From assembly GCA_003222395.1 (NCBI GenBank), contig QHWB01000040.1, positions 508,488 through 572,487 of the forward strand: a DNA stretch of 64,000 nucleotides. Reading direction: 5' to 3'. Both the position numbers and the translations under genes were made by a program. This document shows positions 1 through 64,000 of this stretch, one piece after another. The notes under the pieces were generated by a model, which saw only the letters and a program-made list of their open reading frames with translations, did no database searches and was not told where the DNA came from. This DNA is from Acidobacteriota bacterium (GTDB lineage Bacteria; Acidobacteriota; Vicinamibacteria; Vicinamibacterales; CAVVIG01). The stretch's first letter is position 1, and each line of letters opens with the position of its first letter.

Positions 1-288
1 ACGCACGATGCGGGCGGACGCGCGGTGATCCTGGCGACGCGGCCGCCACTCTCGCAGGTCGGCATTCGCGCCGGCTCGTGGAAGCTCGTGCACTGGAGCG
101 ATACGGGCGCGAGCGAGCTGTTCGATCTGGCCACCGATCCCGACGAGCGCAACGATGTATCGAAGCGTCGCGCCGACGTGGTGGCCGCGCTCGTCCCGCT
201 CACGCGGCGATGGCGGGTTCACTCGGCGAACCTGATCGAGAACTACGCGGCGATCCTGCGGACCGACGGTCGCCGCTGCGCACCGTGA
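1..288 (+). CDS. Sulfatase family protein, C-terminal fragment
   Basis: The reading frame is open from the first base of the window, so the start lies upstream. The last 95 codons carry the usual C-terminal pattern of secreted sulfatases and related alkaline-phosphatase-fold enzymes: a KLVHW strand, then ELFDLATDPDERNDV, the segment in which a sulfatase model ends with a turn of the form LFDLxxDPxExxN. The catalytic part is missing from the window, so the nucleophile and metal ligands cannot be judged. It ends only 18 bases before the stop of the convergent membrane sulfatase at 307-2214, which belongs to the same superfamily. The two may act on related surface polymers, but that is inference. 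Confidence 0.75.
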   Translation, partial: THDAGGRAVILATRPPLSQVGIRAGSWKLVHWSDTGASELFDLATDPDERNDVSKRRADVVAALVPLTRRWRVHSANLIENYAAILRTDGRRCAP

Positions 289-306
289 GGTGAAGGTCGG
301 TCGAAG

Positions 307-2214
307 CTATCGTCTCGTCGATGACGCGGGCGTCGCGCCGAGCAATCGATCGCTCCAGACGCGGTTCTGTTCGACCAGATACGACCAGTCGTCGACCCAG
401 TCGAGCAACTGCCTCGGTGTCAGGGTCGGAGTCGGTGTCAGAGTCGGGGTCGGAGTCGCGGTCGGAGTCGGTATCGGGAACGCGAGGCGAGTCGACAGGA
501 CGTTCGGCGCGCGCGCGTCGACGATTGCCGATTGACCGTCGTGATCGAGGCGGACGCCGCCGGGTCGGATCGCGAGCGCGGTTCGCGCGCCGGTGCGCGG
601 CGGACCGAGGAGATCGCTTCCGAGCGACGCTGTCGGCCGATCGTCGCCGACCATCGCGAGCACGGTCGGCATCATGTCGACGTGGCTCGCGGCCGCGGCG
701 ACGCGCCGCGGCGCTCCGACGAGATCCTCGGGACCGGCCATCAGCGCCGCCGTCCACACGTTGTCGTTCTCCGGCAGCCCGGAACTGTGTTTCAGATCGA
801 CGTAGAAGCCGTGATCACCGGCGACGATGACGGACGTGCGCCGCCGACGCTGACGCACGAATTCGAGGAGACGGCCCAGTTCACGATCGGTGTACCGAAG
901 CGTCTGGCGATACTGCGCCCGCAGGTTTCCTTCCCTTTTCAGCGGTTGCTCGCCCGCATCGTCGGGCAGCGTGAACGGATAGTGCGTGCTGTAGGTCGAC
1001 ACGAATGCGAACAGCGGCCGGTTCGGTTCCGCCGTGTCGTGACGGCGAATCTCGTCCATCGCGCGCGACACGATCTGGCGATCGGTTCCCGGCGCCCCCT
1101 CCGCAACGAGGTCGACGGCCTTCGCGTACCACCGCGACAGCCAACGGTCCTGGTTGTCGAAATGCGGATCGGCGCCGACGTAGATCGTCTGGTAGCCGAG
1201 GTCCGCGAGCCGCGCCGGCAGACAATCGAACGAACGCGCCGCGAAGTCCGTGATGATCTCCTTGCTCCGATGCGGCCACACCGAGCAATGAAACGACAGC
1301 ACGGACGGCGCGCTCGGAAATGCGTTGGAGATGTAGCGCGGAAATACGACGCTGCGGATGGCGAGCGCATCAAGGTTCGGCGTCACCGATTCGCCCGCAC
1401 CGGTGACGAACGAGAGCTCTTGCGCGCGCAGGCTCTCCACCATCACGACGACGATGTCGGGAGGATTGGCGCGGCGGGCGGCAGCCGCCCGCGTGCGCGC
1501 AGGTTGATAGACGAGCGGATACGGGTCGCCGACCCATTGAGCCGAAGGCGGCAAACCCGTCAGTCTTCGCAGATCCGCAATCGCGCCGGCTTCCGATCCG
1601 CGCAAATGCACCTCGTCGAGGTGCAGGTACTCGCGAGCGAACGCGACTTCGATCGGCGGCGGCGGCACCGGCCACGGGACGAGGGCGTCGGCGGCGATCA
1701 ACGAAACGGCGACGACAATCAACCGCAGTGGCCGACACGTTGGTCGGGCCCAACCGTCGCCCCGCCTCACCAGCACCGCCATCCACGCGATGGCGGCGAA
1801 GAATGCTCCGGTGCCGCCGAGGGTGACGCCGAGGTTCGCGCGCAGCGGCTCGAGGAACTCCTTCGACCTGACGACGTGCAGGCCGCGATACGTCCGGAAG
1901 ACCGTCGGCGTCAGCGGTGCGCCGGTGATCGCCGACACGGTGAGGTCGGCCTGCCCCGCGACCATCAGGATCGCGAAGCCGGCGCAGGCGGCAATCGTGA
2001 CGGCGTAGGCGTAGCGCGGCATCGCGGCCGCGACCGCGAGACACGCCGCGACGACGATCAGCAGCGCAGCGGCGTGCGAGGCGGCAGCCGGAAGAAACAG
2101 CGCGAGCCGGACGGCAAGCGATCCGGCGGGCTGCAGGAGATAGCGCCCGGCGAGGCCCGCCAGCCGAAACGTGATCAGCAGCAGACCGACGTCGACGAGG
2201 GGATGGCGGCGCAA
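307..2214 (-). CDS. Membrane-anchored sulfatase / phosphotransferase (LtaS-like topology)
   Basis: A 635-residue protein with about four to five hydrophobic segments in the first 190 residues, followed by an extracytoplasmic alkaline-phosphatase-fold domain. The metal-binding start of the domain is IVVVMVES near residue 255, the candidate nucleophile region is PSAPSVLSF near residue 300, and the metal motif AGDHGFY is near residue 465. The nucleophile position holds Ser in SAPS rather than the CxPSR of classical sulfatases, so a phosphatidyl- or phosphoethanolamine-transfer role is as likely as sulfate hydrolysis. The C-terminal region (about residues 578-600) is a Thr-Pro repeat linker followed by about 35 residues. 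The start is a TTG at 2214, with a weak AGG upstream. It overlaps the divergent flippase start by 12 bases, so one of the two starts may be further in. Confidence 0.8.
   Translation of the reverse strand: MRRHPLVDVGLLLITFRLAGLAGRYLLQPAGSLAVRLALFLPAAASHAAALLIVVAACLAVAAAMPRYAYAVTIAACAGFAILMVAGQADLTVSAITGAPLTPTVFRTYRGLHVVRSKEFLEPLRANLGVTLGGTGAFFAAIAWMAVLVRRGDGWARPTCRPLRLIVVAVSLIAADALVPWPVPPPPIEVAFAREYLHLDEVHLRGSEAGAIADLRRLTGLPPSAQWVGDPYPLVYQPARTRAAAARRANPPDIVVVMVESLRAQELSFVTGAGESVTPNLDALAIRSVVFPRYISNAFPSAPSVLSFHCSVWPHRSKEIITDFAARSFDCLPARLADLGYQTIYVGADPHFDNQDRWLSRWYAKAVDLVAEGAPGTDRQIVSRAMDEIRRHDTAEPNRPLFAFVSTYSTHYPFTLPDDAGEQPLKREGNLRAQYRQTLRYTDRELGRLLEFVRQRRRRTSVIVAGDHGFYVDLKHSSGLPENDNVWTAALMAGPEDLVGAPRRVAAAASHVDMMPTVLAMVGDDRPTASLGSDLLGPPRTGARTALAIRPGGVRLDHDGQSAIVDARAPNVLSTRLAFPIPTPTATPTPTLTPTPTLTPRQLLDWVDDWSYLVEQNRVWSDRLLGATPASSTRR
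417..478. repeat. GTCGGA-type near-hexamer tandem repeat coding Thr-Pro
   Basis: About ten imperfect units of GTCGGA / GTCAGA / GTCGGT lie in the 3' part of the membrane sulfatase gene. Read on the minus strand they encode alternating Thr and Pro (PTPTATPTPT and onward), the type of low-complexity linker that holds extracellular domains away from the membrane. Each unit keeps the reading frame, so slippage changes linker length without breaking the gene. Confidence 0.85.
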
Positions 2215-3132
2215 GACCTCGTCATTGTATCAACGCGTATAGAATCGACCTTCGTGGTCCATTTCCTCCGCGGCCTCGTCGCCGCGCTCGCCGGCGCCAG
2301 GCTGCCCCTCGTCGGCCTCGCGTTGGTCCTGCACGCCGTTGGTCTGGCGATCACCGGCGAACGGTGGCGCGTCGTGATCGCGGCGCTCGGCGGCCGTGTG
2401 ACGCTCGCGCGGACGATCCTGATCAACCTGGCGGGAATCTTCGTGAGGAACGCGACGCCGACCACCGGCCTCGGCGGCGATGCGATCCGCGTGGCGCTGA
2501 TTCGCGCCGAAGGCGTGCCGCTGCCGCAGGCCGCGGCGTCGTTCGCGTACGTGCGTCTTGCCGAAGTTCCACCGCTTGCGGCCCTTCTCGTCCTGTCGAC
2601 GCCGTTCGCGCTGACGCTCGCATCGCGATCGCCGGCGAGGTCCTTCGTCGCGCTCCTCGCGTCGGCGCTTTGCGGCGTGTGCCTGTGGGTTGCACGACGT
2701 GCGCTGCGCGCACGCGGTGCGGAGCTGCTGAGTCGGACGCGGCACGTGCGAATCGGATGGAGTCCGCTCGCGGCGGCAACCGTTTACGCCGCGCTGGCGC
2801 AGATCGAGACGATCGCGCGTCAGATCGTCGTCGCGGCCGCATTCGGGCTGCCGCTGTCGATCCAGCAGTCGGCCGCCGTCACCGTCATGGGCATCGCGGG
2901 CGGCTTCGTGCCGACCGTCGGCAGCATTGGCGCGATCGACGGCAGCCTCGTCGCCGGGCTCATGTTGTGCGGCGCCACCGCCGAGACGGCCGTCGCGATT
3001 ACCGTCGTCGAACGCGCCATCTCCTACGGCGTGACCACGGCGGCCGGTGCGGCGGCGCTCGGCATCGTTGGCGGCCGCGGCCTCCTGCACGCGCTCAGCG
3101 CACGCAGAACGAATACGGCAGCCGCGGGTTGA
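2203..3132 (+). CDS. Flippase-like integral membrane protein (LPG synthase TM-domain family, UPF0104)
   Basis: About 309 residues, almost entirely hydrophobic, with roughly seven to eight membrane segments. The signature blocks of the lysylphosphatidylglycerol synthase transmembrane / glycosyltransferase-2-associated family are present: an early GERWRVVIAALG segment after the first helix, FVRNATPTTGLGGDAIRVALI (the usual P-x-x-x-G-E/D-x-R-x-x-x-L block), and a late GFVPTVGSIGAIDG loop. Such proteins are thought to move lipid-linked molecules or to assist glycosylation. The start is unsettled. ATG 2203 has a GAGGGG that sits too close and overlaps the divergent TTG at 2214. GTG 2254 would avoid the overlap and gives a protein starting directly at the first helix. 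The 3' end overlaps the convergent transferase gene by 38 bases. Confidence 0.75.
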   Translation: MAAQDLVIVSTRIESTFVVHFLRGLVAALAGARLPLVGLALVLHAVGLAITGERWRVVIAALGGRVTLARTILINLAGIFVRNATPTTGLGGDAIRVALIRAEGVPLPQAAASFAYVRLAEVPPLAALLVLSTPFALTLASRSPARSFVALLASALCGVCLWVARRALRARGAELLSRTRHVRIGWSPLAAATVYAALAQIETIARQIVVAAAFGLPLSIQQSAAVTVMGIAGGFVPTVGSIGAIDGSLVAGLMLCGATAETAVAITVVERAISYGVTTAAGAAALGIVGGRGLLHALSARRTNTAAAG

Positions 3133-4093
3133 ACGCGAGCGACGCGTCGGAGAGGTTCGACCGTCCCTTCACGAGATAATTCGTCGCCGCCAGCAGCAGA
3201 CAGTCCACCAGCGCCGACTTCCCTTTCTCGTAGTTCGACGCGGCCAGGGTCCGATCGAAATGAACGGCGCGGCCGCCGGCGCGCGCGCGCGGCGCGCGCT
3301 CGACCGAGACGACGCGATCGGGGAACTCGCGGCGCATGAACTCGACGAACTCCGATTCGTCGGTCGCGACGAGCAGCTGGTACGTTCGAGACCCTGCAGC
3401 ATCGAGCGCCGATCGCACTTCCATCGCATACGTCTCGTACGGCACGCGTGACACCCGGTAATCGGCGAGCCATCCCGTCACTCCGTGCGTCGAGTCGGTG
3501 CCGCGGTAATGCACGCCCACGACGTACGCGTCGGGCTCGAGCGACGAAGCGATCCATTGCGAGACCTCGTCGAGGATCTCCGATCGGACCCGAACGTGCG
3601 TCGTGAGAAGGCGATACAACTGCTCACGATCGATCCCGTACGTCATCGGGTACAGATACGGCGTCGTCCCGTTGACGTCGTCGCAGAACCCGCCGTGCCG
3701 GCCGTACTTCGCGATTCGCCTCTTCAGGTGGACCTCGTCTCGCGCACCGGCGCTCGGACTCGTGCGCATCTCGTCGGAATCGAAGAAGTAGGTCCACCAG
3801 TTCGGACCGCGCTGCGGATCGAGATACAGCGGGCTCCGAAAATCGACGCGGACGCCGGCGGCGCCGTGCGCCTCGGCGTACGCGAGCGCGCCGAGCACCG
3901 AGTGAAACTCCGAGAACATCCCGGCCCACGCCGACAGCTTCGGAAAACCCTGGCGCGCATGCAGCACCATCATTTTGCCGCGCACGTCGGGTTCGGGCAG
4001 CCAGCCGCGCAGCCGGTTGCGAATGCTCCGACTGAGCGACGCTTTTTCGCGCCGCCGAAACGCACTCTGCTGCGACCGGTACCAATCGGTCAT
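3095..4093 (-). CDS. Fucosyltransferase-like glycosyltransferase (NodZ/FUT8-type HxRxTD motif)
   Basis: A 332-residue soluble protein. The diagnostic block is VVGVHYRGTDSTHG near residues 191-204, which matches the peptide motif I (HxRxTD) of alpha-1,6 and protein-O-type fucosyltransferases that bind GDP-fucose. A second conserved area, YQLLVATDESEFVEFMRREFPDRVV, resembles the ATDD region of the same fold. No membrane segment is seen, so it would act in the cytoplasm on a lipid-linked acceptor. Its ATG overlaps the stop of the ABC exporter gene by four bases (ATGA), placing it last in a four-gene operon running from 7477. The donor sugar is inferred from the motif only. Other HxRxxD enzymes of unknown specificity exist. 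Confidence 0.7.
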   Translation of the reverse strand: MTDWYRSQQSAFRRREKASLSRSIRNRLRGWLPEPDVRGKMMVLHARQGFPKLSAWAGMFSEFHSVLGALAYAEAHGAAGVRVDFRSPLYLDPQRGPNWWTYFFDSDEMRTSPSAGARDEVHLKRRIAKYGRHGGFCDDVNGTTPYLYPMTYGIDREQLYRLLTTHVRVRSEILDEVSQWIASSLEPDAYVVGVHYRGTDSTHGVTGWLADYRVSRVPYETYAMEVRSALDAAGSRTYQLLVATDESEFVEFMRREFPDRVVSVERAPRARAGGRAVHFDRTLAASNYEKGKSALVDCLLLAATNYLVKGRSNLSDASLAFNPRLPYSFCVR

Positions 4094-5820
4094 TGCACGA
4101 CGAGCTGGCTCTGGATCAACTGGCGATAGAACGCGGACGTCTGCATCAGCCCGTCGTGCGTGCCGCTGTCGACGATGCGGCCGTGATCGATCACGACAAC
4201 GCGATCGACCGTCGCGACGGTCGACAGCCGATGCGCGATGATGAGCGTCGTCGGACGATAGTCGATCGATCGCAGCGCCTCCTGCACGATCGATTCGAGC
4301 TCGGCGTCGAGCGCGCTCGTCGCTTCGTCGAGAATCAGAATCTTCGGGCGCCGGAGGATGGCGCGCGCAATCGCCAGCCGCTGCCGCTGCCCGCCCGACA
4401 GCTGAACGCCGCGATCGCCGATGCGCGTCTCGTACCCGGCCGGCAGCCGGTGAATGTACTCGTCGACGCACGCCAGGGCGGCCGCGTCCTCGATGTCCGC
4501 GACGGTCGCCGCGTCGACGCCGTACGCGATGTTCTCGGCAATCGATCGGGAGAACAGCACCGGGTCCTGCTGGACCGTCGCGATCTGCGATCGCAGCCAG
4601 GCCGGATCGACCGTGCGGATGTCGCGTCCGCCGACCGTCACCGAGCCTTCGTCGGGATCGTAGAAGCGCAGCAGCAGATTGACCAGCGTCGACTTCCCCG
4701 AGCCCGACTTGCCGACGACAGCGACGATCTCGCCCGGCCGGATTCGAAGATCGATACCCTTCAGCGCCTCGACTTCCGCCCGCGTCGGGTAGCGGAACCG
4801 CACGCCTTCGAACGCGATCGACCGGTCGAGCGCGTCCGAGCGATCGCCGCCCTCGGAGGGAATCGACGGCTGGCGGCCGATCAGATCGAAGATCCATTCG
4901 GTCGCGCCGCTCGCGCGCATCGACTCGGCGGCGAAGCGCGAGGCGTTGCGAAACCCGCGGGCGACGAGCATCGCGTACAGCACGAACGAAATGAGCGACC
5001 CGGTCGTCAGCCGGCCCGCGACGATCAGATTGCCGCCGACCCAGATCGCGAGCAGCGCGGCGCATTCGCCGGCGACGAACGACACGCCGCCGAGCGCCGA
5101 GTGCGCGACGATCTTCCGGCGGGCGAATTCGACTGCGCGATCGCTCTGCCGCTCGTAGCGCGCCGCTTCGGCCGCCTCCTGCGAGAAGGCGCGGACGGTT
5201 CGAATGCCGCCGACCACCTCGGACGCGGCCGCGCCGGCCTCGGCGTGCGCCTGCTGCATGTCGCTCGCGAGGACGCGGACGCGGCGGCCGAGAATCGACG
5301 TGGCGACGACGATCGGCGGCACGGCGAGCAGCGTCAGCAGCGTGAGCCGGGTGGAGGTGTAGAACAGCAGCGCCGTTCCGCAGACGGCGAAGACCGAGAA
5401 GCGCAGCGCGTCGGCGAGCTCCTCGCCGAGGACGAACTGCAGCGCCGGCACGTCGGCCCACAGCCGCGTGGTGATCTCGCCGGTGTCGCGGCGATCGAAG
5501 AACTGGATGTCCTGTCGCAGCAGCGTCTGGAAGACGACGCGGCGCAGGCGCGCGCCGACGCGTTCCGCGCCGAGATTGAAACAGTAGTCGCGCGCGAACG
5601 TCGCGCCGGCTTCGACGAGCAGGATCCCGACCATCAGGAGCGCGAGCTCGTTCAATCGATCGAGCCGTCGTCCCTGAATGCCCTCGTCGATGATGAGCCG
5701 AATGACCTGCGGGTACGCGAGCCCTGTTCCGATGCTGAGCAGAACGAAGAGCACACCGGGCCCATACAGCCGGCGCTCGGTCCACACGACGGCCGCGATG
5801 CGTCGAAGCTGGCCGCTCAC
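4090..5820 (-). CDS. ABC exporter, fused permease-ATPase (MsbA/lipid-glycan exporter type)
   Basis: A 576-residue half-transporter. The first about 310 residues form a six-helix type-I exporter membrane domain, with the usual QDIQFFDRRDTGEI coupling block. The ATPase follows, with Walker A GKSGSGKST at about 369-377, Q-loop VQQDPVLF, signature LSGGQRQR at about 472, Walker B ILILDEATSALD at about 490-501 and H-loop IIAHRLST. The GTG start at 5820 overlaps the upstream stop as GTGA. It works as a homodimer in the inner membrane. Given its place between glycosyltransferase genes, the likely cargo is a lipid-linked oligosaccharide or glycolipid, which is inference from context. Confidence 0.9.
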   Translation of the reverse strand: MSGQLRRIAAVVWTERRLYGPGVLFVLLSIGTGLAYPQVIRLIIDEGIQGRRLDRLNELALLMVGILLVEAGATFARDYCFNLGAERVGARLRRVVFQTLLRQDIQFFDRRDTGEITTRLWADVPALQFVLGEELADALRFSVFAVCGTALLFYTSTRLTLLTLLAVPPIVVATSILGRRVRVLASDMQQAHAEAGAAASEVVGGIRTVRAFSQEAAEAARYERQSDRAVEFARRKIVAHSALGGVSFVAGECAALLAIWVGGNLIVAGRLTTGSLISFVLYAMLVARGFRNASRFAAESMRASGATEWIFDLIGRQPSIPSEGGDRSDALDRSIAFEGVRFRYPTRAEVEALKGIDLRIRPGEIVAVVGKSGSGKSTLVNLLLRFYDPDEGSVTVGGRDIRTVDPAWLRSQIATVQQDPVLFSRSIAENIAYGVDAATVADIEDAAALACVDEYIHRLPAGYETRIGDRGVQLSGGQRQRLAIARAILRRPKILILDEATSALDAELESIVQEALRSIDYRPTTLIIAHRLSTVATVDRVVVIDHGRIVDSGTHDGLMQTSAFYRQLIQSQLVVQ

Positions 5821-6704
5821 ACCGTGCACAGTCCCATCTTCGTCAGCTTCTCGTCCATGCATGCTTCGAGCAGCTGGAATTTGCTGCCTCGTTCGATTGG
5901 CGCATCCCACTGATTGTGCCAGTGCCAGGCGAACGCGCCGTCGTAGAAATTGGCGCTCGCGGGCGTCTTCCTGAACGGCTTGAACTCCGGGTCGGCCTGC
6001 CACTCCGTGTTGAAGAACGGCGATGGGAACACGCTGATCCGATGACCCCGGTCGATGGCGCGCTTCACGTTCTCGCGGCCCCAGTTGTACTTGCCGGGCC
6101 GGATGTCGATGACGCCGCGGATCAGCTCCTCCGCGAACGCGCTTCCTTGACGCAGCCGCATCAACGCGGGCGCGTAGACGTCGTCGAACCGATCCCACTG
6201 GTACACGAACTCCTGATCGAGAAAGACGCCGAGGCTTCGCAGCAGCACCGTGTCCATGTCGGCATAGACGCCGCCGTAATTGTGGAGCGCCAGAATGCGG
6301 AACAGGTCGCCGTCGCGATAGGCGCGGCGATCGCGCTGGCGATAGATGTTCGGATGCGCCTCGAGCGCCGTTCCGCGCGCTTCGGCCGCGGCATCGTAGA
6401 TGCGCAGCGTGACGAACGGCAGCAGCGGCTGCAGCCACGCGTTCGACGAGAGATCCGCGTCGGACCAGAGCACGAGCGAACACAACGATCGATCCTGCGT
6501 CGCGAGGAACGCCTTGACCGGCAGCGCCTGCTTGCGGCCGAAACGGCGGACCGTCGGCCACAGGCCGCCCCCGCGCTCGCGCCAATACATGTGGAAGGCG
6601 ATCGGCGCGCGCGGCGGAACGTCCGGCAGCGCGCGGCAGAAATCCAGCGCCTTGCGCCAGTCGTGATAGAGCTCGTAGTGGGTCGCTGGGGAAATGCTGA
6701 TCAA
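5817..6704 (-). CDS. DXD-type glycosyltransferase (GT32 / Gly_transf_sug family)
   Basis: A 295-residue cytoplasmic protein. The sugar-binding DXD block NYGGVYADMDTVLLRSL at about residues 140-156 is the hallmark of the Gly_transf_sug family (OCH1-like and capsular polysaccharide synthesis enzymes), where the Asp pair binds a metal and the nucleotide-sugar. A typical IAFHMYWRE strand occurs near the N terminus and a conserved HWHNQW-type motif near the end. Translation probably begins at TTG 6704, which overlaps the upstream TGA as TTGA. No better start in frame fits the family, whose N terminus is short. It is the second gene of the 7477-3095 operon and probably adds one sugar to the exported glycan. 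Confidence 0.8.
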   Translation of the reverse strand: MISISPATHYELYHDWRKALDFCRALPDVPPRAPIAFHMYWRERGGGLWPTVRRFGRKQALPVKAFLATQDRSLCSLVLWSDADLSSNAWLQPLLPFVTLRIYDAAAEARGTALEAHPNIYRQRDRRAYRDGDLFRILALHNYGGVYADMDTVLLRSLGVFLDQEFVYQWDRFDDVYAPALMRLRQGSAFAEELIRGVIDIRPGKYNWGRENVKRAIDRGHRISVFPSPFFNTEWQADPEFKPFRKTPASANFYDGAFAWHWHNQWDAPIERGSKFQLLEACMDEKLTKMGLCTV

Positions 6705-7477
6705 TAGAGGCAGCACCGCGCGTACACGGCCGCCGGCACGTGGAAGCCGATGTACTGATAGAACCAGCGATCGCACTTGCACCGCACGCCGAGATCGCGG
6801 CACGAATCGGCGGCCAGTGGGAACCCGCCTTTGTGCACGAGATAGGAGAGGACGGCTTGATCCTGGCGATGATTGCTGCGCGACGATCCGGCGGGCGCGA
6901 TGCAGTCCTTCGTCATCGCGCATCGTTTCCACGGAACGACGACGTCGTGATACACGCGTTCGCGGATCGCCGCCGACGGATGGCCGGCCGCCAGTCCGAT
7001 GAGCGTCGCGTCGGCGTTCGGCCGGTCGCCGTAGTCCGCGGGATTCTCCTGCAGGTAGTCGAACATCAGCGGATGCGTCCACCGGCGCATCGTACCGCTC
7101 GACGCGCGAACCCAGAGGCCGCCGCTCGCGCGGACGCGCGCCGCGATTGGCGCGATCGCGTGAAAGTACGTCCCCGCGTCAGCCCACAACACATCCTCGG
7201 CCTCGCCGCTCGCGCGCACGGCCTCGATCGTCTCGGCGACGATTGCCGGCTTCCACGCGTACTCGCCCGCACGCAGGTCGACATTCATGTGCGGCGGGTA
7301 CGCCGCGTAGTCGAACTTGTGGTAGAACAACCCCCTCCAGCGTGGCAGCGCCCGCACTTCAGCCGCACTCAACCCGAGGTCGTAACAGTCCACACGTGCG
7401 TCGAGCGCGCGCAGCGAGCCGAGCAGATACCCCAGCGCGCCGGCATGATTGGATGACGCCGCCGTCACGACGATCAC
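6701..7477 (-). CDS. Uncharacterised glycosyltransferase-like protein (DUF1647-type)
   Basis: A 258-residue protein whose N terminus (MIVVTAASSNHAGALGYLLGSL) begins as a Rossmann-like nucleotide-sugar domain. Motifs typical of the DUF1647 group and related hexosyltransferases are visible: LGLS near residue 33, YAWKPAIV at about 73-80 and WADAGTYF at about 96-103, where an acidic pair could replace the DXD motif. The C-terminal part is rich in Cys (CRDLGVRCKCDRW and CCLY), unusual for a cytoplasmic transferase. The start is GTG 7477, only three bases from the divergent GTG at 7481. It heads the operon that continues with the GT32 enzyme, exporter and fucosyltransferase-like gene. A role in the same glycan is inferred from this position. 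Confidence 0.6.
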   Translation of the reverse strand: MIVVTAASSNHAGALGYLLGSLRALDARVDCYDLGLSAAEVRALPRWRGLFYHKFDYAAYPPHMNVDLRAGEYAWKPAIVAETIEAVRASGEAEDVLWADAGTYFHAIAPIAARVRASGGLWVRASSGTMRRWTHPLMFDYLQENPADYGDRPNADATLIGLAAGHPSAAIRERVYHDVVVPWKRCAMTKDCIAPAGSSRSNHRQDQAVLSYLVHKGGFPLAADSCRDLGVRCKCDRWFYQYIGFHVPAAVYARCCLY

Positions 7478-7480
7478 ATC

Positions 7481-8440
7481 GTGAAGCTTAGGTCATTTCC
7501 GTGGACCGCGCCAAAGCCGTGGGAGGCCCCGGCGCGCGGTGTTTGCGCGACGGGGTGGAAGGCGGGGTGGAAGGCTGGGTGTCCACGCTGGCTGACCTAC
7601 GACGAGTGGAACGTCGGCGTCGCTGCGCTCGATCGTCCGCTGCAGACGATTGAAGAGCTGCTTCCACTGCGGAACATTCGGTGGCTCCCGCCGCAGCCGC
7701 CGCTCTCGCTGCTCGCCGATCCGTTTCCGTACCGCCACGACGGGCGCGAGTGGCTGCTCGTGGAGCGATACAGTCATCGCAAACGCGTGCGCGGCCGCAT
7801 CGCGCGCATCGATCCCGATCATCCGGCGGCGATCGAGACCGTCATCGAGCGCGATCGACACGTGTCGTATCCGTTCACGTTCGCCTACGGCGCCGACGTC
7901 TACTGCGCGCCCGAAATGAGCCAGGAGGACGGCTGCGTCATCTATCGGCTCGCACCCGATGGCCGCTGGACGGCCACGCATCACGTGATGCGTGGACAGC
8001 GGCTGGTCGATCCGACGCTCTTTCGGCTGAACGATCGCTGGTGGCTCTTCGCCACCGAGCCTCCGCCGTCGCACAACGACTCGCTGCATGCGTACTATGC
8101 GGACGCGCTCGAGGGTCCGTGGACTCCCCACGCGAGGAATCCGGTGAAGCGCGATCCGTCGTCGGCGCGGCCCGGCGGCCGGCCGTTCACGGTCGCGCGG
8201 CGCCTGTATCGTCCCGCGCAGGACTGCAGCGTCACGTACGGCGGCGCCGTTCACGTGATGGAGATCGAGACGCTGACGCCGACCGAGTTCCGCGAGTCGA
8301 TCGCGCTGCGGCTCGAGCCCGATCCTGACTGGCCCTACCCCGACGGCCTGCATCATCTCGTCGTCGACGGCGCGCGCGTCTATTTCGATGCAAAACGCTC
8401 GCACGTCGACTGGCTGCTGTGGCTGAAGGTATGGCTCTAG
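7481..8440 (+). CDS. GINT1 N-terminal-like beta-propeller protein
   Basis: A 319-residue protein with the repeating blades of a five-bladed GH32/43-like propeller: WNVGVAALD at about 43-51, LADPFPYRHDGREWLLVERY, SYPFTFAYGADVYCAPEM, LVDPTLFRLNDRWWLFATE and RPAQDCSVTYGGAVHVMEI. This series is characteristic of the domain found at the N terminus of plant glucosamine inositolphosphorylceramide transferase 1 and of stand-alone bacterial homologues in polysaccharide loci. The N-terminal codons contain a perfect 12-base duplication that gives GWKAGWKAG. Translation starts at GTG 7481. No other start is evident before the first blade. It overlaps the following GT2 gene by ten bases, so the two likely form a unit. 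Its biochemical role in bacteria is not known to me. Confidence 0.65.
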   Translation: MKLRSFPWTAPKPWEAPARGVCATGWKAGWKAGCPRWLTYDEWNVGVAALDRPLQTIEELLPLRNIRWLPPQPPLSLLADPFPYRHDGREWLLVERYSHRKRVRGRIARIDPDHPAAIETVIERDRHVSYPFTFAYGADVYCAPEMSQEDGCVIYRLAPDGRWTATHHVMRGQRLVDPTLFRLNDRWWLFATEPPPSHNDSLHAYYADALEGPWTPHARNPVKRDPSSARPGGRPFTVARRLYRPAQDCSVTYGGAVHVMEIETLTPTEFRESIALRLEPDPDWPYPDGLHHLVVDGARVYFDAKRSHVDWLLWLKVWL

Positions 8441-9279
8441 GCGCCGCATACTCGATCGTGACGCCCACGTTCGAACATGCGTCGAGCATCGCCGACTATC
8501 TCGATGCGACGCTCCGATCGGCGTCGCTTCCCTTTCACTGGATCATCGTCGACGACGGGTCGCGCGACGGCACGGCGGATCGGGTGGAAGCCTGGCTGGC
8601 GGCGCATCCGTCGCCACGCATCGCGCGAGCGACGGTCATCCGCAATCAGCGGCCGATGTTCGAGACGGCGTGCGACAACATCGGCTTCAGAGTCGCGGAG
8701 ACCGACGTCGTCATCGAAATCCAGGCGGACATTCACGTCCGCGAGCCGCGGTTCGACGCGCTCATGATTGAGGCGCTCGAGACGTCGCCGAAGCCGTCGG
8801 CGATTTCCGCCCGGTGCGGCCACACGTTCGCGGCGCTCAAACCGGCGTCGCCGTTGTCGAGGTTGTTCAGGCGCTCAACGGGCGATTCAGTCGGTCTGTG
8901 CGGCCGCGCGATCGAAACGCCTCACATCATCGAGACGATTCGCGGAAACTTGTATCGATGCGAGACCGTGAATCGCGGGCCGTGGCTCGTGCTGAAACGC
9001 GATCTGGAGCGGCAGGGCTATCTCGACGAGCGGCACTTCTTCCTCGGCAACGACGATCACGACTATCACCGGCGCCTGTTCGAGGCGGAGGGCCGCCGTC
9101 CGCTGTACGTGCCGATGGCCATTCACGCACCGCTCGGTCTGGGCGCGAACCGGCGGAAACGCAGCGGGATCAACAAGGAGATTTTCGACCGGTTGAGCGC
9201 CGAAAAACGCGGCAGCCCGGCGTTCCACCGCTTCCTTGCGTCGATCCAGTCGTCGATGCCGCCGCAGCGGATCAAATGA
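8431..9279 (+). CDS. Family 2 glycosyltransferase
   Basis: A 282-residue GT-A protein. It opens with YSIVTPTFEHASSIADYLDATL, has the nucleotide-binding WIIVDDGSRDGTADRV segment (Asp pair at about residues 41-42), then the EIQADIHVREPRFDALM block that replaces the usual DXD region with a Q-A-D-I motif. A later GNDDHDYHRRL block corresponds to the catalytic ED(Y) area. There are no membrane helices. ATG 8431 was chosen because it lies after an AAGG and gives the family N terminus; GTG 8419 is an alternative. It overlaps the GINT1-like gene and faces away from the transferase operon at 7477, together forming one divergent glycan locus. Confidence 0.85.
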   Translation: MALGAAYSIVTPTFEHASSIADYLDATLRSASLPFHWIIVDDGSRDGTADRVEAWLAAHPSPRIARATVIRNQRPMFETACDNIGFRVAETDVVIEIQADIHVREPRFDALMIEALETSPKPSAISARCGHTFAALKPASPLSRLFRRSTGDSVGLCGRAIETPHIIETIRGNLYRCETVNRGPWLVLKRDLERQGYLDERHFFLGNDDHDYHRRLFEAEGRRPLYVPMAIHAPLGLGANRRKRSGINKEIFDRLSAEKRGSPAFHRFLASIQSSMPPQRIK

Positions 9280-9348
9280 ACGTTGAGAAAATCGAACCAC
9301 AGAGTGGCTGATATCCGTGACCGAGATCGCAGCGTGACAGGACCGAGA

Positions 9349-10059
9349 CTACCGAATCGGCAACAGATCGACGAGCGTCGTATCGACGCGGCGCCCTGCG
9401 GAGAGCGCCGTGGTGACGACGTCGGCGAGCGGCTCGCCGTCTTTTCGCAGGCGCTCCTTCAAGCCGGCGTCGGCCGGGAATTTCGCCGCGCCGGCGGCCC
9501 AGGTCTCGCGGGCCCTGGCCATTTGAGCGAGCCGGAAGTAGCCGTCGCCAAGCGCCGTGTAGACGTGCGCGACCAGCGTCGGCGGCGTGCCGGCCGTGAC
9601 CATCGAGAGCGCCTGACTCAGGTCGGCGACACCTTTGTCCGCGCGGTGGAAGATGAAGCGGTTGTAATAGAGATTGATCAGCCCGCGCATGTAGTACGCG
9701 AGCACGCACGGACGCTGCGCGATCGACGCCGTCAGCGCGTTCATCGCGTCGCGCCCGAGATACAGGCGCCGGACGTCGCCGGCGGTCGGCACCTTGTCGA
9801 CGTACGCGAGCGCCAGGCTGACGCGCACGTTCGGCCCGCTCCCTTTCCGCTTCGCCAGCTTGTCCAGGAAATCAATCGACCGGTCGAACTGCCCGGCGGC
9901 GATGGTCAGCTGACGGTAATCGGCAGCGAGCGCCAGGTTTTCCGGATCGGCTGCGATCGCCCGCTCCAGATCGGTCAGGCGCGCCGCCACCGGCGTTTCG
10001 GAACCCTGAACGGCCGCGCACGCGAGGAGAGCGAGAACTGCTGCAGCCGCGAGCCGCAT
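9349..10059 (-). CDS. Secreted TPR-type protein
   Basis: A 236-residue protein with a signal peptide (MRLAAAAVLALLACAAVQGS). LLACAA may instead be read as a weak lipobox, LLAC. The rest is helical and repetitive: LERAIAADPENLALAADYRQLTIAAGQFDRSIDF looks like a TPR hairpin, and AHVYTALGDGYFRLAQMARARETWAAGAAKFP is a second one. The gene starts two bases after the stop of the TonB receptor, so it is its operon partner. A periplasmic helper role for the receptor is plausible but unproven. Confidence 0.7.
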   Translation of the reverse strand: MRLAAAAVLALLACAAVQGSETPVAARLTDLERAIAADPENLALAADYRQLTIAAGQFDRSIDFLDKLAKRKGSGPNVRVSLALAYVDKVPTAGDVRRLYLGRDAMNALTASIAQRPCVLAYYMRGLINLYYNRFIFHRADKGVADLSQALSMVTAGTPPTLVAHVYTALGDGYFRLAQMARARETWAAGAAKFPADAGLKERLRKDGEPLADVVTTALSAGRRVDTTLVDLLPIR

Positions 10060-10061
10060 TG

Positions 10062-12548
10062 CTACCGCTCGAAGCGCACCTGAAGGCGGAACTGTCGGTA
10101 CTCCGAGTTGTAGAACGATCCGAACGCCGGCGACGCGAGGTTCGCCTGGACGTCGGTGGGCAGGAACGCGTTCAGCGCGTTGTAGGCGCGCAATCCAATC
10201 CACGGTTCGAACTTGAAGATCCTGAATCGGCGCTCGATCGCCAGCTCGAGACGCGCGTAGGTCGGGAAGCGCAGGCTGTTGCGCGCGCCGACGAACTCGA
10301 GCATCTCGTTCGTCACCGAGTAGGGCAGCCCGTTGCGCAAATCGAACGTGCCGACGAACAGCCACCGCGGCGTCGGCATGAGCCGGCCGCGCGCGAGCAT
10401 CCGGTTCGGCGCGTCGGCATTCGACCGCGCGTACGCGTTCGCGCCGACGACGGGCCACAGCACGGCGTCGAAGTAGTTGCTGAGCGCGTTCAGGTCGCCG
10501 CTCGTCGCCGATCGCGTATAGGTGATGTTGAAGTCCGCGGTCGGCAGGCGCGAGAAATGAACGTTCGCCTCGAGCTCGCGATAGCGCGAGCGCCCGCCGC
10601 TCGAGAGCAGCAGCGCCGGCAACCCCGCCGACGTGATCGGATCGACGATCAGCTCGTGGCTGCCCTGCCGATCGATCGCGCTCAGGTGCACCGACCACAT
10701 CTTGTTGAACCGATGGTCGTAGCCGACGTCCCACGTGCGGCTGCGCGGCGTCTGCAGATCGGAGGTCGTGTGCGCGATGAGCGCCGGCGGTGCCAGCGCC
10801 ACACCGTCGGCGCCGAACCGCGTCTCGATCGCGTCCCCGAATTGATCGAACGCGCCGGCCGTGGACGGCGTGCGCTCGAAGAACAACCCGAAGCCGCCGC
10901 GCAGCGTCGCGCTGCCCGACTCCGTGAGCAGCACCGCCGTGCCGACGCGCGGCGTCACGTTGAACTGTTCGGCGACGCCGTCGCGATCCAGCCGGCCGCC
11001 GAACTCCAGATACCAGCGCGTGCCCGGCTGATATCGATCTTGCGCGAAGAACGCCGCGTCGGTGCTGCGCACCAGCTGCGCCGACAGCGGCCGATAATCG
11101 AGCCGGCGCGCGAGCGATCCGTCGGCGCGCTCGATCAGCACCGGCCGGCTCATGCTCGATCCGCTGTAGTGCGCGCCCAGCAGATCGACGCCGACCTTGA
11201 AGAGATGCAGGCCACCGAGCGCGCTGCGGCTGCCCGACGCGTTCTCCACGAGCTGATACGTGCCGGTATAGCGATGCTGGCGGTTGAAGAAGTTGCCGAG
11301 CGTCGTGTCCGGCCTCAGCACCATCGGCTGCAGACCCTGCGGCCGCACGTCGGTCTGAAAATCGTGGAGCTGAACCATCGTCTCCGAGAACAGAGAGTCG
11401 GTCCAGAGCGCGCGTTCCATCACGCTCGCGCGGTTTGCGTGCGCGTTGATATCGACCGTCGCGTCGGGCGGCGTGAACGTTCCAAGCGTGTCGAACGCTG
11501 AGCGGCTCGGGAAGATGCCGCCGGTCGCGATCATCGACTGCCGCGTCGAGAGGTTCGCGTCGACGCGCGTGAACGAGCTGAACCACTTCGAGGTGCGCAC
11601 CTCGTCTTCGGGACGGCTCGCCACGTCGGTCGCAGCATATCGGTACTGCGCGGTCTGCTCGACGAACAGCCGATCCCTGACGAGCGGGCCGCCGGTCTCG
11701 ATGCGCGGCGCGAACACGCCGATGCCTCGCACGTCGAACGGTGAGCCGCCGCGTTTGGTGCGGAAGGTCGGATCGACGTTGTTGAGCCGCAGACGCCACC
11801 GGTCGCCGGCGCGGCGCGTCTGAATCACGACGAGACCGGACGAAAAGCGGCCGTACTCGACGGCGTACGGATTCGGCAACACCGCAATCGAATCGATCGC
11901 ATCGTCGGGCAGCGACACCTGCGTCAGCCCGGTCGTCGGGTTGACAAGCGTGCTCGGTCCCAGCTGAACGCTGGCCTGGCTCGGCCGTCCGCCTTTGATG
12001 CTGACGCCTCCGGGAACTTCGATGATGCTCGCCAGGAGGCGAAGCGCCGCCTGAAAACCTCCGCCCGGCGCGTACTGGTCCAGTTCCTTGCCGCCGATGC
12101 TGTCGCTCGGCGCAAGTGTGCCTTCGTTGACGACCGTGGTCGAGGCCGCGACGACGTCGACGGTTTGTGAAATTCCTGTGATGGCAAGATCGATGGACGC
12201 GTCGGCCGGTTTTTCGGAAACGACGTCGACACTCACCGCGGCCGTATCGAATCCGCTCAGCGTGGCGACGACGCGATACTTTCCGGCGGGCAGATTGTCG
12301 AACCGGTAGCGGCCGTCGCCATCAGTGATCGCCTGCGCGACGTCGCGATCCGTGATGTCCTTGACCACGACCTCGGCGCCCGGCAAACGGACCGATCCAT
12401 TCTGTGTCGTGACATGGCCCTGGACAATGCCGACACCGACACTCGGCGTCTGCGCGGCAGCGAAGACCGGCGAAACGAGACACAGCAGGAAAGCGAGAAA
12501 GGACTTCGTCAACGAATCGGCGCCACTTTCAGGCGGGGGAACCGTCAT
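10062..12548 (-). CDS. TonB-dependent receptor-like outer membrane protein with CarboxypepD_reg domain
   Basis: An 828-residue outer membrane protein. Residues 1-33 form a signal peptide. About 40-120 is a carboxypeptidase-regulatory-like domain (GIVQGHVTTQNGSVRLPGAEVVVKD, then DGDGRYRFDNLPAGKYRV). About 130-250 is a plug-like domain (VSIKGGRPSQASVQLG, DAIDSIAVLPNPYAVEYGRFSSGLVVIQT). The remainder is a beta-barrel with many alternating hydrophobic strands ending in FRLQVRFER. This domain order is common in Acidobacteriota and Bacteroidota receptors for large substrates such as glycans or peptides. The substrate cannot be told from the sequence. ATG 12548 follows the PAP2 stop by four bases. 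TTG 12512 would give a shorter signal peptide. Confidence 0.85.
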   Translation of the reverse strand: MTVPPPESGADSLTKSFLAFLLCLVSPVFAAAQTPSVGVGIVQGHVTTQNGSVRLPGAEVVVKDITDRDVAQAITDGDGRYRFDNLPAGKYRVVATLSGFDTAAVSVDVVSEKPADASIDLAITGISQTVDVVAASTTVVNEGTLAPSDSIGGKELDQYAPGGGFQAALRLLASIIEVPGGVSIKGGRPSQASVQLGPSTLVNPTTGLTQVSLPDDAIDSIAVLPNPYAVEYGRFSSGLVVIQTRRAGDRWRLRLNNVDPTFRTKRGGSPFDVRGIGVFAPRIETGGPLVRDRLFVEQTAQYRYAATDVASRPEDEVRTSKWFSSFTRVDANLSTRQSMIATGGIFPSRSAFDTLGTFTPPDATVDINAHANRASVMERALWTDSLFSETMVQLHDFQTDVRPQGLQPMVLRPDTTLGNFFNRQHRYTGTYQLVENASGSRSALGGLHLFKVGVDLLGAHYSGSSMSRPVLIERADGSLARRLDYRPLSAQLVRSTDAAFFAQDRYQPGTRWYLEFGGRLDRDGVAEQFNVTPRVGTAVLLTESGSATLRGGFGLFFERTPSTAGAFDQFGDAIETRFGADGVALAPPALIAHTTSDLQTPRSRTWDVGYDHRFNKMWSVHLSAIDRQGSHELIVDPITSAGLPALLLSSGGRSRYRELEANVHFSRLPTADFNITYTRSATSGDLNALSNYFDAVLWPVVGANAYARSNADAPNRMLARGRLMPTPRWLFVGTFDLRNGLPYSVTNEMLEFVGARNSLRFPTYARLELAIERRFRIFKFEPWIGLRAYNALNAFLPTDVQANLASPAFGSFYNSEYRQFRLQVRFER

Positions 12549-12552
12549 TGTA

Positions 12553-13344
12553 TCAGACGCCGCTGAGGCCGACCGCGACCCAGGCAGCCACAGCCAAGAG
12601 CGCTCCCCCTGCAACATCCATGACGTAGTGATATCGGCCGACCACACAGGCGACGCCGATGCTGACGGCGAGAAGCCCGAACACCGCGCCGGCAAAGGGC
12701 AGGGCCGGGGCAACGGCGAGCGCGACCGCAAGCGATCCGGCGACGTGCCCGCTCGGGAACGTGTTTGCACGAGTCGTGAGGTGCTGCACCATTTGCGATG
12801 CCGCGTGGTGAACGGCCGGATCGGTGAGCATCGGCTTCGGCTCGAGCGCCCAGGGCGGTCGCGTTTGAAACACGGTCAGCGGCGCGAATGCACCGAGCTC
12901 GGCCGTCAGCACCATCGTCCAGTACCGATCGGCCCGCGCGGAGTGGCCGGCGAGCACGAGCGCCGCGAAACCCGCCGGCACGATCAAAAAGCACAGCATG
13001 TACACGATCTCGAGGTACGCGACGAACGCGCGCGGCCACCGCGCGAACCGCGTCGCCGGATCTCCGAGCACGCGCCGGTCCCACGCAACGAGCCACGATT
13101 CGAGTCGCGGCGAAGGCGCGACGAAGAGCCATCCGGTGATGTAGTAGCCGACGAGGACGTACGCGGCGGGCAGCCAGTCACGGAGCGGCGAAGTCACATT
13201 CACCGCGGCATTCCACACGAGCGCGACCATCGACAGCGACGCCGCCGCGACGCGGGCACGCCGCGCCATCGGCAGCCGCTGCATCGTGGCGGCAACGGCG
13301 AGATAAAAAAAGTACGCGATCGCGATCGCCTCAGGTGGCCGCAC
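12553..13344 (-). CDS. PAP2-family membrane phosphatase
   Basis: A 263-residue protein with about six membrane helices. The phosphatase motifs are TFPSGHVAGSLAVALA at about residues 192-207 (the SGH block) and GRYHYVMDVAGGALLA at about 232-247, where His and Asp complete the catalytic relay. The first block K-x6-RP is present only in degenerate form as QTRPPW. Members dephosphorylate lipid phosphates or undecaprenyl pyrophosphate at the outer face of the inner membrane. The gene begins with GTG 13344, 28 bases from the divergent ceramide-synthase-like gene, and is followed after four bases by the TonB receptor. Its position next to a sphingolipid cluster makes a lipid-phosphate substrate attractive, but undecaprenyl pyrophosphate is equally possible. 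Confidence 0.85.
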   Translation of the reverse strand: MRPPEAIAIAYFFYLAVAATMQRLPMARRARVAAASLSMVALVWNAAVNVTSPLRDWLPAAYVLVGYYITGWLFVAPSPRLESWLVAWDRRVLGDPATRFARWPRAFVAYLEIVYMLCFLIVPAGFAALVLAGHSARADRYWTMVLTAELGAFAPLTVFQTRPPWALEPKPMLTDPAVHHAASQMVQHLTTRANTFPSGHVAGSLAVALAVAPALPFAGAVFGLLAVSIGVACVVGRYHYVMDVAGGALLAVAAWVAVGLSGV

Positions 13345-13372
13345 CGCTGAACGATATCCTAGAATTCACGCG

Positions 13373-14488
13373 ATGGCGTCGACCGAAGTCCGCGCCGTAC
13401 GCGGCCGCGCGGAGTTTCACAGGTTCATCGATTACGCCTACGAGATCAACGCACGCGATCCTCACTGGATTCCGCCGCTGCGGATGTCGGAACGCGAGCG
13501 GCTCACGCCGAAGAAGAATCCGTTTTTCGCGCACGCGGACGTCGAGCTGCTGCTCGCCTGGCGCGGCCGCCAGATCGTGGGCCGCATCGCGGCGATTGAC
13601 GATCGGCTGCACAACCAGACGCACGGCGACAACGTCGCGATGTTCGGCTTTTTCGAAGCGGAGGACGGCGAAGCCGCGCGGACGCTGCTCGAACGCGTCG
13701 AGGCGTGGGCGCGCACACGCGGCCGCGCGCACGTGCGCGGTCCGCTCAACCCGTCGCTCAACGAGAGCGCGGGATTGTTGATCGAGGGCTTCGACACCGA
13801 TCCGATGCTGCTGATGCCGCACAATCCGCCCGCCTATGCCGACTTCATCGAGTCGGCGGGATACCGGAAGGCCAAGGATCTGTTCGCCTGGCTCTACGCG
13901 CTCGATCGGGAATTTCCGGCCGTCGCGGCGAAGCTGGCCCGACGGATGCGCGATCGTCTCGACCTCGCGTTGCGTCCGCTCAACTTGAAGGAATTTACGA
14001 GCGAAGTCGCGCGGCTCCGGGTTCTGTATCGCGAAGCCTGGGATCGCAACTGGGGCTTCGTGCCGCCGACCGAAGAGGAATTCGGACGCATCGCCCGCGA
14101 GATGAAGCCGATCTTCGATTCGCGGTGCGCGGTCTGCGCGGAGATCGACGGACGCATGGTGGCGTGCGCCATCGCCATCCCCGACATCAACCAGGCGCTC
14201 AGGAGCACGAACGGCCATCTGAACGCGCGCACGCTCTGGCGACTCCTCGGCCGCAGCCGTCACATCGATCAGGCGCGCCTCCTCCTGCTCGGCGTCGCGG
14301 CGGAGTACCGGTCGCACGGCCTCTATCCGTTGATGCTGTTCGATCTGCACCGGCAGATGGCGCCGGCGTACCGCCGCGTCGAGTTCTCGTGGGTGCTCGA
14401 GGACAACCAGAACATCAACCGGCCCGCCGAAGAAGCCGGCGCGACGCGGTACAAGACCTATCGGATTTATCAGAAGGCGCTCGCCTGA
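13373..14488 (+). CDS. bcerS: GNAT-fold N-acyltransferase, candidate bacterial ceramide synthase
   Basis: A 371-residue protein of the long GNAT type. The first half has EINARDPHWIPPLRMSERERL and KNPFFAHADVELLLAWRGRQIVGRIAAI, followed by HVRGPLNPSLNESAGLLIEGFDTDPMLLMPHNPPAYADFIESAGY. The second half repeats a GNAT fold with RLLLLGVAAEYRSHGLYPLMLFDLH in place of the acyl-CoA loop. This architecture matches the family to which the Caulobacter enzyme that acylates the sphingoid base belongs. The assignment rests mainly on neighbours: reductase, serine palmitoyltransferase, acyl-AMP ligase and carrier protein follow. Without them I would say only long-form acyltransferase. The TGA stop lies inside a REP-like repeat. 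Confidence 0.7.
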   Translation: MASTEVRAVRGRAEFHRFIDYAYEINARDPHWIPPLRMSERERLTPKKNPFFAHADVELLLAWRGRQIVGRIAAIDDRLHNQTHGDNVAMFGFFEAEDGEAARTLLERVEAWARTRGRAHVRGPLNPSLNESAGLLIEGFDTDPMLLMPHNPPAYADFIESAGYRKAKDLFAWLYALDREFPAVAAKLARRMRDRLDLALRPLNLKEFTSEVARLRVLYREAWDRNWGFVPPTEEEFGRIAREMKPIFDSRCAVCAEIDGRMVACAIAIPDINQALRSTNGHLNARTLWRLLGRSRHIDQARLLLLGVAAEYRSHGLYPLMLFDLHRQMAPAYRRVEFSWVLEDNQNINRPAEEAGATRYKTYRIYQKALA

Positions 14489-14502
14489 AAGGCTCGCGCT
14501 AC
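14479..14502. repeat. REP-like repeat family A, single arm
   Basis: A copy of the element that begins GCTCGCCTGAAAGG and continues CTCGCGCTAC. It covers the last four codons and stop of the GNAT gene, so the TGA that ends the protein is the TGA of the repeat, and it lies between that gene and the reductase gene. Confidence 0.85.
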
Positions 14503-14511
14503 GATCGTCGC

Positions 14512-15426
14512 GTGCCAACCGTCGCGGTCACCGGCGCCTCGGGGTTCATCGGCAGCAACCTCACAGCGCACCTGTCGGCGCGTGGAGACGACGTTCGCGC
14601 CGTCCGCCGTCCGTTCGACCGGCCGGACCTGATCGAGACGCTTCGCGGCTGCGAGGTCGTGGTTCACCTCGCCGGCGTGGTGGCAGCCGCTCGCGACGAT
14701 GAGTACGTCGCGGCGAACGTGACGGCGACGCGCGTCGTCGCCGAATCGACGCGCGCGGCGGGTGCGCGCCTCGTCCACATCTCGAGCCTCGCCGCCGCCG
14801 GTCCCGCATCGCGTGCTGCGCCGCGCGTCGAAGACGACCCGCCCGCGCCGATGACGGCCTACGGCCGCAGCAAGCTCGCCGGCGAGCGGGCGATCGAGGG
14901 CGTGCGTGGTTTGCAGTGGACGATCCTCCGGCCCGGCGTCGTCTATGGACCGCGCGATCGCGCCGTTCTGGCGCTGTTCCGGATGGCGCGCGCCGGCATG
15001 CTGCCGCTGGTCGGCCGCGAGACCGCCGCGTACACGATGATTCACGTGGCCGACGTCGTCCGCGCGATCGAGGCCGCCGTCGATCGCGGCGACGCGTCGG
15101 GCGAGACGATGTTCGTCGGCCATCCCGAGCCGGTGAGCGCGCGCGCGCTCGTCGAAGGCGTGCGCGACGCGGCCGGCGGCGCGGCGACGATCGTCCGCGT
15201 TCCGCGGGCCCTTCTGTGGATCGCCGCGCGCGCGGGCGACGCCATCGGGGCGCTGCGCGGCAAACCGGTCGTGATCAATCGACGGCGGTACGACGAGCTG
15301 AATGCTGAAGGGTTCGTCTGCCGCGTGGATCGGCTGCGCGACCGTCTCGGCATCGTCGCCGAGATCGCCTTACGCGACGGCCTCGCGCAAACAGCGAACT
15401 GGTACCGGTCGAACGGTTGGTTGTAG
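14512..15426 (+). CDS. cerR: NAD-dependent epimerase-type reductase, candidate 3-ketosphinganine reductase
   Basis: A 304-residue extended short-chain dehydrogenase. The nucleotide motif TGASGFIGSNL is at about residues 7-17, the HLAGV strand follows, HISSLAA carries the catalytic Ser, and YGRSKLAGE holds the Tyr-x-x-x-Lys pair. The C-terminal half is of the NAD-dependent epimerase/dehydratase type rather than the classical SDR type. The bacterial CerR enzyme that reduces 3-ketosphinganine has this form. The start is GTG 14512, ten codons after the repeat. It is co-directional with the GNAT gene and convergent with the serine palmitoyltransferase gene (12 bases between stops). On its own the sequence would support only a sugar or sterol dehydratase; the ceramide role comes from context. 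Confidence 0.7.
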   Translation: MPTVAVTGASGFIGSNLTAHLSARGDDVRAVRRPFDRPDLIETLRGCEVVVHLAGVVAAARDDEYVAANVTATRVVAESTRAAGARLVHISSLAAAGPASRAAPRVEDDPPAPMTAYGRSKLAGERAIEGVRGLQWTILRPGVVYGPRDRAVLALFRMARAGMLPLVGRETAAYTMIHVADVVRAIEAAVDRGDASGETMFVGHPEPVSARALVEGVRDAAGGAATIVRVPRALLWIAARAGDAIGALRGKPVVINRRRYDELNAEGFVCRVDRLRDRLGIVAEIALRDGLAQTANWYRSNGWL

Positions 15427-15432
15427 AGGGAC

Positions 15433-15495
15433 GCTCGCCTAAAAGGCTCGCGCTACCGTGTGCCCGCGCTGTAGCGCGAGGCTCTCAGCCGAGCG
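15433..15495. repeat. REP-like repeat family A, inverted pair
   Basis: Two arms in opposite orientation, 15433-15456 (GCTCGCCTAAAAGG and onward) and 15471-15495 (GTAGCGCGAGGCTCTCAGCC and onward), form a hairpin between the convergent reductase and palmitoyltransferase genes. The last 19 or so codons of the palmitoyltransferase and its TAG stop lie inside it. A bidirectional terminator role is possible. Confidence 0.85.
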
Positions 15496-16668
15496 GGAGC
15501 GTGCCCGCGCGAAAATTTCCAGCGCGCGGTCGATTTGATCGGGTGTGTGCGCCGCCGAGCAGCTCGCACGCAGCACGCAATCGTCCTTCGGACATCCCGG
15601 CGGCACGATGAGGTTCACGTACAGACCCGCCGTGAGGAGACCCTGCCACAGCGCGATCGTCCGCTCCTCGTCTCCGATCAGAATCGGAACGATTGGCGAT
15701 TCGCTTTCGCCGATCGCGTAGCCGACGTCGCGCAGCCCGCGGCGCAGCGCGCGGATGTTCGTCCACAGCCGCTCGCGCAGCTCGGGATGCTGCCGGATGA
15801 CGCGGACCGCGGCCGCCACGCTCGCGACGTTGGACGGCGACCCTGACGCGGTGAAGACGTACGCGCGCGCCAGGAAGTGGAGCGCGCGCAATTCGGGATG
15901 GTCCGACACGCAGACGCCACCGATGCCCGCGAGCGATTTCGAGAAGGTGCCGACGATGAAATCGACGCGGTCGAGGACGCCCTGATCCTCGGCGCACCCG
16001 AGGCCTCTCGCGCCATACGTGCCGAGCGAATGCGCTTCGTCGACGAGCAGGTAGGCGCCGTTCGCGCTGCAGATGTTGGCGATGTCGAGGAGCGGCGCCA
16101 CGTCGCCGCGAATGGAATACAACCCTTCGACGACGACGAGCCGGTTGCGCTCGCCCCGCGGCAGCCGCTCCAGCTTCCTGCGCAGGCTGTCGGCCGAATT
16201 GTGGCGGAACCCGATGACCTGCGATGGCGTCTGCCGCGTCGCGTCATAGATGCTGGCGTGGCTGTCGCTGTCGATGAGGATGACGTCACCCGCACCGCAC
16301 AAGCCGCCGATCAGCGACAGGTTCGCCTGATAGCCGGTACTGAAGATGATGGCGTGGCGCTTGCCGAACCATTCGGCGAAGTCGCGCTCGAGCGCTTCAT
16401 GCAGCGCGAAGGTGCCGTTGGCCGTGCGCGATCCGGTAGTGCCGGTGCCGTAGTCGTCGAGGGCGCGGCGCGCCGCGTCGACGACGTCGGGATGCTTGGT
16501 CAGTCCGAGATAGTTGTTCGACCCGAACATCAGGGTCGGGCGTCCCTGCACGATGACCTCGCATGGACCGAGCACGCCCTCGATAACGGTCAGCCCGGGC
16601 GTCGCCGCCGCGTCCTCGAACATCGCGAGGCGCGATTCGATTGCACGGAGTTTGTGGAGCAGATCCAT
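15439..16668 (-). CDS. spt: Alpha-oxoamine synthase, candidate serine palmitoyltransferase
   Basis: A 409-residue PLP enzyme of fold type I. SNNYLGLTKHP, then GTGTTGSRTANGTFALHEALE, STGYQANLSL, DSDSHASIYDA and LLVDEAHSLGTYG are all conserved blocks of the family. The PLP lysine lies in VGTFSKSLAGIGG at about residue 243; the TFSKS form, rather than the TLGKA of glycine C-acetyltransferase, is typical of serine palmitoyltransferase. The product would be 3-ketosphinganine from Ser and an acyl thioester. The gene directly abuts the acyl-AMP ligase stop (TAAATG). The C-terminal about 19 residues (SRSAESLALQRGHTVARAF) have no family counterpart and are coded by a repeat. Confidence 0.85.
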   Translation of the reverse strand: MDLLHKLRAIESRLAMFEDAAATPGLTVIEGVLGPCEVIVQGRPTLMFGSNNYLGLTKHPDVVDAARRALDDYGTGTTGSRTANGTFALHEALERDFAEWFGKRHAIIFSTGYQANLSLIGGLCGAGDVILIDSDSHASIYDATRQTPSQVIGFRHNSADSLRRKLERLPRGERNRLVVVEGLYSIRGDVAPLLDIANICSANGAYLLVDEAHSLGTYGARGLGCAEDQGVLDRVDFIVGTFSKSLAGIGGVCVSDHPELRALHFLARAYVFTASGSPSNVASVAAAVRVIRQHPELRERLWTNIRALRRGLRDVGYAIGESESPIVPILIGDEERTIALWQGLLTAGLYVNLIVPPGCPKDDCVLRASCSAAHTPDQIDRALEIFARARSRSAESLALQRGHTVARAF

Positions 16669-18297
16669 TTATGACGCCGTTTCCATCAGCTCGCCGCGCT
16701 CGTACCGCGCTTTGGTCGCCGCGCGCTGCACCTTGCCGCTCGTCGTGCGGCCGACTGTCCCGCTCGGCACGAGCGCCACCTCGTCGACGTACAAACCGAA
16801 GTCGTCGCCGATACGCCGCCGAATCGCGTCGATCAGCACATCGGACGGAACGGTCCCGCTCGGCTCTGCCACGACGACGATGCGATCGGCCCCGCCGCGC
16901 TGCATCGTGCCGAACGCGACCACGCGTCCGCGGCGGACACCGGCCAGATCGTCGACGGCCCACTCGAGATCCTGCGGGTGGAATTTCCGGCCGTTGACGA
17001 TGATGATGTCCTTGACGCGCCCGCAGACGAACAGCTCGCCGTTCGACAGGTAGCCGAGGTCGCCCGTGTACAGCCAACCATCGCGGATCGTCTGCCGCGT
17101 GAGCTCGGCGTCGTTATAGTAGCCCAGCATCACCGAGGGCCCTGCGAGCGCGATTTCACCAATCTGGCCGTCGGCGGCCGGCCGCCCCTCCTCGTCGACG
17201 ATTCGCAACATGTGGCCAGGCAGCGGCGATCCACAGCTCACGAACGCGTCCTCGACGCGCGGCGTCCGATGGCGCGGCGGGAACGTCGCCGCGAGCACGT
17301 GCTCGGCGAGGCCGTAACACGGAAGAAAACTGGTCGCACGGAATCCGGCCGGCGCGAATTTCTCGGCGAAGGCGGCGAGCGTCGGCGGGTGAATCGGCTC
17401 GGCGCCGCAGCCGGCGACGCTCCAGCACGACAGATCGAGTCCCTCGAGATCCTTGTCCTTGACGCGCCGTACGCACAGGTCGTACGCGAAGTTGGGGGCG
17501 AAGCTGATCGTCGCGCGGTGACGCGAGATGGCGCGCAGCCATTCGCCGGGGCGCTTGACGAACACGTGCGGCGGCAGCAGCACGCCCCGGCGCGCCGAGA
17601 ACAACGGGCCGAGCGCCATGCCGATCAGGCCCATGTCGTGATTGAGCGGCAGCCAGCTGACGCCGATGTCGGCGTCGGTCGTCGCAAGCCCCGCCGGTCC
17701 ATTGATCGCGTCGACGTTCGCCGCCAGGTTGCGGTGGGAGAGCGCGACGCCTTTCGGGCGCGACGTCGATCCCGACGTGAACTGGACGAGGACGATGTCG
17801 TCGAGCGACGGCGGCGCCGCCGGTTCGGGCGCGTCGCCGTCGAAGTCTTCGCGAGAGAGCACGAGCGCCAGATCGGGGCAGCTCGCGCGCGCGGCCTCGA
17901 ACGATGGCGCGAGCGTTCTGGAGGTGACGACGACACGCGCGCTGCAGGCGCGCAGGATCCCCGCGGTCTGCTCCAGATACCGCGGCAGCTCGCCCATCGT
18001 CGAGGGCGGATACAGCGATGCGGGCACGACGCCCGCCATCGACGCGCCGAAGAGCGTCGTGAGGAACTGCTCGGCGTCGGCGAGGACGATCGCGACCAGG
18101 TCGCCGCGGCGGACGCGGGCGTCGCGAAGCGCGCGCGCGACCTGCCACGACAGGCGCTGCATGTCGGCGTACGAGCGGTACGTGCCGCTCGCGGCGTCGG
18201 GCGCGGCGCCTCCCCCGTCCGCCGAGAGGAACAGATAGCCGGCGTCAGCGCGCGCGGCCTCGGCAAGCGCCTCAGGCAACGTCCGCAATCGGGCCAT
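16669..18297 (-). CDS. Fatty acyl-AMP ligase / acyl-ACP synthetase
   Basis: A 542-residue member of the ANL superfamily. The P-loop-like motif VQFTSGSTSRPKGV is at about residues 169-182, followed by ISWLPLNHDMGLIG-type and SCWSVAGCGAEPI blocks. The late GDLGYLSNGELFVCGRVKD and NGRKFHPQDLE blocks are those of fatty acyl-AMP ligases rather than CoA ligases. It would activate a fatty acid as acyl-AMP and load it onto the small carrier protein encoded upstream, with which its start overlaps by one base (TGATG). In Caulobacter an acyl-ACP synthetase of this kind is one of five genes needed for ceramide formation. Loss of the third-motif CoA-binding features was not checked in detail. Confidence 0.85.
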   Translation of the reverse strand: MARLRTLPEALAEAARADAGYLFLSADGGGAAPDAASGTYRSYADMQRLSWQVARALRDARVRRGDLVAIVLADAEQFLTTLFGASMAGVVPASLYPPSTMGELPRYLEQTAGILRACSARVVVTSRTLAPSFEAARASCPDLALVLSREDFDGDAPEPAAPPSLDDIVLVQFTSGSTSRPKGVALSHRNLAANVDAINGPAGLATTDADIGVSWLPLNHDMGLIGMALGPLFSARRGVLLPPHVFVKRPGEWLRAISRHRATISFAPNFAYDLCVRRVKDKDLEGLDLSCWSVAGCGAEPIHPPTLAAFAEKFAPAGFRATSFLPCYGLAEHVLAATFPPRHRTPRVEDAFVSCGSPLPGHMLRIVDEEGRPAADGQIGEIALAGPSVMLGYYNDAELTRQTIRDGWLYTGDLGYLSNGELFVCGRVKDIIIVNGRKFHPQDLEWAVDDLAGVRRGRVVAFGTMQRGGADRIVVVAEPSGTVPSDVLIDAIRRRIGDDFGLYVDEVALVPSGTVGRTTSGKVQRAATKARYERGELMETAS

Positions 18298-18560
18298 CAG
18301 CTGTTCGAGCGCTCTTCGACGAGCTGCGCCACCTGCGCCACGACCTGGGCGACCGTGCGCGTCGCCGGCACATCATTCAATGGAATGGAAATGTCGAAGC
18401 GATCCTCGAGCTCGGCAATCACTTCGAGCACCTGCAGCGAATCGAATCCGAGGTCGGCGACGAGGTCGCTAGCAAGCGTCGGTTCGATCGGCCGCCGGCT
18501 GACGTTCTTGAGTACGTCGATGACACCCTCTTCGATTTGGGCAGACGCGGGCTGCGACAT
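18297..18560 (-). CDS. Dedicated acyl carrier protein
   Basis: An 87-residue carrier protein. The phosphopantetheine attachment Ser is residue 41 in ADLGFDSLQVLEV, a perfect match to the DSL motif with the GFDS variant. Net charge is acidic as usual. It heads the three-gene operon with the acyl-AMP ligase and the palmitoyltransferase, so it probably presents the acyl chain to the latter, the role of the specialised AcpR of Caulobacter. It is distinct from the housekeeping carrier protein expected elsewhere in the genome. Confidence 0.9.
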   Translation of the reverse strand: MSQPASAQIEEGVIDVLKNVSRRPIEPTLASDLVADLGFDSLQVLEVIAELEDRFDISIPLNDVPATRTVAQVVAQVAQLVEERSNS

Positions 18561-18721
18561 CGCAATGATCAGGCGCCGGTGCTGAGAATAGCCTAGATCC
18601 GGCGCGAGACCAACGGCCGCGGCCCCTTTAAAAATCGTAAGTCATCGCGAAAAACCGGTGACCGCGGCCGCTCGGCCGGCGTTCGCGCGAGGGACATGAC
18701 GCGATAGGATAGGTGAGAACG

Positions 18722-19816
18722 ATGCCCTACAGGAAAATGGTTTTCGTGGCGGCGGTCGCAATATGCGCGATCGCCGCCGTGGCGGCGCAAATCGATCCGC
18801 GGACGGCGCTCGTGGAGCGCGCGGCGTGGGAGGCGCTCGGCAAGGGACAGGCGCGCCAGGCCGCGTCCGCCTTCCGGGAAGCGATTGCGGCCGATCCGAA
18901 GAACGCGCGTCTCCATCTCGGCTCGGGCATCGCCGCGATGCTCGAACGGCGCGATCGGGACGCCGGCGACGCGTTCGAGACGGCGCTCGCGCTGGATCCG
19001 AAGCTGACCGAAGCGCGGGCTCGGCTCGGCGTCGTCCGGTATCGAATGGGCGACACGGCGGGCGCGATTCGAACGTACGAGACGCTCGTCGCCGACGTCC
19101 CGTCGGACGCCGACGCGCAGGCGACGCTCGACCGGTGGCGCCGCGAGCAGGATCTCCACGATCGCATGCAGAACGCGATCGGATCGCATTTCACCGTCTC
19201 GTTCGAAGGGCCCGCCGAAGCGGCGCTCGCGAAGCAGGCGCTCGAATCGCTCGACCGCGCGTACTGGAGGATCGGCGAGGAGCTCGGCACCTACCCGAGC
19301 GATCCGGTTCGCGTCGTGCTCTACACCACCGAGCAGTTCCGCGACATCACGCGGTCGCCGACGTGGGTCGCCGGCGCGTACGACGGTACGATCCGCGTCC
19401 CGATGCTCGGCGCGATCGACAAAGCCGAGGAGCTCGATCGGGTTCTCGCGCACGAGTTCATTCACGCCGTCGTGCGCACGCTGGCCGCGCGCAACGTGCC
19501 GACGTGGCTCAACGAAGGGCTGGCCGCGGCGCTCGAGAGCAACGACCTGGAATGGGCGAACAAGCTGGCGGACAAGACGCGCGCCGTCCCGCTGCGCGCG
19601 CTGCAGAACGGCTTCACGCGGTTCAACGGAGATCAGGCGGTGCTGGCGTACGCGGCGAGCGCCCGCGCGGTCCGGCGCCTGCTCGACGAGGCGGGCGGCT
19701 TCGCCGTCGCCAACCTGCTGCGCGATCTCGGCGAAGGCATCGGTCTGGACGCGGCGTTCCTCCACCGCTTCCAGCGTCCGTTCACCGATTTCCAGGCAGA
19801 GCTGGCGGAATCGTAA
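18722..19816 (+). CDS. TPR and peptidase-MA-like secreted metallohydrolase
   Basis: A 364-residue protein. A signal peptide covers about residues 1-23. Residues 30-140 hold three TPR-like hairpins (AAWEALGKGQARQAASAFREAIAADPKNARLH and two more). A gluzincin-type domain follows: HEFIH at about 243-247, with NEGLAAALE about 20 residues later supplying the third zinc ligand, Glu. The domain matches the peptidase-MA / DUF1570-like group. ATG 18722 is preferred because AGGTGA stands seven bases before it; GTG 18713 is upstream. The gene diverges from the carrier protein gene at 18560. Whether it cleaves peptides is unknown. Confidence 0.8.
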   Translation: MPYRKMVFVAAVAICAIAAVAAQIDPRTALVERAAWEALGKGQARQAASAFREAIAADPKNARLHLGSGIAAMLERRDRDAGDAFETALALDPKLTEARARLGVVRYRMGDTAGAIRTYETLVADVPSDADAQATLDRWRREQDLHDRMQNAIGSHFTVSFEGPAEAALAKQALESLDRAYWRIGEELGTYPSDPVRVVLYTTEQFRDITRSPTWVAGAYDGTIRVPMLGAIDKAEELDRVLAHEFIHAVVRTLAARNVPTWLNEGLAAALESNDLEWANKLADKTRAVPLRALQNGFTRFNGDQAVLAYAASARAVRRLLDEAGGFAVANLLRDLGEGIGLDAAFLHRFQRPFTDFQAELAES

Positions 19817-19823
19817 CGTCAGC

Positions 19824-19898
19824 GCTCGCCTGAAAGGCTCGCGCTACAAACGTCGCAAGTGATGCGGTGACGTGTAGCGCGAGCCTTTCAGGCGAGCG
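19824..19898. repeat. REP-like repeat family A, full inverted pair
   Basis: The clearest copy of family A. The left arm 19824-19847 and the right arm 19874-19898 are exact inverted complements over 24 bases, with a 26-base spacer. It fills the gap between the convergent metallohydrolase gene and the GH99-like gene and could fold as a stable hairpin terminator in both directions. Confidence 0.9.
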
Positions 19899-19901
19899 TC
19901 C

Positions 19902-21140
19902 CTACTGATCGATCACCGTTTCCAGCAACTGCGTGAGCGTGTCGAGGCGGTACCGTCCGTTGATCGGATTGTGATAGCCGACGGCGCGCTCCGCGGCCGC
20001 CAGCTGATCGTTGTCTTTCATCGGCTCGAACTGATGGCCCTCGTGCCACTCGTTGAACGAGTTGAGGTAGACGAGGAAGAAGCCGTGCTTCATGTTGACG
20101 AGCGAGGGGTCGGTCTGCAGGCCGATGGTCGTTCGAAACGACTCACGGATGCGCGCGGCGCTGGCCAGGGTGGCAAGCTCGCGATCGGCCGGCCGCGACC
20201 AGTCGTACGCGGCGCGCCCCGGCATGAAGTCGGGCGGCGAATAACACGAATTGGGATCGACCGTCCGCAGCAGCATGCCGTCGTACCCCGGGTTGACGTT
20301 GAACGAGAACAGGAGATTCTCGTTCGAGAAGCTCTCCGCATGCCCCGCCCACGACGCCGGCTCCACGTAGTTGTCGTAGATCGCGATCCCGTCGAAGCCG
20401 CACGCCTTCGTGCGGCCGACGCTCAGCGAGTCGGCGAGCAGTGTGAGGCGATCGAAATCGCGCGCGAAGGTCTGGCGTAGCCTGTCGGTCTGTTGGCGCC
20501 AGACGCTGTCGGGCACGTAATCGGGGATGCCGCTCGTGACGCCGTGGCAGTCGGTCGACTGCGCCGGCAGAATCGTTCGAAACGATTTGAAGACGGGTCC
20601 GGACGCGCCGTCGGCGTGCTGCAGCAGGAGAAAAGTATCCCATCGCCGGCGGTCGCCGTATTCCCTGATCAAGTACTCGACGTCGGCCGCGTAGTTGTAC
20701 GCGTGCCGATCGTTATACGGCTCGACGTGGAACGTGACCGCGATGCCGTGCGCCCGCATCACGTCCATCAGCGTCGGAACGATCTCGTTGACGTCGCTGT
20801 CGCGGCCCCACCAGCTCACGTTGATCGCGCGCGCGCCGGTTCCGGCGATCCACGCCGCGTGCTGCTCCATCACCGCGACGGATCGCGAATCGTACGCGCC
20901 GAGGCGCGGCATGTAGTTCGAGGCGAGATCGATTGGCGGCTTGCGGTCCCACTGGTCCCAGTGAAAGTACGGATTCGCGCGGTACCACGGGTAGTACTCG
21001 AAGACGAAGTGGCGCGCGAGATCGGGAAAGCGATCGGCGAGCGTCTGCGACGCGCGTCGCTGCGCCAGCAGTGCACGCGTCGACACGGCGCTGCCCACCG
21101 AGGCGACGGCGACGGACCTGAGGAATTCCCGGCGGTTCAT
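19902..21140 (-). CDS. Tat-exported GH99-like endo-alpha-mannosidase-type protein
   Basis: A 412-residue protein starting with a twin-arginine signal (MNRREFLRSVAVASVGSAVS). The mature part resembles family GH99 (endo-alpha-1,2-mannosidase) and the related WbsX-like proteins: FVFEYYPWYRAN, then GARAINVSWWGRDSDVNEIVPTLMDVMRAHGIAVTFHVEPYNDRH with the FHxEPY strand, CGFDGIAIYDNYVEP, and a C-terminal YLNSFNEWHEGHQFEP, where the NEWxEG block carries conserved acids. It is a candidate for cutting internal mannosidic links in a surface or environmental glycan. The sequence MPGRAAYDW and nearby tail are less conserved. It diverges from the TraB gene. Confidence 0.8.
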   Translation of the reverse strand: MNRREFLRSVAVASVGSAVSTRALLAQRRASQTLADRFPDLARHFVFEYYPWYRANPYFHWDQWDRKPPIDLASNYMPRLGAYDSRSVAVMEQHAAWIAGTGARAINVSWWGRDSDVNEIVPTLMDVMRAHGIAVTFHVEPYNDRHAYNYAADVEYLIREYGDRRRWDTFLLLQHADGASGPVFKSFRTILPAQSTDCHGVTSGIPDYVPDSVWRQQTDRLRQTFARDFDRLTLLADSLSVGRTKACGFDGIAIYDNYVEPASWAGHAESFSNENLLFSFNVNPGYDGMLLRTVDPNSCYSPPDFMPGRAAYDWSRPADRELATLASAARIRESFRTTIGLQTDPSLVNMKHGFFLVYLNSFNEWHEGHQFEPMKDNDQLAAAERAVGYHNPINGRYRLDTLTQLLETVIDQ

Positions 21141-21162
21141 CGTTTCCGATCATAATAGCGTC

Positions 21163-22041
21163 ATGGTCCAGAAAACAGCCCTGCGATCGATCGCCGTCAT
21201 CGCCGCCATTCTCCTCGTCGCGCCGCTCCACGCCGCGGCCAAGACGTTTGCGTGGAAGGCCAGCGGCAAGGGCGGCACGGTGTATCTCGTCGGATCGGTG
21301 CACCTTCTCTCGCAGGATTTCTATCCGCTCAACCCCGCGCTCGAGGCCGCGTACAAGGACAGCGCGCTGCTCGTGGAGGAAGTCGATCTCGGCGAGATGA
21401 GCGCGCCGGAGCAGCAGTTCTCGCTCCTCTCGCGCGGCATGCTCCCCTCGTCGCAATCGCTCGACACGGTGCTGACGCCGCAGACGCTCGCGCTGCTGAA
21501 CAGGAAGCTCGGCGACCTCGGGGCGCTCGCCGAACCGCTGAAGCGGTTCAAGCCGTGGATGGCGGCGCTGACGATCGAATCGCTCGAATGGGTAAAGGCC
21601 GGCTTCGATCCGAACTTCGGCCTCGACAAGCATTTCTACGATCGCGCGAAGACCGACGGCAAGACGGTCGAGGGCTTCGAGACCGCCGACTTCCAGGTCT
21701 CGCTGTTCGATCAGATGCCGATGAAGGAGCAGGATCAGCTGCTCGCGTCGACGCTGAAGGACATCGACGCCGAGCAGGCGAACATGTCGAAGCTGATCGG
21801 CGCGTGGCGCAACGGCGACGCGCCGACCGTCGAGCAGATCGTCCTCGCCGACCTGAAAACCGAGTCAGCGCTGTATCAGCGCGTCCTCGTCGGCCGCAAC
21901 AGGAACTGGATGCCGAAAATCGAAGCGCTGTTCGGCCGCAACGGCCGCGCCTTCATCGTCGTCGGCGCCGCCCACCTCGTGGGACCCGACGGGCTCCTCT
22001 CGATGCTTCGCGCGAAGGGATATACGCTCGAACAACTCTGA
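21163..22041 (+). CDS. TraB/GumN family protein
   Basis: A 292-residue secreted or periplasmic protein. Residues 1-27 form a signal peptide ending in LHAAAK. The two diagnostic GxxH motifs of the family are present: YLVGSVHLLS at about 43-52 and VVGAAHLVGPDG near the C terminus. The conserved EVDLGE and PWMAALTIESLEW-type segments lie between. The family fold resembles EreA/ChaN-like metal-dependent hydrolases, but the physiological substrate is unknown. It begins 22 bases from the divergent GH99-like gene. Its stop is followed directly by the octamer array. Confidence 0.85.
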   Translation: MVQKTALRSIAVIAAILLVAPLHAAAKTFAWKASGKGGTVYLVGSVHLLSQDFYPLNPALEAAYKDSALLVEEVDLGEMSAPEQQFSLLSRGMLPSSQSLDTVLTPQTLALLNRKLGDLGALAEPLKRFKPWMAALTIESLEWVKAGFDPNFGLDKHFYDRAKTDGKTVEGFETADFQVSLFDQMPMKEQDQLLASTLKDIDAEQANMSKLIGAWRNGDAPTVEQIVLADLKTESALYQRVLVGRNRNWMPKIEALFGRNGRAFIVVGAAHLVGPDGLLSMLRAKGYTLEQL

Positions 22042-22044
22042 ACC

Positions 22045-22175
22045 GGGAATCGAATAATCGAATAATCGGGTAATCGGGTAATTGGGTAATTGGGTAATCG
22101 GGTAATCGGGTAATTGGCAATCCAACAATCAATTACTCAATTACCCGATTATCCAATTATCCAATTATCCAATTC
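22045..22175. repeat. AT-rich octamer array, inverted pair without a gene (empty-site form)
   Basis: Nine direct units of the form AATCGGGT/AATTGGGT (two are AATCGAAT) run from 22049 to 22120. About six units of the complementary orientation (CAATTACC, CGATTATC, CAATTATC) run from 22130 to 22175. The centre is a nine-base unmatched loop. The array fills the whole gap between the TraB gene and the S9 peptidase gene. Its low GC contrasts sharply with the flanks. The same octamers bracket the four-helix-bundle gene at 39034. Confidence 0.9.
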
Positions 22176-22180
22176 ACGTG

Positions 22181-24202
22181 TCATTGACCGTTCGCGCGCG
22201 GGAAGTGCTTCTCGTACCACGCGATGCTGCGATCGATGCTGTCGACGACGTGCTTCGATTCGCGGATGCCGTGGCCTTCGCGCGGATAGCGCACCATCAC
22301 CGCTTCGGTGCCGACGTCCTTCAGCGCGATGTAGAACTGCTCGGCCTCCGCAATCGGCACGTCGTTGTCGTTCTCGCCGTGCATCAGCAGCGTCGGCGTG
22401 TGCGCGTTCGCCACGTGGCGCAGCGCCGACCGCTGCAGCAGCGTGTCCATCAGGTTCCCCTGGTGCGGATACACGCCCCACTCCATCGCCTCGTACTGGT
22501 TGTAGTAGGTCATGTAGTTGTAGCTGATGATGTTGGTGATAGCGGCCGTGGGGATCGCAGCCTTGAAGATGTTCGTCTGCGTGATGAGCCACGTCGACAG
22601 CTGCCCGCCGTAGCTCGTCCCCTCGACGCCGAGCCGGTCGCGATCGATCCACGGATAGCGACGCAGCGCGGCGCTCACGCCGTAGAGGACGTCCTGCCCT
22701 TCGTTGCCGTTCTGATCCGCGAAGACAGCATCGGCGAACGCCTGACCGTAGCCGGTCGAGCCGCGATAGTTGACCATCAGCGTCGCCCAGCCGCGCGCGG
22801 CATATACCTGGTTCCTGAAGTTGAACGCCGGCCCCTGCTGCCCGTGAGGTCCGCCGTGGATGTTGACGATGAGCGGATATCGCCCCGCCGGCGTCATGTC
22901 GATCGGTTTGGTCAGAAACGCTTCGACTTCGAACCGATTGTCGTTCGACATGAACGTGAACGATTCCACCTCGGCGAGTTGCCTGGAACGCAGCACGGCG
23001 GCGTTCAGGTCGGTCATCCGGCGCGGCGCCGCCGATCCGACGCGGACGTACAGCTCCGCCTGATCGGACGGCGTCGCCAGCGCGTACGCCAGCGTGTTCT
23101 TCTGCATCGAGATCGATCCGACCGCGCCGCGCTCGCTGACGATCGGTTCCGGTTTGCCGCCGGCGATCGGGGCGCGATAGAGGCGCACGTCGCCCCGCTC
23201 CTGGACCGTGAACAGCAGTGCGGTCGAATCATCCGTCCATTCCGGCGCGCCCTGGCGGTTGTCGATCACCCCAATCTCCCTGCGGTTCGTGCCGTTGGCG
23301 TTCATCACCCACGCGTGCGTATCCTCCATGGTCGTTTCGCGATCGGTGAGGCCGCGCCTGGTCGCCTCGAACGCGACCATCGTGCCGTCGGGCGACCACC
23401 GCGGACGATACTCGTTGCTCTCCGTCGCCGTCAGGCGGCGGATCGATTTGTCCGACAGCTTCATCGCGTACACGTCGTAGTTGAAGAACTCGTCTTCGTC
23501 CGCGTCGCGGTTCGTCAGGAACAGCAGCTCCTGTCCGTTCGGCGACCAGTCGATCGAGTGCTCGTAGTGGCTGCCGTCGGTCAGCTGATCGATGCGGCCC
23601 GACGCCACGTCGACGACGAAGAGGTGCAGACGGCGGTTGTCGTTGAAATGCGTCAGCCCTTCGGCGGCGTCGGGTTTGTAGAGGTATCGCGTGATGACGA
23701 TCGGATCGCCCGTTGCGTTGGCCGTTTCCGGTCCCGCCACCGACGACACGAACGCGATCCGTTTGCCGTCGGGCGACCACGCGATCGTGGCGCCGCTGCC
23801 GGGAAGAGGCGCGTTGGTTCCCGTCATCTCGGCGAGAAAGCGGGCGCCCGATCCGTCGGGGCGCGAGACGACCAGTCCTGTCTTGTCGCCCACGCGGCCG
23901 CGATACGCGAGCGACCGGCCGTCGGCGGACCACACTGGATTGCCCGACGAGTCGCGTTCGCCGCCAACCCGTACCGTCTTCCCGTCGGCCACCGTCATCA
24001 CCCACAGCTGACCGTAAGGCCGTCCCGGTCCATCGTTGTTATCGACCGTATAGGCGACGCGCGATCCGTCGGGCGACACCGCAACGCTGGACACGGAGCG
24101 AAGCTTCAACAGGTCGCCGCTCTGCAATCGAGTCTGCGCGAGAACGGCAGATGAGCTGAGCGCGGCGGCCAGGACGACAAAAGAAAGACGGGAAACGAAC
24201 AT
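22181..24202 (-). CDS. Secreted S9-family serine peptidase
   Basis: A 673-residue protein with a signal peptide (about 1-22, ending VLAQ), a WD40-like/TolB-type beta-propeller (about 25-390 with repeats such as VAVSPDGSRVAYT, PVWSADGRSLAYRG, PRWSPDGTMVAFEA) and a C-terminal alpha/beta-hydrolase domain. The catalytic Ser is in GTSYGGQL at about residue 529, Asp in HGENDNDVP and His in PREGHGI. This is the dipeptidyl-peptidase / acylaminoacyl-peptidase type, which cuts oligopeptides in the periplasm. ATG 24202 is chosen because GGAGG lies five bases upstream; GTG 24208 overlaps that ribosome site. Confidence 0.9.
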   Translation of the reverse strand: MFVSRLSFVVLAAALSSSAVLAQTRLQSGDLLKLRSVSSVAVSPDGSRVAYTVDNNDGPGRPYGQLWVMTVADGKTVRVGGERDSSGNPVWSADGRSLAYRGRVGDKTGLVVSRPDGSGARFLAEMTGTNAPLPGSGATIAWSPDGKRIAFVSSVAGPETANATGDPIVITRYLYKPDAAEGLTHFNDNRRLHLFVVDVASGRIDQLTDGSHYEHSIDWSPNGQELLFLTNRDADEDEFFNYDVYAMKLSDKSIRRLTATESNEYRPRWSPDGTMVAFEATRRGLTDRETTMEDTHAWVMNANGTNRREIGVIDNRQGAPEWTDDSTALLFTVQERGDVRLYRAPIAGGKPEPIVSERGAVGSISMQKNTLAYALATPSDQAELYVRVGSAAPRRMTDLNAAVLRSRQLAEVESFTFMSNDNRFEVEAFLTKPIDMTPAGRYPLIVNIHGGPHGQQGPAFNFRNQVYAARGWATLMVNYRGSTGYGQAFADAVFADQNGNEGQDVLYGVSAALRRYPWIDRDRLGVEGTSYGGQLSTWLITQTNIFKAAIPTAAITNIISYNYMTYYNQYEAMEWGVYPHQGNLMDTLLQRSALRHVANAHTPTLLMHGENDNDVPIAEAEQFYIALKDVGTEAVMVRYPREGHGIRESKHVVDSIDRSIAWYEKHFPRANGQ

Positions 24203-24522
24203 CGGCACCTCCGGCGCGAGTATTCTACCGGCGAGGCAAGTTAATGCGCCGTGTCATCGCACTGTTCGTGTTCGTAGCAATAGCAGTGACCGTCGCGGTC
24301 GCTGCTGTTCGTCGCAGTCAACTGCGAGGAGAAAGGCGAGCTCGGTCGCGGTACTTCGCCGCGCATTCTTCAAACGATTCGCGAGGTCGTTTTCTTAACG
24401 CATGGGGCCCCACCCCCATGCGCTGACGCGCTCGGGCTGTAGCCCTCGCGCGTATCTAGAACAGAACGTCGCAGCTCCACTCTCCGCGGCTGACGCTCGC
24501 GTCGTCGCGCTCGCCGTACGAG
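24203..24522. other. Intergenic region with a doubtful 60-codon frame and a repeat
   Basis: The gap separates the outward-facing S9 gene from the rhodanese gene end. An open frame at 24244-24426 codes a hydrophobic stretch and then low-complexity residues, and it has no family features and no clear ribosome site (only GAGGCAAGTTA before ATG 24244). I treat it as unproven. The 3' half holds a copy of repeat family D. Confidence 0.6.
24421..24470. repeat. Dispersed repeat family D, copy 1
   Basis: Begins CGCTGACGCGCTCGGG and ends TATCTAGAACAGAACGTC. The same blocks recur at 34068-34115 and, inverted, at 35330-35383. It has internal short palindromes (GGGCTGTAGCCC). Confidence 0.75.
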
Positions 24523-25368
24523 CTATCTCTTCGTCGCGATCGGCAGATCGTCGCGGTTGCCCCACTCTTCCCACGCGCCATAATAGTTCCGCAGCTTGTC
24601 GTAGCCGATCAGGTGCAGCGCGAACAGATCTACCGACGCGCGCATGCCGACCTGGCAGTACGCGATCACCTCGTGCGACGGCAGGATGCCGCGGTCTTGG
24701 TACAGCTTCTTGATCTCGTCGGCCGATTTGAACGTCTTCGCCTGAGGATCGAGCAGATCCTCCCAATAGATCGGCACCGATGACGGCACGAAGCCGCCGC
24801 GCCGGATGTTGCGGAGATCCTTCCCCTCGATCTCCGCCGTGGTCCGTGCGTCGATGATTTTCGTTCCCGGCGTGTCGATCGCCTTCGCCACGTCGTCGGC
24901 GGTCGCGAGCCAGTGCGGCTGCGGATGCGCCGTGAATCGTCCCGGCGGCGGCGACGTCGCATCGGTCGATTCCGGACGATGCTCGGCCTTCCACTTGATC
25001 CATCCGCCGTTCATCAGCGCCACGTTGCCGTGGCCGAAGTAGTTGAGGATCCACCACAGCCGCGCCGCGTAGATACCGCCGCGCTCGTCGTACACGACGA
25101 CGCGCGTCGTGTCCGAGATGCCCAGCTTCGCCATCTGATCCTGAAAGGCCGCGGGCGTTGGGAGAAAGGCCGGCGGCGCCTTCGCGTCGCGAATGGCGAC
25201 GGGCGCGAGATACACCGAGCCGGGCACGTGACCTTCGCCGAATCCGCTTTGCCTCATGTCGACGATGCGGATGGTTGGATCGGCGGCGTGCGCCGCAACC
25301 CAGTCGGTGTCGACGAGTTGTTCCGGATGCGCGTAAGACATGGCGAGCAACGCAAGCAGTGGAAGCAT
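24523..25368 (-). CDS. Two-domain rhodanese (thiosulfate/mercaptopyruvate sulfurtransferase)
   Basis: A 281-residue protein with two rhodanese domains. The first (about 15-125) lacks the catalytic Cys and carries VVVYDERGGIYAARLWW. The second (about 150-275) has the active-site loop VIAYCQVGMRAS, with the persulfide-forming Cys at about residue 238. CQVGMR differs from the CxxGxTA of mercaptopyruvate sulfurtransferases, so thiosulfate is the more likely donor. A short hydrophobic N terminus (MLPLLALLAMSYA) suggests export. The gene diverges from the amine oxidase gene with 39 bases between starts. Confidence 0.85.
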   Translation of the reverse strand: MLPLLALLAMSYAHPEQLVDTDWVAAHAADPTIRIVDMRQSGFGEGHVPGSVYLAPVAIRDAKAPPAFLPTPAAFQDQMAKLGISDTTRVVVYDERGGIYAARLWWILNYFGHGNVALMNGGWIKWKAEHRPESTDATSPPPGRFTAHPQPHWLATADDVAKAIDTPGTKIIDARTTAEIEGKDLRNIRRGGFVPSSVPIYWEDLLDPQAKTFKSADEIKKLYQDRGILPSHEVIAYCQVGMRASVDLFALHLIGYDKLRNYYGAWEEWGNRDDLPIATKR

Positions 25369-25407
25369 GCCCCAGAGTGTACTCGCACCCGGTGTACAGT
25401 GAGAACG

Positions 25408-26772
25408 ATGCCCGCCAACCTTTCCGGCGCGTCGGTCGTCGTCGCAGGCGCAGGGCTCGCCGGGCTCTGCGCTGCGCGCGATCTCATCGCGTTGGGCGCG
25501 AACGTCACGGTTCTCGAAGCGCGCGATCGCGTAGGCGGACGGGTTTGGACCGTGCGCGACGGTTTCGCCGAAGGACAGCACGCCGAGGCGGGCGGCGACA
25601 TGATCGACGAGGCGCAGGACGAAATCCGCGCGCTCGCCGGCGAGGTCGGGCTGACGCTCACGCGCATCCTGCGCGGCGGCTTCGCCTACGTACAACTCGA
25701 CGCGTCCGGCAAGCCGCGGATTGTCTCGCGCGATGTCGCGCGCGGCTGGGACCACCTCGAACGCACGCTCGATCCCGCGATCCGGCCCTATCGGCTGGCC
25801 GAGCAGCGCTGGGACACGCCGATCGCGACCGCGCTCGCCCGCCGCTCGGTCGCGGGTTGGCTCGACGAACTGAAGGCAGACGCCGATCTGCGAGCCACCG
25901 CGATGGGCATGCGCGGCTTCTTTCTGGCCGATCCGGAGGAGCTGTCGCTGATCGCGCTCGTCGACCAGTTCGCGTCCGAGACCTCGGCCGGCCCATGGAA
26001 CATGTACCGCATCAACGGCGGCAACGATGCGCTGGCGACGGCGCTCGCCAAACCGCTCGGCGAGCGCCTTCATCTCAGAACGGAGCTCGTTGCCGTTTCG
26101 CATCGCGGACGCGCAGTGCGGGTGACCGTCAAGAATTCCCGATCGACTGCGCAGATCGCGTGCGACTACCTCGTCCTGGCGCTGCCGGCGACGATTGTGC
26201 GCCGCATCCCGATTTCGCCGGCGCTTCCGGCGCAGCAGCACGATGCAATCGCGCGTCTGAAATACGGACGCGGAACGAAAACGCTCCTGCAGTTTTCGCG
26301 GCGCTTCTGGCGGATTCCGGGACGTCCACGCGCGTTCGGATCGCCGCTTCCGTTCGGCGCGTTCTGGGAGGGCAACGAGGAGCAGCGCGGCCGCACTGGC
26401 ATCCTCGCGCTGCTCGCCGGCGGCAGCGCCAGCGATCTCACGCAGGCGATCGTCGCGAAAGAAGGACCGCAGGGACTCGTCCGCAACCTCGAATTCCTTG
26501 GCGCGCACCGCGCCGAGTTGATCGCGTCGCGGCAGGTGATCTGGGAACAGGACCCGTGGGCGCGCGGCGGCTACGCGTTCTTCGATCCCGCGTTCGACCC
26601 GCAGCTTCGGCCGTGGCTGTCACGCCGATTCGATCGGCTGTTCTTCGCCGGCGAGCACACGAGCATCAAATGGCAGGGCTACATGAACGGCGCGGTCGAG
26701 AGCGGGCGGCGCGCGGCCGCCGAGATCGTCGCCGTCCACGATTCATTGCCGCCCGACGGACAGGAGAGATAA
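25408..26772 (+). CDS. Flavin-containing amine oxidase
   Basis: A 454-residue FAD enzyme. The dinucleotide-binding motif VVVAGAGLAGLCAARDL is at about residues 9-25, followed by VLEARDRVGGRVWT. The C-terminal FAD block RLFFAGEHTSIKWQGYMNGAVESGRRAA is the standard signature of monoamine oxidases and related NAD(P)/FAD-dependent oxidoreductases. The substrate is unknown; candidates include polyamines and aromatic amines. ATG 25408 follows TGAGAA, the same spacing as in the metallohydrolase gene at 18722. The stop is two bases from the convergent PRC-barrel protein gene. Confidence 0.85.
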   Translation: MPANLSGASVVVAGAGLAGLCAARDLIALGANVTVLEARDRVGGRVWTVRDGFAEGQHAEAGGDMIDEAQDEIRALAGEVGLTLTRILRGGFAYVQLDASGKPRIVSRDVARGWDHLERTLDPAIRPYRLAEQRWDTPIATALARRSVAGWLDELKADADLRATAMGMRGFFLADPEELSLIALVDQFASETSAGPWNMYRINGGNDALATALAKPLGERLHLRTELVAVSHRGRAVRVTVKNSRSTAQIACDYLVLALPATIVRRIPISPALPAQQHDAIARLKYGRGTKTLLQFSRRFWRIPGRPRAFGSPLPFGAFWEGNEEQRGRTGILALLAGGSASDLTQAIVAKEGPQGLVRNLEFLGAHRAELIASRQVIWEQDPWARGGYAFFDPAFDPQLRPWLSRRFDRLFFAGEHTSIKWQGYMNGAVESGRRAAAEIVAVHDSLPPDGQER

Positions 26773-26774
26773 CC

Positions 26775-28007
26775 CTATCCCCGGGTCTTGTCTTCGCTCG
26801 GCGGGGGCGTGCGCGTCTCGGCGTCGGCGATTGGCGCGCCGGCGTCGCCCTTCGACGTGGCTCGGGGCGACCCTGAGCTCGTCGTCCCTCGACTTGGCTC
26901 GGGACGACCCTGAGGGTCTCGAAGGGTCGAAGGGTCGCGGTCGCGTGCGACGGCGTGCTCGCGGCCGGAGTTTTCGGCGTCGCTCGAGACAGGCGTGAAC
27001 TCGTTGGCGAACGTCCGCGCTTCCTTCGGCAGCGTCTTCGCACGATCCGGCGGTACGGTGATCCAGGTGCCGGTCATGAACCATTCGAGACCGCTATCGG
27101 GCTGGCGCGACTGGTGACGCGGCGCTCCCGTCTCGCGCGGAAATACGTCGAGCAGGTGCGCCTCGTACGTGCGGATGTCGGCGTCGCTCATCGCCTGGAA
27201 TTCGTCGGCGTCGAAGGGCGGATATCGCTCGGCGATCTCCTTGGAGAGATTGACGCGGAGCACGCGCGGCGCTTCATCGAACCGCACGGCGTCGATCGGC
27301 AGCAGGTATCCGCGCTGCCCGAACAATCCGCCGCCCTTGACGACGACGTACCGCGGCTTGTCGGTGCCGGCTTCGACGACCAAGCCGTCGAACGTGCCGA
27401 GGTTCTCATCGTCCTCGTTGCGAATCGGCAGGCGTTCGCGCCCCTGACCGGCGAAGCCCGTGGTCGCCGCGACGTAGCGCAGGCGGCCGGTCCAGGGCGG
27501 CGCGAGCATGTCGACCTCGGCGCGTGCGTCGTCGTTGATGTGCGCTTCAGCAATCTCTGACAGGCGGCGGTCGGCGCGCCCCTCGTCGTCGAGCGTTTCC
27601 TGAAGCAGCCGCGCCTCGTCGAGACGGTTGAGCCGGCGCGCGTAGGTGCGGGCGCAGCCATACGCCGCAATCTCGTAATGCTCGATCCGCTGCGCGACGC
27701 CGATGATCGCTGCATCGCGCGCGTCGTCTGTCGTCACTTCATTCAGGCGGTCGTCGGCTTCTTGAACAATGCCGGCCAGGCCCGCGCACGGCCGCGCCTT
27801 CCTCCGCTCGCCCCAGTGGGTGAAGATCAGGTCGAGGCGCTCGAGATGCAGCCGCGACTCGTCGCAGTGTTTGGTCAAGGCGTCGCGTAGCTCCGGCGCG
27901 CGCGTCTGTTCAACCAGCTGCGGCAGCGTGCGCAGCATCTGAGTTTCGGCATCGTACAGGTCGCCAAGCTCGTCGATGTAGAGATCGCGCAGCGATCCGA
28001 TGGCCAT
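26775..28007 (-). CDS. YciF-like ferritin-fold (DUF892) and PRC-barrel fusion protein
   Basis: A 410-residue protein of two recognised parts. Residues 1-165 are a DUF892/YciF four-helix ferritin-like domain (SLRDLYIDELGDLYDAETQMLRTLPQL, QRIEHYEIAAYG). Residues about 175-290 are a PRC-barrel (RNEDDENLGTFDGLVVEAGTDKPRYVVVKGGG). The last about 110 residues are low-complexity and hydrophilic, and a repeat of family C codes for about 30 of them. The same PRC-barrel type occurs at 30789-31520. YciF proteins are linked to stress responses. A role in stress is inference. The C-terminal tail could have been added by the repeat. Confidence 0.85.
   Translation of the reverse strand: MAIGSLRDLYIDELGDLYDAETQMLRTLPQLVEQTRAPELRDALTKHCDESRLHLERLDLIFTHWGERRKARPCAGLAGIVQEADDRLNEVTTDDARDAAIIGVAQRIEHYEIAAYGCARTYARRLNRLDEARLLQETLDDEGRADRRLSEIAEAHINDDARAEVDMLAPPWTGRLRYVAATTGFAGQGRERLPIRNEDDENLGTFDGLVVEAGTDKPRYVVVKGGGLFGQRGYLLPIDAVRFDEAPRVLRVNLSKEIAERYPPFDADEFQAMSDADIRTYEAHLLDVFPRETGAPRHQSRQPDSGLEWFMTGTWITVPPDRAKTLPKEARTFANEFTPVSSDAENSGREHAVARDRDPSTLRDPQGRPEPSRGTTSSGSPRATSKGDAGAPIADAETRTPPPSEDKTRG
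26845..26937. repeat. Repeat family C inside a coding region
   Basis: Two direct copies of a TCGACxTGGCTCGGGxCGACCCTGAG-type unit (26851-26878 and 26888-26912) are followed by GGGTCTCGAAGGGTCGAAGG, a partial inverted copy. The whole lies in the 3' part of the DUF892/PRC gene and is translated without a stop as a Ser/Arg/Pro-rich segment (DPSTLRDPQGRPEPSRG and onward). Confidence 0.8.
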
Positions 28008-28199
28008 GATTGGCTCTTGTTACGCAAGCGTTGTGCCCGCGCTACGGCCGACGTTGATGGATCACCTTGCCGCTGCGATCGGCGCCATGGCGCGTCCGAT
28101 TCGCTTGAGGACCGCCGAGTCGTGGCTCAGCGAAAATTCGGCGACGCCAATCCGCGCGTGCAGCGCGTCCGCGGCAGACCTGGAGGTATGCTCGATGGG

Positions 28200-28637
28200 A
28201 TGGCCCATCAGAACCCATCCGATCAGGAGCTGCGGCAGCTGCTCACCGACGCCACGACCATCGCGATGGTCGGCGCGTCGTCGAACCCCGACAAAGCGTC
28301 GCACGGCATCATGCGGAAGCTGCAGAAGGCCGGCTACCGCGTCATCCCCGTGAACCCGCGCGAAACCGAAATCCTCGGCGAACGATCGTTCGCGTCGCTC
28401 ATCGACGTTCCGGAACGTATCGACATCGTCGACGTCTTCCGGCGGCCGGAAGACACGCCGGGTATCGCCGACGACGCGGTGACGATCGGCGCGAAGGCGC
28501 TGTGGCTGCAGACGGGCATCGCCAACGAGGAAGCGGCTGCGCGCGCGAAGGACGGCGGACTGACGGTCGTGATGGACGCGTGCATCGGCGCGACGCACTC
28601 GCGGCTGCGCATCCCGGCAAAAACCAGACAGGCCTGA
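28200..28637 (+). CDS. CoA-binding domain protein (YccU type)
   Basis: A 145-residue protein. TTIAMVGASSNPDKASHGIMRKLQKAGYRVIPVNPRE at about 19-55 is the Rossmann CoA-binding fold of YccU/DUF-type proteins. The block VVDVFRRPED and the C-terminal MDACIGATHSRL (normally MD-x-C-x-x-x-E/H) complete the family. Such proteins bind CoA, but their role is unknown. ATG 28200 gives the family start (NPSDQELRQLL). ATG 28188 has GGAGG only one base away, so it is less likely. Confidence 0.85.
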   Translation: MAHQNPSDQELRQLLTDATTIAMVGASSNPDKASHGIMRKLQKAGYRVIPVNPRETEILGERSFASLIDVPERIDIVDVFRRPEDTPGIADDAVTIGAKALWLQTGIANEEAAARAKDGGLTVVMDACIGATHSRLRIPAKTRQA

Positions 28638-28753
28638 CTCGAACGAATCTGCGGCGAGATCGGCGCGCCGGACAGCCGGCCGGAAAATCGGCAAAGATGA
28701 TCTCCGGTTGCGGACTATCCGATATCGGATTAATTCGACCACTCGCGAGGAGC

Positions 28754-28883
28754 GCTCGCCTGAAGGCTCGCGCTACACCACCCCTCGCGCCATACGCCGC
28801 TCACACCGGACCACGCTCCACGCCGGCTCGTGCTCGATGCCGGAGCGCGCGGCTTCAGCAGAGCGTGGAGGTTCAGCCGAGCG
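28754..28883. repeat. REP-like repeat family A, degenerate cluster
   Basis: The arm 28754-28776 (GCTCGCCTGAAGG and onward) lies in the gap after the CoA-binding gene. Two decayed arms in the other orientation lie at about 28844-28866 and 28861-28883 (GAGGTTCAGCCGAGCG). The last one contains the TGA that ends the oligoendopeptidase gene. Confidence 0.7.
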
Positions 28884-30726
28884 ACTGGATCGCCCCTTCG
28901 AGCTTCGTCACCAGACCGTCGAGCTGATCGACGACGGCTCGGACCGTCTCCGGCTTGCTCAAATCGACGCCGGCGCGCTGCAGCAGCGGCATCGGATGAT
29001 CGCTGCCGCCCGACTTCAGCAGCGTCAGGTAGCGATCGATAGCCGCGGCGCGCTCCCCGTCGGATCCGGTCGTCAGCTGTTTCATCAGCTGCGCGCTCGA
29101 CGCGAAGCAGGTCGCGTACTGATAGACGTAGTACGGCGTGCTGTAGAAATGCGGGATGCGCGCCCACGTGACGCGCGACTGCGCGTCGTAGTCCATCGCA
29201 TCGCCGTGATACGCCTGCAGCAGGTTGAAGTAGATGTCGGCGAGCGTGTCGGCCGTGACCGGCTGTCCCTCCTCGACGAGGCGATGCGCCTGCAGCTCGT
29301 AGTCGGCGAAGAGCACCTGCGTGTAGAACGTGGCGACGATGCCGTCGATGGCGTGCTGCAGCAGCACGATGCGCTCGCGATCGTCGGTCGCCTGCCCGAG
29401 CATGTACTCGAGGAACAGCATCTCGCTGAGCGTCGACGGGACCTCGGCCACGAAAATCGTGTACGCCGAGTACACGAACGGCTGGTGCGCGTTCGACAGC
29501 AGCGTGTGCATCGAATGCCCCATCTCATGGGCGAGGGTGAACACCGCGTCCAGCGTATCGTTGTAGTTCAGCAGCATGTACGGATGGACGCCGTACACCG
29601 GCGCCGAGTAGGCGCCGCTGCGCTTTCCCGGATTCTCGTACACATCAATCCAGTCGCCGAACAGCACGTCGCGCAGCTGCGTGCGGTACTGCTCGCCGAG
29701 CGGCGACACCGACGACGGCAGCCAGTCCAGCACGTCCTCGTACGGATACTTGCGATCGAAGTCGACGAGCGGAATCGTCGTGTCGTAGGTGTGGTACGTC
29801 GCGAGCCCGAGCACGCGTTTGCGCAGCCGGTGATACCGGCGCAGCGGCTCGGTGCCCGCCTTGGTCGTTTCGATCAGGTTCTCGACGACCGCCGGCGGAA
29901 TGTTGTTGCCGTGCAGCGCGGCCTCGAGCGTCGTCCGGTAGCCGCGCGCCTGCGAGTGAAACCAGTCGCGCTGCATGACGGCGTGATACAGCGATGCATA
30001 GGTGTTGACGTTCGATTCGTACAGCTTGTGATACTGGCTGAACGCTGCCGCGCGGTCGGCCTGATTCCGATCGGTCGCCAGGATCGCGCGGTACTGGCCG
30101 TAAGTGAGCGTCGTCTCCGCTCCCGACGACAGCTTGATCGTCGGATGCTTGAGGTCGGCGGTCGAGAGCGCGGCGTAGGCATCGTACGGCGCCGACGAGA
30201 AGCGGCTCGACAGCGAAAGGAGATGCTCCCCTTTCTCGTCGAGGACGTGCTCCTGCTGCCGGTACAGGTCTTCGATCGCGAACCGATAAACGGCGAGCTC
30301 GCGATTCTCCTGCATCCATCGCTGGACGGTGGGCAGCGGAATCTGAAGCAGTTCGGGATTGAACCACGCGCTCGCCTGGCTCGCCTTCGCGAACAGAATC
30401 TGTACCTGCTGCCGCCTGGCATTCACCTGGTTGTCGCGCTGATCTTCGTCGTACTTGAGCGACGCGAAGTACCACACCTTGTAGGTGAGCTGCCCGATGT
30501 CGTCGGACAATTTCATCGCGGCGAGGAGCTGCTCCGATCCTTTCGCGAGCGATCCCTGCAACGCGGCATACGCGGCGATTTTCGTGTCGAGCTCGTCGTA
30601 CGCGGCCTGCCATCCGCGCCAGTCATGAAAAATGTGCGAGAGGTTCCACTTGAAACGATCAGGGATGTCGGTTCGCTCGCGTAGCTGAGGCGCTGCGGGC
30701 GCTTCGGCTGGCCGGAAGGAGGTCAT
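28873..30726 (-). CDS. pepF: Oligoendopeptidase F (M3 family metallopeptidase)
   Basis: A 617-residue cytoplasmic zinc peptidase. The N-terminal M3 region has WNLSHIFHDWRGWQAAYDEL. The catalytic block is TLAHEMGHSMHTLL, with HEMGH at about 398-402 and the third ligand Glu in VAEVPSTLSEMLF about 25 residues on. The C-terminal ARIPHFYSTPYYVYQYATC helix is strongly conserved. It degrades oligopeptides of about 7 to 17 residues. ATG 30726 is preceded by TATATGAT, a possible promoter box. A further in-frame ATG 13 codons upstream is possible. The final TGA falls in a REP-like arm. Confidence 0.9.
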   Translation of the reverse strand: MTSFRPAEAPAAPQLRERTDIPDRFKWNLSHIFHDWRGWQAAYDELDTKIAAYAALQGSLAKGSEQLLAAMKLSDDIGQLTYKVWYFASLKYDEDQRDNQVNARRQQVQILFAKASQASAWFNPELLQIPLPTVQRWMQENRELAVYRFAIEDLYRQQEHVLDEKGEHLLSLSSRFSSAPYDAYAALSTADLKHPTIKLSSGAETTLTYGQYRAILATDRNQADRAAAFSQYHKLYESNVNTYASLYHAVMQRDWFHSQARGYRTTLEAALHGNNIPPAVVENLIETTKAGTEPLRRYHRLRKRVLGLATYHTYDTTIPLVDFDRKYPYEDVLDWLPSSVSPLGEQYRTQLRDVLFGDWIDVYENPGKRSGAYSAPVYGVHPYMLLNYNDTLDAVFTLAHEMGHSMHTLLSNAHQPFVYSAYTIFVAEVPSTLSEMLFLEYMLGQATDDRERIVLLQHAIDGIVATFYTQVLFADYELQAHRLVEEGQPVTADTLADIYFNLLQAYHGDAMDYDAQSRVTWARIPHFYSTPYYVYQYATCFASSAQLMKQLTTGSDGERAAAIDRYLTLLKSGGSDHPMPLLQRAGVDLSKPETVRAVVDQLDGLVTKLEGAIQSLG

Positions 30727-30788
30727 CTGGAAATCATATAGCGGACCGGACCTGATCTTGCTCATCGTCCACGTCGAGGAGGATACGC

Positions 30789-31520
30789 ATGGATCACCCA
30801 CGTCCGTGGCTGAGGTATGTTGACGCCGGCGATCTCGACAAGACGACGGTTCCGTTCGATGGCATGAACGTCGACGATCCGTCCGGCGAAAAGCTCGGCG
30901 ACGTCGACGGGTTCGTCATCGATGTCAATTCCGGCCGACCGTACTACGTCGTCGTGAACGGCGGCGGCTGGTTCAAATCGAAGTACTTCCTGCTGCCGGT
31001 CGGTCACGTGCGCCTCGGCGCCGACTCGAGGAGGATGACCGCTGACGTGGCGCGCGAGCGCGTCAGCCGGTATCCGGGCTTCGATCGCGATGAGTTCGAC
31101 GAGCTCACCGATGCGGAGCTGCTCCGAATGGATGAGCAGATGATCAGCGCGTGCTGTCCGAACGAGACGGTCGACCCTTCGAGGAGCGAATCGCTGTTCG
31201 GGAGCTCGTCGCACTACACCTATCCGACGTGGTGGGAGGCCGACTACTACAACCCGGCGCGCGGTGCCGAGGCCGGTATGACGAGCGGCGTTGCGTATCC
31301 GTCCCGCGACGAGGTCCGAGAGCAGCGCGATCGCGACAAGGATCGCGAACACGAGCTCGTCCTCGGCCAGGGCGGCGAGGTGAGCCCGCATGCCGGCGGC
31401 CGCGCGCAGCCCGGCGACGTGACTGGCCTCGACGAAGGCGGCGAGCGCACCCATCTGGGCGACACATCGGAGGACGAGAACGAGCGGCGGCGCGATGCCG
31501 CTAAGCAGCGCCGCGACTGA
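30789..31520 (+). CDS. PRC-barrel domain protein
   Basis: A 243-residue hydrophilic protein. FDGMNVDDPSGEKLGDVDGFVIDVNSGRPYYVVVNGGGWFKSKYFLLPVGHVRL at about 23-78 is a PRC-barrel of the type usually linked to stress proteins. The rest is charged and disordered in appearance, with Glu/Arg-rich repeats at the end (DEVREQRDRDKDREHELV). It has a good ribosome site (GAGGAGG) before ATG 30789. The stop overlaps the convergent pseudouridine synthase gene by 20 bases. It is a paralogue of the second domain of the protein at 26775-28007. Confidence 0.8.
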   Translation: MDHPRPWLRYVDAGDLDKTTVPFDGMNVDDPSGEKLGDVDGFVIDVNSGRPYYVVVNGGGWFKSKYFLLPVGHVRLGADSRRMTADVARERVSRYPGFDRDEFDELTDAELLRMDEQMISACCPNETVDPSRSESLFGSSSHYTYPTWWEADYYNPARGAEAGMTSGVAYPSRDEVREQRDRDKDREHELVLGQGGEVSPHAGGRAQPGDVTGLDEGGERTHLGDTSEDENERRRDAAKQRRD

Positions 31521-32190
31521 TCGGCGCCCTGGGAAACGCGCGGCGGATTTCGCCGCGCGTCACCTCCCGCCACGCTCCGGGCTCGAGGTCGCCGATCTCG
31601 AGCCCGCCGAATTGCACGCGCTTCAACCGCGTCACCTCGTGTCCGATTGACGCGAACATCCGCCGCACCTCGCGGTTCCGTCCGCTGCGCAGCTCGACGA
31701 TCAGGTGGGACTCGCGCGTCGACGCCTTGCGCACCTCCGCGCGAGCGGCGGGAAGCCGTTGCGCCTCGTCGGGGGTGACTTCGCCCCGGGCCGTGACGAC
31801 ATACACGCGCGGTACCGCGTTGGCGGGATCGGTCACCCAGTTCGCCAGCTGCGTGTCGGACGTCAGAAGCAGCAGACCGGACGTCGCGAGATCGAGGCGC
31901 CCCACCGCATTCAGTCCGTGCGCCGCATCACCGAGCACGTCGTAGACCGTGCGCCGACCTTCGGGATCGCGCCGCGTCGTGACGATGCCGCGAGGCTTGT
32001 GAAAGAGGATGGTGCGCCATGCCGCTCGCGTCTGCGGCTCGCCGTCGATGGTGATCCGCACCCGCTCCGGCACCACCAGTTGCGCCGGATCGGCGACGAG
32101 CCGTCCGTCGACGCGCACGCGGCCGGCGCGAATCGCGTTGGTCGCCTGCGAACGTGACACGATGCCCAGCTTCGATAGCGCGCGATCCAA
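31501..32190 (-). CDS. RsuA/RluB-type pseudouridine synthase
   Basis: A 229-residue enzyme with an N-terminal S4 RNA-binding domain (ALSKLGIVSRSQATNAIRAGRVRVDGRLV) and a catalytic domain with the motif GRLDLATSGLLLLT at about 97-110, where Asp is the nucleophile. HKPRGIVTTRRDPEGRRTVYD and GRNREVRRMFASIGHEVTRLKRVQFG are the other family blocks. It modifies a single uridine in 16S or 23S rRNA. The exact site cannot be decided. The start appears to be TTG 32190; no ATG or GTG fits in frame before the S4 domain. Confidence 0.9.
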   Translation of the reverse strand: MDRALSKLGIVSRSQATNAIRAGRVRVDGRLVADPAQLVVPERVRITIDGEPQTRAAWRTILFHKPRGIVTTRRDPEGRRTVYDVLGDAAHGLNAVGRLDLATSGLLLLTSDTQLANWVTDPANAVPRVYVVTARGEVTPDEAQRLPAARAEVRKASTRESHLIVELRSGRNREVRRMFASIGHEVTRLKRVQFGGLEIGDLEPGAWREVTRGEIRRAFPRAPISRGAA

Positions 32191-32230
32191 TTGAGTCAGG
32201 CGGGTCGGATGGGTCGCCGACGCGCCTGAC

Positions 32231-33100
32231 CTACCTGCGCTCGTAGATCACCCGTGAGATGTCGGCAGCAAGCGCGCTGCCCTTCCTGGCATCCTGCAAT
32301 CCTCGGACGAGGATGACGAGGACGTAGGGACGCTCGGCGAACACGATGGCGGCATCGTGCTGAATCTTCGTGATCTCGCCGGTCTTGTGCGCCACGCGCG
32401 TTCCCTCCGGCAGCCCGGCGGGAATGCGATCGTTGAAATGCTGACGTTCGAGGATTGCGATCATCTCGTCGCTCGACGGCTTGTCGACCGCCTCGCCTTT
32501 CGCGATCTTTTCCATCAACGTCATCAACCCCCGCGCGGTCGTCGTGTTGTTCAACCCCTGGCGAAACGCCTTGTCGTCCTCGACTCCGCGCAACACGTGC
32601 ATCCCCGGCGCGCCGAGCGATTCCGTCGTGCGCTGGACGTTCTTCGCTCCAAGGCGCTCGATGAGCAGGTTGGTCGCGAAGTTGCTGCTGACCGTGATCA
32701 TCGCTTCGCACAGGTCGCGGTAGGACATCACGCCGCCGACGTGCTTGTACACGTCGGCGTCCGAGTCGTCGCCGACGGCCAGCTTGTACGGGCTGCCGTC
32801 GACGATGCTGTGGAACTCGTTGGCGACGGGAATGCGATCGTCGAGCTTCAGCGCGCCGGCGCGGGCTTTGCGGAACAGCTCGATCATCACAGGGACCTTC
32901 ATCGTGCTTGCTGCGTGAAACTCGACGTCGGGCTGGATGAGCAGCTCGTCCCGGCCGTCCAGCGTGCGAAATGCGAGACCGACGTCGGCTCCGCTCCTCG
33001 CGATCAACGTTTCGATGTGCGCCCGCCGCTCGGTAGTCCCTTTCGGGCCCGCCGCGCATGCCGCAAGAACCATCGCGACGATGAGGAGCGCTCGTTTCAT
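32231..33100 (-). CDS. Class A beta-lactamase-like serine hydrolase, lipoprotein
   Basis: A 289-residue protein. The signal ends in a lipobox (MVLAAC, Cys15), so it is likely anchored as a lipoprotein. The active-site motifs are STMK (Ser65-Lys68), SSNFATN (the SxN motif at about 137-139) and HKTGEI (KTG). The omega-loop Glu is probably in VEDDKAFRQGLNNTTTARGL. Order and spacing fit class A beta-lactamases, although many such sequences in environmental bacteria have untested activity. It ends 40 bases before the pseudouridine synthase start. Confidence 0.85.
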   Translation of the reverse strand: MKRALLIVAMVLAACAAGPKGTTERRAHIETLIARSGADVGLAFRTLDGRDELLIQPDVEFHAASTMKVPVMIELFRKARAGALKLDDRIPVANEFHSIVDGSPYKLAVGDDSDADVYKHVGGVMSYRDLCEAMITVSSNFATNLLIERLGAKNVQRTTESLGAPGMHVLRGVEDDKAFRQGLNNTTTARGLMTLMEKIAKGEAVDKPSSDEMIAILERQHFNDRIPAGLPEGTRVAHKTGEITKIQHDAAIVFAERPYVLVILVRGLQDARKGSALAADISRVIYERR

Positions 33101-33199
33101 GATTTCTTGTATTTCGCGCGCGGCCCTACATCTTCTTATGCATTCTTATGCGCCGGGGAGCCCGCCCCGCCGGCAGCGATTCTATGGCATCCTGTGGCG

Positions 33200-34072
33200 A
33201 TGCGACATCGAGGCTCGGCCGAAAAGCTCGTGCTCGCCCTCGCGGCTGTCTCGTGCTGCGCCTGTTTCGAGTCGACGACCATCCTGCGCGTCAGGAGCGA
33301 CGGAAGCGGCACTCTTCAACAGCGGACGATCGTCAAACAGGCGGCGCTCGCACAGCTCCGGACGTTCGCGGCGCTCGGCGGCGGGCGCGCGACGCTCGAT
33401 CCGCTGTCGGAAGATCAGGCGCGGCAGCTGGCAACGTCGCTCGGCGCCGGCGTCACCTACGTGTCATCGACGCCGATCGCGAACGCCGACGGCCAGGGAC
33501 GCGAAGCCAACTACGCGTTCACCGACGTGTCGCAGCTGCGCGTCAGCGAGCAGCCGCAGGCGCCCGGCGGCGTCACCGTGCGCACGCAGGGACTCAGCAC
33601 CGACTCGCCGGCGATCACGCTCTCGCTGACGCACGAGCCGGGCGGCAACGCCGTCCTTCACATCCTCGTTCCGCCGCCCGCAATCTTCGCCGGTGCGGAC
33701 CAGTCCGGCGGCATCAACCCTGCCGTGTTCGAACAGCTTCAGGGTCTGAAGGCGATGCTCGCCGGCGCTCATCTGCTGCTTGCGATGGAGCCGCAGGGAC
33801 GGCTGGTGCGCACGAGCAGCCCGTACGTCGACGGCCAGCGCGTCACCCTCCTCGAAGTGGATCTCGATCGCGTGCTCGGCGACGAGGCGTTCCTCGACCG
33901 GCTGCGCGCGGCGAAGACGCTCGACGAGGTGCGCGCGGTGACCAAAGACGCGCCCGGGCTGAAGATCAATCTCGATCCTGAAATCACGGTGGAATTCACC
34001 GGCCAGCCGCCCCCCGCCGCTGTTGCTTGGCGCATTCGCGCCTCGCAACGGCTCAAGGCTGTCACGCGCTGA
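33200..34072 (+). CDS. Hypothetical exported (lipo)protein
   Basis: A 290-residue protein with a signal-like N terminus (LVLALAAVSCCACFES) rich in Cys that could serve as a lipobox, followed by a mainly beta-rich domain. Noticeable blocks are TTILRVRSDGSGTLQQRTIV (a strand-turn-strand start), ALGGGRATLDPLSEDQARQLATSLG and LKINLDPEITVEFTGQ near the end. No family was recognised. The start ATG 33200 lacks a clear ribosome site. The TGA belongs to the first bases of repeat D copy 2. The upstream gene at 33100 diverges. Confidence 0.65.
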   Translation: MRHRGSAEKLVLALAAVSCCACFESTTILRVRSDGSGTLQQRTIVKQAALAQLRTFAALGGGRATLDPLSEDQARQLATSLGAGVTYVSSTPIANADGQGREANYAFTDVSQLRVSEQPQAPGGVTVRTQGLSTDSPAITLSLTHEPGGNAVLHILVPPPAIFAGADQSGGINPAVFEQLQGLKAMLAGAHLLLAMEPQGRLVRTSSPYVDGQRVTLLEVDLDRVLGDEAFLDRLRAAKTLDEVRAVTKDAPGLKINLDPEITVEFTGQPPPAAVAWRIRASQRLKAVTR

Positions 34073-34115
34073 CGCCCTCGCGCCGCAGCGCTCGGGCGCA
34101 TCTAGAACAGAGCGT
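34068..34115. repeat. Dispersed repeat family D, copy 2
   Basis: GCTGACGCCCTCGCG to TCTAGAACAGAGCG shares its ends with copies 1 and 3. The stop codon of the preceding gene is the TGA in its first bases. Confidence 0.7.
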
Positions 34116-34149
34116 GGCCGGCCCACCTCCGCCCGGCTTGACTTGTCAT

Positions 34150-34165
34150 TTTAGTTTCAACTAAA
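34150..34165. promoter_or_regulatory. Perfect 16-bp palindrome, candidate ArsR-type operator
   Basis: TTTAGTT-TC-AACTAAA is a perfect inverted repeat ending ten bases before the ArsR start. ArsR-family repressors usually bind such AT-rich palindromes over their own promoter. The location suggests autorepression of the ArsR-AHSA1 pair. Confidence 0.8.
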
Positions 34166-34174
34166 CTCACGCGC

Positions 34175-34555
34175 ATGTCGATCGAGCCGGGCGTCCTGGC
34201 CGCCATCGCGTCGCCGCGCCGGCGGGAGATCCTGCGCCTCGTGTGGGACCGCGAGCTGTCGGCGGGCGACATCGCGCAGGCGATGCCCGACGTCACGTTC
34301 GGCGCGGTTTCGCTGCAGCTGCGCGCGCTGGCCGACGCCGGGCTCGTCGAAACGCGCATCGACCACCGGTACCGCTTCTACCGCGCGAACATGGAAGCGC
34401 TCGCGCCGGTCCGCGAGCTCCTCGAACGAATGTGGAGCGATGCCCTCTGGCGACTGAAGGTCGCGGCGGAGCTCGAACAGACGCGGCGCGGCCCGCGTCC
34501 GCAGTCGTCGCGGCGGCCGTCACCCAAGGCGATGAAACGGAGGCAGAAGAAATGA
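34175..34555 (+). CDS. ArsR-family transcriptional regulator
   Basis: A 126-residue winged-helix protein. IASPRRREILRLVWDRELSAGDIAQAMPDVTFGAVSLQLRALADAGLVETRIDHRYRFYRANMEAL at about 10-75 is the helix-turn-helix and wing. The C-terminal tail is basic (SSRRPSPKAMKRRQKK), unusual for a small ArsR. No Cys-based metal site (the typical ELCVCDL) is present, so it is not a metal sensor of the classic type. It overlaps the AHSA1/SnoaL gene as ATGA and has a palindrome in front of it. Confidence 0.9.
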   Translation: MSIEPGVLAAIASPRRREILRLVWDRELSAGDIAQAMPDVTFGAVSLQLRALADAGLVETRIDHRYRFYRANMEALAPVRELLERMWSDALWRLKVAAELEQTRRGPRPQSSRRPSPKAMKRRQKK

Positions 34556-35316
34556 ACGTCCTGGCACATGCGCTCGATCGCACGATCGTGATCCGCGCGA
34601 CGCGAGACATCGTCTTCAGCTTTTTCACCGACACGGCGCGGTGGGCCGCGTGGTGGGGCGCCGGCTCGGCGATCGACGCCAGGCGCGGCGGGCGCGTCCT
34701 CATCCGGTATCCCGACGGCACCGAGGCCGTGGGCGAAGTCGAAGAAGTGGCGCCGCCCGATCGACTGGTGTTCACGTACGGCTACGTCAGCGGTCAGCTG
34801 ATCCCGCCTGGCGGATCGCGCGTCACCATTCAGCTGGCTCCTCACGAGGAGGGCACGCGTCTCCATCTCAGACATGAGTTCGCCGACGCCGCGACCCGCG
34901 ATCATCACGTGCAGGGATGGCGGTATCAGCTGTCGCTCTTCGCGAATCTCGTCGCCAACGAGGTCAACGCCGGGGCGGCCGCGGCGGTCGATCGCTGGTT
35001 CGCGGCGTGGGCCACGGCTGACGATCGCCAGCGCGACGCCGCGCTCGCTGCGCTCGCTGCGCCGGATGTTCAGTTCCGCGATCGGTTCAGCGCGATCGAC
35101 GGCGTCGCCGAACTGAGCCCGCACATCGCCGCGGCGCTCCGCTTCATGCCGGGTATCCGCCTCGAGCGCAGCGGCGACATCCGCCATTGCCAGGGCACGG
35201 TTCTCGCCGAATGGACGGCGACAGCCGCTGACGGCCAGCCTCGCGGACACGGCACGAACGTGTTCGTGTTCGGATCGGACGGCCGCATCTCGTCAGTGGT
35301 CGGTTTCTGGAGCTGA
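34552..35316 (+). CDS. AHSA1/SRPBCC domain fused to a SnoaL-like domain
   Basis: A 254-residue protein with two parts. Residues 1-138 are an SRPBCC/AHSA1 domain (TIVIRATRDIVFSFFTDTARWAAWWGAGS, DRLVFTYGYVSG, GTRLHLRHEFAD, GWRYQLSLFANLV). Residues about 145-254 are an NTF2/SnoaL-type cone (AVDRWFAAWATADDRQRDAALAALAAPDVQFRDRFSAIDGVAELSPHI, TNVFVFGSDGRISSVVGFWS). ArsR-AHSA1 pairs are common and the regulator probably controls this gene. The tight ATGA overlap and the GGAGGCAGAAG ribosome site support coupling. The ligand is unknown. Confidence 0.85.
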   Translation: MNVLAHALDRTIVIRATRDIVFSFFTDTARWAAWWGAGSAIDARRGGRVLIRYPDGTEAVGEVEEVAPPDRLVFTYGYVSGQLIPPGGSRVTIQLAPHEEGTRLHLRHEFADAATRDHHVQGWRYQLSLFANLVANEVNAGAAAAVDRWFAAWATADDRQRDAALAALAAPDVQFRDRFSAIDGVAELSPHIAAALRFMPGIRLERSGDIRHCQGTVLAEWTATAADGQPRGHGTNVFVFGSDGRISSVVGFWS

Positions 35317-35329
35317 GGAGCCTATGGTG

Positions 35330-35383
35330 ACGTTCTGTTCTGGATACGCGCGAGCGGTTTACGCCGCGAGCGCCACGCGTCAG
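35330..35383. repeat. Dispersed repeat family D, copy 3 (inverted)
   Basis: Reverse complement of the family: ACGTTCTGTTCTGGATACGC at the left end and CGCCACGCGTCAG at the right. It ends eleven bases before the next gene start. Confidence 0.7.
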
Positions 35384-35394
35384 AGAATGGAGGA

Positions 35395-35805
35395 ATGATG
35401 TCGACTCGCCACGTCGTTCGGGCCGTCTCGATCGCTGCGGTCGCCGCCGCGCTGTCGCAGGTCGTCGGCGCGGAGCAGCCGGAAACCGTGATGATCACGC
35501 TGCGGCCGAAGCCGGGCGCCGAGCGCGCGCTCGCGCAGACGATCGCGCGCCATTACGAAACCGCGCAAAAACTGAATCTGCTGCGCGAAGACACGCCGCA
35601 CCTCACGCTGCAGGCCAGCGACGATCAGGACAAGACCTATTTCGTCGACATCTTCACGTGGCGCGACGCGGCGGTTCCCGACAACGCGCCGCGCGAGATT
35701 CAGGCGATTTGGAAAGAGATGAACGGGCTGGTCGAGATGCGCGGCGGCCGGCCGGGGCTGGACATCGTGCCGGTCAAACCAGTCGCGATCACGTCAGGGA
35801 AATGA
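35395..35805 (+). CDS. Exported antibiotic-biosynthesis-monooxygenase-like protein
   Basis: A 136-residue protein with a signal peptide (to about residue 27, VVGAEQP) and a domain that looks like a dimeric alpha/beta barrel of the ABM type: TVMITLRPKPGAERALAQTIARHY, TYFVDIFTWRDAAVPDNAPREIQAIWKEMNGLVEM. No haem or substrate motif is visible. Ribosome site GGAGG lies directly upstream of two consecutive ATG codons. The end overlaps the convergent YfcE-like gene by 17 bases. Confidence 0.65.
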   Translation: MMSTRHVVRAVSIAAVAAALSQVVGAEQPETVMITLRPKPGAERALAQTIARHYETAQKLNLLREDTPHLTLQASDDQDKTYFVDIFTWRDAAVPDNAPREIQAIWKEMNGLVEMRGGRPGLDIVPVKPVAITSGK

Positions 35806-36262
35806 TCCGGACGCTGGGCGTTCCGCCATCGATCGTCAGCAGCGCCACGCTCGGCTGGATGTCGAACCGGCGCGGCCCCGCGGCGCCCGGATTCACCGCG
35901 ATGCGGTCGTTCGTGCGCGCGAGGACGGCGCGATGCGTGTGGCCGAACATGACGACGTCGCCGGCGTAGCGCGCGAGGACGAGCTCGGGCGTCGGCCCTC
36001 CGAGCTCGTGGCCGTGGCTGACGTGAATGGTCACACCTTCAATCGTCACGACGCGCTCCCGCGCCAGCGCGGGATCGTCCGCGTCGTCGACGTTGCCGAA
36101 GACGGCGTCGACCGGCGCAATCGCTTCGAGCGCGCGCAGCACCGCTGCGCCGCCGACGTCGCCCGCGTGAAGAATCCGCGACACTCCGTCGAACACACGG
36201 ACGATCTGCGGCCGCACCAGTCCGTGCGTATCGGAGATGAGGCCGACGACCTGTCTAGGCAT
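35789..36262 (-). CDS. YfcE/MJ0936-type metallophosphoesterase
   Basis: A 157-residue enzyme with all the metal motifs: VVGLISDTHG at about 6-15, LHAGDVGG, VFGNVDDAD, HVSHGHELG and VMFGHTHRA. It hydrolyses phosphodiesters, in known cases unnatural ones, so the true substrate is open. Its start overlaps the MFS gene stop by eight bases. It is the third gene of the AKR-MFS-phosphoesterase operon. Confidence 0.9.
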   Translation of the reverse strand: MPRQVVGLISDTHGLVRPQIVRVFDGVSRILHAGDVGGAAVLRALEAIAPVDAVFGNVDDADDPALARERVVTIEGVTIHVSHGHELGGPTPELVLARYAGDVVMFGHTHRAVLARTNDRIAVNPGAAGPRRFDIQPSVALLTIDGGTPSVRIISLT

Positions 36263-37553
36263 CGCCGGTCGCGGCGGCCCGCTCCGGCAGCTCGGCCTGG
36301 ACGGCGTCGGCGTCTTCCTTCTGATAGTGGCGCAGCCGCGGCGTCGACGCCGCGACCCATCCGGTTGCGATCAGGCATCCGATGCCGCCGCTGACGACGG
36401 AGACGGTCGCGCCGAACCAGTTCGCGACGACGCCGGCTTCGAGCTCGCCGAGCTGGGGGCCGCCCATGAAGAACACCATGTTGACGCCGGTCATGCGGCC
36501 GCGCAGCCGATCGGGCGTCTCGAGCTGACGGATCACGTTGCGGATGATCATGCTCACGGTATCGGTGGCGCCGGTCATCGCCAGACAGAAAAACGTCAGC
36601 CAGAACGATCGCGAGAGTCCGAACACGGCGGTCGCGATGCCATAGCCGGCGACCGACCAGAGCAGCGTGGGACCGCGCTTCCGGATGCGCTCGGTCATCG
36701 GCACCATGATCGCGCTCATGACGACCGCGCCGGCAGCCGGCGCCGCGTAGAGCCAGCCGTACCCTTCGGCGCCGACCTTCAGGATGTCCTGCGCGAAGAT
36801 CGGCAGCAGCGCCATCGCCGACGAGAAGAACGTCGCGAAGAAATCGAGCAGCATCGTCGATCGGATCAGCGGTGAGCGGAAGACGAACCGCAGTCCCTCG
36901 AGTGCGGCGTGCCACGACACGTCGTCGCGTGCGCCCGGTGCGGACGGCTGGCGCTCCGGAATGTCACGCATCAGCAGCAGCGCGACGATGACGAACGCGA
37001 ACGAAATCGCGTTGGCGACGTACGCCCAGCCGACATGCGTCGCCGCAATCAGCAGGCCGCCGAGCGACGGGCCGACGACCGATGCCGTTTGAAACATGAT
37101 CGTGTTCAGGCTGATCGCGTTCGGCAGGTGCTCGCGCGGCACGAGCGTCGGGACGAGCGCGTTGCGCGCCGGCAGGTCGAACGCGCCGACGGCCGACCCG
37201 AGCGCCGCGAGCACGTAGATCAGCCAGAGGCCGGTGACGCCAGAGAACGCAATCGACGCCAGCGCGAGCGCGACGAGCGTGGCGGCCGTCTGTGTGAACA
37301 GCATCAGCCTGCGGCGATCCCAGGCGTCGGCCACGACGCCGCTGATCATCGAGAACACGACGACCGGCACCACGCGCACGAGGCCGACCATGCCGAGCGC
37401 GAGGCCTTTGCGCTCCGGCGTGACGAGCAGCGACACGTGCCACAGCAGCGCCGCGTTCTGCATCATCGAGCCGGTGAACGACACGAGCAGTCCGATCCAG
37501 ATCAGCCGGAAGTTGCGGTGGCGCAGCGCGACGAAGGACTGGCGGGAGATCAA
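36255..37553 (-). CDS. MFS transporter (MFS_3/enterobactin-exporter-like)
   Basis: A 432-residue protein with about twelve hydrophobic helices. It starts with SFVALRHRNFRLIWIGLLVSFTGSMMQNAALLW and has the loop motif GVVADAWDRRRLM (GxxADRxxRR form) between helices 2 and 3, typical of MFS_3 and EntS-like exporters. RLRGRMTGVNMVFFMGGPQLGELEAGVVANWFG is the family block near helix 10. The start is TTG 37553, which overlaps the AKR stop as TTGA. Substrate is unknown. Confidence 0.85.
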   Translation of the reverse strand: MISRQSFVALRHRNFRLIWIGLLVSFTGSMMQNAALLWHVSLLVTPERKGLALGMVGLVRVVPVVVFSMISGVVADAWDRRRLMLFTQTAATLVALALASIAFSGVTGLWLIYVLAALGSAVGAFDLPARNALVPTLVPREHLPNAISLNTIMFQTASVVGPSLGGLLIAATHVGWAYVANAISFAFVIVALLLMRDIPERQPSAPGARDDVSWHAALEGLRFVFRSPLIRSTMLLDFFATFFSSAMALLPIFAQDILKVGAEGYGWLYAAPAAGAVVMSAIMVPMTERIRKRGPTLLWSVAGYGIATAVFGLSRSFWLTFFCLAMTGATDTVSMIIRNVIRQLETPDRLRGRMTGVNMVFFMGGPQLGELEAGVVANWFGATVSVVSGGIGCLIATGWVAASTPRLRHYQKEDADAVQAELPERAAATGDA

Positions 37554-38527
37554 TGGCCGAGAATCCGATGCGGCCGGTAACAGTCCTCGAGAAACCGCAT
37601 CTCCTCCTCGTCGAGGCGGATGCCGAGCGCGCCAACCGCTTCCTCGAGATGGTGGGGCTTGGACGCGCCGACGATCGGCGCCGTGACGCCCGGCTTGGAC
37701 AGCAGCCACGCGAGCGCGATCTGGGCCGGCTGCACGCCGCGCCGCCCGGCAATCTGCACCGCGCGATCGGCGACGGCGAAATCGGAGTCGTCGTAGTACA
37801 TCTCGTGCGCGAACTCGTCGGTCTTCGCGCGAACCGTCTCGCCGCGATCCGCCCGGCGGCGATTGCCGGCGAGAAACCCGCGCGCCAGCGGACTCCACGG
37901 AATGACGCCGATCCCCTGGTCGTGGCAGAACGGCAGCATCTCGCGCTCTTCCTCGCGGTAGATCAGGTTGTAATGATTCTGCATCGTCACGAACCGCGTC
38001 CAGCCGTGGCGGTCGGCGGCGTGCAGCATCTTCGCGAACTGCCACGCGTACATGCTCGACGCGCCGACGTAGCGCGCCTTGCCGGCCTTGACGATATCGT
38101 GCAGCGCTTCGACCGTTTCTTCGATCGGCGTCGCCGTGTCGAAGCGGTGAATCTGATAGAGGTCGACGTAGTCGGTGCCGAGCCGCTGCAGCGAATCGTC
38201 GATGGCGTGCATCAGATGCTTGCGCGACAGCCCTTTCGCGTTCGGATCGTCGCTGAGCGGATAGAACGCCTTGGTCGCGATGACCACCTGGTGGCGCCGG
38301 CGCAGTTCCTTGAGGGCGCGCCCGAGCACGCGCTCGCTCTCGCCCTCGGAGTACATGTCGGCCGTGTCGAAGAACGTGATGCCGTGGTCGAGCGCGCGCG
38401 CGATGAACGGACGGCTGTCGGCCTCATCGAGCACCCACGCGCGCCATTTCGAGGTGCCGTACGTCATGGCACCAAGGCACAGACGCGAGACTTTCAGGCC
38501 GGTGTAACCGAGGCGAACGTAGTCCAT
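37550..38527 (-). CDS. Aldo/keto reductase
   Basis: A 325-residue NADPH-dependent enzyme. YVRLGYTGLKVSRLCLGAMTYG is the standard N terminus, followed by FFDTADMYSEGESERVLGRAL with the catalytic Asp and Tyr, VIATKA with Lys, and YQIHRFD with His. The C-terminal ALAWLLSKPGVTAPIVGASKPHHLEEAVGAL is the cofactor-binding segment. It resembles the YajO/Tas group. It opens the operon with the MFS and phosphoesterase genes. The FKBP gene follows after 33 bases on the same strand. Confidence 0.9.
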   Translation of the reverse strand: MDYVRLGYTGLKVSRLCLGAMTYGTSKWRAWVLDEADSRPFIARALDHGITFFDTADMYSEGESERVLGRALKELRRRHQVVIATKAFYPLSDDPNAKGLSRKHLMHAIDDSLQRLGTDYVDLYQIHRFDTATPIEETVEALHDIVKAGKARYVGASSMYAWQFAKMLHAADRHGWTRFVTMQNHYNLIYREEEREMLPFCHDQGIGVIPWSPLARGFLAGNRRRADRGETVRAKTDEFAHEMYYDDSDFAVADRAVQIAGRRGVQPAQIALAWLLSKPGVTAPIVGASKPHHLEEAVGALGIRLDEEEMRFLEDCYRPHRILGH

Positions 38528-38560
38528 GACATACGAGAACGCAGCGATCGCAAAAAGCGC

Positions 38561-38917
38561 TTACTTCACCCCTACGAGCTCGACGTCGAACACGAGCGTC
38601 GCATTCGGAGGAATGACGCCGCCGGCGCCGCGCGCGCCGTATCCGAGATCGGACGGGATGATCAAGGTCCGCGTGCCGCCGACCTTCATGCCGGCGACAC
38701 CCTGATCCCATCCGCGAATCACCTGGCCCGCGCCAAGCTTGAAGGAGAACGGCTCGCCGTGATCGCGCGAGCTGTCGAACTTCTTGCCGTGCTTGTCCAT
38801 GGCCTTGGGATCGTACAGCCAGCCGGTGTAGTGGACCGTCACCTCTTTCCCCGTGGCAGCGGCGACGCCCGTGCCGACTTTTGCATCGCTGACCTGCAAG
38901 CTCGTGATGTTATCCAT
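38561..38917 (-). CDS. FKBP-type peptidyl-prolyl isomerase
   Basis: A 118-residue single-domain FKBP: VTVHYTGWLYDPKAMDKHGKKFDSSRDHGEPFSFKLGAGQVIRGWDQGVAGMKVGGTRTLIIPSDLGYGARGAGGVIPPNATLVFDVELVGVK contains the active-site Tyr, Phe-Asp, Trp and Tyr positions of the family. The chosen start is ATG 38917. Upstream frame codons to 38965 are translated repeat and unlikely to be real. The octamer array begins directly upstream, and TACAAT about 9 bases before the ATG (minus strand) could act as a promoter box, giving an almost leaderless mRNA. Confidence 0.9.
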   Translation of the reverse strand: MDNITSLQVSDAKVGTGVAAATGKEVTVHYTGWLYDPKAMDKHGKKFDSSRDHGEPFSFKLGAGQVIRGWDQGVAGMKVGGTRTLIIPSDLGYGARGAGGVIPPNATLVFDVELVGVK

Positions 38918-38922
38918 AAACA

Positions 38923-38968
38923 GATAATTGTAATTGGGTAATTGGGTAATTGGGTAATTGTTCATTGG
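38923..38968. repeat. Octamer array, left arm
   Basis: Three perfect TAATTGGG units (38931-38954) with a partial fourth and degenerate flanks (GATAATTG, TTCATTGG). Base composition is far below the surrounding GC level. Confidence 0.9.
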
Positions 38969-39033
38969 CGGCGCGCGCGATCGATCACGAGCGCGGCCAA
39001 GTTGGCAGACATCGTGCGTTGGGCGGCGCGGGC

Positions 39034-39423
39034 ATGAGCGAAGAAGCCGAAGCCCTGAAAGCGCGCACGATGTCGTTTGCCCTCGATGTCTGCAGGCTGA
39101 TTCGCGAATTGCCGCGAGAAGAACCTGGACCTACGGCGAAACGGCAGTTGGCAAAGGCGGCAACCTCAGTTGCAATGAACTATCGCGCAAGCTGCCGAGC
39201 ACGATCCCACACCGAATTCACGGCCAAGATGGGGCTCGTGGCCGAAGAGGCAGATGAAAGCCAGGGTTGGCTGGAGTTTATCGACGCAGCGAGTCTGATC
39301 GTCAGCGCCGCCGAACTTGCCCGCCTTCTCCAGGAATCGACGGAACTGTGCGCGATCGTGTCGACTTCATTCGCAACAGCCCGACGTAAAGAACATGAGC
39401 GTAAACGCAAACGTAAGCCCTGA
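39034..39423 (+). CDS. Four-helix-bundle protein (S23 / 23S rRNA intervening-sequence family)
   Basis: A 129-residue helical protein. Helix 1 is LKARTMSFALDVCRLIRELP; then GPTAKRQLAKAATSVAMNYRASCRARSHTEFTAKMGLVAEEADESQGWLEFI, which matches the form SVxxNYRAACRARSxxEFxxKxGxVxEEADE of the family (TIGR02436, also related to the accessory protein Avd of diversity-generating retroelements). The tail is basic (RRKEHERKRKRKP). ATG 39034 gives the family length. The gene stands alone, with no reverse transcriptase nearby. The stem near 39431-39447 and the AGACGTCTTTT after it could end transcription. Its function is not known; RNA or DNA binding is suggested by family members. Confidence 0.85.
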   Translation: MSEEAEALKARTMSFALDVCRLIRELPREEPGPTAKRQLAKAATSVAMNYRASCRARSHTEFTAKMGLVAEEADESQGWLEFIDAASLIVSAAELARLLQESTELCAIVSTSFATARRKEHERKRKRKP

Positions 39424-39468
39424 CGGCGCTTGCACCCGCGTAACGGGTTGCACCCACAGACGTCTTTT

Positions 39469-39521
39469 CAATCATCCAATTATCCAATTACCCGATTACC
39501 CGATTACCCGATTACCCGATG
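39469..39521. repeat. Octamer array, right arm
   Basis: CCAATTAT, CCAATTAC and then three CCGATTAC units (from 39476), the inverted complement of the left arm type. The TAA stop of the quinone oxidoreductase gene (39512-39514 on the minus strand) is part of a unit. Confidence 0.9.
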
Positions 39522-40492
39522 GTCAGAACAATTTTGCCGATGTGGTCGCCAGATTCCATGAGGCGATGGGCAGAAGCCGCGTCCCGCAGCGGAAACGTCT
39601 TGAACACGACGGGCTTCACCGCGCCCGATTCGACGAGCGGCCACACGTGTTCGCGTACCGCGCGCGCGATCGCGCCTTTCTCGGCGACCGGACGCGCGCG
39701 GAGCGTCGATCCGGTCACGGTCAGGCGCCGGTGCATGATCGTCTGGATGTTCAGCTCCGCCTTCACGCCATGCAGCGTGGCGATTTCGACGAGCCGCCCT
39801 TCCACGGCAAGCACGTCGAGGTTGCGCGGAAAATATTCGGCGCCGACCATGTCGAGCACGACATCGACGCCGCGTCCACCCGTCAGCTTGTTGACCACGT
39901 CGACGAAATCGGCTTCGCGGTAGTTGATGCACCGCTCGGCGCCGAGGCGTTCGCACGCCGCGCACTTCTCGGCCGTGCGGGCCGTGGCGAAGACGCGCGC
40001 GCCGCGCGCCCGCGCGATCTGAATCGCCGTCGTCCCGATGCCGCTCGATCCGCCGTGGACGAGGATCGACTCTCCGGCCTGCAGACGCCCGCGCTCGAAG
40101 ACGTTCGTCCAGACGGTGAAGAAGGTTTCGGGAATGGCGGCGGCGGCGGCGACATCGAGTCCGCGCGGCACCGGCAGACACTGCGGCGCCGGCGCGGTGC
40201 AGTACTCGGCATACCCGCCGCCGGCGACGAGCGCGCACACCGGATCGCCCACGCGCCAGTCGCGGACGTCGGCGCCGAGCGCTTCGATTGTCCCAGCGAT
40301 TTCGAGCCCGGGGATGTCGGAGGCCCCGGGCGGCGGCGGATAGCGGCCGCGCCGCTGAAAGACGTCCGGCCTGTTCACGCCCGCCGCGCCGACCTTTATC
40401 AGTACCTCTCCCGATCCCGGCGACGGACGCGGCCGCTCCGCCGGGACGAGGACATCGGGCTCACCAGGCTCACGAATTTCGATCGCGATCAT
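39512..40492 (-). CDS. NAD(P)H quinone oxidoreductase (zeta-crystallin-like)
   Basis: A 326-residue medium-chain reductase without zinc ligands. GEVLIKVGAAGVNRPDVFQRRG at about 27-48 is the quinone oxidoreductase signature, and VHGGSSGIGTTAIQIARARGARVFATA carries the NADPH-binding motif. Pig3/QOR-like. The last codon and TAA stop (ATCGGGTAA) are bases of the octamer array, so the C-terminal Gly could be original or provided by the repeat. It lies ten bases after the kinase gene stop. Confidence 0.9.
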   Translation of the reverse strand: MIAIEIREPGEPDVLVPAERPRPSPGSGEVLIKVGAAGVNRPDVFQRRGRYPPPPGASDIPGLEIAGTIEALGADVRDWRVGDPVCALVAGGGYAEYCTAPAPQCLPVPRGLDVAAAAAIPETFFTVWTNVFERGRLQAGESILVHGGSSGIGTTAIQIARARGARVFATARTAEKCAACERLGAERCINYREADFVDVVNKLTGGRGVDVVLDMVGAEYFPRNLDVLAVEGRLVEIATLHGVKAELNIQTIMHRRLTVTGSTLRARPVAEKGAIARAVREHVWPLVESGAVKPVVFKTFPLRDAASAHRLMESGDHIGKIVLTIG

Positions 40493-40502
40493 GTCGGCAG
40501 CT

Positions 40503-41903
40503 CTATCGCTCGTCGCCGAACGCCGCCGTCGTCGTCGCCGGCTCGAGCACCAGCGCCGCCAGCACGATTCCGAGCGCGAGGCTCAGCGCGCCGACCGCGG
40601 GCAGCGCGCGTCGGCTCGCGATCAGGACGCCGTCGGCGAACAGCATGGCGCACATCAGCAGATCGAGGAGCAGCGTCGCACGGCCGGTGCGCCGCCGTTC
40701 CCAGGCCAGCCAGCTGCGGTTCATGCGCTCGGTGAACACGAGATGGCCGCGCAGCACGCCGCCGATCGTCGCCCCGGTGCCGAGCGCGAGGAACAGCGCG
40801 ACGGTGACCGGCGTCTCGAACCATTCCTTGATCTGCCACGCAAGGGTCGCCGCCGCGATGTAGAGCGCCCCGATGACGAGCTGATGAATCCGCCACCACG
40901 ACGCGTGCGGACTGACCGCGGCGTCCGCCGCTCGATCGAGCGCACCGGCGATCTCGCCGCCGCTGGCGAACCGCTCGGCCGGCACTTCGCGAAGGCACCG
41001 CGCGAAGACCTCGGAGAGGCCCGCGGGCACCGACAGCGGCGCGGACGCGCGCACGGGATGCGTGCCACACGCGTACTCGTACATGACCACGCCGTACGCG
41101 AACACGTCGGCGCGCGCGTCGACATGACCGTGGTGACGCTGCTCGGGGGCCATGTAGGCCAGCGTGCCGACCATCACGCCGGTGCGGGTGACGCGCACGT
41201 TCTCCTGTACCGAATCGATGCGGGCGAGGCCGAAGTCGAGAATCTTCAGGCGTCCGTCGGCGGTGCGCATGATGTTCTCGGGCTTGAGATCGCGATGGAC
41301 GATGCCGCGGGCGTGCGCGCTGGCCAGCGCCGCCGCGAGATCGCGCGCCGTCCGCGTCAGCATTTCGCCGGACGGCCGACCCGACTCGATCTCGTCGCGC
41401 AGCGTGCGACCGTCGACGAACTCGGTCGCGATGTAGAGCTCGCCGTCGATCTCCTCGAGCGCGTACACCGTACAGATGCCGGGATGGGTCAACGACGCGG
41501 CCGCTCGCGCTTCCCTCCGCAGCCGCTCGCGCTGCGAGGCGTCGCGTACCAGAGGCGGCGCGAGCGCCTTCAGCGCCACGGTGCGGCCGAGACGATCGTC
41601 TTTCGCGAGATAGACGCGTCCCATGCCGCCGCGCCCCAGCTCGCGCACGATCGTGTAGGCGCCGACGACGGCCCCCGGGGCGAGCGGCTCGTCATCGTCT
41701 CCGAGCAGCTCGGGCATCCGCTCGACGATCGGCTCCTGCAGAAACGCGCCGGCGCGCGAATGATGCTCGAGCAGCGACAACACTTCCTGCCTCACGATCG
41801 GATCGTCTGTCGCGCCCGACACCCACGCCGCGGCCTGGGAGGGATCGCGGTCGAGCGCCTGCTCGAACAGATCGCGGACGCGGCGCTGCTGCTCGGCCGT
41901 CAT
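40503..41903 (-). CDS. Membrane Ser/Thr protein kinase
   Basis: A 466-residue PknB-type kinase. An N-terminal about 70-residue helical segment is typical of the ECF-linked acidobacterial kinases (EQQRRVRDLFEQALDRDPSQAAAWV). The kinase domain runs about 75-320: ELGRGGMGRVYLAKD is the P-loop, VALKAL has the Lys, HRDLKPENIM at about 200-209 is catalytic, DFGLA binds metal and APEQ follows. The C-terminal part holds about four hydrophobic helices and no periplasmic sensor of note. The ATG overlaps the sigma factor gene as ATGA, a common kinase-sigma pair. The activation loop contains several Thr. Confidence 0.9.
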   Translation of the reverse strand: MTAEQQRRVRDLFEQALDRDPSQAAAWVSGATDDPIVRQEVLSLLEHHSRAGAFLQEPIVERMPELLGDDDEPLAPGAVVGAYTIVRELGRGGMGRVYLAKDDRLGRTVALKALAPPLVRDASQRERLRREARAAASLTHPGICTVYALEEIDGELYIATEFVDGRTLRDEIESGRPSGEMLTRTARDLAAALASAHARGIVHRDLKPENIMRTADGRLKILDFGLARIDSVQENVRVTRTGVMVGTLAYMAPEQRHHGHVDARADVFAYGVVMYEYACGTHPVRASAPLSVPAGLSEVFARCLREVPAERFASGGEIAGALDRAADAAVSPHASWWRIHQLVIGALYIAAATLAWQIKEWFETPVTVALFLALGTGATIGGVLRGHLVFTERMNRSWLAWERRRTGRATLLLDLLMCAMLFADGVLIASRRALPAVGALSLALGIVLAALVLEPATTTAAFGDER

Positions 41904-42433
41904 GCGGCGTTCCCGCTCAACTCCCGATGGAGCCACGCCCGCGCGAGCGCCCATCGGCGTTTCACCGTCGCAGGCGACAGGCCGAGCGCCTCGGCGGTGT
42001 CTTCGATGCTCAGCCCCGCAAAGAATCGCAGCTCGACGATCCGCGCCTGCTCCGCATCGATCTGTTCCAGCCGCTCGAGCGCTTCGTCGAGCGCCGGCAG
42101 CATCGCGTCCTGATGCGCGGCGAGGGCGAGGGAGTCGGAAATCGAGACGCGATCGAGGCCGGCCCACCGCTTCTGCGCGCCGCGCGCCCGCGCGCGCTCG
42201 ACGAGAATCTGCCGCATCGACCTTGCCGCGATGCCGACGAAGTGGCGTTTGTCGTGCCACGGCGTGCCGGCGGCGGCGAGCCGCAGGTAGGCCTCATGAA
42301 CGAGCGCCGTCGCCTGCAGCGTCTGGCCCGGCCGCTCGCGACGCATGTAGGCGCCGGCCAGCCGCCGCAGCTCGTCGTAGACGAGCGGCGCGAGCGCGTG
42401 TGCATCCGGCGTGTCCGTCGGTCTGTCGCTCAT
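41900..42433 (-). CDS. ECF sigma factor (TIGR02999 type)
   Basis: A 177-residue sigma factor. Region 2 begins with LVYDELRRLAGAYMRRERPGQTLQATALVHEAYLRL, the distinct form of the TIGR02999/PF07638 group, and region 4 is EQIDAEQARIVELRFFAGLSIEDTAEALGLSPATVKRRWALARAWLHREL. Members of this group are usually controlled by an associated protein kinase, here the next gene. No anti-sigma gene is seen. The gene lies 40 bases after a small hypothetical gene and is likely transcribed with the threonine genes upstream or from a promoter in the 40-base gap. Confidence 0.9.
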   Translation of the reverse strand: MSDRPTDTPDAHALAPLVYDELRRLAGAYMRRERPGQTLQATALVHEAYLRLAAAGTPWHDKRHFVGIAARSMRQILVERARARGAQKRWAGLDRVSISDSLALAAHQDAMLPALDEALERLEQIDAEQARIVELRFFAGLSIEDTAEALGLSPATVKRRWALARAWLHRELSGNAA

Positions 42434-42473
42434 CGGTCTGCTGAAACGACGGCATTATGCGTCACGCGCCCGC

Positions 42474-42728
42474 TCACACGACCCACAACCGCGCGGGCAG
42501 CGCGAGAACGGGATACGCGCGCCGCAGCGCGTCGACGCGATCCCAGTACTCCTGTTTCGGGAACTCGTTCTGCAGATAGCGCTCGCGCAGCTTGCGGATT
42601 TCGTACTTGTAGAGATCGCGGACGTACGCGCGCACGAGCTCGGGATCGGTGCGCGGCGTCGGCTGCACGCCGTGGCGCCACAGCGCGCTCAACACGTCCG
42701 GCCGATAACGGAACGCGCCTTCAGTCAC
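42474..42728 (-). CDS. Small hypothetical protein downstream of thrC
   Basis: An 84-residue basic protein (YVRDLYKYEIRKLRERYLQNEFPKQEYWDRVDALRRAYPVLALPARLWVV) with a helical, tyrosine-rich core. No family was recognised. GTG 42728 overlaps the end of thrC by eight bases, which suggests translational coupling. The dense, regular codon use and the lack of a competing frame make it a likely real gene. Confidence 0.65.
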   Translation of the reverse strand: MTEGAFRYRPDVLSALWRHGVQPTPRTDPELVRAYVRDLYKYEIRKLRERYLQNEFPKQEYWDRVDALRRAYPVLALPARLWVV

Positions 42729-44100
42729 ACAGGACGCGCTTCACGGCTTCGAGGCCCGCATCGATGCGGATGATGTGGCGTGGCAGCGCGAGCGCGTGCG
42801 CGAGCGGCTCCGGCGTCTCGACGGCGCGTCCGATGATTGGCTCGACGATCTCGCTGAACTTGGCCGGATGCGCGGTCGCGAGAAAAATCCCGACCCGGCC
42901 GTCCCGCCCCTCCTGCCTGACCCGCCCCACCAACCCGCGATACGCAATCGCGCTATGTGGATCGAGCAGATATCCGCGAGTCTCGTACACGTCACGGATC
43001 GTCGAGCGAACATCGTCGTCGGTGGCGCAGGCGCCGGCGACGTCGCGCCGCATCCGATCGAGGTCGCCGCCGTACAGCCACGACATGCGCTGAAAGTTGC
43101 TCGGGTTGCCGACGTCCATCGCGTTGGCGAGCGTCTGCACCGACGATCGCGGCACGAACCGGCCGGTCGACAGGTACTGCGGGACGACGTCGTTGATGTT
43201 CGTCGCCGCGATGAAGCGATCGATCGGCAATCCCGATCGCTTCGCCATCAGCCCCGCCGTGAGGTTGCCGAAGTTTCCGCTGGGCGTGCTGAAGATGAGC
43301 GCAGAGGACGAAGCGATGGCCGCAGACGCAGCGCTGGCACCGGGCGGAGCAAGCTCCGCCCCTATCGCTGTCACCTGCGCAACCGCATGAAAGTAATAGA
43401 CCATCTGCGGCAGCAGGCGGCCGACGTTCACGGAGTTCGCCGACGTCAGGCGCATGCGCCGCCGGAGATCGGCATCGCCGAACGCGTCGCGCGTCAGCCG
43501 ATGGCAATCGTCGAAACTGCCGGCGACCGCATACGCCCGCACGTTGGCCCGTTCGCCGTTGAACATCGTCAGCTGCGCTTCCTGCGTCGGGCTGATGCGG
43601 CCGTCGGGATACAGGATGACGACGCGGGTGTTCGGCACGCGGTAGAACGCGTGCGCGACGGCGCTGCCCGTGTCGCCGGAGGTCGCCGCGAGCACGGTCA
43701 GCGGATCGCGCGCCTCGTGCAGCGCCGCCATCATGCGCGCCATCACGCGCGCGCCGACGTCCTTGAACGCCAGCGTCGGACCGTGAAACAGCTCGAGCGC
43801 GTACACGCGCGGCGCGACCTCGACGAGCGGGATCGGGAAATTCAGCGCCTCGACGACGACGGCCTCGAGGACGGCGGGATCGAGCTCGCCGCGCGTGAAC
43901 GGACGCAGCACGCGGAGGGCAATCTCCGTCAGCGTGCGCCGCGGCAGACGCGCGAGCTCGCGATCGGGCCACGCCTCGATCGTTTCCGGCACGTAGAGGC
44001 CGCCATCCGGCGCGAGCCCGTGGAACAGCGCCGTCGTGAACGAGACGGGCGGCGGTTCATCCCCGGAATGCTGCAGCGCGCGTGTGGTCGTGAAGCGCAT
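42721..44100 (-). CDS. thrC: Threonine synthase
   Basis: A 459-residue PLP enzyme of fold type II. The family start SFTTALFHGLAPDGGLYVPE, the PLP-lysine block ELFHGPTLAFKDVGAR (Lys near residue 112), AATSGDTGSAVAHAF and STPSGNFGNLTAGL are all present. It converts O-phosphohomoserine to threonine. An inserted stretch of about 22 residues (AIGAELAPPGASAASAAIASSS) follows YYFHAVAQVT; it is Ala/Ser rich, is absent from the family pattern and contains repeat B. thrB lies 30 bases upstream. Confidence 0.9.
   Translation of the reverse strand: MRFTTTRALQHSGDEPPPVSFTTALFHGLAPDGGLYVPETIEAWPDRELARLPRRTLTEIALRVLRPFTRGELDPAVLEAVVVEALNFPIPLVEVAPRVYALELFHGPTLAFKDVGARVMARMMAALHEARDPLTVLAATSGDTGSAVAHAFYRVPNTRVVILYPDGRISPTQEAQLTMFNGERANVRAYAVAGSFDDCHRLTRDAFGDADLRRRMRLTSANSVNVGRLLPQMVYYFHAVAQVTAIGAELAPPGASAASAAIASSSALIFSTPSGNFGNLTAGLMAKRSGLPIDRFIAATNINDVVPQYLSTGRFVPRSSVQTLANAMDVGNPSNFQRMSWLYGGDLDRMRRDVAGACATDDDVRSTIRDVYETRGYLLDPHSAIAYRGLVGRVRQEGRDGRVGIFLATAHPAKFSEIVEPIIGRAVETPEPLAHALALPRHIIRIDAGLEAVKRVLCD
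43342..43361. repeat. Palindromic repeat family B inside thrC
   Basis: GGGCGGAGC-AA-GCTCCGCCC, a perfect 9-2-9 palindrome, translated in frame (GAELAPP) within an extra loop of threonine synthase. A second copy lies at 49812-49831. Confidence 0.85.
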
Positions 44101-44130
44101 CAGGATTTCGCCCGCTCGAGAGCCGGCTGT

Positions 44131-45105
44131 CTACACCCGCACGGCCGGACCTTTCGGGTCCGCCGGCGCGATCACCTGCGCGCCGTGCGGCGCGATCGTC
44201 GAGATGTAGGTTTGCGGCGCGCCGCCGATGTGCTGCTTCACGGCGTGCGCCATCGACGCGGCGACCCGCTCGGCCGTCTCGAGCCCGCGGCACAACGCGA
44301 AGAGCGACGGCCCCGATCCGGACAGGCTGCAGCCGAGCGCGCCGGCGTCGGTCGCCGCCTGCTTGATCGCGGCGAGGCCCGGCACGAGCGGCGCGCGGCG
44401 CGGCTCGGCGATCGCGTCTTCGAGCGATCGCGACAGCAGGGCGAAATCACCGCGATGGAGCGCGTCGACGAACGCGCCGAGGTTGGCCCACTGACGGATC
44501 GCATCGGCGAGCGGCACCGAATCGCCGAGCAGGGCGCGCGCTTTCGCGGTCTCGATCTCGAGATCCGGATGCACGACGACGGCGGTCAGGCCGTGCGGAA
44601 CGGGCAGGCGCACGATATCGGGCGGGCTCGCGCGGCGCACGAGCACGAAGCCGCCGTACAGACATGGCGCGATGTTGTCGGCATGTGCCGACCCCGCGCC
44701 CAGCCGCTCGCCTTCGAACGCGCACGCCAGCAGCGTGTCGATGGGAAGCCGCGCGCCGATCAAGGCGTCCACCGCCACGACCGCCGCGACCGCGCTCGCG
44801 GCGCTGCCGCCGAGGCCGCTCGACAGCGGCAGCCCTTTCGCGATCGTCAGATCGACGCCGCCGTTCTCCCCTGCCGCGCGCAGCAGCGCCTGCGCGGCGA
44901 CGCCCGCGCTGTTCCTCGACGCCTCGCGCGGCAACCGTCCGGCGTCGCCGGTGATGTCGGCGATGCGAACGCCGCCGGCGGCGCGGCGCGCCGTCACCTC
45001 GTCGCCCGGCGTTTCGAGCGCGAAGCCGAGCACGTCGAATCCACACGCGACGTTGGAGACCGTCGCGGGCGCGAAGGCGGTCACCGAATCCATTGAGGTC
45101 AACAT
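44131..45105 (-). CDS. thrB: Homoserine kinase
   Basis: A 324-residue GHMP kinase. FAPATVSNVACGFDVLGFAL near the start and GLPLSSGLGGSAASAVAAVVAVDAL at about 88-112 (the ATP loop PxxxGLGSSAA) are diagnostic. SLSGSGPSLFAL is the C-terminal motif. It phosphorylates homoserine for the next enzyme, ThrC. The start is uncertain: ATG 45105 has GAAGTAAG before it, while ATG 45093 lies four codons further in. The stop is 30 bases before thrC, so the two form a unit. Confidence 0.9.
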   Translation of the reverse strand: MLTSMDSVTAFAPATVSNVACGFDVLGFALETPGDEVTARRAAGGVRIADITGDAGRLPREASRNSAGVAAQALLRAAGENGGVDLTIAKGLPLSSGLGGSAASAVAAVVAVDALIGARLPIDTLLACAFEGERLGAGSAHADNIAPCLYGGFVLVRRASPPDIVRLPVPHGLTAVVVHPDLEIETAKARALLGDSVPLADAIRQWANLGAFVDALHRGDFALLSRSLEDAIAEPRRAPLVPGLAAIKQAATDAGALGCSLSGSGPSLFALCRGLETAERVAASMAHAVKQHIGGAPQTYISTIAPHGAQVIAPADPKGPAVRV

Positions 45106-45167
45106 CTTACTTCGGAGCAATCGCAGACTTCGCGTGGCGGAAACAGAACACACAGTCATCGAGGACG

Positions 45168-46187
45168 TTACCGCCGGTATCGCTCGCGGATCGTCGGGAT
45201 GAGGTAATCCTCGAACGCGCGATCGAAATCGTAGCGCGGCGCGAATCCCCAATCGCCTCGCGCGGCCGAATCGTCGACGTCGGCCGGCCACGAGTCGACA
45301 ATCGCCTGCCGCTTCGGATCGATCCGATATTCGATCGTCGCGTAGGGGAACGCGCGCACGACGACTTCGCGGATGTCCGATGCGGAGCGGCTGAACGCGG
45401 TCAGGTTGTAGGTCGTGCGCGTCAGTCGCTGTCGCGGCGCCGACGCGACCTGGAGCAGCGCGTCGACTCCGTCGGGCATCGCCATGAACGGAATCGTCGT
45501 GTCCGGCCGCACGAAGCAGTGGTAGGTCTCGCCTTTCGCGGCGCCATGGATCATCTCGGGCGCGTAGTCCGACGTGCCGCCGGCGGGCAGCGTCAGCGCG
45601 GAAATCAGGCCCGGAAACCGCACCGCCCGAAAATCGACGCGCGCGATCGCGTCGGCCGACAGCTGCTTGTAATGCTTCGCGTAGTAGTCGCCGAGCTGTT
45701 CGCAGTACAGCTTGTTGCAGCCGTACATCGTCTGCGGGTGCGCGTACTCGTCCTCGCGCACGCGGGCGGCGCGCGCCTTCGTGGCGGGATCCGGCAGGCC
45801 GAACGCGGCGATCGACGACGGATACACGAACGTGACTGGACGGCCGTGCGATTCGCCCTGCCGCTGCGCGAACTCGAGCAGGTTGAGCGTCCCCTCCACG
45901 TTGACGTGGTGCGCCGCGACCGGCGTGAATTCCGATCGCGACGAGAGCAGCGCCGCGAGATGAAAGACGCGATCGACTTCGAACTCCGCGAGGATGCGAT
46001 CGAGCAGGCCGACGTCGTTGATCGAGCCGGTGAACTCGCGCGCGACGAGCCGCGCGAGCGGACGTTCGAGGACGTTGACGTCGAGCGTGATGATTGGCGA
46101 TCCCGCCGCTGCGATCCGCGTGACGAGCCCGTGGCCGATCTCGCCGCCGGCCCCGGTGATGAGGACGACCGGCCTACGCAACCTCAC
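45168..46187 (-). CDS. tdh: L-threonine 3-dehydrogenase, epimerase-fold type
   Basis: A 339-residue NAD enzyme of the extended SDR fold. VLITGAGGEIGHGLVTRIA binds NAD, HLAALLSSRSEFTP follows, YPSSIAAFG holds the Ser, and MYGCNKLYCEQLGDYYAKHY at about 150-170 contains the Tyr and Lys. RFPGLISALTLPAGGTSDYAPEMIHGAAKGETYHCFVRPDTTIPFMAMPDGVDALL is nearly diagnostic for the UDP-galactose-epimerase-like threonine dehydrogenase. It oxidises threonine to 2-amino-3-ketobutyrate. The start is GTG 46187, which overlaps the TSUP stop by 14 bases. Being beside thrB and thrC it places breakdown next to synthesis. Confidence 0.9.
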   Translation of the reverse strand: MRLRRPVVLITGAGGEIGHGLVTRIAAAGSPIITLDVNVLERPLARLVAREFTGSINDVGLLDRILAEFEVDRVFHLAALLSSRSEFTPVAAHHVNVEGTLNLLEFAQRQGESHGRPVTFVYPSSIAAFGLPDPATKARAARVREDEYAHPQTMYGCNKLYCEQLGDYYAKHYKQLSADAIARVDFRAVRFPGLISALTLPAGGTSDYAPEMIHGAAKGETYHCFVRPDTTIPFMAMPDGVDALLQVASAPRQRLTRTTYNLTAFSRSASDIREVVVRAFPYATIEYRIDPKRQAIVDSWPADVDDSAARGDWGFAPRYDFDRAFEDYLIPTIRERYRR

Positions 46188-47046
46188 CCACCATCTCGGA
46201 CGAGCGCTCCGGCTCGCGCGCCGTCAACAGCATGTTGAGCGACGTGTACACGACGACGAGGACGACGAGCCAGCGGACCGCGTCGACCGAGAGCGTCCAG
46301 AAGACGAAGGCGGCGAGCAGCACCGCCGGCACCCCGCCGAGCGCGAGCCCCATCGTCGCCCGCGCGTGATAGATGCGCGTGCGCACGAACCGGACCGCGC
46401 TGACCGGCATCAGGAACGCGCACGACCCCATCATGATCGGGAACGCCGCCGTCGGATTCATGCCGAGCAGGCTGACCAGGATCATGCACGGCGCGTAGAG
46501 GCCGATGCCGAGCATCATCAGGACGCCGAGCGCGAAGTTGCCGGCGAGACCAATCCACAAACGAACGCCGCTCAGGCCGAGCGTGCTGCCGCCGCCCGGA
46601 AACAGATGGAGCGCCTGCATCAGCATGAGCGCCGCGGCGCCGAGCAGCGCGAGCCCCATCCCGATTTGAATCTTCCGGCGCGGCCAGCGAACGACGATGC
46701 CGGCGCCCAGCCACGAGCCGGCGCAGGCGGCGGCGATCATCGGGACGAGCGTCGCCGATTCGACCGGAACGATACGCGTGTAGATGAATGCCTGCGCGAT
46801 TGTCGGCAGCGTGTGGCCGACGTTCAGCGTTCCGGGAATCAGCTTGACCGGCACCATGCGGCGCAGCTTGTAGACGCTCGTCGTCGTGGCGAACGATCCG
46901 ATGCCCAGCGTGTCGAAGAACGCGGTGACGAATCCGATCGCCGTCTGAACGACGGTCGGCCTCACGAGGCCGCCGCGAACGATAGCAGTGAAGTAGACGA
47001 TAAGCATCGCGCCGAGGCCGATGAAAAGAAAATCCTTGGCGTCCAT
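46174..47046 (-). CDS. TSUP family permease (TauE/SafE-like)
   Basis: A 290-residue membrane protein with about eight helices. The duplicated family pattern is visible: FVTAFFDTLGIGSFATTTSVYKL in the first half and VLMMLGIGLYAPCMILVSLLGMNPTAAFPIMMGSCAFL in the second. Relatives export sulfite, sulfoacetate or similar anions. It starts two bases after the stop of a periplasmic binding protein gene and belongs to the same operon as a transporter resembling TauABC. That suggests removal of sulfite or another anion made from the imported compound, as inference. Confidence 0.8.
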   Translation of the reverse strand: MDAKDFLFIGLGAMLIVYFTAIVRGGLVRPTVVQTAIGFVTAFFDTLGIGSFATTTSVYKLRRMVPVKLIPGTLNVGHTLPTIAQAFIYTRIVPVESATLVPMIAAACAGSWLGAGIVVRWPRRKIQIGMGLALLGAAALMLMQALHLFPGGGSTLGLSGVRLWIGLAGNFALGVLMMLGIGLYAPCMILVSLLGMNPTAAFPIMMGSCAFLMPVSAVRFVRTRIYHARATMGLALGGVPAVLLAAFVFWTLSVDAVRWLVVLVVVYTSLNMLLTAREPERSSEMVGEVA

Positions 47047-47048
47047 AT

Positions 47049-48059
47049 TCACTGTTCGCGAGGTCGCACCCACTCGTTGGTGTACGTCTTCGATAAATCG
47101 ACCTGGGCGGCCCGCACCTTGTCCATCGATTGCGCCAGCAGTTTGTGCACCGCGGCGGCGCCTGCGGCATCCATGACGCCGTCCGGCGAGAACATCGCCA
47201 TCGAGCTCTTCACGGCTTCGACGTACAGCGCCTCGTCTTCACCCCTGAACGATTTCGGCGTCCTGTCGGCGATCTCCCGCGGCGTGTGCGTGTGCATCCA
47301 CTGGAGCGTCCTCACGATCGCGCTCGCCAGACGCCGCGTCGTCTCGGCGTGCGATCGAAGCCATTCGTGCTGCGCGTACAGGACCGACGCAGGATACGCG
47401 TCGGCGTCCACCGCTTCCTTGACGCCGGCCGACGTCCGCAAATCGGCGAGGATGCGGGTCCCGGGCGTGCGCCTCACGAGAATCGTCAACGCCGGATCGG
47501 CGAGCATGCCGGCGTCGACCCTGCCGTGTTCGACCGCGGCGATGGCTGTCGCCGCCGATCCGATGGCGGTGATGCTGACCGCGTCAGGCGGGACGCCGTG
47601 TCGCTGCAGCAAGTACGTCAGAAGCATCTGCGAAGACGAGCCGGCCGCCGTGACGCCGGCGACGCGCCCTTTCAGATCCTCGATCCTCGTCACCTGGCTT
47701 TGCGGCGCCGTCACGAGCACGAGGCCGGGAAAGCGAATCATGTTGACGAACGCGACGAGCGATCGCCCTTCGGCCGCCATCTGGATCGTGTGATCGTAGA
47801 ATCCCGACACGACGTCCGCGCTGCCGCCAATGAGCGCCTGCAGCGCCTTCGATCCACCGGCATGATCCTGCAGCTCGACGTCGAGCCCTTCCTCTTTATA
47901 GAACCCGAGCTCCTGGGCGAGCGTCGTCGGCAGATAGACCATCTGGTTCTGACCGCCGACCGCCAGGCGAACATGGGCCGCGTCGCCCGCCGGGCGGACG
48001 CAGGCCCAGCACGACGCCAAGGACAGAAGGGACACGAAGGACAGACAGAGACGAGCCAT
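47049..48059 (-). CDS. NMT1/THI5-type ABC substrate-binding lipoprotein
   Basis: A 336-residue protein. The signal ends in LLSLASCWAC, a lipobox with Cys17 or Cys20. The mature part begins VRLAVGGQNQMVYLPTTLAQELGFYKEEGLDVELQDHAGGSKALQALIGGSADVVSGFYDHTIQMAAEG, the standard start of SsuA/TauA/ThiY-type binding proteins, followed by DLKGRVAGVTAAGSSSQMLLTYLL and GRVDAGMLADPAL. The usual residues for sulfonate binding were not checked. It is next to its permease and ATPase genes. Confidence 0.85.
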   Translation of the reverse strand: MARLCLSFVSLLSLASCWACVRPAGDAAHVRLAVGGQNQMVYLPTTLAQELGFYKEEGLDVELQDHAGGSKALQALIGGSADVVSGFYDHTIQMAAEGRSLVAFVNMIRFPGLVLVTAPQSQVTRIEDLKGRVAGVTAAGSSSQMLLTYLLQRHGVPPDAVSITAIGSAATAIAAVEHGRVDAGMLADPALTILVRRTPGTRILADLRTSAGVKEAVDADAYPASVLYAQHEWLRSHAETTRRLASAIVRTLQWMHTHTPREIADRTPKSFRGEDEALYVEAVKSSMAMFSPDGVMDAAGAAAVHKLLAQSMDKVRAAQVDLSKTYTNEWVRPREQ

Positions 48060-48061
48060 GT

Positions 48062-48874
48062 CTAACTCTTCCAACGGAGGAGCCAACGTTCCAGGCGCGA
48101 GACGCCGACGCTGACGATCACGACGACCACGGCGAGCACGGTCATGCCGGCGAACACGCCGGTCGTGTCGAACGTCCCCTCGGCCTGCGAGATGACGTAG
48201 CCGAGCCCGCGCGTGGCGCCCAGATACTCTCCCACAACCGCGCCCACCATCGCGAACCCGAGGCTCGTCTGCAGGCTCGAGAAGATCCAGGTGAGCGCGC
48301 TCGGAATCAGCACATGGCGGACGAGCTGCCGTTCGCTCGCGCCGAGCATGCGCACGTTGTCGATGAGCACGCGGTCGGCGTCGCGGACGCCCTGATACGT
48401 ATTGAAGAACATCACGAAGAACACGAGGGTGACTGCGAGCGCGACCTTCGACCAGATCCCGAGGCCGAACCAGAGGAGGAACAACGGCGCCAGCACGACG
48501 CGCGGCACCGCGTTGAGCATCTTGATATACGGATCGAACACGCGCGCGACGGCCGGCGCGCGTGCGAAGCCGAAGCCGAGCGAGATGCCCAGCGCCGCGC
48601 CGACGATCAATCCGAGCAGCGACTCCTCGATTGTCACGATCAGATGCCGCCAGAGGGTGCCGTCGATCGTCCACGTCGCGATGCGCGCGGCAATCGCGCT
48701 CGGTCGGCTGACGAAGAACGGGTCGAGCAGCTTCATCGCGACGAGCGACTGCCACGACGCGACGACGATGACTGCGACGAGAAATTGCCAGAACACGATG
48801 TACGCTCGGCTGAAGCCTCGCGCTCCAGCCGGCGATGGAGCGTGAGGCTTCAGCCGAGAGGAACGATCACGCAC
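48062..48874 (-). CDS. ABC transporter permease (SsuC/TauC type)
   Basis: A 270-residue permease with about six helices. EESLLGLIVGAALGISLGFGFARAPAVARVFDPYIKMLNAVPRVVLAPLFLLWFGLGIWSKV contains the EAA-type loop, with ALTWIFSSLQTSLGFAMVGAVVGEYLGATRGLGYVI near the end. The first about 24 residues (RLKPHAPSPAGARGFSRAY included) come from REP family A and do not look like a transporter N terminus. The real start may lie further in, but no other start codon is obvious before the first helix. GTG 48874 overlaps the ATPase stop by eight bases. Confidence 0.85.
   Translation of the reverse strand: MRDRSSRLKPHAPSPAGARGFSRAYIVFWQFLVAVIVVASWQSLVAMKLLDPFFVSRPSAIAARIATWTIDGTLWRHLIVTIEESLLGLIVGAALGISLGFGFARAPAVARVFDPYIKMLNAVPRVVLAPLFLLWFGLGIWSKVALAVTLVFFVMFFNTYQGVRDADRVLIDNVRMLGASERQLVRHVLIPSALTWIFSSLQTSLGFAMVGAVVGEYLGATRGLGYVISQAEGTFDTTGVFAGMTVLAVVVVIVSVGVSRLERWLLRWKS
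48804..48858. repeat. REP-like repeat family A, inverted pair in the permease N terminus
   Basis: The arms 48804-48826 (GCTCGGCTGAAGCCTCGCG) and 48837-48858 (GGAGCGTGAGGCTTCAGCC) form a hairpin. Read in the minus frame they encode the leading residues of the permease. Confidence 0.85.
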
Positions 48875-49703
48875 GACTTCGCTCCCGCTGGCTCTTGATC
48901 ACCTCTTCGCGCAGCACGGCCCACAACGTGCGGTACAGATCGATGAAGGCGGCCGACGTGCGCAGCTCCAGAAGATCGCGCGGCCGCTCGAGCGCGACGG
49001 GGTGCCGTGCGACGATGTGGCTGGCGGGACCGGCCGAGAGCACGACGACGTCGTCGGCGAGCGCGATGGCTTCCTCGAGGTCGTGGGTCACGAAGAGAAT
49101 CGTCTTGCGGATCGCCTGAAAGGCTCGCCCTACCATGAAGCTTTCAGCCGAGCGTGGCGCTTCCCATAGTGCAAGCAGTTCGGTCTCCATCCGCTGACGC
49201 GTGTGGACGTCGAGGGCGCTGAACGGCTCGTCCATCAGCAGGATGTCGCGATCGATGATCCAGTTCTGCGCCATCGCGACGCGTTTCCGCATGCCGCCGC
49301 TCAACTGCGACGGGTAGTGGGATGCGAACGCGGTCAGCCCGACGCGCGCGAGCCATTCGTCGGCGCTGCGGTTGGCGTCCGCGCGCGTACGGCCGGCCAG
49401 CACGAGCCCGAGCGCGACGTTATCGCGGACGTCTTTCCACGGCAGCAGCGCATCCTGCTGAAACATGTAGGTCGCGCGTCGATTCAGTCCGGCGAGCTCT
49501 TCGTCGCCCACGCGGACGCGGCCGGATGTCGGGCGCAACAGGCCCGCGACGATGTTCAGCAGCGTCGATTTGCCGCACCCGCTCGGTCCGACGAGCGCGA
49601 CGAACGCGCCGGAGCCGACCTTCAGCGAAATGTCGCGCAGCGTGCAGTACGTGCCGCCGTCAGGCGTGGCGAACGCGCGCGTGACGCGATCAAGTTCGAG
49701 CAT
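48867..49703 (-). CDS. ABC transporter ATPase (SsuB/TauB type) with an in-frame insertion
   Basis: A 278-residue ATPase. Walker A GPSGCGKST is at about residues 39-47, the signature LSGGMRKRVAMAQNW follows, Walker B is DILLMDEPFSALD, and the H-loop is LFVTHDLEEA. Between the D-loop helix (ELLALWE) and the strand leading to the H-loop (IRKTILF) there are 16 extra residues, APRSAESFMVGRAFQA, coded by a family A repeat. This region is a very short turn in relatives. The remaining C-terminal helix is normal. Whether the extra loop is tolerated or disrupts ATP hydrolysis is open. The start overlaps the hydrolase gene by 14 bases. Confidence 0.9.
   Translation of the reverse strand: MLELDRVTRAFATPDGGTYCTLRDISLKVGSGAFVALVGPSGCGKSTLLNIVAGLLRPTSGRVRVGDEELAGLNRRATYMFQQDALLPWKDVRDNVALGLVLAGRTRADANRSADEWLARVGLTAFASHYPSQLSGGMRKRVAMAQNWIIDRDILLMDEPFSALDVHTRQRMETELLALWEAPRSAESFMVGRAFQAIRKTILFVTHDLEEAIALADDVVVLSAGPASHIVARHPVALERPRDLLELRTSAAFIDLYRTLWAVLREEVIKSQRERSRA
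49110..49160. repeat. REP-like repeat family A inserted in frame in the ATPase gene
   Basis: The arm GATCGCCTGAAAGGCTCGC (49110-49133) and the complementary arm ending near 49160 form a hairpin. Together with a 48-base coding gain of 16 codons they sit within the ATPase gene. Confidence 0.85.
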
Positions 49704-50472
49704 CGATCAACTGCTCTGCAAGGCGGGTGACGTCATCGGCCGTCGCGCTCTCGCTGTGCGGGCTATGGCCGGCGGCAGAGAGTACTTCGACACGTACTCC
49801 CGCACGCGTACGGGCGGAGCTTGCTCCGCCCGCGGTCGCGGCCGATCTCAGAGCCTCGATTTCGCCGGGCTCCGTTCTCGGATCGCGCGCGCCGTGGATG
49901 ATCAGCACCGGCACGAAGATCTCCGACAGACGGCCATCATAGAAGTCATCGGCGTCGGACGCCGCGTCCTCGCCGATCTGCAGCCACGCTCGCGCGTGCA
50001 GCCGCATGATGTCGGTCGACGCGGGATTGGCGATGACCGATTCGAAAAAGCCGCGCGAGCGCGGTTTGCGCCGGAAGTAGTGCGACGCTTCGGCGATGAC
50101 GGCCGACACCCGATCGGGCATGGCGAGCGCGAGACGCAGGGCGATGATCGCGCCGTCACTATGTCCCCACAGCGTGGGACGCTCGAGACCGAGGGCCTCG
50201 ATGACGGCGCGCGTCTCGTCGGCGGCGCGGCGGTGAAAGTCGGCCGGCAGCGCGTCGATCGACGGCGACCGGCCGTATCCGCTTCGATCGGGAATGACGA
50301 GGCGACGGCGCGACGCCAGCGCGCCGATCTGCCGATCGAAGGGATACATGTCGTAGCCCCAACCGCCGTGCAGGATCACGATCGGCGATCCGCGCCCCGC
50401 CTCCCGATAGTGGATGCGCGCCGGCGAGACGCCGGGCGCGAGCGGCGTCTGCGCGATGTCGAGAAAGCCCAC
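49690..50472 (-). CDS. Alpha/beta-fold hydrolase
   Basis: A 260-residue hydrolase. IVILHGGWGYDMYPFD carries the oxyanion region, LWGHSDGAIIALRLAL at about 99-114 has the nucleophile Ser (GHSDG), IHGARDPRTEP holds the Asp and SAAGHSPHSE the His. The insertion AGGASSARTRAGV before the last strand is coded by repeat B and is atypical. GTG 50472 is the best start. As the first gene of the transporter operon it may act on the imported compound, or be unrelated. Confidence 0.85.
   Translation of the reverse strand: MGFLDIAQTPLAPGVSPARIHYREAGRGSPIVILHGGWGYDMYPFDRQIGALASRRRLVIPDRSGYGRSPSIDALPADFHRRAADETRAVIEALGLERPTLWGHSDGAIIALRLALAMPDRVSAVIAEASHYFRRKPRSRGFFESVIANPASTDIMRLHARAWLQIGEDAASDADDFYDGRLSEIFVPVLIIHGARDPRTEPGEIEALRSAATAGGASSARTRAGVRVEVLSAAGHSPHSESATADDVTRLAEQLIDART
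49812..49831. repeat. Palindromic repeat family B inside the hydrolase gene
   Basis: GGGCGGAGC-TT-GCTCCGCCC, the same palindrome as in thrC but read in a different frame here (GGASSAR). Confidence 0.85.
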
Positions 50473-50505
50473 GCGATGCCTATGCTAAGGTAAGTCGCGT
50501 CGCCT

Positions 50506-52455
50506 ATGAAAAATGCCGTGCTTTTGCTGACCGTCATGACGGCCGTCGCCGCCGCATTGTGCGTCCCTCGACGGACCGCCGCGCAGCCCGCGCTCACGGC
50601 GGAGCAGACGCTCGATCGGCGGTCGATCGGCGATCTCGAGTTCTCGCCCGATGGCGCGCGGCTCGTTTTCACCGTAACCGAGCCGGTCAAGGGCGCCGCG
50701 CGGCCGCGTTCGATCTGGATGCTCGACGTCGAGAGCGGCCGCGTGCGACAGCTCACGTTTTCCGGCAGGAACGACAGCAGCCCGAGATGGGCGCCCGACG
50801 GCGACGCGATCGCGTTTCTCTCGGACCGCGACGGCGCCGCACAGCTGTACCTGCTCTCGACACGCGGCGGCGAAGCGGAGAAGCTCACCGATCGCAAAGA
50901 AGCCGTCTCGATGTTCCGGTGGTCGCCCGACGGCCGGCGAATCGCGCTGCTGATGCCTGAGGCGAAAGCGGAGTCGCAGCAGCAGAAAGAGCGCGACAAG
51001 GACGATGGCCGCGTCATCGACAAGGACGATCGGCGCCCTCGCGTCTGGATGCTCGAGGTCGCGTCGCGCAAGCTCGTACAGGTGACCTCGGGATCGTGGC
51101 AGATCGCGCAGATCGAATGGCTGCCGGCCGGCGATCGGCTGATCGCGTCGGCGACGCCGACGCCTGCCGTCGATCGGTGGACGGATCGGATCTACGCGAT
51201 CGATCTCACGAACGTGACGGACGGCGTCTTCGCCGAGATTGCGGCGCCGCGCGGGCCTTTCAACGGATTGTCGGTATCGCCCGATGGGCGCACCCTTGCG
51301 TTCGTCGGCGCACGCCTCGATGGGCCCGAACCGCACGACTTGTACCTGCAGCCGGTCGGCGGCGGCGCGGCACAGAACGTTTCGGCAGCGGCGTTCGACC
51401 GGCCGGTCGGACAGCTGCGCTGGATCGACAACGCGACGCTGACGGCGACGCTCGCGCGCGGCTTCAAATCTGCGATCGCGACCATCGACCGCGACGGCCG
51501 CGCCCGGTTCGTCGACGCGGACGTGAACCCGACGGCGTACGCGCGCGCGAAGAGCGGCGCAATCGCCTTCGCCGGCGAAACCGCCGCTCGCGCGCCCGAG
51601 CTGTGGCTGAAACCGCGCGACGAGGCGGCGGCGCACACGGTGACGGCGCTCAACGCGACATGGTCGTCGATTCCCGTGGTGGCGCCTGAGTTCGTGAAGT
51701 ACAGGAGCTTCGACGGAACGGAAATCGAAGCGGCGCTGCTGCGGCCCGGTTCCGCGCCTCGTCCGTTGATCGTCTTGGTCCACGGCGGGCCTACAGGCCG
51801 GTGGTCGGACAGCTTCGAGCCGTGGGGTCAGCTGCTCGCGCAGCGCGGTTATGCCGTGCTGTATCCGAACGTCCGTGGATCGACCGGCTATGGTCAGGCA
51901 TTCGTCGAGGCGAACCGCGCCGACTGGGGCGGCGGCGACTTCAAGGACGTGATGGCCGGCGTCGACTGGGCGATCGCGCGCGGCGTCGCCGATCCCGTTC
52001 GGCTCGGCATCGGCGGCTGGTCGTACGGCGGCTACATGGCCGCTTGGGCGGTCACGCAGACGAGCCGGTTCAAGGCCGCGGTATCCGGCGCGCCGGTCAT
52101 CGATATGGCGAGCGAGTTCGGAACGGAGAATGGATCCGCGTACGACGAATGGTTCTATGGCACGCCGTACGAAAAGCTCGACGGCTTCATCAAAAGCTCA
52201 CCGATGACGTACGTCGCCAAGGTGAAAACGCCGACCCTGCTGCTGCAGGGCGAGAACGACACGACCGATCCGATCGGACAGAGCCAGCAGTTCTACCGCG
52301 GGCTGAAGCGGTACGGCGTGGAGACGGATCTGGTCGTGTACCCGCGCGAGCCTCACGGCCTGCGCGAGGAAAAGCATCTGCTCGATCGTCTCAACCGGAT
52401 CGTCGCGTGGTTCGACAAATATCTGAGGAGCAGCGCGCCCCCGACTGCACAGTAA
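50506..52455 (+). CDS. Secreted S9-family serine peptidase
   Basis: A 649-residue protein with a signal peptide (about 1-26), a beta-propeller (about 35-380 with blades such as LEFSPDGARLVFTV, PRWAPDGDAIAFLS, LSVSPDGRTLAFVG) and a C-terminal hydrolase domain. Catalytic Ser506 lies in GIGGWSYGGYM, Asp in QGENDTTDP, and His in PREPHGL. It is similar in design to the peptidase at 22181-24202, so the window encodes two. It is followed two bases later by a histidine kinase gene. Confidence 0.9.
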   Translation: MKNAVLLLTVMTAVAAALCVPRRTAAQPALTAEQTLDRRSIGDLEFSPDGARLVFTVTEPVKGAARPRSIWMLDVESGRVRQLTFSGRNDSSPRWAPDGDAIAFLSDRDGAAQLYLLSTRGGEAEKLTDRKEAVSMFRWSPDGRRIALLMPEAKAESQQQKERDKDDGRVIDKDDRRPRVWMLEVASRKLVQVTSGSWQIAQIEWLPAGDRLIASATPTPAVDRWTDRIYAIDLTNVTDGVFAEIAAPRGPFNGLSVSPDGRTLAFVGARLDGPEPHDLYLQPVGGGAAQNVSAAAFDRPVGQLRWIDNATLTATLARGFKSAIATIDRDGRARFVDADVNPTAYARAKSGAIAFAGETAARAPELWLKPRDEAAAHTVTALNATWSSIPVVAPEFVKYRSFDGTEIEAALLRPGSAPRPLIVLVHGGPTGRWSDSFEPWGQLLAQRGYAVLYPNVRGSTGYGQAFVEANRADWGGGDFKDVMAGVDWAIARGVADPVRLGIGGWSYGGYMAAWAVTQTSRFKAAVSGAPVIDMASEFGTENGSAYDEWFYGTPYEKLDGFIKSSPMTYVAKVKTPTLLLQGENDTTDPIGQSQQFYRGLKRYGVETDLVVYPREPHGLREEKHLLDRLNRIVAWFDKYLRSSAPPTAQ

Positions 52456-52457
52456 CC

Positions 52458-53930
52458 TTGGACACCACGAGCGGTCTGCGCCACATCGTCGAGTACGCGC
52501 AGGATCTGATTTACTACTGCGACCTCGAAGGGTACTTCACGTACGTCAATCCGGCCGGCGCACGCGTGATGGGGTACGACGAGCGGGAGCTCGTCGGACG
52601 TCATTTCGTCAACTTCGTTCACCCCGACTATCGCGCCGTCGCAGTCGAGTTCTACAGACAGCAGATCGAGCAGGGCACGCCGAGCACGTACCTCGAATTC
52701 GTCGCGGCGAAGAAAGACGGAACGCTCATCTGGATCGGGCAGCACGTGCAGCTCGTGTACGAGGACGGCCGTCTGTCCGGCGTGCACGGGATCGCCCGCG
52801 ACATTACCCATCAGAAATCGATCGAGGAGAAGCTCCGCCGCTCCGAAGCGAGCTACCGGTCGCTCATCCACGGCGCGGCGTACGGCATTTACCGCGCGAC
52901 GCTCGCGGGGACGATTCTCGACGCCAACCCCGCGCTCGCGCGGATGCTCGGCTACGACTCCGCGGCGGACTTGATGTCGCGCCGGATGACCGACCTGTAT
53001 CAGCGGCCCGAGGACCGCGACGCGGTGATCGCGCGCTTCGGCCGCTTCGGCGAGCATGCCTCTGCCGATCTCCGGTGGAAACGCAAGGACGGATCGCCGA
53101 TCCTCGTCCACGTGTCGGCGCGCGCGATCGAGCTCGAGGACGGCGGAACCGGCTTCGAAGGGATTGCCGAGGACATTACCGAGCGGCGCGCGCTCGAGGA
53201 TCAGCTGAGACGGGCGCAGCGGATGGAGGCCATCGCGCGGCTCGCGCGCGGCATCGCGCACGACTTCAACAACGTGCTCGCGGCCATCATCGGCTCGGGC
53301 GATCTGATGGAGCTCGAGCTGCACGAAGACGATCCGGCGCGCGCCGAGGCGACCGAGATTCGCAAGGCCGCCGAGCGCGGCGCGGCGCTGACGCACCAGC
53401 TGCTCGCCTTCGCGCGCAGCCAGGCGCTCACGCCGCAGGTGATCGATCTCGACGCCGCCGTGCCGCGCACGTTGACGATGCTGCAGAGGCTCGCGGGCAA
53501 CGACATCGCCATCCGCATCCAGACCGCGAAGACACCGACGCTCGTGAAGGTAGAGCCGGGACAGCTCGAGCAGGTCCTGCTCAATCTCGCGGTGAACGCC
53601 CGTGAGGCGATGCCGAACGGCGGCGCGATCGACATCGAAGTCGGCCGCGTCACGGTCGACGCCGGGCAGCTATCGCGCTATCCCGGTCTGCCCGACGGCG
53701 AGTACGCGTGCATTCTCGTGCGCGACACCGGCGTCGGGATGGATGCCGAGACGCAGGCGGAGCTCTTCGAACCGTTCTTCACGCCAAAAGATCCGTCGAA
53801 AGGAATCGGCCTCGGTCTGTCGATCGTCTACGGCATCGCGAAGGACGCCGGCGGGACGGTGGCGTTCACGAGCGAGCAGGGACGCGGCACCGTGTTCGAG
53901 GTCATCCTGCCGTTGATAGAACGCCCGTGA
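52458..53930 (+). CDS. PAS-domain histidine kinase
   Basis: A 490-residue soluble sensor kinase. Two PAS domains (about 5-125 with YFTYVNPAGARVMGYDERELVG, and about 135-250 with GTILDANPALARMLGYD) precede the dimerisation block ARGIAHDFNNVLAAIIGSGDLM, with the phosphorylated His at about 268. The ATPase has NLAVNAREAMPNGG (N box), DTGVGM (G1), FEPFFTPKDPSKGIGLGLS (F and G2). No transmembrane helix and no receiver domain are present, and no response regulator gene is nearby. TTG 52458, two bases after the peptidase stop, is the likely start. Confidence 0.85.
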   Translation: MDTTSGLRHIVEYAQDLIYYCDLEGYFTYVNPAGARVMGYDERELVGRHFVNFVHPDYRAVAVEFYRQQIEQGTPSTYLEFVAAKKDGTLIWIGQHVQLVYEDGRLSGVHGIARDITHQKSIEEKLRRSEASYRSLIHGAAYGIYRATLAGTILDANPALARMLGYDSAADLMSRRMTDLYQRPEDRDAVIARFGRFGEHASADLRWKRKDGSPILVHVSARAIELEDGGTGFEGIAEDITERRALEDQLRRAQRMEAIARLARGIAHDFNNVLAAIIGSGDLMELELHEDDPARAEATEIRKAAERGAALTHQLLAFARSQALTPQVIDLDAAVPRTLTMLQRLAGNDIAIRIQTAKTPTLVKVEPGQLEQVLLNLAVNAREAMPNGGAIDIEVGRVTVDAGQLSRYPGLPDGEYACILVRDTGVGMDAETQAELFEPFFTPKDPSKGIGLGLSIVYGIAKDAGGTVAFTSEQGRGTVFEVILPLIERP

Positions 53931-54402
53931 GGCCGCCCCACGTATCGGGATCCTGACAAAGCAGCGTGTTCAGATAGAGCTGCACGTCTTCGGATGGGAA
54001 CCGACCGCGAATCGTCTCGGCAGCCGATGCGAGCTTCGAGGCGTCGGGGTGCGCGTCATCCTCCTGAATCAGACCGTTGTCGTGCGCGATGCCGAGCGCG
54101 TCGAGGAACGCCGCCATCATCGGCCGCTGCTCCGCCAGGTGATAGGCGATGAGCGCGCGCGCGGCGAGCGCGTCGGGAAGCGACGCGAGGCTCGCGAGGT
54201 GCCGCGCTTTGCGATCGAGGTCGAGGCCGACGACCGTCTTCGGTCGAAATTTCTTCTGCCGCGCGATGAGCATCGCCGCCTGCACCTGATCGGCTTCCGC
54301 CTCTTCGTCCGTCCAGAACGCACGCGCCGCGCGCTGCCGCTGATCGACGGTCATCGATTTCCACACGCGCGAAGGCGTCGTCTCGGCCACCCGGCCGATC
54401 AT
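53902..54402 (-). CDS. Hypothetical protein
   Basis: A 166-residue helical protein (MTVDQRQRAARAFWTDEEAEADQVQAAMLIARQKKFRPKTVVGLDLDRKARHLASL and LPDALAARALIAYHLAEQRPMMAAFLDALGIAHDNGLIQED). No family was recognised. ATG 54402 was chosen over a start further upstream because the latter would overlap the divergent methyltransferase start. Its stop overlaps the histidine kinase by 29 bases. Confidence 0.65.
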   Translation of the reverse strand: MIGRVAETTPSRVWKSMTVDQRQRAARAFWTDEEAEADQVQAAMLIARQKKFRPKTVVGLDLDRKARHLASLASLPDALAARALIAYHLAEQRPMMAAFLDALGIAHDNGLIQEDDAHPDASKLASAAETIRGRFPSEDVQLYLNTLLCQDPDTWGGLTGVLSTAG

Positions 54403-54438
54403 TCTACGGGAACGACGATCGGCTATCCTAGGGGTCTC

Positions 54439-55164
54439 GTGAATCATCCGCCGCGACGTTCAACGCAGAGCTCGCAGAGTTTTCCATGGCTTTTGCGGCT
54501 CTCTGCGGTCTCCGCGTCGATTGTCGCGTGCGCCGTGGCGTGGACGCTCGCCGCGCAGGCGCCGAACGCCCATCCGGTCAGCGGACGACGGTTCGCGCCG
54601 GTCATGGGGTGGCAGGGCGCCGATTGGCTCGAGCGCAGCGAGCGCGATGATGAGGAAGAGCCGGACGTCGCGCTCGACGTCCTGAAGATTTCGAAAGGGG
54701 CGGCCGTCGCCGACGTCGGCGCCGGATCGGGATTCATCACCGAGCGTCTGGCGAGGCGCGTCGGACCGACCGGCAAGGTGTACGCGAACGACGTTCAGCC
54801 GCAGATGCTCGAGATGTTGAAGCGTCGGCTCGAGCGAAGGAAGATCACCAACGTCGAGCTCGTGCAGGGCGCCATCGACGATCCGCGGCTGCCGAGGGAG
54901 TCGGTCGACCTCGAGCTGCTCGTCGACGTCTACCACGAGTTCTCGCAGCCGCAGGCGATGCTGCGGCGGCTGCGCGAAGCGCTGAAGCCGGCCGGCCGGC
55001 TGGTGCTGCTCGAGTACCGCAAGGAGGATCCGTCGATTCCGATTCGTTTCGAGCACAAGATGACCGTCGCCGAAGCGAAGCTCGAAGTGGAGGCCGAGGG
55101 CTTCACGCTGGCGAAGGTCGACGAATCGCTTCCCCGCCAGCACATTTTGATCTTCCAACGGTAA
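54439..55164 (+). CDS. Exported class I SAM-dependent methyltransferase
   Basis: A 241-residue protein. Residues 1-42 appear to be a signal region (LLRLSAVSASIVACAVAWTLAAQA); the mature part starts HPVSGRRFAPVMGWQGADWLERSERDDEEEPDVALDVLKISKGAAVADVGAGSGFITERLARRV, with the SAM motif DVGAGSG at about residue 92. The PVSGRR-x-A-P-VMG block is a pattern I associate with a methyltransferase group of Acidobacteriota with a signal peptide, so export is expected. The GTG start at 54439 lies before a repeat that codes part of the signal. The substrate is unknown. Confidence 0.8.
   Translation: MNHPPRRSTQSSQSFPWLLRLSAVSASIVACAVAWTLAAQAPNAHPVSGRRFAPVMGWQGADWLERSERDDEEEPDVALDVLKISKGAAVADVGAGSGFITERLARRVGPTGKVYANDVQPQMLEMLKRRLERRKITNVELVQGAIDDPRLPRESVDLELLVDVYHEFSQPQAMLRRLREALKPAGRLVLLEYRKEDPSIPIRFEHKMTVAEAKLEVEAEGFTLAKVDESLPRQHILIFQR
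54462..54516. repeat. Repeat family G (CAGAG type) in the signal-peptide region
   Basis: AACGCAGAGCTCGCAGAG on the left and CTCTGCGGTCTCCGCG on the right form an inverted pair of the same family as 56282-56449 and 59305-59355. It codes STQSSQSFPWLLRLSAVSAS at the start of the methyltransferase. Confidence 0.75.
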
Positions 55165-55165
55165 T

Positions 55166-56227
55166 GTGCTGTTCACCGAGCCGACGTTCCTTTTCCTGTT
55201 CCTTCCGATTCTGCTGGCGCTCTACTTCAGCACGTTTCGACGCGTGCATTCGTCGTATGGCAACTGGCTCCTGCTGATCTTCAGCATCATCTTCTACGCC
55301 AAGGGCGGCGGGTCGTTCACGCGGCTGATTCTCGGATCGATCGTCTTCAACTACTTCGTGGCGATCGCGGTCGACCGCGCTCGCGGGTCGACGCCTTCGC
55401 CGCGGCCGCGCGACGCAGACGATGACGCAATCGAGGACTTCGCGCGCGTGACGCCGTTCACGCCCGAGGCGATGGCGAATTGGCGCACCGCGCTTCTACG
55501 CGCGAACGGCTGGCTTCAGGCGCGACATGTCGCGTACGTCTTCACGATCGCGCCCGACAAGCACGTGCTGTATCCGGAGGAGATGCCTTCGTCGGTATCG
55601 CGCGTCAGCGATCTCTCGCGGACCGATCAGCTCCTGACGGCGCTGCAGGACGCCGGGTTCGCGGTCGACCTGCGACCGGCGCTCGTCGGTGCGAAGGCGA
55701 AAGAACGGATCTACCAGCGCACGGACACGCACTGGAACGATCGCGGCGCCTTCGCCGCATATCGACAGATCATCCGGGCGGTGCGCGCGCGCGTGCCGGC
55801 GGTGCCGCCGGAATGGACACGCGACGATTTCGAGCCGGCCTCGCGCGAGGTCGACGGAGGCGATCTCGCCGGGATGATGGGACTGAAGCGCGTCCTGCGC
55901 GAAGAGGATCTGCCGCTCGCGCCGCGGCGGCGGCGCCGCGCCGTCGTCGTCGAGCCGCCGGGCGCGGCGCCCACGGCCGAGGAAGGCTATCTCGTCACCG
56001 AGATTCCCGGATCGACGCTGCCGCGCGCGGTGATCTTCCGCGACTCGTTCGTGTCGCAGATGGTGCCGTTTCTATCCGAGCACTTCAGCCGCGCGGTCTA
56101 CGTGTGGCAGAACGATTTCGACGCCGACCTCGTCTCGCGGGAGAAGCCGGACGTCGTCATTCAGGAGATCGTCGGCCGCCATCTCTACGGGTTCATTCCG
56201 TCGCCGGAGCTCGTACCGCCGCGTTAA
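55166..56227 (+). CDS. AlgI N terminus fused to AlgJ-like acetyltransferase core (deletion fusion)
   Basis: A 353-residue frame with two unrelated parts. Residues 1-75 (MLFTEPTFLFLFLPILLALYF, NWLLLIFSIIFYAKGGGSFTRLILGSIVFNYFVAIAVDRARG) are the N terminus of an AlgI/MBOAT O-acetyltransferase, which normally has about 470 residues. From about residue 80 the sequence is that of an AlgJ/AlgX-type SGNH hydrolase (ARVTPFTPEAMANWRTALLRANGWL, AYVFTIAPDKHVLYPE, TDTHWNDRGAFAAYR with DxH, FRDSFVSQM with Ser294). The junction is near base 55390. The rest of AlgI and the start of AlgJ are missing, so a deletion probably joined them. It starts one base after the methyltransferase stop. Activity is doubtful. 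Confidence 0.8.
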   Translation: MLFTEPTFLFLFLPILLALYFSTFRRVHSSYGNWLLLIFSIIFYAKGGGSFTRLILGSIVFNYFVAIAVDRARGSTPSPRPRDADDDAIEDFARVTPFTPEAMANWRTALLRANGWLQARHVAYVFTIAPDKHVLYPEEMPSSVSRVSDLSRTDQLLTALQDAGFAVDLRPALVGAKAKERIYQRTDTHWNDRGAFAAYRQIIRAVRARVPAVPPEWTRDDFEPASREVDGGDLAGMMGLKRVLREEDLPLAPRRRRRAVVVEPPGAAPTAEEGYLVTEIPGSTLPRAVIFRDSFVSQMVPFLSEHFSRAVYVWQNDFDADLVSREKPDVVIQEIVGRHLYGFIPSPELVPPR

Positions 56228-56281
56228 CCGTCCTCCCTGCTGGACTGCCACCCTGCTTGCGATCGCGTCGACCGGTCTGTC

Positions 56282-56449
56282 AACCACAGAGACACAGAGA
56301 CGCAGAGAAAATCAAGTGCGGAATCGTGCTGAGCACGCAAAGTGAACGCCGATCGATTCGGCGGCCGGCCGGCGCAGCCGCCGGCATGCGTCGCGTAGCG
56401 ACGCCGCCGAATCGAGGCGCTCCGTGTCTCTGCGTCTCCGTGGTTCTTC
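56282..56449. repeat. Long composite inverted repeat (family G, MITE-like)
   Basis: The outer arms are AACCACAGAGACACAGAGAC (from 56282) and its complement ending TCTCCGTGGTT (to about 56445). An inner pair, CGATTCGGCGGC at 56354-56365 and GCCGCCGAATCG at 56403-56414, is exact. A third, GCCGGCGCAGCCGCCGGC, lies within. The structure could form a long hairpin between the AlgI-AlgJ fusion and the M20 gene. Confidence 0.85.
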
Positions 56450-56495
56450 TTACGTGCTCAGGACGCGTGCGGCATCTCTCTCGGCCGCGCAGTCC

Positions 56496-58124
56496 CTATC
56501 TGACCGTCGGATACTTGATCCCCAGCTGCTCGAGATACGTTTTGTACTTCGTCGGATCGAAGTAGTACTTCTTCATCTCGCTCCGATACTGATCGACGAT
56601 CTTCTGATTGAGCCACAGCGCCGGCTGATCCTTGTCGGTGATGAACGGCACGTACTTCTGATCCTTCGTCTGCACGTTCCGGAAGTACTCCCACGCCTGC
56701 TGGACGAGCTCGGGCCGCATCAGCAGATCGATGATCGTCATCGCCTGCACCTTCGCGCCGGCGGTGACGCCCTTGTGGGCAATCGGCGTCGCCATCGCGA
56801 TGGCGTTGGCCCAGTTGTGGCCCGGCAGATTCGGAATGTTCGCCGGGTAGCTGAGCGTGACCGTTGGCACGTTCCACGACACATCGCCGATGTCGTCCGA
56901 CGGACCGCCCATGTTCTGCTCCGGATCGAGTCCGCCGCGCAGCTGGCCGATCTCGGTGGCCAGACCGATCTGTGGCTGCTTCAGCTCCCGCTGGATCCCT
57001 TTGGCGAGCGTGACGTCCGCTTCGTCCCACTCCGGCAGGCCGACCGTCACGATGTTCGCGTACATCGTCTCGGCGACGGTCTTGTTCATGTGCTGCGGCC
57101 ACGCGGCGCCGAGAATCCGCGACGTCACGTCCGTATCGGTCATCATCGCGGCGGCCCGCGCGATCTTGTCGCCGATCTCGCGCAGCTCCTTGATGTGCGG
57201 ATAGTCGATCTCGCGGAAGTAGTACCAGACGCTGGCGTTCTGCGGCACCACGTTGGGCTGATCGCCGCCGTTGGGAATGACGTAGTGCGATCGCTGCTGC
57301 AGGCGGAGATGCTCGCGGCGGAAATTCCAGGCGACGTCCATCAGCTCCACCGCGTCGAGCGCCGAGCGGCCGCGCCACGGTTGCGCGGCGGCGTGCGCGC
57401 TCTCGCCTTTGAACGTGTACTCGATCGACTGAAGGCCGGTGCCGAAGCCGGCGCCCCAGCTGACGCCGAGGCTGCTGCCGACGTGCGCGAAAAGATTGAC
57501 ATCGACGTCGCGGAACATGCCGGCGCGGATGAAATACATCTTCGCGCCGACCAGCTCCTCGGCGACGCCCGGCCACAGCTTCAGCGTGCCGGCCAGATGC
57601 TCGCGCTCCATGATTTTCTTCACCGCGAGCGCGGCGGTGATGTTCAGCGGAACGCCGGAGTTGTGCCCTTCGCCGTGACCCGGCGCCCCTTCGATGATCG
57701 GATCCTTGTACCCAACGCCCGGCTTCTGCGACGCCTGCGGGATGTCGTCGATGTCCGATCCGATCGCGATGACCGGCTTGCCCGATCCCCACGTCGCCGT
57801 CCACGCGGTCGGAATGCCGGCGTAGCCGCGTTCCAGCTTGAAGCCGTTCTTCTCCAGGATGCCGGTCAGATAGTTCGACGTGTCGAATTCCTGGAACCCG
57901 AGCTCCGCGAAGCTGAAGACCTGATCGACCATCTGCTGCGTCATGACGCGCATGCTCTCGACGTCGGCCGCCGCCTCGCGCTTCAGCTCTTCGACGCGCG
58001 GCGGGCCGGGCGGCGTCGGCGCCGTCGGCATCGAGGGCGCGCCGCCGCGCCCGCGCTGAGCGGAGATGCCGACAACGATCGTTGAAGCAAGAGTTGCTGC
58101 AAGAAACGCTTTGCTGCTCTTCAT
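56496..58124 (-). CDS. Secreted M20-family amidohydrolase (AbgB-like)
   Basis: A 542-residue protein with a signal peptide (about 1-23, ending GISAQ). It carries the metallopeptidase features VIAIGSDIDDIPQASQKPG (first metal Asp), GHGEGHNSGVPLNITAALA (His), WPGVAEELVGAKMYFI (Glu-Glu) and a late PGHNWANAIAM with His. The lid domain has YTFKGESAHAAAQPWRGRSALDAVELMDVA. It resembles aminobenzoyl-glutamate hydrolase AbgB and related amidohydrolases. ATG 58124 is chosen because AGGTG lies six bases upstream; ATG 58130 sits on the ribosome site. Confidence 0.9.
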   Translation of the reverse strand: MKSSKAFLAATLASTIVVGISAQRGRGGAPSMPTAPTPPGPPRVEELKREAAADVESMRVMTQQMVDQVFSFAELGFQEFDTSNYLTGILEKNGFKLERGYAGIPTAWTATWGSGKPVIAIGSDIDDIPQASQKPGVGYKDPIIEGAPGHGEGHNSGVPLNITAALAVKKIMEREHLAGTLKLWPGVAEELVGAKMYFIRAGMFRDVDVNLFAHVGSSLGVSWGAGFGTGLQSIEYTFKGESAHAAAQPWRGRSALDAVELMDVAWNFRREHLRLQQRSHYVIPNGGDQPNVVPQNASVWYYFREIDYPHIKELREIGDKIARAAAMMTDTDVTSRILGAAWPQHMNKTVAETMYANIVTVGLPEWDEADVTLAKGIQRELKQPQIGLATEIGQLRGGLDPEQNMGGPSDDIGDVSWNVPTVTLSYPANIPNLPGHNWANAIAMATPIAHKGVTAGAKVQAMTIIDLLMRPELVQQAWEYFRNVQTKDQKYVPFITDKDQPALWLNQKIVDQYRSEMKKYYFDPTKYKTYLEQLGIKYPTVR

Positions 58125-58459
58125 CGTCATCACCTGTCACGCAAGAATCGCGTCGACGGATTATCAGGCACACCGACACCGGCCAGCTGGAAAAAGAAAG
58201 TGTCGAGTACTCATTCGCGATAGCCGGGAAGCAGCAGTTACACCTCGTGTAGAAATGACGATCGACTACGGAACAGCCGTGAAGTGGTGGCGATGTCGCA
58301 CGTGCGGTCTTCTGTCGCAGACGAGATCCAGAAGATACGTCTCGCGTACCCGTAAGTCCCATCGCGGTTGATTCGCCCTCTCCCGTCGCGCTCGCGCATG
58401 AACGCCGGCACCTGCGTTGCGGTCGACGCTGGCTCACAGGGGATGGAAAGGAAGGCGTG
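58125..58459. other. Divergent intergenic region, no gene found
   Basis: Between the M20 start and the broken gene at 58460 I see no frame with protein-like composition. The stretch holds scattered low-order AT-rich bases (GAATCGCGTCGACGGATTATCAGG near the M20 end, and a GGAAGGCGTG ribosome site before 58460). It probably carries the two divergent promoters. Confidence 0.6.
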
Positions 58460-59295
58460 ATGAAACGCTGTCCGTGTCTGTCCCCGAAGGGGATCTGTGT
58501 CGTAATCGCTGCGCTTGTCGTCGTCGCGGCCGCCGCGGCGCGCGTCAGATTGCTGGCGCAAAGTACAACGCTCGGTGCATCGTTCGAACGCCGCATCCTC
58601 GCCGCGGCCCTGCCTGAATCGCCGTTCGATCTCCGCTTCTACAGCACCGCCGTGAAGACGGACGCGAACGGAAACATCATCACCGACGTCAACGCGCCCC
58701 CGCCTCACCGCCTCGTCGGCGCGGAAGCCGCGGGCGCGCGCGCCGGATTGCCGCGGTTCACGAAGATTCTCTTCGCGAATCAGTACGATACCGGCGTTCC
58801 GAGCCCGGGCGATCGCATCGATCCCAACAATCCGATTGTGAAGAGCGGGGGTCAGCACTGGCCTCATGTGCCGCAGCCGTTCCGCAGCTGGCCGAATGCG
58901 CTTGCGGTCACAGCCGACGGCGCGAAGCTGTATGTGACGCTCCCTGGGCGCGAGGGCTATCCCGACTGGCGCGTCGCCGTGGTCGATACGCACCAGCGGA
59001 CGGTTCTGCGATGGGTCCGCTGTGCGTGAGCCTCGATCCGCCGGAACCGCTCCCATCGCCGGACGGTAAGCCGCAGCAGACGTCGGCCTACCCCGAGGGA
59101 CGTCTGGTGATCGATCAGCTTGGAACCAGCAAGCTGGCGCCGCTCGTCGTCGTCAACAACGGCGTGCGGCAGATCAACCCCGCGCTGGCGTCGAATCACA
59201 TCGGCGTGATCAAAGACACGCACGGCAAGACGTCGCAGTTGTCCGCCGCCGATATCGAGGCGCTGTCGATGTATTTGAAATCGCTGCAGAAGTAG
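58460..59295 (+). pseudogene. Broken secreted beta-propeller / cytochrome-c-type gene (internal deletion and frameshift)
   Basis: Two parts lie in different frames. The first, 58460-59029, has a signal peptide, then PHRLVGAEAAGARAGLPRFTKILFANQYDTGVPSPGDRIDPNNP and the first blade ALAVTADGAKLYVTLPGREGYPDWRVAVVDT, after which the frame runs into a stop (WVRCA). The second, 59011-59295, is the far C-terminal end of a similar protein, EGRLVIDQLGTSKLAPLVVVNNGVRQINPALASNHIGVIKDTHGKTSQLSAADIEALSMYLKSLQK. Full relatives are several hundred residues longer with more blades and haem motifs. The middle is missing here, so the gene is unlikely to make its normal product. Confidence 0.7.
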
Positions 59296-59304
59296 AGCGA
59301 GAAA

Positions 59305-59355
59305 GCAACCACAGGGAACGCGGAGCGCCTGTCATGCTCTGCGTTCTCTGCGGTC
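59305..59355. repeat. Repeat family G copy, degenerate inverted pair
   Basis: GCAACCACAGGGAACGCGGAG on the left and CTCTGCGTTCTCTGCGGTCG on the right. It occupies the gap between the broken gene and the M14 gene, where it could act as a terminator. Confidence 0.75.
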
Positions 59356-59362
59356 GTTTCGT

Positions 59363-62251
59363 TCACCGCGGCGTCTCAGTGGTCCTCGCGCCGGTCGACG
59401 ACGCGGATGCGCTCCCGTAGTAAATGCCGTTGAAGAACATCTTGAACGTGCCGTGCGGCTGCGCGCGCCACAGCACCTCGGGGCCGAAGAGAACGACGTG
59501 TCCTTTGCCGACGGGCGCGTCGACGATGGCGACCGCCTGATCGAGGTACTGCTGGCCCCACGCCCAACCGCTCCGCAGCGGCGACGGCGAGTCGTACCAC
59601 GCCACCGGCTTCACGCCTTTCAGCGACGCTTCCGGCTCGAGCCGGAACGCGGGGCTCTCGTCGTACATCACCATCGCCCGCTGTTCCATGCCGTAGGCGA
59701 GCGGGTTCGTCGTGTCGACGCGCGTTTCGAGAATCGATCCGGGAATGTAGTACTTCTCGCGCGGCAGCGAATGCGTCGCACCGTTAACCGTCTCGACGAG
59801 CGCGTTGCGCAGCGGCAGACCAAGGTGATAGCCGAGCACGGTCGACGATCCGATCGTGAGGATCGTCCCGCCGCTCTCCACGAACTTCTTCAGCTCCGGC
59901 ACCGTCTTCGCGACCGATACGCGGCCGAGCCATGCGCGGAACTCCGCCGGAATCGTGTCAGCTGCCGGCTGGCTGCCGAATCCGGCGCCCTGCGCCGCCG
60001 TCGACGGATCACGCGCCGGAATGGCGCCATCGACGAACACCAGCACGTCGAACTTCGAGCTCAGATTCCCCGCGTCGAGCGCCTGCGGGTAGACGACTTC
60101 GAACGGGAACTCGTACTGCTCGAACAGCCAGCGCGTCCATCCCGACGGCATCGAACCGCCGTACTGATCCCACAGGCCTATGCGTACCGGCTTGACGGCG
60201 AACGGCGGATGCTCGCCGGTTGGTACGCTCTGCACGCCATCGGCGACGAGGCCTTTGTCGGCGACCACTCGCTGGAGAATCGGCGTCGATTCCGCGGTTG
60301 CGGGCACGAGGAAGCTGCCGGCCGGATACGACTTGCCGTTCGCGCTGAACGGCGCCGCCGCACGCGACACCGACTGCTTTGCTTTGAGCAGCCGATTCAC
60401 GGCCACGAACGCGTCGTTGACGCGCGCGTCGATGATGTACGCGCCGCCGGGCGGCGCCGCGGTGACCTTTCCGGTCGGAACCGGTGCGAGATCGGAAATC
60501 TTCTCGAACGGTCCGTCGAACGCGTCGAGGATGCGGTCGAACTTCACGCCCATCGAGTACGACAGGTTGTAGCCGGTGACGTCGTAGGGCGGACGCGGCG
60601 GTCCGCCCGGGTACGGGATGTCGTTCGGGTGATCCTGCGGCTCGAACATGTCCATCACGTGCGCGCGGAACGGCTGCGCCGCTTTCACCACGTACGAACC
60701 GGCGGGGTACTGTTTGCCGTTAACGGTGAACGGCGCCGTCGCGCGATGCACCGTGGCGCCCGCCTTGATCAGGATGTTCATGAACTTCGTCGCGGTGAGG
60801 AAGTCGGGCTGATCGGCCGGCAGGATGAAGCCGCGCGGGTCGCGCAATTTCGGATCGTGGAGCACGCTGTTGTAGACGGCGATCGGTGCGCCCGCGCCTC
60901 GTCCGCCGCCCTGGCCTGAGCCTGTCGCCGCGCCACCGCGGCCTCCGAGCGCCGCGCGCGGCCCGACGTTCTCGCCGCCGCGACCGGTGCCAGCCTCCCG
61001 CGCCTCGATTGCCTCGCGCGCCGCTTCGATCCGCTGCGGATGAATCGTCCAGTTGTCGCGGCTTCCCTTCTCGATGGCGTTCTTTGCCATCTTGTACATG
61101 TTGAACAGGAAGTCTTCCTTCCGCTTCGAGGCGATGTCGAGAATCGCGTAGTTGTTCGTCACCGAGTACTCGATCGACTGCCGGAAGTGCCACGTCTGCG
61201 GCGCGACCGGGTTGGGCACGTCGGCGCGCGGCAGCTGCATGTCGAGGACGAACGGAATCTCGACCGGCGTCGGATTGCCGATCGTTTCGGTGAGAATCCC
61301 GATCTGGTTGTGGAAGTACGAGGTCGTCCTGATGCCGCCGTTGAACCACGTCGAATAGGGCGCACCCGATCGCATGACCGCGCCCGGCTTCCCTTCCGCG
61401 GCGAGGCGGGTATGGATCGCCGAGCCGACCGTGTCGATCCCGAGCACCACGAGCGGATCGAAGTTGTAGTTGAACGGATCGCGGAACGGCGGCGCGAAGA
61501 GCACCGCGCCCGCCGGTCCCGTCTGATGATGGTTGTACATGATCGCGGGATACCACTCGCGATACATCACCCGGTTCGCGTTGGTGCTCTCCGACATGTT
61601 CATCATGTAGAAATCGCGGTTGTCGTCGTGGCCGATGTATTTCTGGTACAGGCGCGGGATGCCGTTCGTCGATCGCTTCTTCTCGTCGCCCTCGCGCATG
61701 TACCAGTTGGAGACGAGCTCCATGCCGTCCGGATTGACGAGCGTACAGAGAATGATGTCGTCGTTCAGAATCCGCTGCGTCTCGGAATCGGTTTTCGCAT
61801 TCAGCCGATAGATCGTCTCGATCAACTGCTGCGCGCCGAGCACTTCCGTCGCGTGCAGCCCGCCGTCAATCCACACGACAGCCTTGCTGTCCTTCGCGAG
61901 CTGGCGCGCCTGGTCGTCGGTGATCCCGTCGGCCAGCGCGAGCTTGCGGTTCATCTCCTTGTACTGCGCCAGCTTCCGGTGATTCTCGGGAGAGGTGATG
62001 ATGGCCGTCAGCTCAGGACGTCCTTCTTCGGTCTTCCCGATCTCGACGACCGTCATCCGGTCGGATTCCTTGTCCAGCTTCTGGAGGTACTCGACGTACT
62101 GCGTGTAGTTGACCAGGAAGTAGTCGTCGCCGATGTCGTGTCCGAACTGTTCCTTCGGGGTCGTCAGCTTGGGCGTTTTGGTTTGCGCCTGCGGAGCAAC
62201 AACCGCGACCGCGACGGCGAACGCGATGAGCGCGATGAGTTTTTTGAACAT
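59363..62251 (-). CDS. Secreted M14-family zinc carboxypeptidase with large C-terminal extension
   Basis: A 962-residue exported protein (signal about 1-22). The M14 domain occupies about 30-420: VEIGKTEEGRPELTAIITSPEN, WIDGGLHATEVLGAQQLIETIYRL with metal His and Glu at about 130-133, LCTLVNPDGMELVSNWY, and AIMYNHHQTGPAG with the third ligand at about 240. Glu in ILTETIGNP is catalytic. From about 420 there is a long unrelated part of over 500 residues including a Gly/Arg-rich linker (GTGRGGENVGPRAALGGRGG). It is one of the large exported peptidases common in Acidobacteriota. The start ATG 62251 is clear. Confidence 0.9.
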   Translation of the reverse strand: MFKKLIALIAFAVAVAVVAPQAQTKTPKLTTPKEQFGHDIGDDYFLVNYTQYVEYLQKLDKESDRMTVVEIGKTEEGRPELTAIITSPENHRKLAQYKEMNRKLALADGITDDQARQLAKDSKAVVWIDGGLHATEVLGAQQLIETIYRLNAKTDSETQRILNDDIILCTLVNPDGMELVSNWYMREGDEKKRSTNGIPRLYQKYIGHDDNRDFYMMNMSESTNANRVMYREWYPAIMYNHHQTGPAGAVLFAPPFRDPFNYNFDPLVVLGIDTVGSAIHTRLAAEGKPGAVMRSGAPYSTWFNGGIRTTSYFHNQIGILTETIGNPTPVEIPFVLDMQLPRADVPNPVAPQTWHFRQSIEYSVTNNYAILDIASKRKEDFLFNMYKMAKNAIEKGSRDNWTIHPQRIEAAREAIEAREAGTGRGGENVGPRAALGGRGGAATGSGQGGGRGAGAPIAVYNSVLHDPKLRDPRGFILPADQPDFLTATKFMNILIKAGATVHRATAPFTVNGKQYPAGSYVVKAAQPFRAHVMDMFEPQDHPNDIPYPGGPPRPPYDVTGYNLSYSMGVKFDRILDAFDGPFEKISDLAPVPTGKVTAAPPGGAYIIDARVNDAFVAVNRLLKAKQSVSRAAAPFSANGKSYPAGSFLVPATAESTPILQRVVADKGLVADGVQSVPTGEHPPFAVKPVRIGLWDQYGGSMPSGWTRWLFEQYEFPFEVVYPQALDAGNLSSKFDVLVFVDGAIPARDPSTAAQGAGFGSQPAADTIPAEFRAWLGRVSVAKTVPELKKFVESGGTILTIGSSTVLGYHLGLPLRNALVETVNGATHSLPREKYYIPGSILETRVDTTNPLAYGMEQRAMVMYDESPAFRLEPEASLKGVKPVAWYDSPSPLRSGWAWGQQYLDQAVAIVDAPVGKGHVVLFGPEVLWRAQPHGTFKMFFNGIYYGSASASSTGARTTETPR

Positions 62252-62295
62252 GCGCGGATGGTAGCTCACGAGGGGGCTGGGGGCTAGCGGTCGCC

Positions 62296-62517
62296 TCATC
62301 GCGCGAACTCCGGCAGCAGGCGCGCCAGCTGCGCATGCGCCTCGAGAAGCCGGCGGCCGAGCGCCGTTGCTTCGTAGACTCGCCGCGGCAATCCGCCAGC
62401 GGACGGCGGCGCATCCTCGAGCCGCGACGCGACGTATCGCTTGTCTTCCATTCGGCCGAGCGTGACGTACACCATGCCGCGCTTCAGTCGCCGGCGCGAC
62501 ACGGCGACGAGCGTCAA
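62296..62517 (-). pseudogene. PadR-type regulator, N-terminally truncated
   Basis: Only 73 residues. RLKRGMVYVTLGRMEDKRYVASRLEDAPPSAGGLPRRVYEATALGRRLLEAHAQLARLLPEFAR is the second half of a PadR winged helix (normally preceded by about 40 residues with the recognition-helix start). The frame begins at TTG 62517 directly after the in-frame stop of the upstream protease gene, so the N-terminal half is gone. No target gene of PadR is nearby. It may be a remnant. Confidence 0.6.
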
Positions 62518-63090
62518 TCAGTCCGACGCCACCCGCACGGCGTCGTCCAGCCGCGCCGCGATCTGGAGCCACTCCCGCGCCGCGACGGCGAATCGCCTGC
62601 GATCCGCGGAGAAGAATTCTGACGCCGTCCGGTTCGCCTTCATCAGGCCGTCCGCCGTGTGCGCCTTCGACGCCAGCAGATAATGGCCGAGCTCGTGCGC
62701 GAGCGCCCGCCCCAACGCGCGGCTCAAGTAGATATCGCGCTCGAGGATGGTCATGTTGTGCGACAGGCCGAGGCTGTCGCGCGACGTTTCGAGCAGCGAC
62801 ACGGCATTGGCGTAGGACAGATACATGTCCAGCGTCGGCCGGTCATCGTCGAATCGAATCCAGCCGAGCGGTTGCAGAGACGAGGTCGCGTTGCCGCGCT
62901 CGTTTCCGAAGATGACGTGGAGCGTCCTCGACGAGGCGCGCGCCGGCTGACGCTCCCAGGTGATGGCGAGCCCGGCCGACCGCCAGATCGCGTCGGCTTC
63001 AGCGGTGACGCGGTCGACGAGCGACGATTTGACGTCGGCAGGGGCGGAGATGGTGACGACGATGGCGGCGAGGCTCGTGGCGATCAGCAT
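62518..63090 (-). CDS. Exported HExxH metalloprotease-like protein
   Basis: A 190-residue protein with a signal region (MLIATSLAAIVVTISAPADV). The zinc motif is HELGHYLLASKAHTADGLM: HELGH, a third His after seven residues and a Met turn, reminiscent of metzincin-like proteins. The N-terminal part (DRVTAEADAIWRSAGLAITWERQPA) is typical of a small secreted-protein group of Acidobacteriota. The stop is immediately followed by the truncated PadR frame. Confidence 0.75.
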   Translation of the reverse strand: MLIATSLAAIVVTISAPADVKSSLVDRVTAEADAIWRSAGLAITWERQPARASSRTLHVIFGNERGNATSSLQPLGWIRFDDDRPTLDMYLSYANAVSLLETSRDSLGLSHNMTILERDIYLSRALGRALAHELGHYLLASKAHTADGLMKANRTASEFFSADRRRFAVAAREWLQIAARLDDAVRVASD

Positions 63091-63156
63091 CTTGCGCCTT
63101 GAGACGGATGCAATCGCCGAAAGTTTGATGTTCGAAATCGCGAAGATCGGGCGCTG

Positions 63157-63444
63157 TTACGTCTCGAAATCGACCGCGACGATGTGTTCGCTGACGGCCA
63201 CTCCGAGTTGCGCAATCGGAACGTGGCGATCGTTTTTCTGATACGCGTCGAGCGCCGCGCGGTCGCGGAACACGATCATCAACCCCGTGTCGTACGATCG
63301 CGCCGAGCGGACGATGTCCTCGCCAACCTTCAGGTCGATCACACCGTCTAAATCCTTCAACGCCCGCAGGCGGGCGCGGTGGTCGTCGCGCGCCGAGACG
63401 CCGGTGTCCTTCTTGTACTTGAAGCTCACCAGGTGAAGAATCAC
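63157..63444 (-). CDS. Stress-responsive alpha-beta barrel (Dabb) protein
   Basis: A 95-residue single-domain protein: HLVSFKYKKDTGVSARDDHRARLRALKDLDGVIDLKVGEDIVRSARSYDTGLMIVFRDRAALDAYQKNDRHVPIAQLGVAVSEHIVAVDFE is the Dabb fold with the final H-x-P-V block. GTG 63444 overlaps the upstream gene as GTGA. No enzymatic role can be assigned. Confidence 0.85.
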   Translation of the reverse strand: MILHLVSFKYKKDTGVSARDDHRARLRALKDLDGVIDLKVGEDIVRSARSYDTGLMIVFRDRAALDAYQKNDRHVPIAQLGVAVSEHIVAVDFET

Positions 63445-63791
63445 AGTTCTTCTCCTTTGATCTCGTCCTCGGCCATGTCGACGACGATGTTGTGGATGTC
63501 GATGCGGAACCAGGCGCGGAAGGTCTTCAGATCGCGCGTCGGCGGCCACGTCGATTCGTCCTCGGTCCACGCCGAGAGCTGAAACTCGAACAGCCAGGAG
63601 GCGTTCTCCTCCACCCATTCCTGCACGTCCTCTTCGAGCTCGAACTCAGGCAGCAGGAACGCCGCGCCGTACGGTTTCGCGCGCCCGACGGTGATCTGGC
63701 CGCGGTCGGCGTCGGCGTCGTGGTGCAGCATCCAGTCGAGGTAGGGCTGCGCACCGGTGATCGTCACGGCGGTGCGATTCAGCAGGCGCAT
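63441..63791 (-). CDS. Hypothetical acidic protein
   Basis: A 116-residue protein (LNRTAVTITGAQPYLDWMLHHDADADRGQITVGRAKPYGAAFLLPEFELEEDVQEWVEENASWLFEFQLSAWTEDESTWPPTRDLKTFRAWFRIDIHNIVVDM). It is aromatic-rich and strongly acidic. I do not recognise a family. It is coupled to the Dabb gene by a GTGA overlap. Confidence 0.7.
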   Translation of the reverse strand: MRLLNRTAVTITGAQPYLDWMLHHDADADRGQITVGRAKPYGAAFLLPEFELEEDVQEWVEENASWLFEFQLSAWTEDESTWPPTRDLKTFRAWFRIDIHNIVVDMAEDEIKGEEL

Positions 63792-63807
63792 CCGGCAATT
63801 CTAGCCG

Positions 63808-64000
63808 TTAGACGAGCCGCGTCGGGGCCGCTGGATCCTCGCGCGCAGCCGCCGCGACGGCTCGCGCGAGCGTTCGCGCGGCCCTGTCCGCGCGTTCCGG
63901 CGGCTGCGACGTGTAGCAGATTCGCAGCCGATCGGCGCCACCCTGATCGACGTAGAACGGCTCGCCCGTGACCACCATCACCGACTCGCGCCGCGCGTGG
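63808..64000 (-). CDS. PLP-dependent class I aminotransferase, C-terminal fragment
   Basis: The frame is open to the end of the window, so the start is missing. The visible 63 codons (MVVTGEPFYVDQGGADRLRICYTSQPPERADRAARTLARAV) match the C-terminal end of class I/II aminotransferases, where VxPGxxF is followed by +LRLxY. The substrate (an aromatic or 2-oxoadipate type amine) cannot be told. The stop TAA is at 63808-63810. Confidence 0.65.
   Translation of the reverse strand, partial: HARRESVMVVTGEPFYVDQGGADRLRICYTSQPPERADRAARTLARAVAAAAREDPAAPTRLV

Follow-up and report, generated by a model that had tools for sequence, protein, structure and literature searches.

A mixed-ancestry candidate locus for acyl-ACP-fed ceramide biosynthesis in an Acidobacteriota bacterium

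Results

Between positions 13,373 and 18,560 of the window (the whole stretch of 64,000 nucleotides analyzed here), five genes are arranged in two convergent units whose ends lie 12 nt apart. The plus-strand unit opens with a gene for a 371-amino-acid tandem-GNAT N-acyltransferase (13373..14488), a homologue of E. coli YghO and the candidate ceramide synthase (bCerS/CerS). After a gap of 23 nt it is followed by a gene with a GTG start for a 304-amino-acid SDR/epimerase (14512..15426; PF01370, 112.5 bits), the candidate CerR. The minus-strand unit runs from an 87-amino-acid carrier protein, an AcpR-like specialized ACP (18297..18560; PF00550, 44.6 bits), through a 542-amino-acid fatty acyl-AMP ligase (FAAL) resembling the acyl-ACP synthetase AasR (16669..18297; PF00501, 214 bits; NF006624, 449.6 bits), to a 409-amino-acid alpha-oxoamine synthase, the predicted serine palmitoyltransferase (SPT; 15439..16668). 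The ACP and FAAL genes overlap in the sequence TGATG, and the FAAL and SPT genes abut, TAA being followed directly by ATG. The initial annotation had described these five genes in two convergent units, and all five lie where it had placed them. Pfam or NCBIfam matches for four of the five, together with homologues likewise arranged in the neighborhoods of sister genomes, indicate that they are real genes rather than chance reading frames.

The same annotation had called the cluster complete. Its five genes stand, but a sixth had been overlooked: a PAP2_3 membrane protein (12553..13344, minus strand; PF14378, 52 bits), which is transcribed away from the GNAT gene, begins 28 nt from it, and is a candidate ceramide phospho-head-group transferase. 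It shares a unit with a gene for a TonB-receptor-like outer-membrane barrel (10062..12548, minus strand; PF00593/PF13620), the start of which, at 12548, was picked by eye from a signal-peptide-like N terminus. Homologues of this barrel protein were present in 17 of the 26 neighborhoods examined, making it a conserved neighbor; any connection with lipid transport is conjecture.

The oxoamine synthase carries the motif GTFSKS with the PLP lysine K244, and it passes the NCBIfam SPT equivalog model NF047599 (510.5 bits against a cut-off of 500), while the KBL and BioF models of NCBIfam score far under their own cut-offs. The nearest solved structure is the S. wittichii SPT 2x8u (phmmer, 3.7e-113). 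In the SPT tree, the bacterial family to which the host belongs, including the window protein, is sister to the rhodobacterial SPTs of S. wittichii, Roseomonas, E. coli, and Pseudomonas with support of 100/100, and a constraint joining the host family to Rubrobacter-type SPTs was rejected (AU p 9e-11). E. coli BioF and KBL fall outside the SPT clade, as does a paralogue from the same genome that passes TIGR01825 and PRK06939. An identity as KBL or BioF was thereby ruled out by the tree and NCBIfam, and the initial assignment as SPT is supported. Residues H137, D210, H213, K244, and R367 are common to all of the oxoamine synthases aligned, so they are by themselves no proof of serine specificity. 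The window subfamily has an unusual segment, PPGCPxDxC, compared with PPATPxG in rhodobacterial SPTs.

For the FAAL, the best match in the PDB was 3pbk, whose printed segment shares 99.7% identity with the FAAL from the spt-yghO cluster of E. coli PN43. This match, those to PF00501 and NF006624, and the abutting spt gene agree with the fatty acyl-AMP ligase named initially. The carrier protein was also correctly recognized: it contains the GFDSL serine, matches PF00550, and is nearer to an E. coli AcpR-like ACP (52 bits) than to housekeeping AcpPs (31–33 bits), a separate one of which is encoded in the same genome. It has LEDRFDISIPLN in common with the E. coli AcpR-like protein (LEDRFDISIPIN), a relationship for which tree support is weak. 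Adjacent FAAL and ACP genes were found in the host family and in rhodobacterial clusters, but hardly anywhere else among the loci fetched.

No Pfam, NCBIfam, or PDB sequence match was found for the GNAT protein, for which there is no curated family model. It nevertheless aligns over 97–99% of its length, at 35–48% identity, with the GNATs of named spt clusters, and its AlphaFold model (pLDDT 91.8) has tandem GNATs as its best PDB folds; this is the protein described initially as a long GNAT acyltransferase. In the GNAT tree the host family joins Rubrobacter and Trueperaceae with support of 100/100, and a constraint placing it with rhodobacterial GNATs was rejected (AU p 4e-6); some of the taxa in this tree and in the SPT tree were taken from a single scan whose matches were ordered by their similarity to the GNAT of the window, which may favor its relatives. 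Relatives of this protein were found in at least 583 stretches of the genome collection, and the best 80 of these loci span many phyla and mostly lie beside an SPT-like gene, in agreement with a Black Sea count of SPT-like genes in 38 phyla (PMC11334938). The SDR is of the extended, epimerase type, with no signal peptide visible. In the tree it joins the SDRs of ceramide clusters and is separate from four further SDRs encoded in its own genome, at a backbone SH-aLRT of only 82–94. The initial annotation had staked its reading beforehand on the GNAT and the epimerase not falling into unrelated families; in the trees both sit with proteins of ceramide clusters, with modest support in the case of the SDR.

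An SPT scoring at least 479 bits is encoded in 22 of the 27 genomes of the host family and in only 1 of the 73 other genomes of the order. The GNAT was detected in 19 of the 27 and is absent from all five genomes that lack the SPT; in the three genomes with an SPT and no GNAT, the SPT contigs stop at or near the cluster. The layout of the cluster is common to the sister-genome neighborhoods that were fetched. Some of the sister genomes encode further proteins. A protein of PF08557, the sphingolipid Delta4-desaturase N-terminal family, occurs in 7 of the 27 family genomes, 4 of which have it within the cluster, and was absent from all 14 control genomes; no Delta4-desaturase was found in the genome studied here, and a PDB sequence search with the desaturase returned no match. 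Several sister loci add a PEP-mutase-like/nucleotidyltransferase fusion, a phosphonopyruvate-decarboxylase-like pair, and an AEP-transaminase-like protein, for which those models were the best match, yet under their cut-offs. The PEP-mutase-like protein has EDN-x5-CS in place of EDK-x5-NS, the diagnostic motif of PEP mutase (PMC6697681), so phosphonate synthesis is plausible but not established. A PF13714 match in the genome studied here (G000:C34) proved to be a generic isocitrate-lyase-family protein and not the nucleotidyltransferase fusion, which limits the phosphonate idea to the sister genomes.

The window and nine sister loci have the PAP2_3 gene next to the cluster, as do three loci from a different family in the order (f11). 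A sister clade (6 loci) has no PAP2_3 gene nearby and instead carries in the neighborhood a CDP-alcohol phosphotransferase, which in most cases is accompanied by a nucleotidyltransferase; no locus has both the PAP2_3 gene and the phosphotransferase. In the genome studied here, a search for CDP-inositol-type head-group genes gave weak generic matches only. H200, H239, and D243 of the PAP2_3 protein are invariant in 12 sequences. The core of its fold is common to phosphatases as well as inositol phosphorylceramide (IPC) synthases.

We lean toward reading the PAP2_3 protein as a ceramide head-group transferase of the Aur1/IPC-synthase kind. With its structural model (pLDDT 91.2), Foldseek found a single match at E < 0.001, an IPC synthase with ceramide (9vj4), and Aur1-Kei1 (9ivc) ranked second. 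Aligned with VIA-align, the model scores Z 15.5 over 243 residues with 9vj4_A and Z 15.1 over 239 residues with 9ivc_A, which does not separate them from the phosphatase LpxE (Z 15.2 over 162 residues). What does separate them is the N-terminal helices: the IPC synthases match residues 3–263, whereas for LpxE, PgpB, and G6PC the match begins only at about residue 76, so that at this level only IPC synthases are matched in full length. That nine sister loci and f11 keep the gene next to the cluster, and that the six loci with a CDP-alcohol phosphotransferase lack it, also speaks against a role outside head-group synthesis. However, an ordinary lipid-phosphate phosphatase of the PgpB/LpxE kind, which would be compatible with a ceramide pathway, is a real possibility given the tied Z scores and a profile search of the PDB that listed acid and lipid phosphatases only, as weak matches, and no IPC synthase; the PAP2 Pfam match is equally in keeping with it. 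If the protein is the transferase that we favor, its closest characterized counterparts would be yeast Aur1 and BT_1522 of Bacteroides thetaiotaomicron, the latter an Aur1-like protein required for phosphoinositol dihydroceramide in Bacteroides (PMC9246714). With these IPC synthases (9ivc, 9vj4) it shares the whole-length fold and a ceramide-pathway neighborhood; it differs in being only about 13–15% identical in the structural alignment and in a cluster without inositol-lipid genes.

Discussion

Judged from its genes, the locus very probably encodes de novo ceramide biosynthesis of the type fed by acyl-ACP. The presence of neighbors of sphingolipid type in sister genomes, such as the PF08557 desaturase, supports this reading. 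The FAAL would activate a free fatty acid to an acyl-AMP and load it onto the dedicated carrier protein, and SPT would condense the acyl-ACP with L-serine to 3-oxo-sphinganine. N-acylation by the tandem-GNAT ceramide synthase and reduction of the 3-oxo group by the SDR would then yield dihydroceramide; the order of these two reactions is disputed in the literature. The PAP2_3 protein would, most likely, transfer a phospho-head group onto the ceramide, as Aur1/IPC synthase does. That the organism produces sphingolipids, and that each enzyme acts as assigned, we infer from the genes, and this applies to the head-group step most of all. Such feeding has precedent, since the SPTs of C. crescentus, E. 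coli BL21(DE3), and S. wittichii favor a dedicated acyl-ACP supplied by a dedicated synthetase (PMC9386255).

An oxoamine synthase that takes alanine, glycine, or cysteate, giving 1-deoxy-ceramides or sulfonolipid-like lipids, would fit the unusual PPGCPxDxC segment of the window subfamily, and 1-deoxyceramides do exist in bacteria (PMC11334938). We nevertheless consider this improbable: the top match of the protein, above the cut-off, is the SPT equivalog, SPTs assayed to use serine lie within its sister clade, and the cysteate acyltransferase 28eh (PDB) scores 198 bits against 382 bits for the SPT 2x8u. FAAL–ACP pairs are also typical of NRPS/PKS loading, and the GNAT and SDR superfamilies are generic, so one might picture a cluster for some unrelated lipid or secondary metabolite, such as one in which a KBL/BioF-type acyltransferase with FAAL–ACP loading makes acyl amino ketones or lipopeptides. 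This is very improbable. The position of BioF, KBL, and the paralogue outside the SPT clade argues against it, the cluster contains no NRPS/PKS module, and the pairing of an SPT-like gene with a GNAT relative recurs across many phyla in most of the best 80 of the at least 583 loci.

The cluster is a mosaic: its SPT belongs with those of Rhodobacteria and its GNAT with ceramide synthases of the Rubrobacter type. The two trees conflict significantly, so the two convergent units differ in history. The initial annotation had equated the five genes with the Caulobacter set. Using proteins of E. coli, Roseomonas, Pseudomonas, and S. wittichii as references for the acyl-ACP-type pathway in place of those of Caulobacter, we found that the correspondence holds for the five functions but not for the lineage of the GNAT or the layout of the genes. 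As in the rhodobacterial set (aasR, cerR, acpR, spt, and cerS; CC_1162-1165/1154 of Caulobacter crescentus and the B/yghO type of E. coli), the five functions are clustered, the SPTs are sisters, and the FAAL–ACP feeding module lies beside spt. In the PN43 cluster of E. coli the order is yghO (GNAT), FAAL, SDR, ACP, and SPT, and the FAAL, ACP, SDR, and GNAT of the window all found matches there; a close copy of this cluster (at least 80% covered), with a gene named spt in RefSeq, is present in 4,022 of 5,426 complete E. coli genomes. The spt part of it is missing from a laboratory E. coli K-12 strain. The window differs from the rhodobacterial set in its host, a soil-type acidobacterium, in a ceramide synthase drawn from another lineage, and in having no LptFG or CpgABC-type genes beside the cluster. 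Its cerS forms one unit with cerR, and ACP, FAAL, and SPT form the other, whereas rhodobacterial cerS is reported always to be in a different operon from aasR-cerR-acpR-spt (PMC11324152). Clusters of SPT, bCerS, and CerR without FAAL and ACP, as in Myxococcus, Rubrobacter, Streptomyces, Bryobacterales, and others, share with the window the adjacency of GNAT and SDR and a similar type of SDR, and the version in Rubrobacter and Trueperaceae has the nearest ceramide synthase. However, the SPT in these clusters falls in a different clade and has no adjacent FAAL–ACP pair. Since the GNAT of the window lies outside the rhodobacterial CerS lineage yet is still a ceramide-cluster GNAT, the locus is best described as a variant of the acyl-ACP-type pathway and not a plain member of it.

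Ceramides were reportedly found in Solibacter, a member of the Acidobacteriota, in 2024, and spt-GNAT-SDR loci of Bryobacterales and Solibacter are present in our scan of GNAT relatives. Consequently, neither the pathway nor its occurrence in Acidobacteriota is new. Relative to the literature consulted, the novelty lies in an acyl-ACP-fed variant within the Acidobacteriota, in its mosaic composition, and in the modification genes linked to it. The acyl-ACP-fed route has been termed rhodobacterial, with no mention of Acidobacteria and with AasR and AcpR homologues noted elsewhere in myxobacterial genomes (PMC9386255).

For the host family, a more speculative picture, somewhat less likely than not, is one of complex sphingolipids built on a ceramide core of mixed ancestry that is fed by acyl-ACP and combined with exchangeable head-group modules. 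These modules may be either an Aur1-like PAP2_3 protein or a CDP-alcohol phosphotransferase with a nucleotidyltransferase, and some members may add a eukaryote-like Delta4-desaturase and the PEP-mutase-like, phosphonopyruvate-decarboxylase-like, and AEP-transaminase-like set. If true, this picture predicts Delta4-unsaturated ceramide aminoethylphosphonate-type lipids. The locus would extend an acyl-ACP-dependent route described as rhodobacterial to the Acidobacteriota, and it indicates that modules drawn from different lineages can be combined into a ceramide pathway. Among the conserved neighbors are specific candidates for the transfer of head groups and the desaturation of chains, two steps that are poorly known in bacteria, and they could help to explain the sources of soil sphingolipids.

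Additional genes in and around the ceramide cluster

In 7 of the 27 genomes of the family, a bacterial homologue of the sphingolipid Delta4-desaturase (PF08557 + PF00487) was identified, and none was found in the window's own genome. At four sister loci (L062, L063, L067, and L079, where it spans 2265-3197 on the minus strand) this gene lies within the ceramide cluster, and three histidine-box motifs are present in the sister-genome homologue. The clusters at the sister loci L060, L062, L076, and L079 hold a phosphonate-type set of a PEP-mutase-like/nucleotidyltransferase fusion, phosphonopyruvate-decarboxylase-like, and AEP-transaminase-like genes (e.g., L079:9844-11520 and 4062-5162). The PEP-mutase-like motif reads EDN-x5-CS rather than EDK-x5-NS in the copies read.

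In the window, the protein encoded at 7481-8440 (plus strand) scores 110.6 bits against PF24793, an N-terminal domain family from glucosamine inositolphosphorylceramide transferase 1 of plants. Its gene, adjoined by a GT2 glycosyltransferase (8419-9279), lies 5 kb from the ceramide genes, and in sister genome G009 (L078) a homologue adjoins the cluster. An MsbA-like ABC transporter (4090-6585, minus strand), common to two sister neighbourhoods (L061 and L078), is a possible lipid flippase, and a sulfatase-fold protein (307-2214, minus strand) may be a head-group transferase.

The repeat AAGGCTCGCGCTAC is dispersed in the window, with eight matches at two or fewer mismatches (14489, 15443, 15471, 19834, 19874, 28763, 48813, and 49120) versus 1.08 expected. 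The copies at 15443 and 15471 fall inside the SPT gene, at its 3′ end; the C-terminal tail of this SPT, RSRSAESLALQRGHTVARAF, differs from those of its relatives.

Related loci in E. coli K-12 and family f11

At the locus 3129043-3131340, E. coli K-12 MG1655 retains the ceramide synthase homologue yghO, annotated as a putative transcriptional regulator. An IS5 element adjoins it, at the site of the spt cluster in most other E. coli genomes. Within Vicinamibacterales, the clusters of family f11 (L041, L042, and L044) comprise ACP-FAAL, a FabF-like ketosynthase, GNAT, PAP2_3, and a distant SDR, with an oxoamine synthase of a different clade. These clusters are of the same pathway kind, arranged differently.

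Follow-up and report, generated by a model that had tools for sequence, protein, structure and literature searches.

Most of the S23/IVP-family genes examined, which come from many phyla, are closed by two inverted arrays of a short tandem unit, and gene and arrays together probably form a widespread class of small inserting elements, each with one S23/IVP gene and a unit of 7-10 nt. Among the loci compared here we observed the association of gene and arrays, units that are private to each element, a usual polarity of the arms, co-variation of protein and repeat, gene-less relatives with the same units, and sites that are occupied in some records and empty in others. A first-pass annotation of one locus, in a window of 64,000 nt (the whole stretch of DNA that was analysed), had described a lone four-helix-bundle gene framed by inverted octamer arrays; this observation is confirmed, and it is general.

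At the window locus (Table 1), TAATTGGG units at 38931-38954 lie inside the perfect 3.9-copy left array (38930-38960), and the right array begins with a decayed unit at 39469, outside the regular part called by TRF (39479-39520). The best inverted alignment pairs 38930-38960 with 39485-39515 over 31 nt at a score of 47; elsewhere in the 64 kb, 605 sliding windows scored at most 39. TRF, this alignment score and the PF05635 and TIGR02436 matches given below bear out the mutually inverted octamer arrays around a single S23/IVP gene. The element had also been said to supply the TAA stop codon of a neighbour, and the TAA that ends the oxidoreductase gene (...ATC GGG TAA, 39514-39512 on the minus strand) does lie within the right array. 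On the other side, the FKBP start codon (ATG 38917) is 12 nt from the left array, and the mechanical ORF of this gene begins at an earlier in-frame ATG (38965) and spans the array. An alternative open frame of the S23/IVP gene starts from TTG 38950. As RNA, the whole window element is predicted to fold as one structure that the two arms close as a stem (z -4.2 relative to 20 shuffles). Elsewhere in the window (26843-26937), 1.9 copies of a 37-nt direct repeat precede a short TCGAAGGG tandem.

Table 1. Coordinates of the element, its neighbours and a gene-less array pair in the window.
Feature	Position	Strand	Details
Gene-less inverted pair of GTAATTGG-type octamer	22044..22174		arrays 22044-22114, 22130-22174
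Flanking FKBP-type isomerase gene	38561..38917	-	profile search, ORF list, sequence reading
Left octamer array, unit GTAATTGG, 3.9 copies, 31 nt	38930..38960	+	tandem-repeat and inverted-alignment analysis
Four-helix-bundle (S23/IVP) gene	39034..39423	+	ATG 39034, stop TGA 39421-39423
Right array, unit GTAATTGG inverted (CCAATTAT, CCGATTAC)	39469..39520	-	regular part 39479-39520 by TRF
Flanking zinc-type quinone oxidoreductase gene	39512..40492	-	profile search, ORF list

The window gene matches PF05635 at 39.5 bits (cut-off 33.8) and TIGR02436 at 66.9 bits (cut-off 24). When searched against Pfam and NCBIfam, it hit 23S_rRNA_IVP/TIGR02436 as the only families, with no transposase and no nuclease family. 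Its protein matches PDB 2rld in phmmer (E 1e-8). Foldseek with an AF2 model of the protein (pLDDT 80.7) gave 2rld as the best PDB match at probability 1.00 and E 0.002, with none at E <= 0.001, and 2gsc_A at a TMq of 0.62; the modelled fold is a four-helix bundle like those of 2rld and 2gsc. The protein of X. campestris reportedly forms a ring of five, according to the title of a 2006 paper by Lin as it stands in reference lists. A ring of five subunits for this S23/IVP relative is also mentioned in passages of PMC4990558. Phylum signal was weak in a protein tree of 62 rows picked by similarity to one query (37 label changes; shuffled mean 44.2, minimum 38 in 300).

Framing was scored by local alignment of the 500 nt left of a gene with the reverse complement of the 500 nt right of it, at a threshold of at least 34, and control windows with a gene-sized body were slid along the loci themselves, away from the gene. 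The 7.74-Mb draft genome from which the window comes contains six PF05635 matches, one of them partial, and all six genes are framed by inverted short tandem arrays, no two of them with the same unit: TCAGCTG, a GGGCGGGAC-like 9-mer, AGAGGGC, ATTGCTG, GGGATT(T/C) and GTAATTGG, with inverted scores of 70, 54, 61, 75, 60 and 47. The idea of one octamer as the terminal repeat of the element was thus not upheld, as the unit is private to each element and six genes carry six units in this one genome. The statistical link between gene and arrays, which the first-pass annotation had set as its test, is borne out: the threshold is reached by 17 of 21 genes of the same order versus 22 of 1842 control windows, and by 50 of 71 genes from named genomes of many phyla (the loci with usable flanks among 80 named loci found by family alignment) versus 31 of 2899. 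In direct orientation it is reached by 7/71 genes and 57/2899 controls, which places the excess in the inverted orientation.

A larger set combined 74 of 86 and 59 of 89 search rows with the 80 named loci (213 rows, 193 distinct loci); the rows left out were fragments, contig ends and others. After removal of ten loci with short flanks, 183 usable loci remained, and on these de-duplicated counts 135 loci from many phyla score at least 34, comprising 59 of 72 in the order of the window genome and 76 of 111 elsewhere. The pooled controls reach the threshold in 53 of 4741 cases and were drawn from two subsets of this set, own order and named loci. The earlier view of gene and arrays as one element is supported by the framing and by the occupied and empty gaps described below; the 48 of the 183 loci that fall below the threshold speak against the simple picture. 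Framing was also found for 7 of 7 plasmid-borne genes examined, taken from the best rows of 26 records, and for 17 of 30 cyanobacterial loci (30 of 45 rows, two of them also in the larger set). Scanning of 2.9 million viral contigs yielded 34 loci; of 30 that were tested, including some near-identical ones, 23 score at least 34. Numbers this small do not point to phages as the vehicle of spread.

The best period among the 135 framed loci is 7 nt in 109, 8 nt in 19, 9 nt in five and 10 nt in two. The arm before the gene has more G than C on the coding strand in 118 of these loci, with the reverse in 15 and equality in two; the usual polarity is thus that the G-rich strand reads inward. Both arms are built of the same unit, yet no common order of unit variants was seen in 65 elements (mean mid-p 0.485, p 0.61); the arms are thus not simple copies of each other, which favours constraint on the unit over arm-to-arm copying. 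Copying of whole arms had been considered on account of an apparent shared variant order, which came from arms chosen by alignment and vanished when arrays were called independently in the 65 elements. As a separate observation, in a set that includes duplicate loci, a stop codon occurs on the C-rich strand in 43 of 118 7-mer units (22.4 +/- 4.0 in shuffled units) and on the G-strand in 39 (45.6 +/- 4.3).

Both properties of the repeat vary with the protein: the period follows the protein subtype, and the unit sequence follows protein similarity. A period of 8 occurs in 8 of 12 elements of the NYR subtype, to which the window protein belongs, versus 10 of 119 others (Fisher p 9e-6), the NYR motif that defines the subtype having been picked after the data were seen; further loci of this subtype include periods of both 7 and 8. 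All four proteins of the RADDL subtype have a period of 9-10. Mapped on a tree of 131 proteins, period labels change 17 times; in 500 shuffles the number averaged 24.0 and never fell below 19. Among the 106 elements of period 7, the distance between units drops from 3.45 at low protein similarity to 2.11 in the highest class, which comprises 44 pairs including some orthologous loci, and none of 500 permutations gave as strong a relation between unit distance and protein similarity. For instance, similar proteins of Chloroploca and Blastocatellia, in different phyla according to their locus labels, are framed by the near-identical units AGGTGTC and AGGTGTT. Mean unit distance among period-7 elements is as large within one genome (3.47, 109 pairs) as between genomes (3.38, 2894 pairs), and the units are therefore not one host repeat. 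From the co-variation we infer that the protein may recognise its own repeats.

Arrays related to these units also occur away from any gene of the family. With up to two mismatches, two units of the octamer have 202 matches in the window's own genome, compared with none for the reversed-pattern control. Of 153 arrays lying over 900 nt away from the S23 gene at their locus, 129 were testable, and 59 of these match units of S23 elements of the same genome versus 9.35 expected from random unit sets of equal size, with unit sets taken per genome. The share is 17 of 22 in the window's own genome (2.0 expected) and 8 of 33 in G015 (3.5 expected). Gene-less inverted pairs have a median of about 120 nt between their arms (44 pairs). 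By inter-arm distance, the S23 gene is enclosed by 0 of 31 pairs under 300 nt, 38 of 43 at 300-700 nt and 4 of 12 at 700-1500 nt; the share of 38/43 is inflated and was not used as evidence, because most of the sequence was fetched for holding the gene.

Matches to GTAATTGG number 202 in G000, 144 each in G010 and G011, 54 in G005, 35 in G012 and 21 in G004. Despite the 144 matches in G011, no close homologue of the window gene was found in its draft (the best is 39% identical, with another unit), which speaks against a strict one-to-one rule of gene and GTAATTGG repeat. Two homologues with related octamers are present in G005, both with frames broken by stops. The reversed control of the TCAGCTG pattern gives 828 matches in G012 and 438 in G011, which indicates another abundant heptamer family there.

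The same gap is filled in some cyanobacterial plasmids and empty in others, with flanks that are 90-95% identical. Between a TraM-like gene and the next gene, two plasmids of Nostoc strain C057 have 52 nt (empty), C052 has 496 nt with gene and arrays, N. edaphicum has 489 nt (7 nt less), and ATCC 53789 has 260 nt with a gene-less array element; the C057 plasmids match C052 at 94.7 and 93.2% around this gap. A second gap, between an integrase gene and the next gene, measures 3 nt in Tolypothrix, Aulosira and Nostoc carneum, and in Calothrix it holds a whole element between the integrase stop codon and the corresponding ATG, the matches being about 90% identical. In the Calothrix record the start of the next gene is annotated earlier, within the right array. 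With three empty records and one filled, insertion would be the simpler reading at the integrase gap, insertion and loss being not separable at every site. No target duplication is evident at these two gaps, whose junctions are partly ambiguous.

Further elements sit between ribonucleotide reductase genes and in the cas6/cas4 gap of Anabaena sp. 90. The cas6/cas4 gap of Dolichospermum (L515:819-1065) contains an unrelated long hairpin, GTAGGTTGGGTT...AACCCAACCTAC, instead of the S23 element. Three of six paralogue pairs within one genome share the ORF alone and differ in their arrays. No clean transposition between paralogues emerged: L058/L301 have common flanks but are unframed (scores 20 and 23), L350/L351 are unframed (17 and 19), L445/L460 also have the upstream gene in common and represent a segmental duplication, and L307/L073 have the ORF and part of the right side in common. 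Neither a cleavage enzyme nor a transposition event was seen at the loci examined.

In Xanthomonas, an S23 match was found in 32 of 35 species searched. Of the 30 loci compared, 26 are at a gap that we take to be accB/accC and four at a presumed carA/carB gap; these names, like groES and groEL below, were assigned by reading the translated sequence. Gene-less versions fill the accB/accC gap in 4 of the 13 genomes read there (G060, G064, G065 and G069). At groES/groEL, a gene-less copy has an outer array and an inner motif GCAAAGCGGC in common with the gene-bearing copy. Across the wider family (30 genomes, judged by eye), this stretch, counted from 24 nt upstream of the groES end, is 66-103 nt without arrays in eight, has GGGAATC-like inverted arrays in at least nine, and has other sequence in the rest. 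One gap is common to Xanthomonas and Luteimonas, indicating that some sites are old. No fresh event was found between Xanthomonas G061 and G063 (86% identical), whose three compared array sites are shared, one differing by 14 nt. Two side observations concern the same gaps. Xanthomonas without an S23 element at carA/carB (L225-L245) have other sequence of several kinds, possibly with small ORFs, so that this gap looks like a hot spot; and at groES/groEL of L390, L394 and L396, REP-like GTAGGGCGGG or GTAGGGTGGG hairpins occupy the place that GGGAATC-like arrays have in other genomes.

To account for these elements we propose that the S23/IVP protein, a ring of five in the solved relative, would recognise the tandem unit of its own element when the nucleic acid is single-stranded or folded into a hairpin. 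Each protomer might take up one unit, and the geometry of the protein would then set the period. Through this recognition the protein could hold or protect the ends of the element and act in trans on gene-less copies, and cutting and joining would be left to host functions or to an enzyme encoded elsewhere. The protein might also take part in movement or array expansion, as the first-pass annotation suggested. Operon gaps may tolerate insertion because the two arrays close a hairpin, as in the rRNA intervening sequences that carry the family. The full form of this proposal is tentative, its chances falling somewhat short of even: a class of single-gene elements, so far unrecognised and crossing phyla, whose non-enzymatic ring protein reads the array one unit per protomer, its geometry fixing a period of 7, 8 or 9 nt; in which each element has its own address; in which the dispersed heptamers of cyanobacteria, xanthomonads and others are gene-less copies; and beside which a second, PD-(D/E)XK (GxxExxY) class may exist.

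If the protein were instead a repeat-binding regulator that is not mobile, the arrays would be RNA or DNA binding sites serving autoregulation near its own start, gene-less arrays would make up a regulon, and dispersal would proceed by gene transfer and slippage. This is rather unlikely: arrays adjoin start or stop codons of neighbouring genes at several of the sites read, the window RNA closes by its arm stem, and MacGregor 2015 suggested that TAACTGA repeats act post-transcriptionally and are bound by an unknown protein, but regulation by itself leaves the two-sided inverted framing and the empty and occupied gaps unexplained. A retro-element, in which the protein would partner with a reverse transcriptase supplied in trans, as its relative Avd does, and the hairpin RNA would be copied into gaps, seems improbable; it is consistent with the PF05635-Avd homology reported in sections of PMC10053308, with sites lacking an evident target duplication and with the folding of the whole element as one RNA. 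It is very improbable that the gene is a passenger landing in hairpin-rich gaps, with inverted heptamer hairpins being intergenic repeats of the hosts made by slippage and conversion, since the period tracks protein subtype, the unit tracks protein similarity and gene-sized control windows are rarely framed, even though several gene-less GTAATTGG pairs are among the matches listed, two Xanthomonadaceae gaps also hold other hairpins or other sequence, and the GxxExxY family already shows the same framing in part.

GxxExxY genes (PF13366, of the PD-(D/E)XK nuclease superfamily) may form another class of genes framed by arrays. The window contains an inverted pair of CACAGAGA/CGCAGAGA units without a gene (56283-56311 and 56421-56446), and arrays of this kind frame a GxxExxY gene at L117:11131-11568. 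Among plasmid GxxExxY genes, 4 of 8 have an inverted score of at least 36, one of them between fabD and fabG.

The inserting element that we favour would suggest a role, open to testing, for a family so far known as an uncharacterised component of rRNA intervening sequences. It would also supply a candidate partner protein for the short tandem repeats that separate studies have described in several groups of bacteria. Should each protein recognise its own unit, nature would offer many protein/word pairs with periods of 7-10 nt, and a recognition code might be derived from them. An element type that fits neatly between operon genes without a recognised recombination enzyme of its own also raises the question of the inserting activity.

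In the open-access literature, to which our search was confined (subscription papers and preprints being outside its scope), the parts of the element are described separately, and among the papers listed none was seen to link gene and array. Heptamer repeats are described in Xanthomonas (GGGAATC) and Nostoc (GGGGA(C/T)T) by PMC4692102, with 70 and 75 convergent heptamer pairs in two Xanthomonas genomes. PMC4679880 describes them in Beggiatoaceae, cyanobacteria and Bacteroidetes. Searching both papers for the words S23, four helix and intervening gave no match. Among our elements, the S23 gene of Xanthomonas lies between GGGAATC arrays and one of Nostoc between arrays of a GGGGAGT-type unit. 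PMC4679880 also suggests that an unknown TAACTGA-binding protein might be the mobile element. The S23 protein is a candidate of this kind, a TAACTGA-framed S23 gene not being among the elements shown here. Excerpts of PMC3936711 list 18 S23/IVP-type genes in cas loci and one between cmr3 and cmr2, and the term 'tandem repeat' is absent from its main text. To Avd, the accessory protein of DGRs, which parts of PMC10053308 describe as homologous to PF05635, the likeness is one of protein homology.

Intervening sequences of rRNA have the S23/IVP gene inside a stem-closed element, and the arm-stem-closed RNA of the window element follows the same plan. The gene family is reported in rRNA insertions (PMC11270868, in part), and tandem heptamers GACAGAT are noted upstream of the S23 gene in the Coxiella intervening sequence (PMC4990558, in part). 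These sequences are located inside an rRNA gene, whereas the window element lies between FKBP and oxidoreductase genes; the S23 elements read here differ more generally in being placed between protein genes, with arrays on both sides and with dispersed gene-less derivatives. The RAYT/REP (REP/BIME) elements, judging from passages of PMC2817692, similarly comprise one gene flanked by inverted repeats, with more inverted doublets between genes. They encode a Y1/HUH transposase, whereas searches of Pfam and NCBIfam gave no transposase family for the window gene, and their repeat is one palindrome, in contrast to the tandem arrays of a private 7-10-nt unit in S23 elements. With these differences, RAYT/REP elements are the nearest working analogue of the S23 elements.
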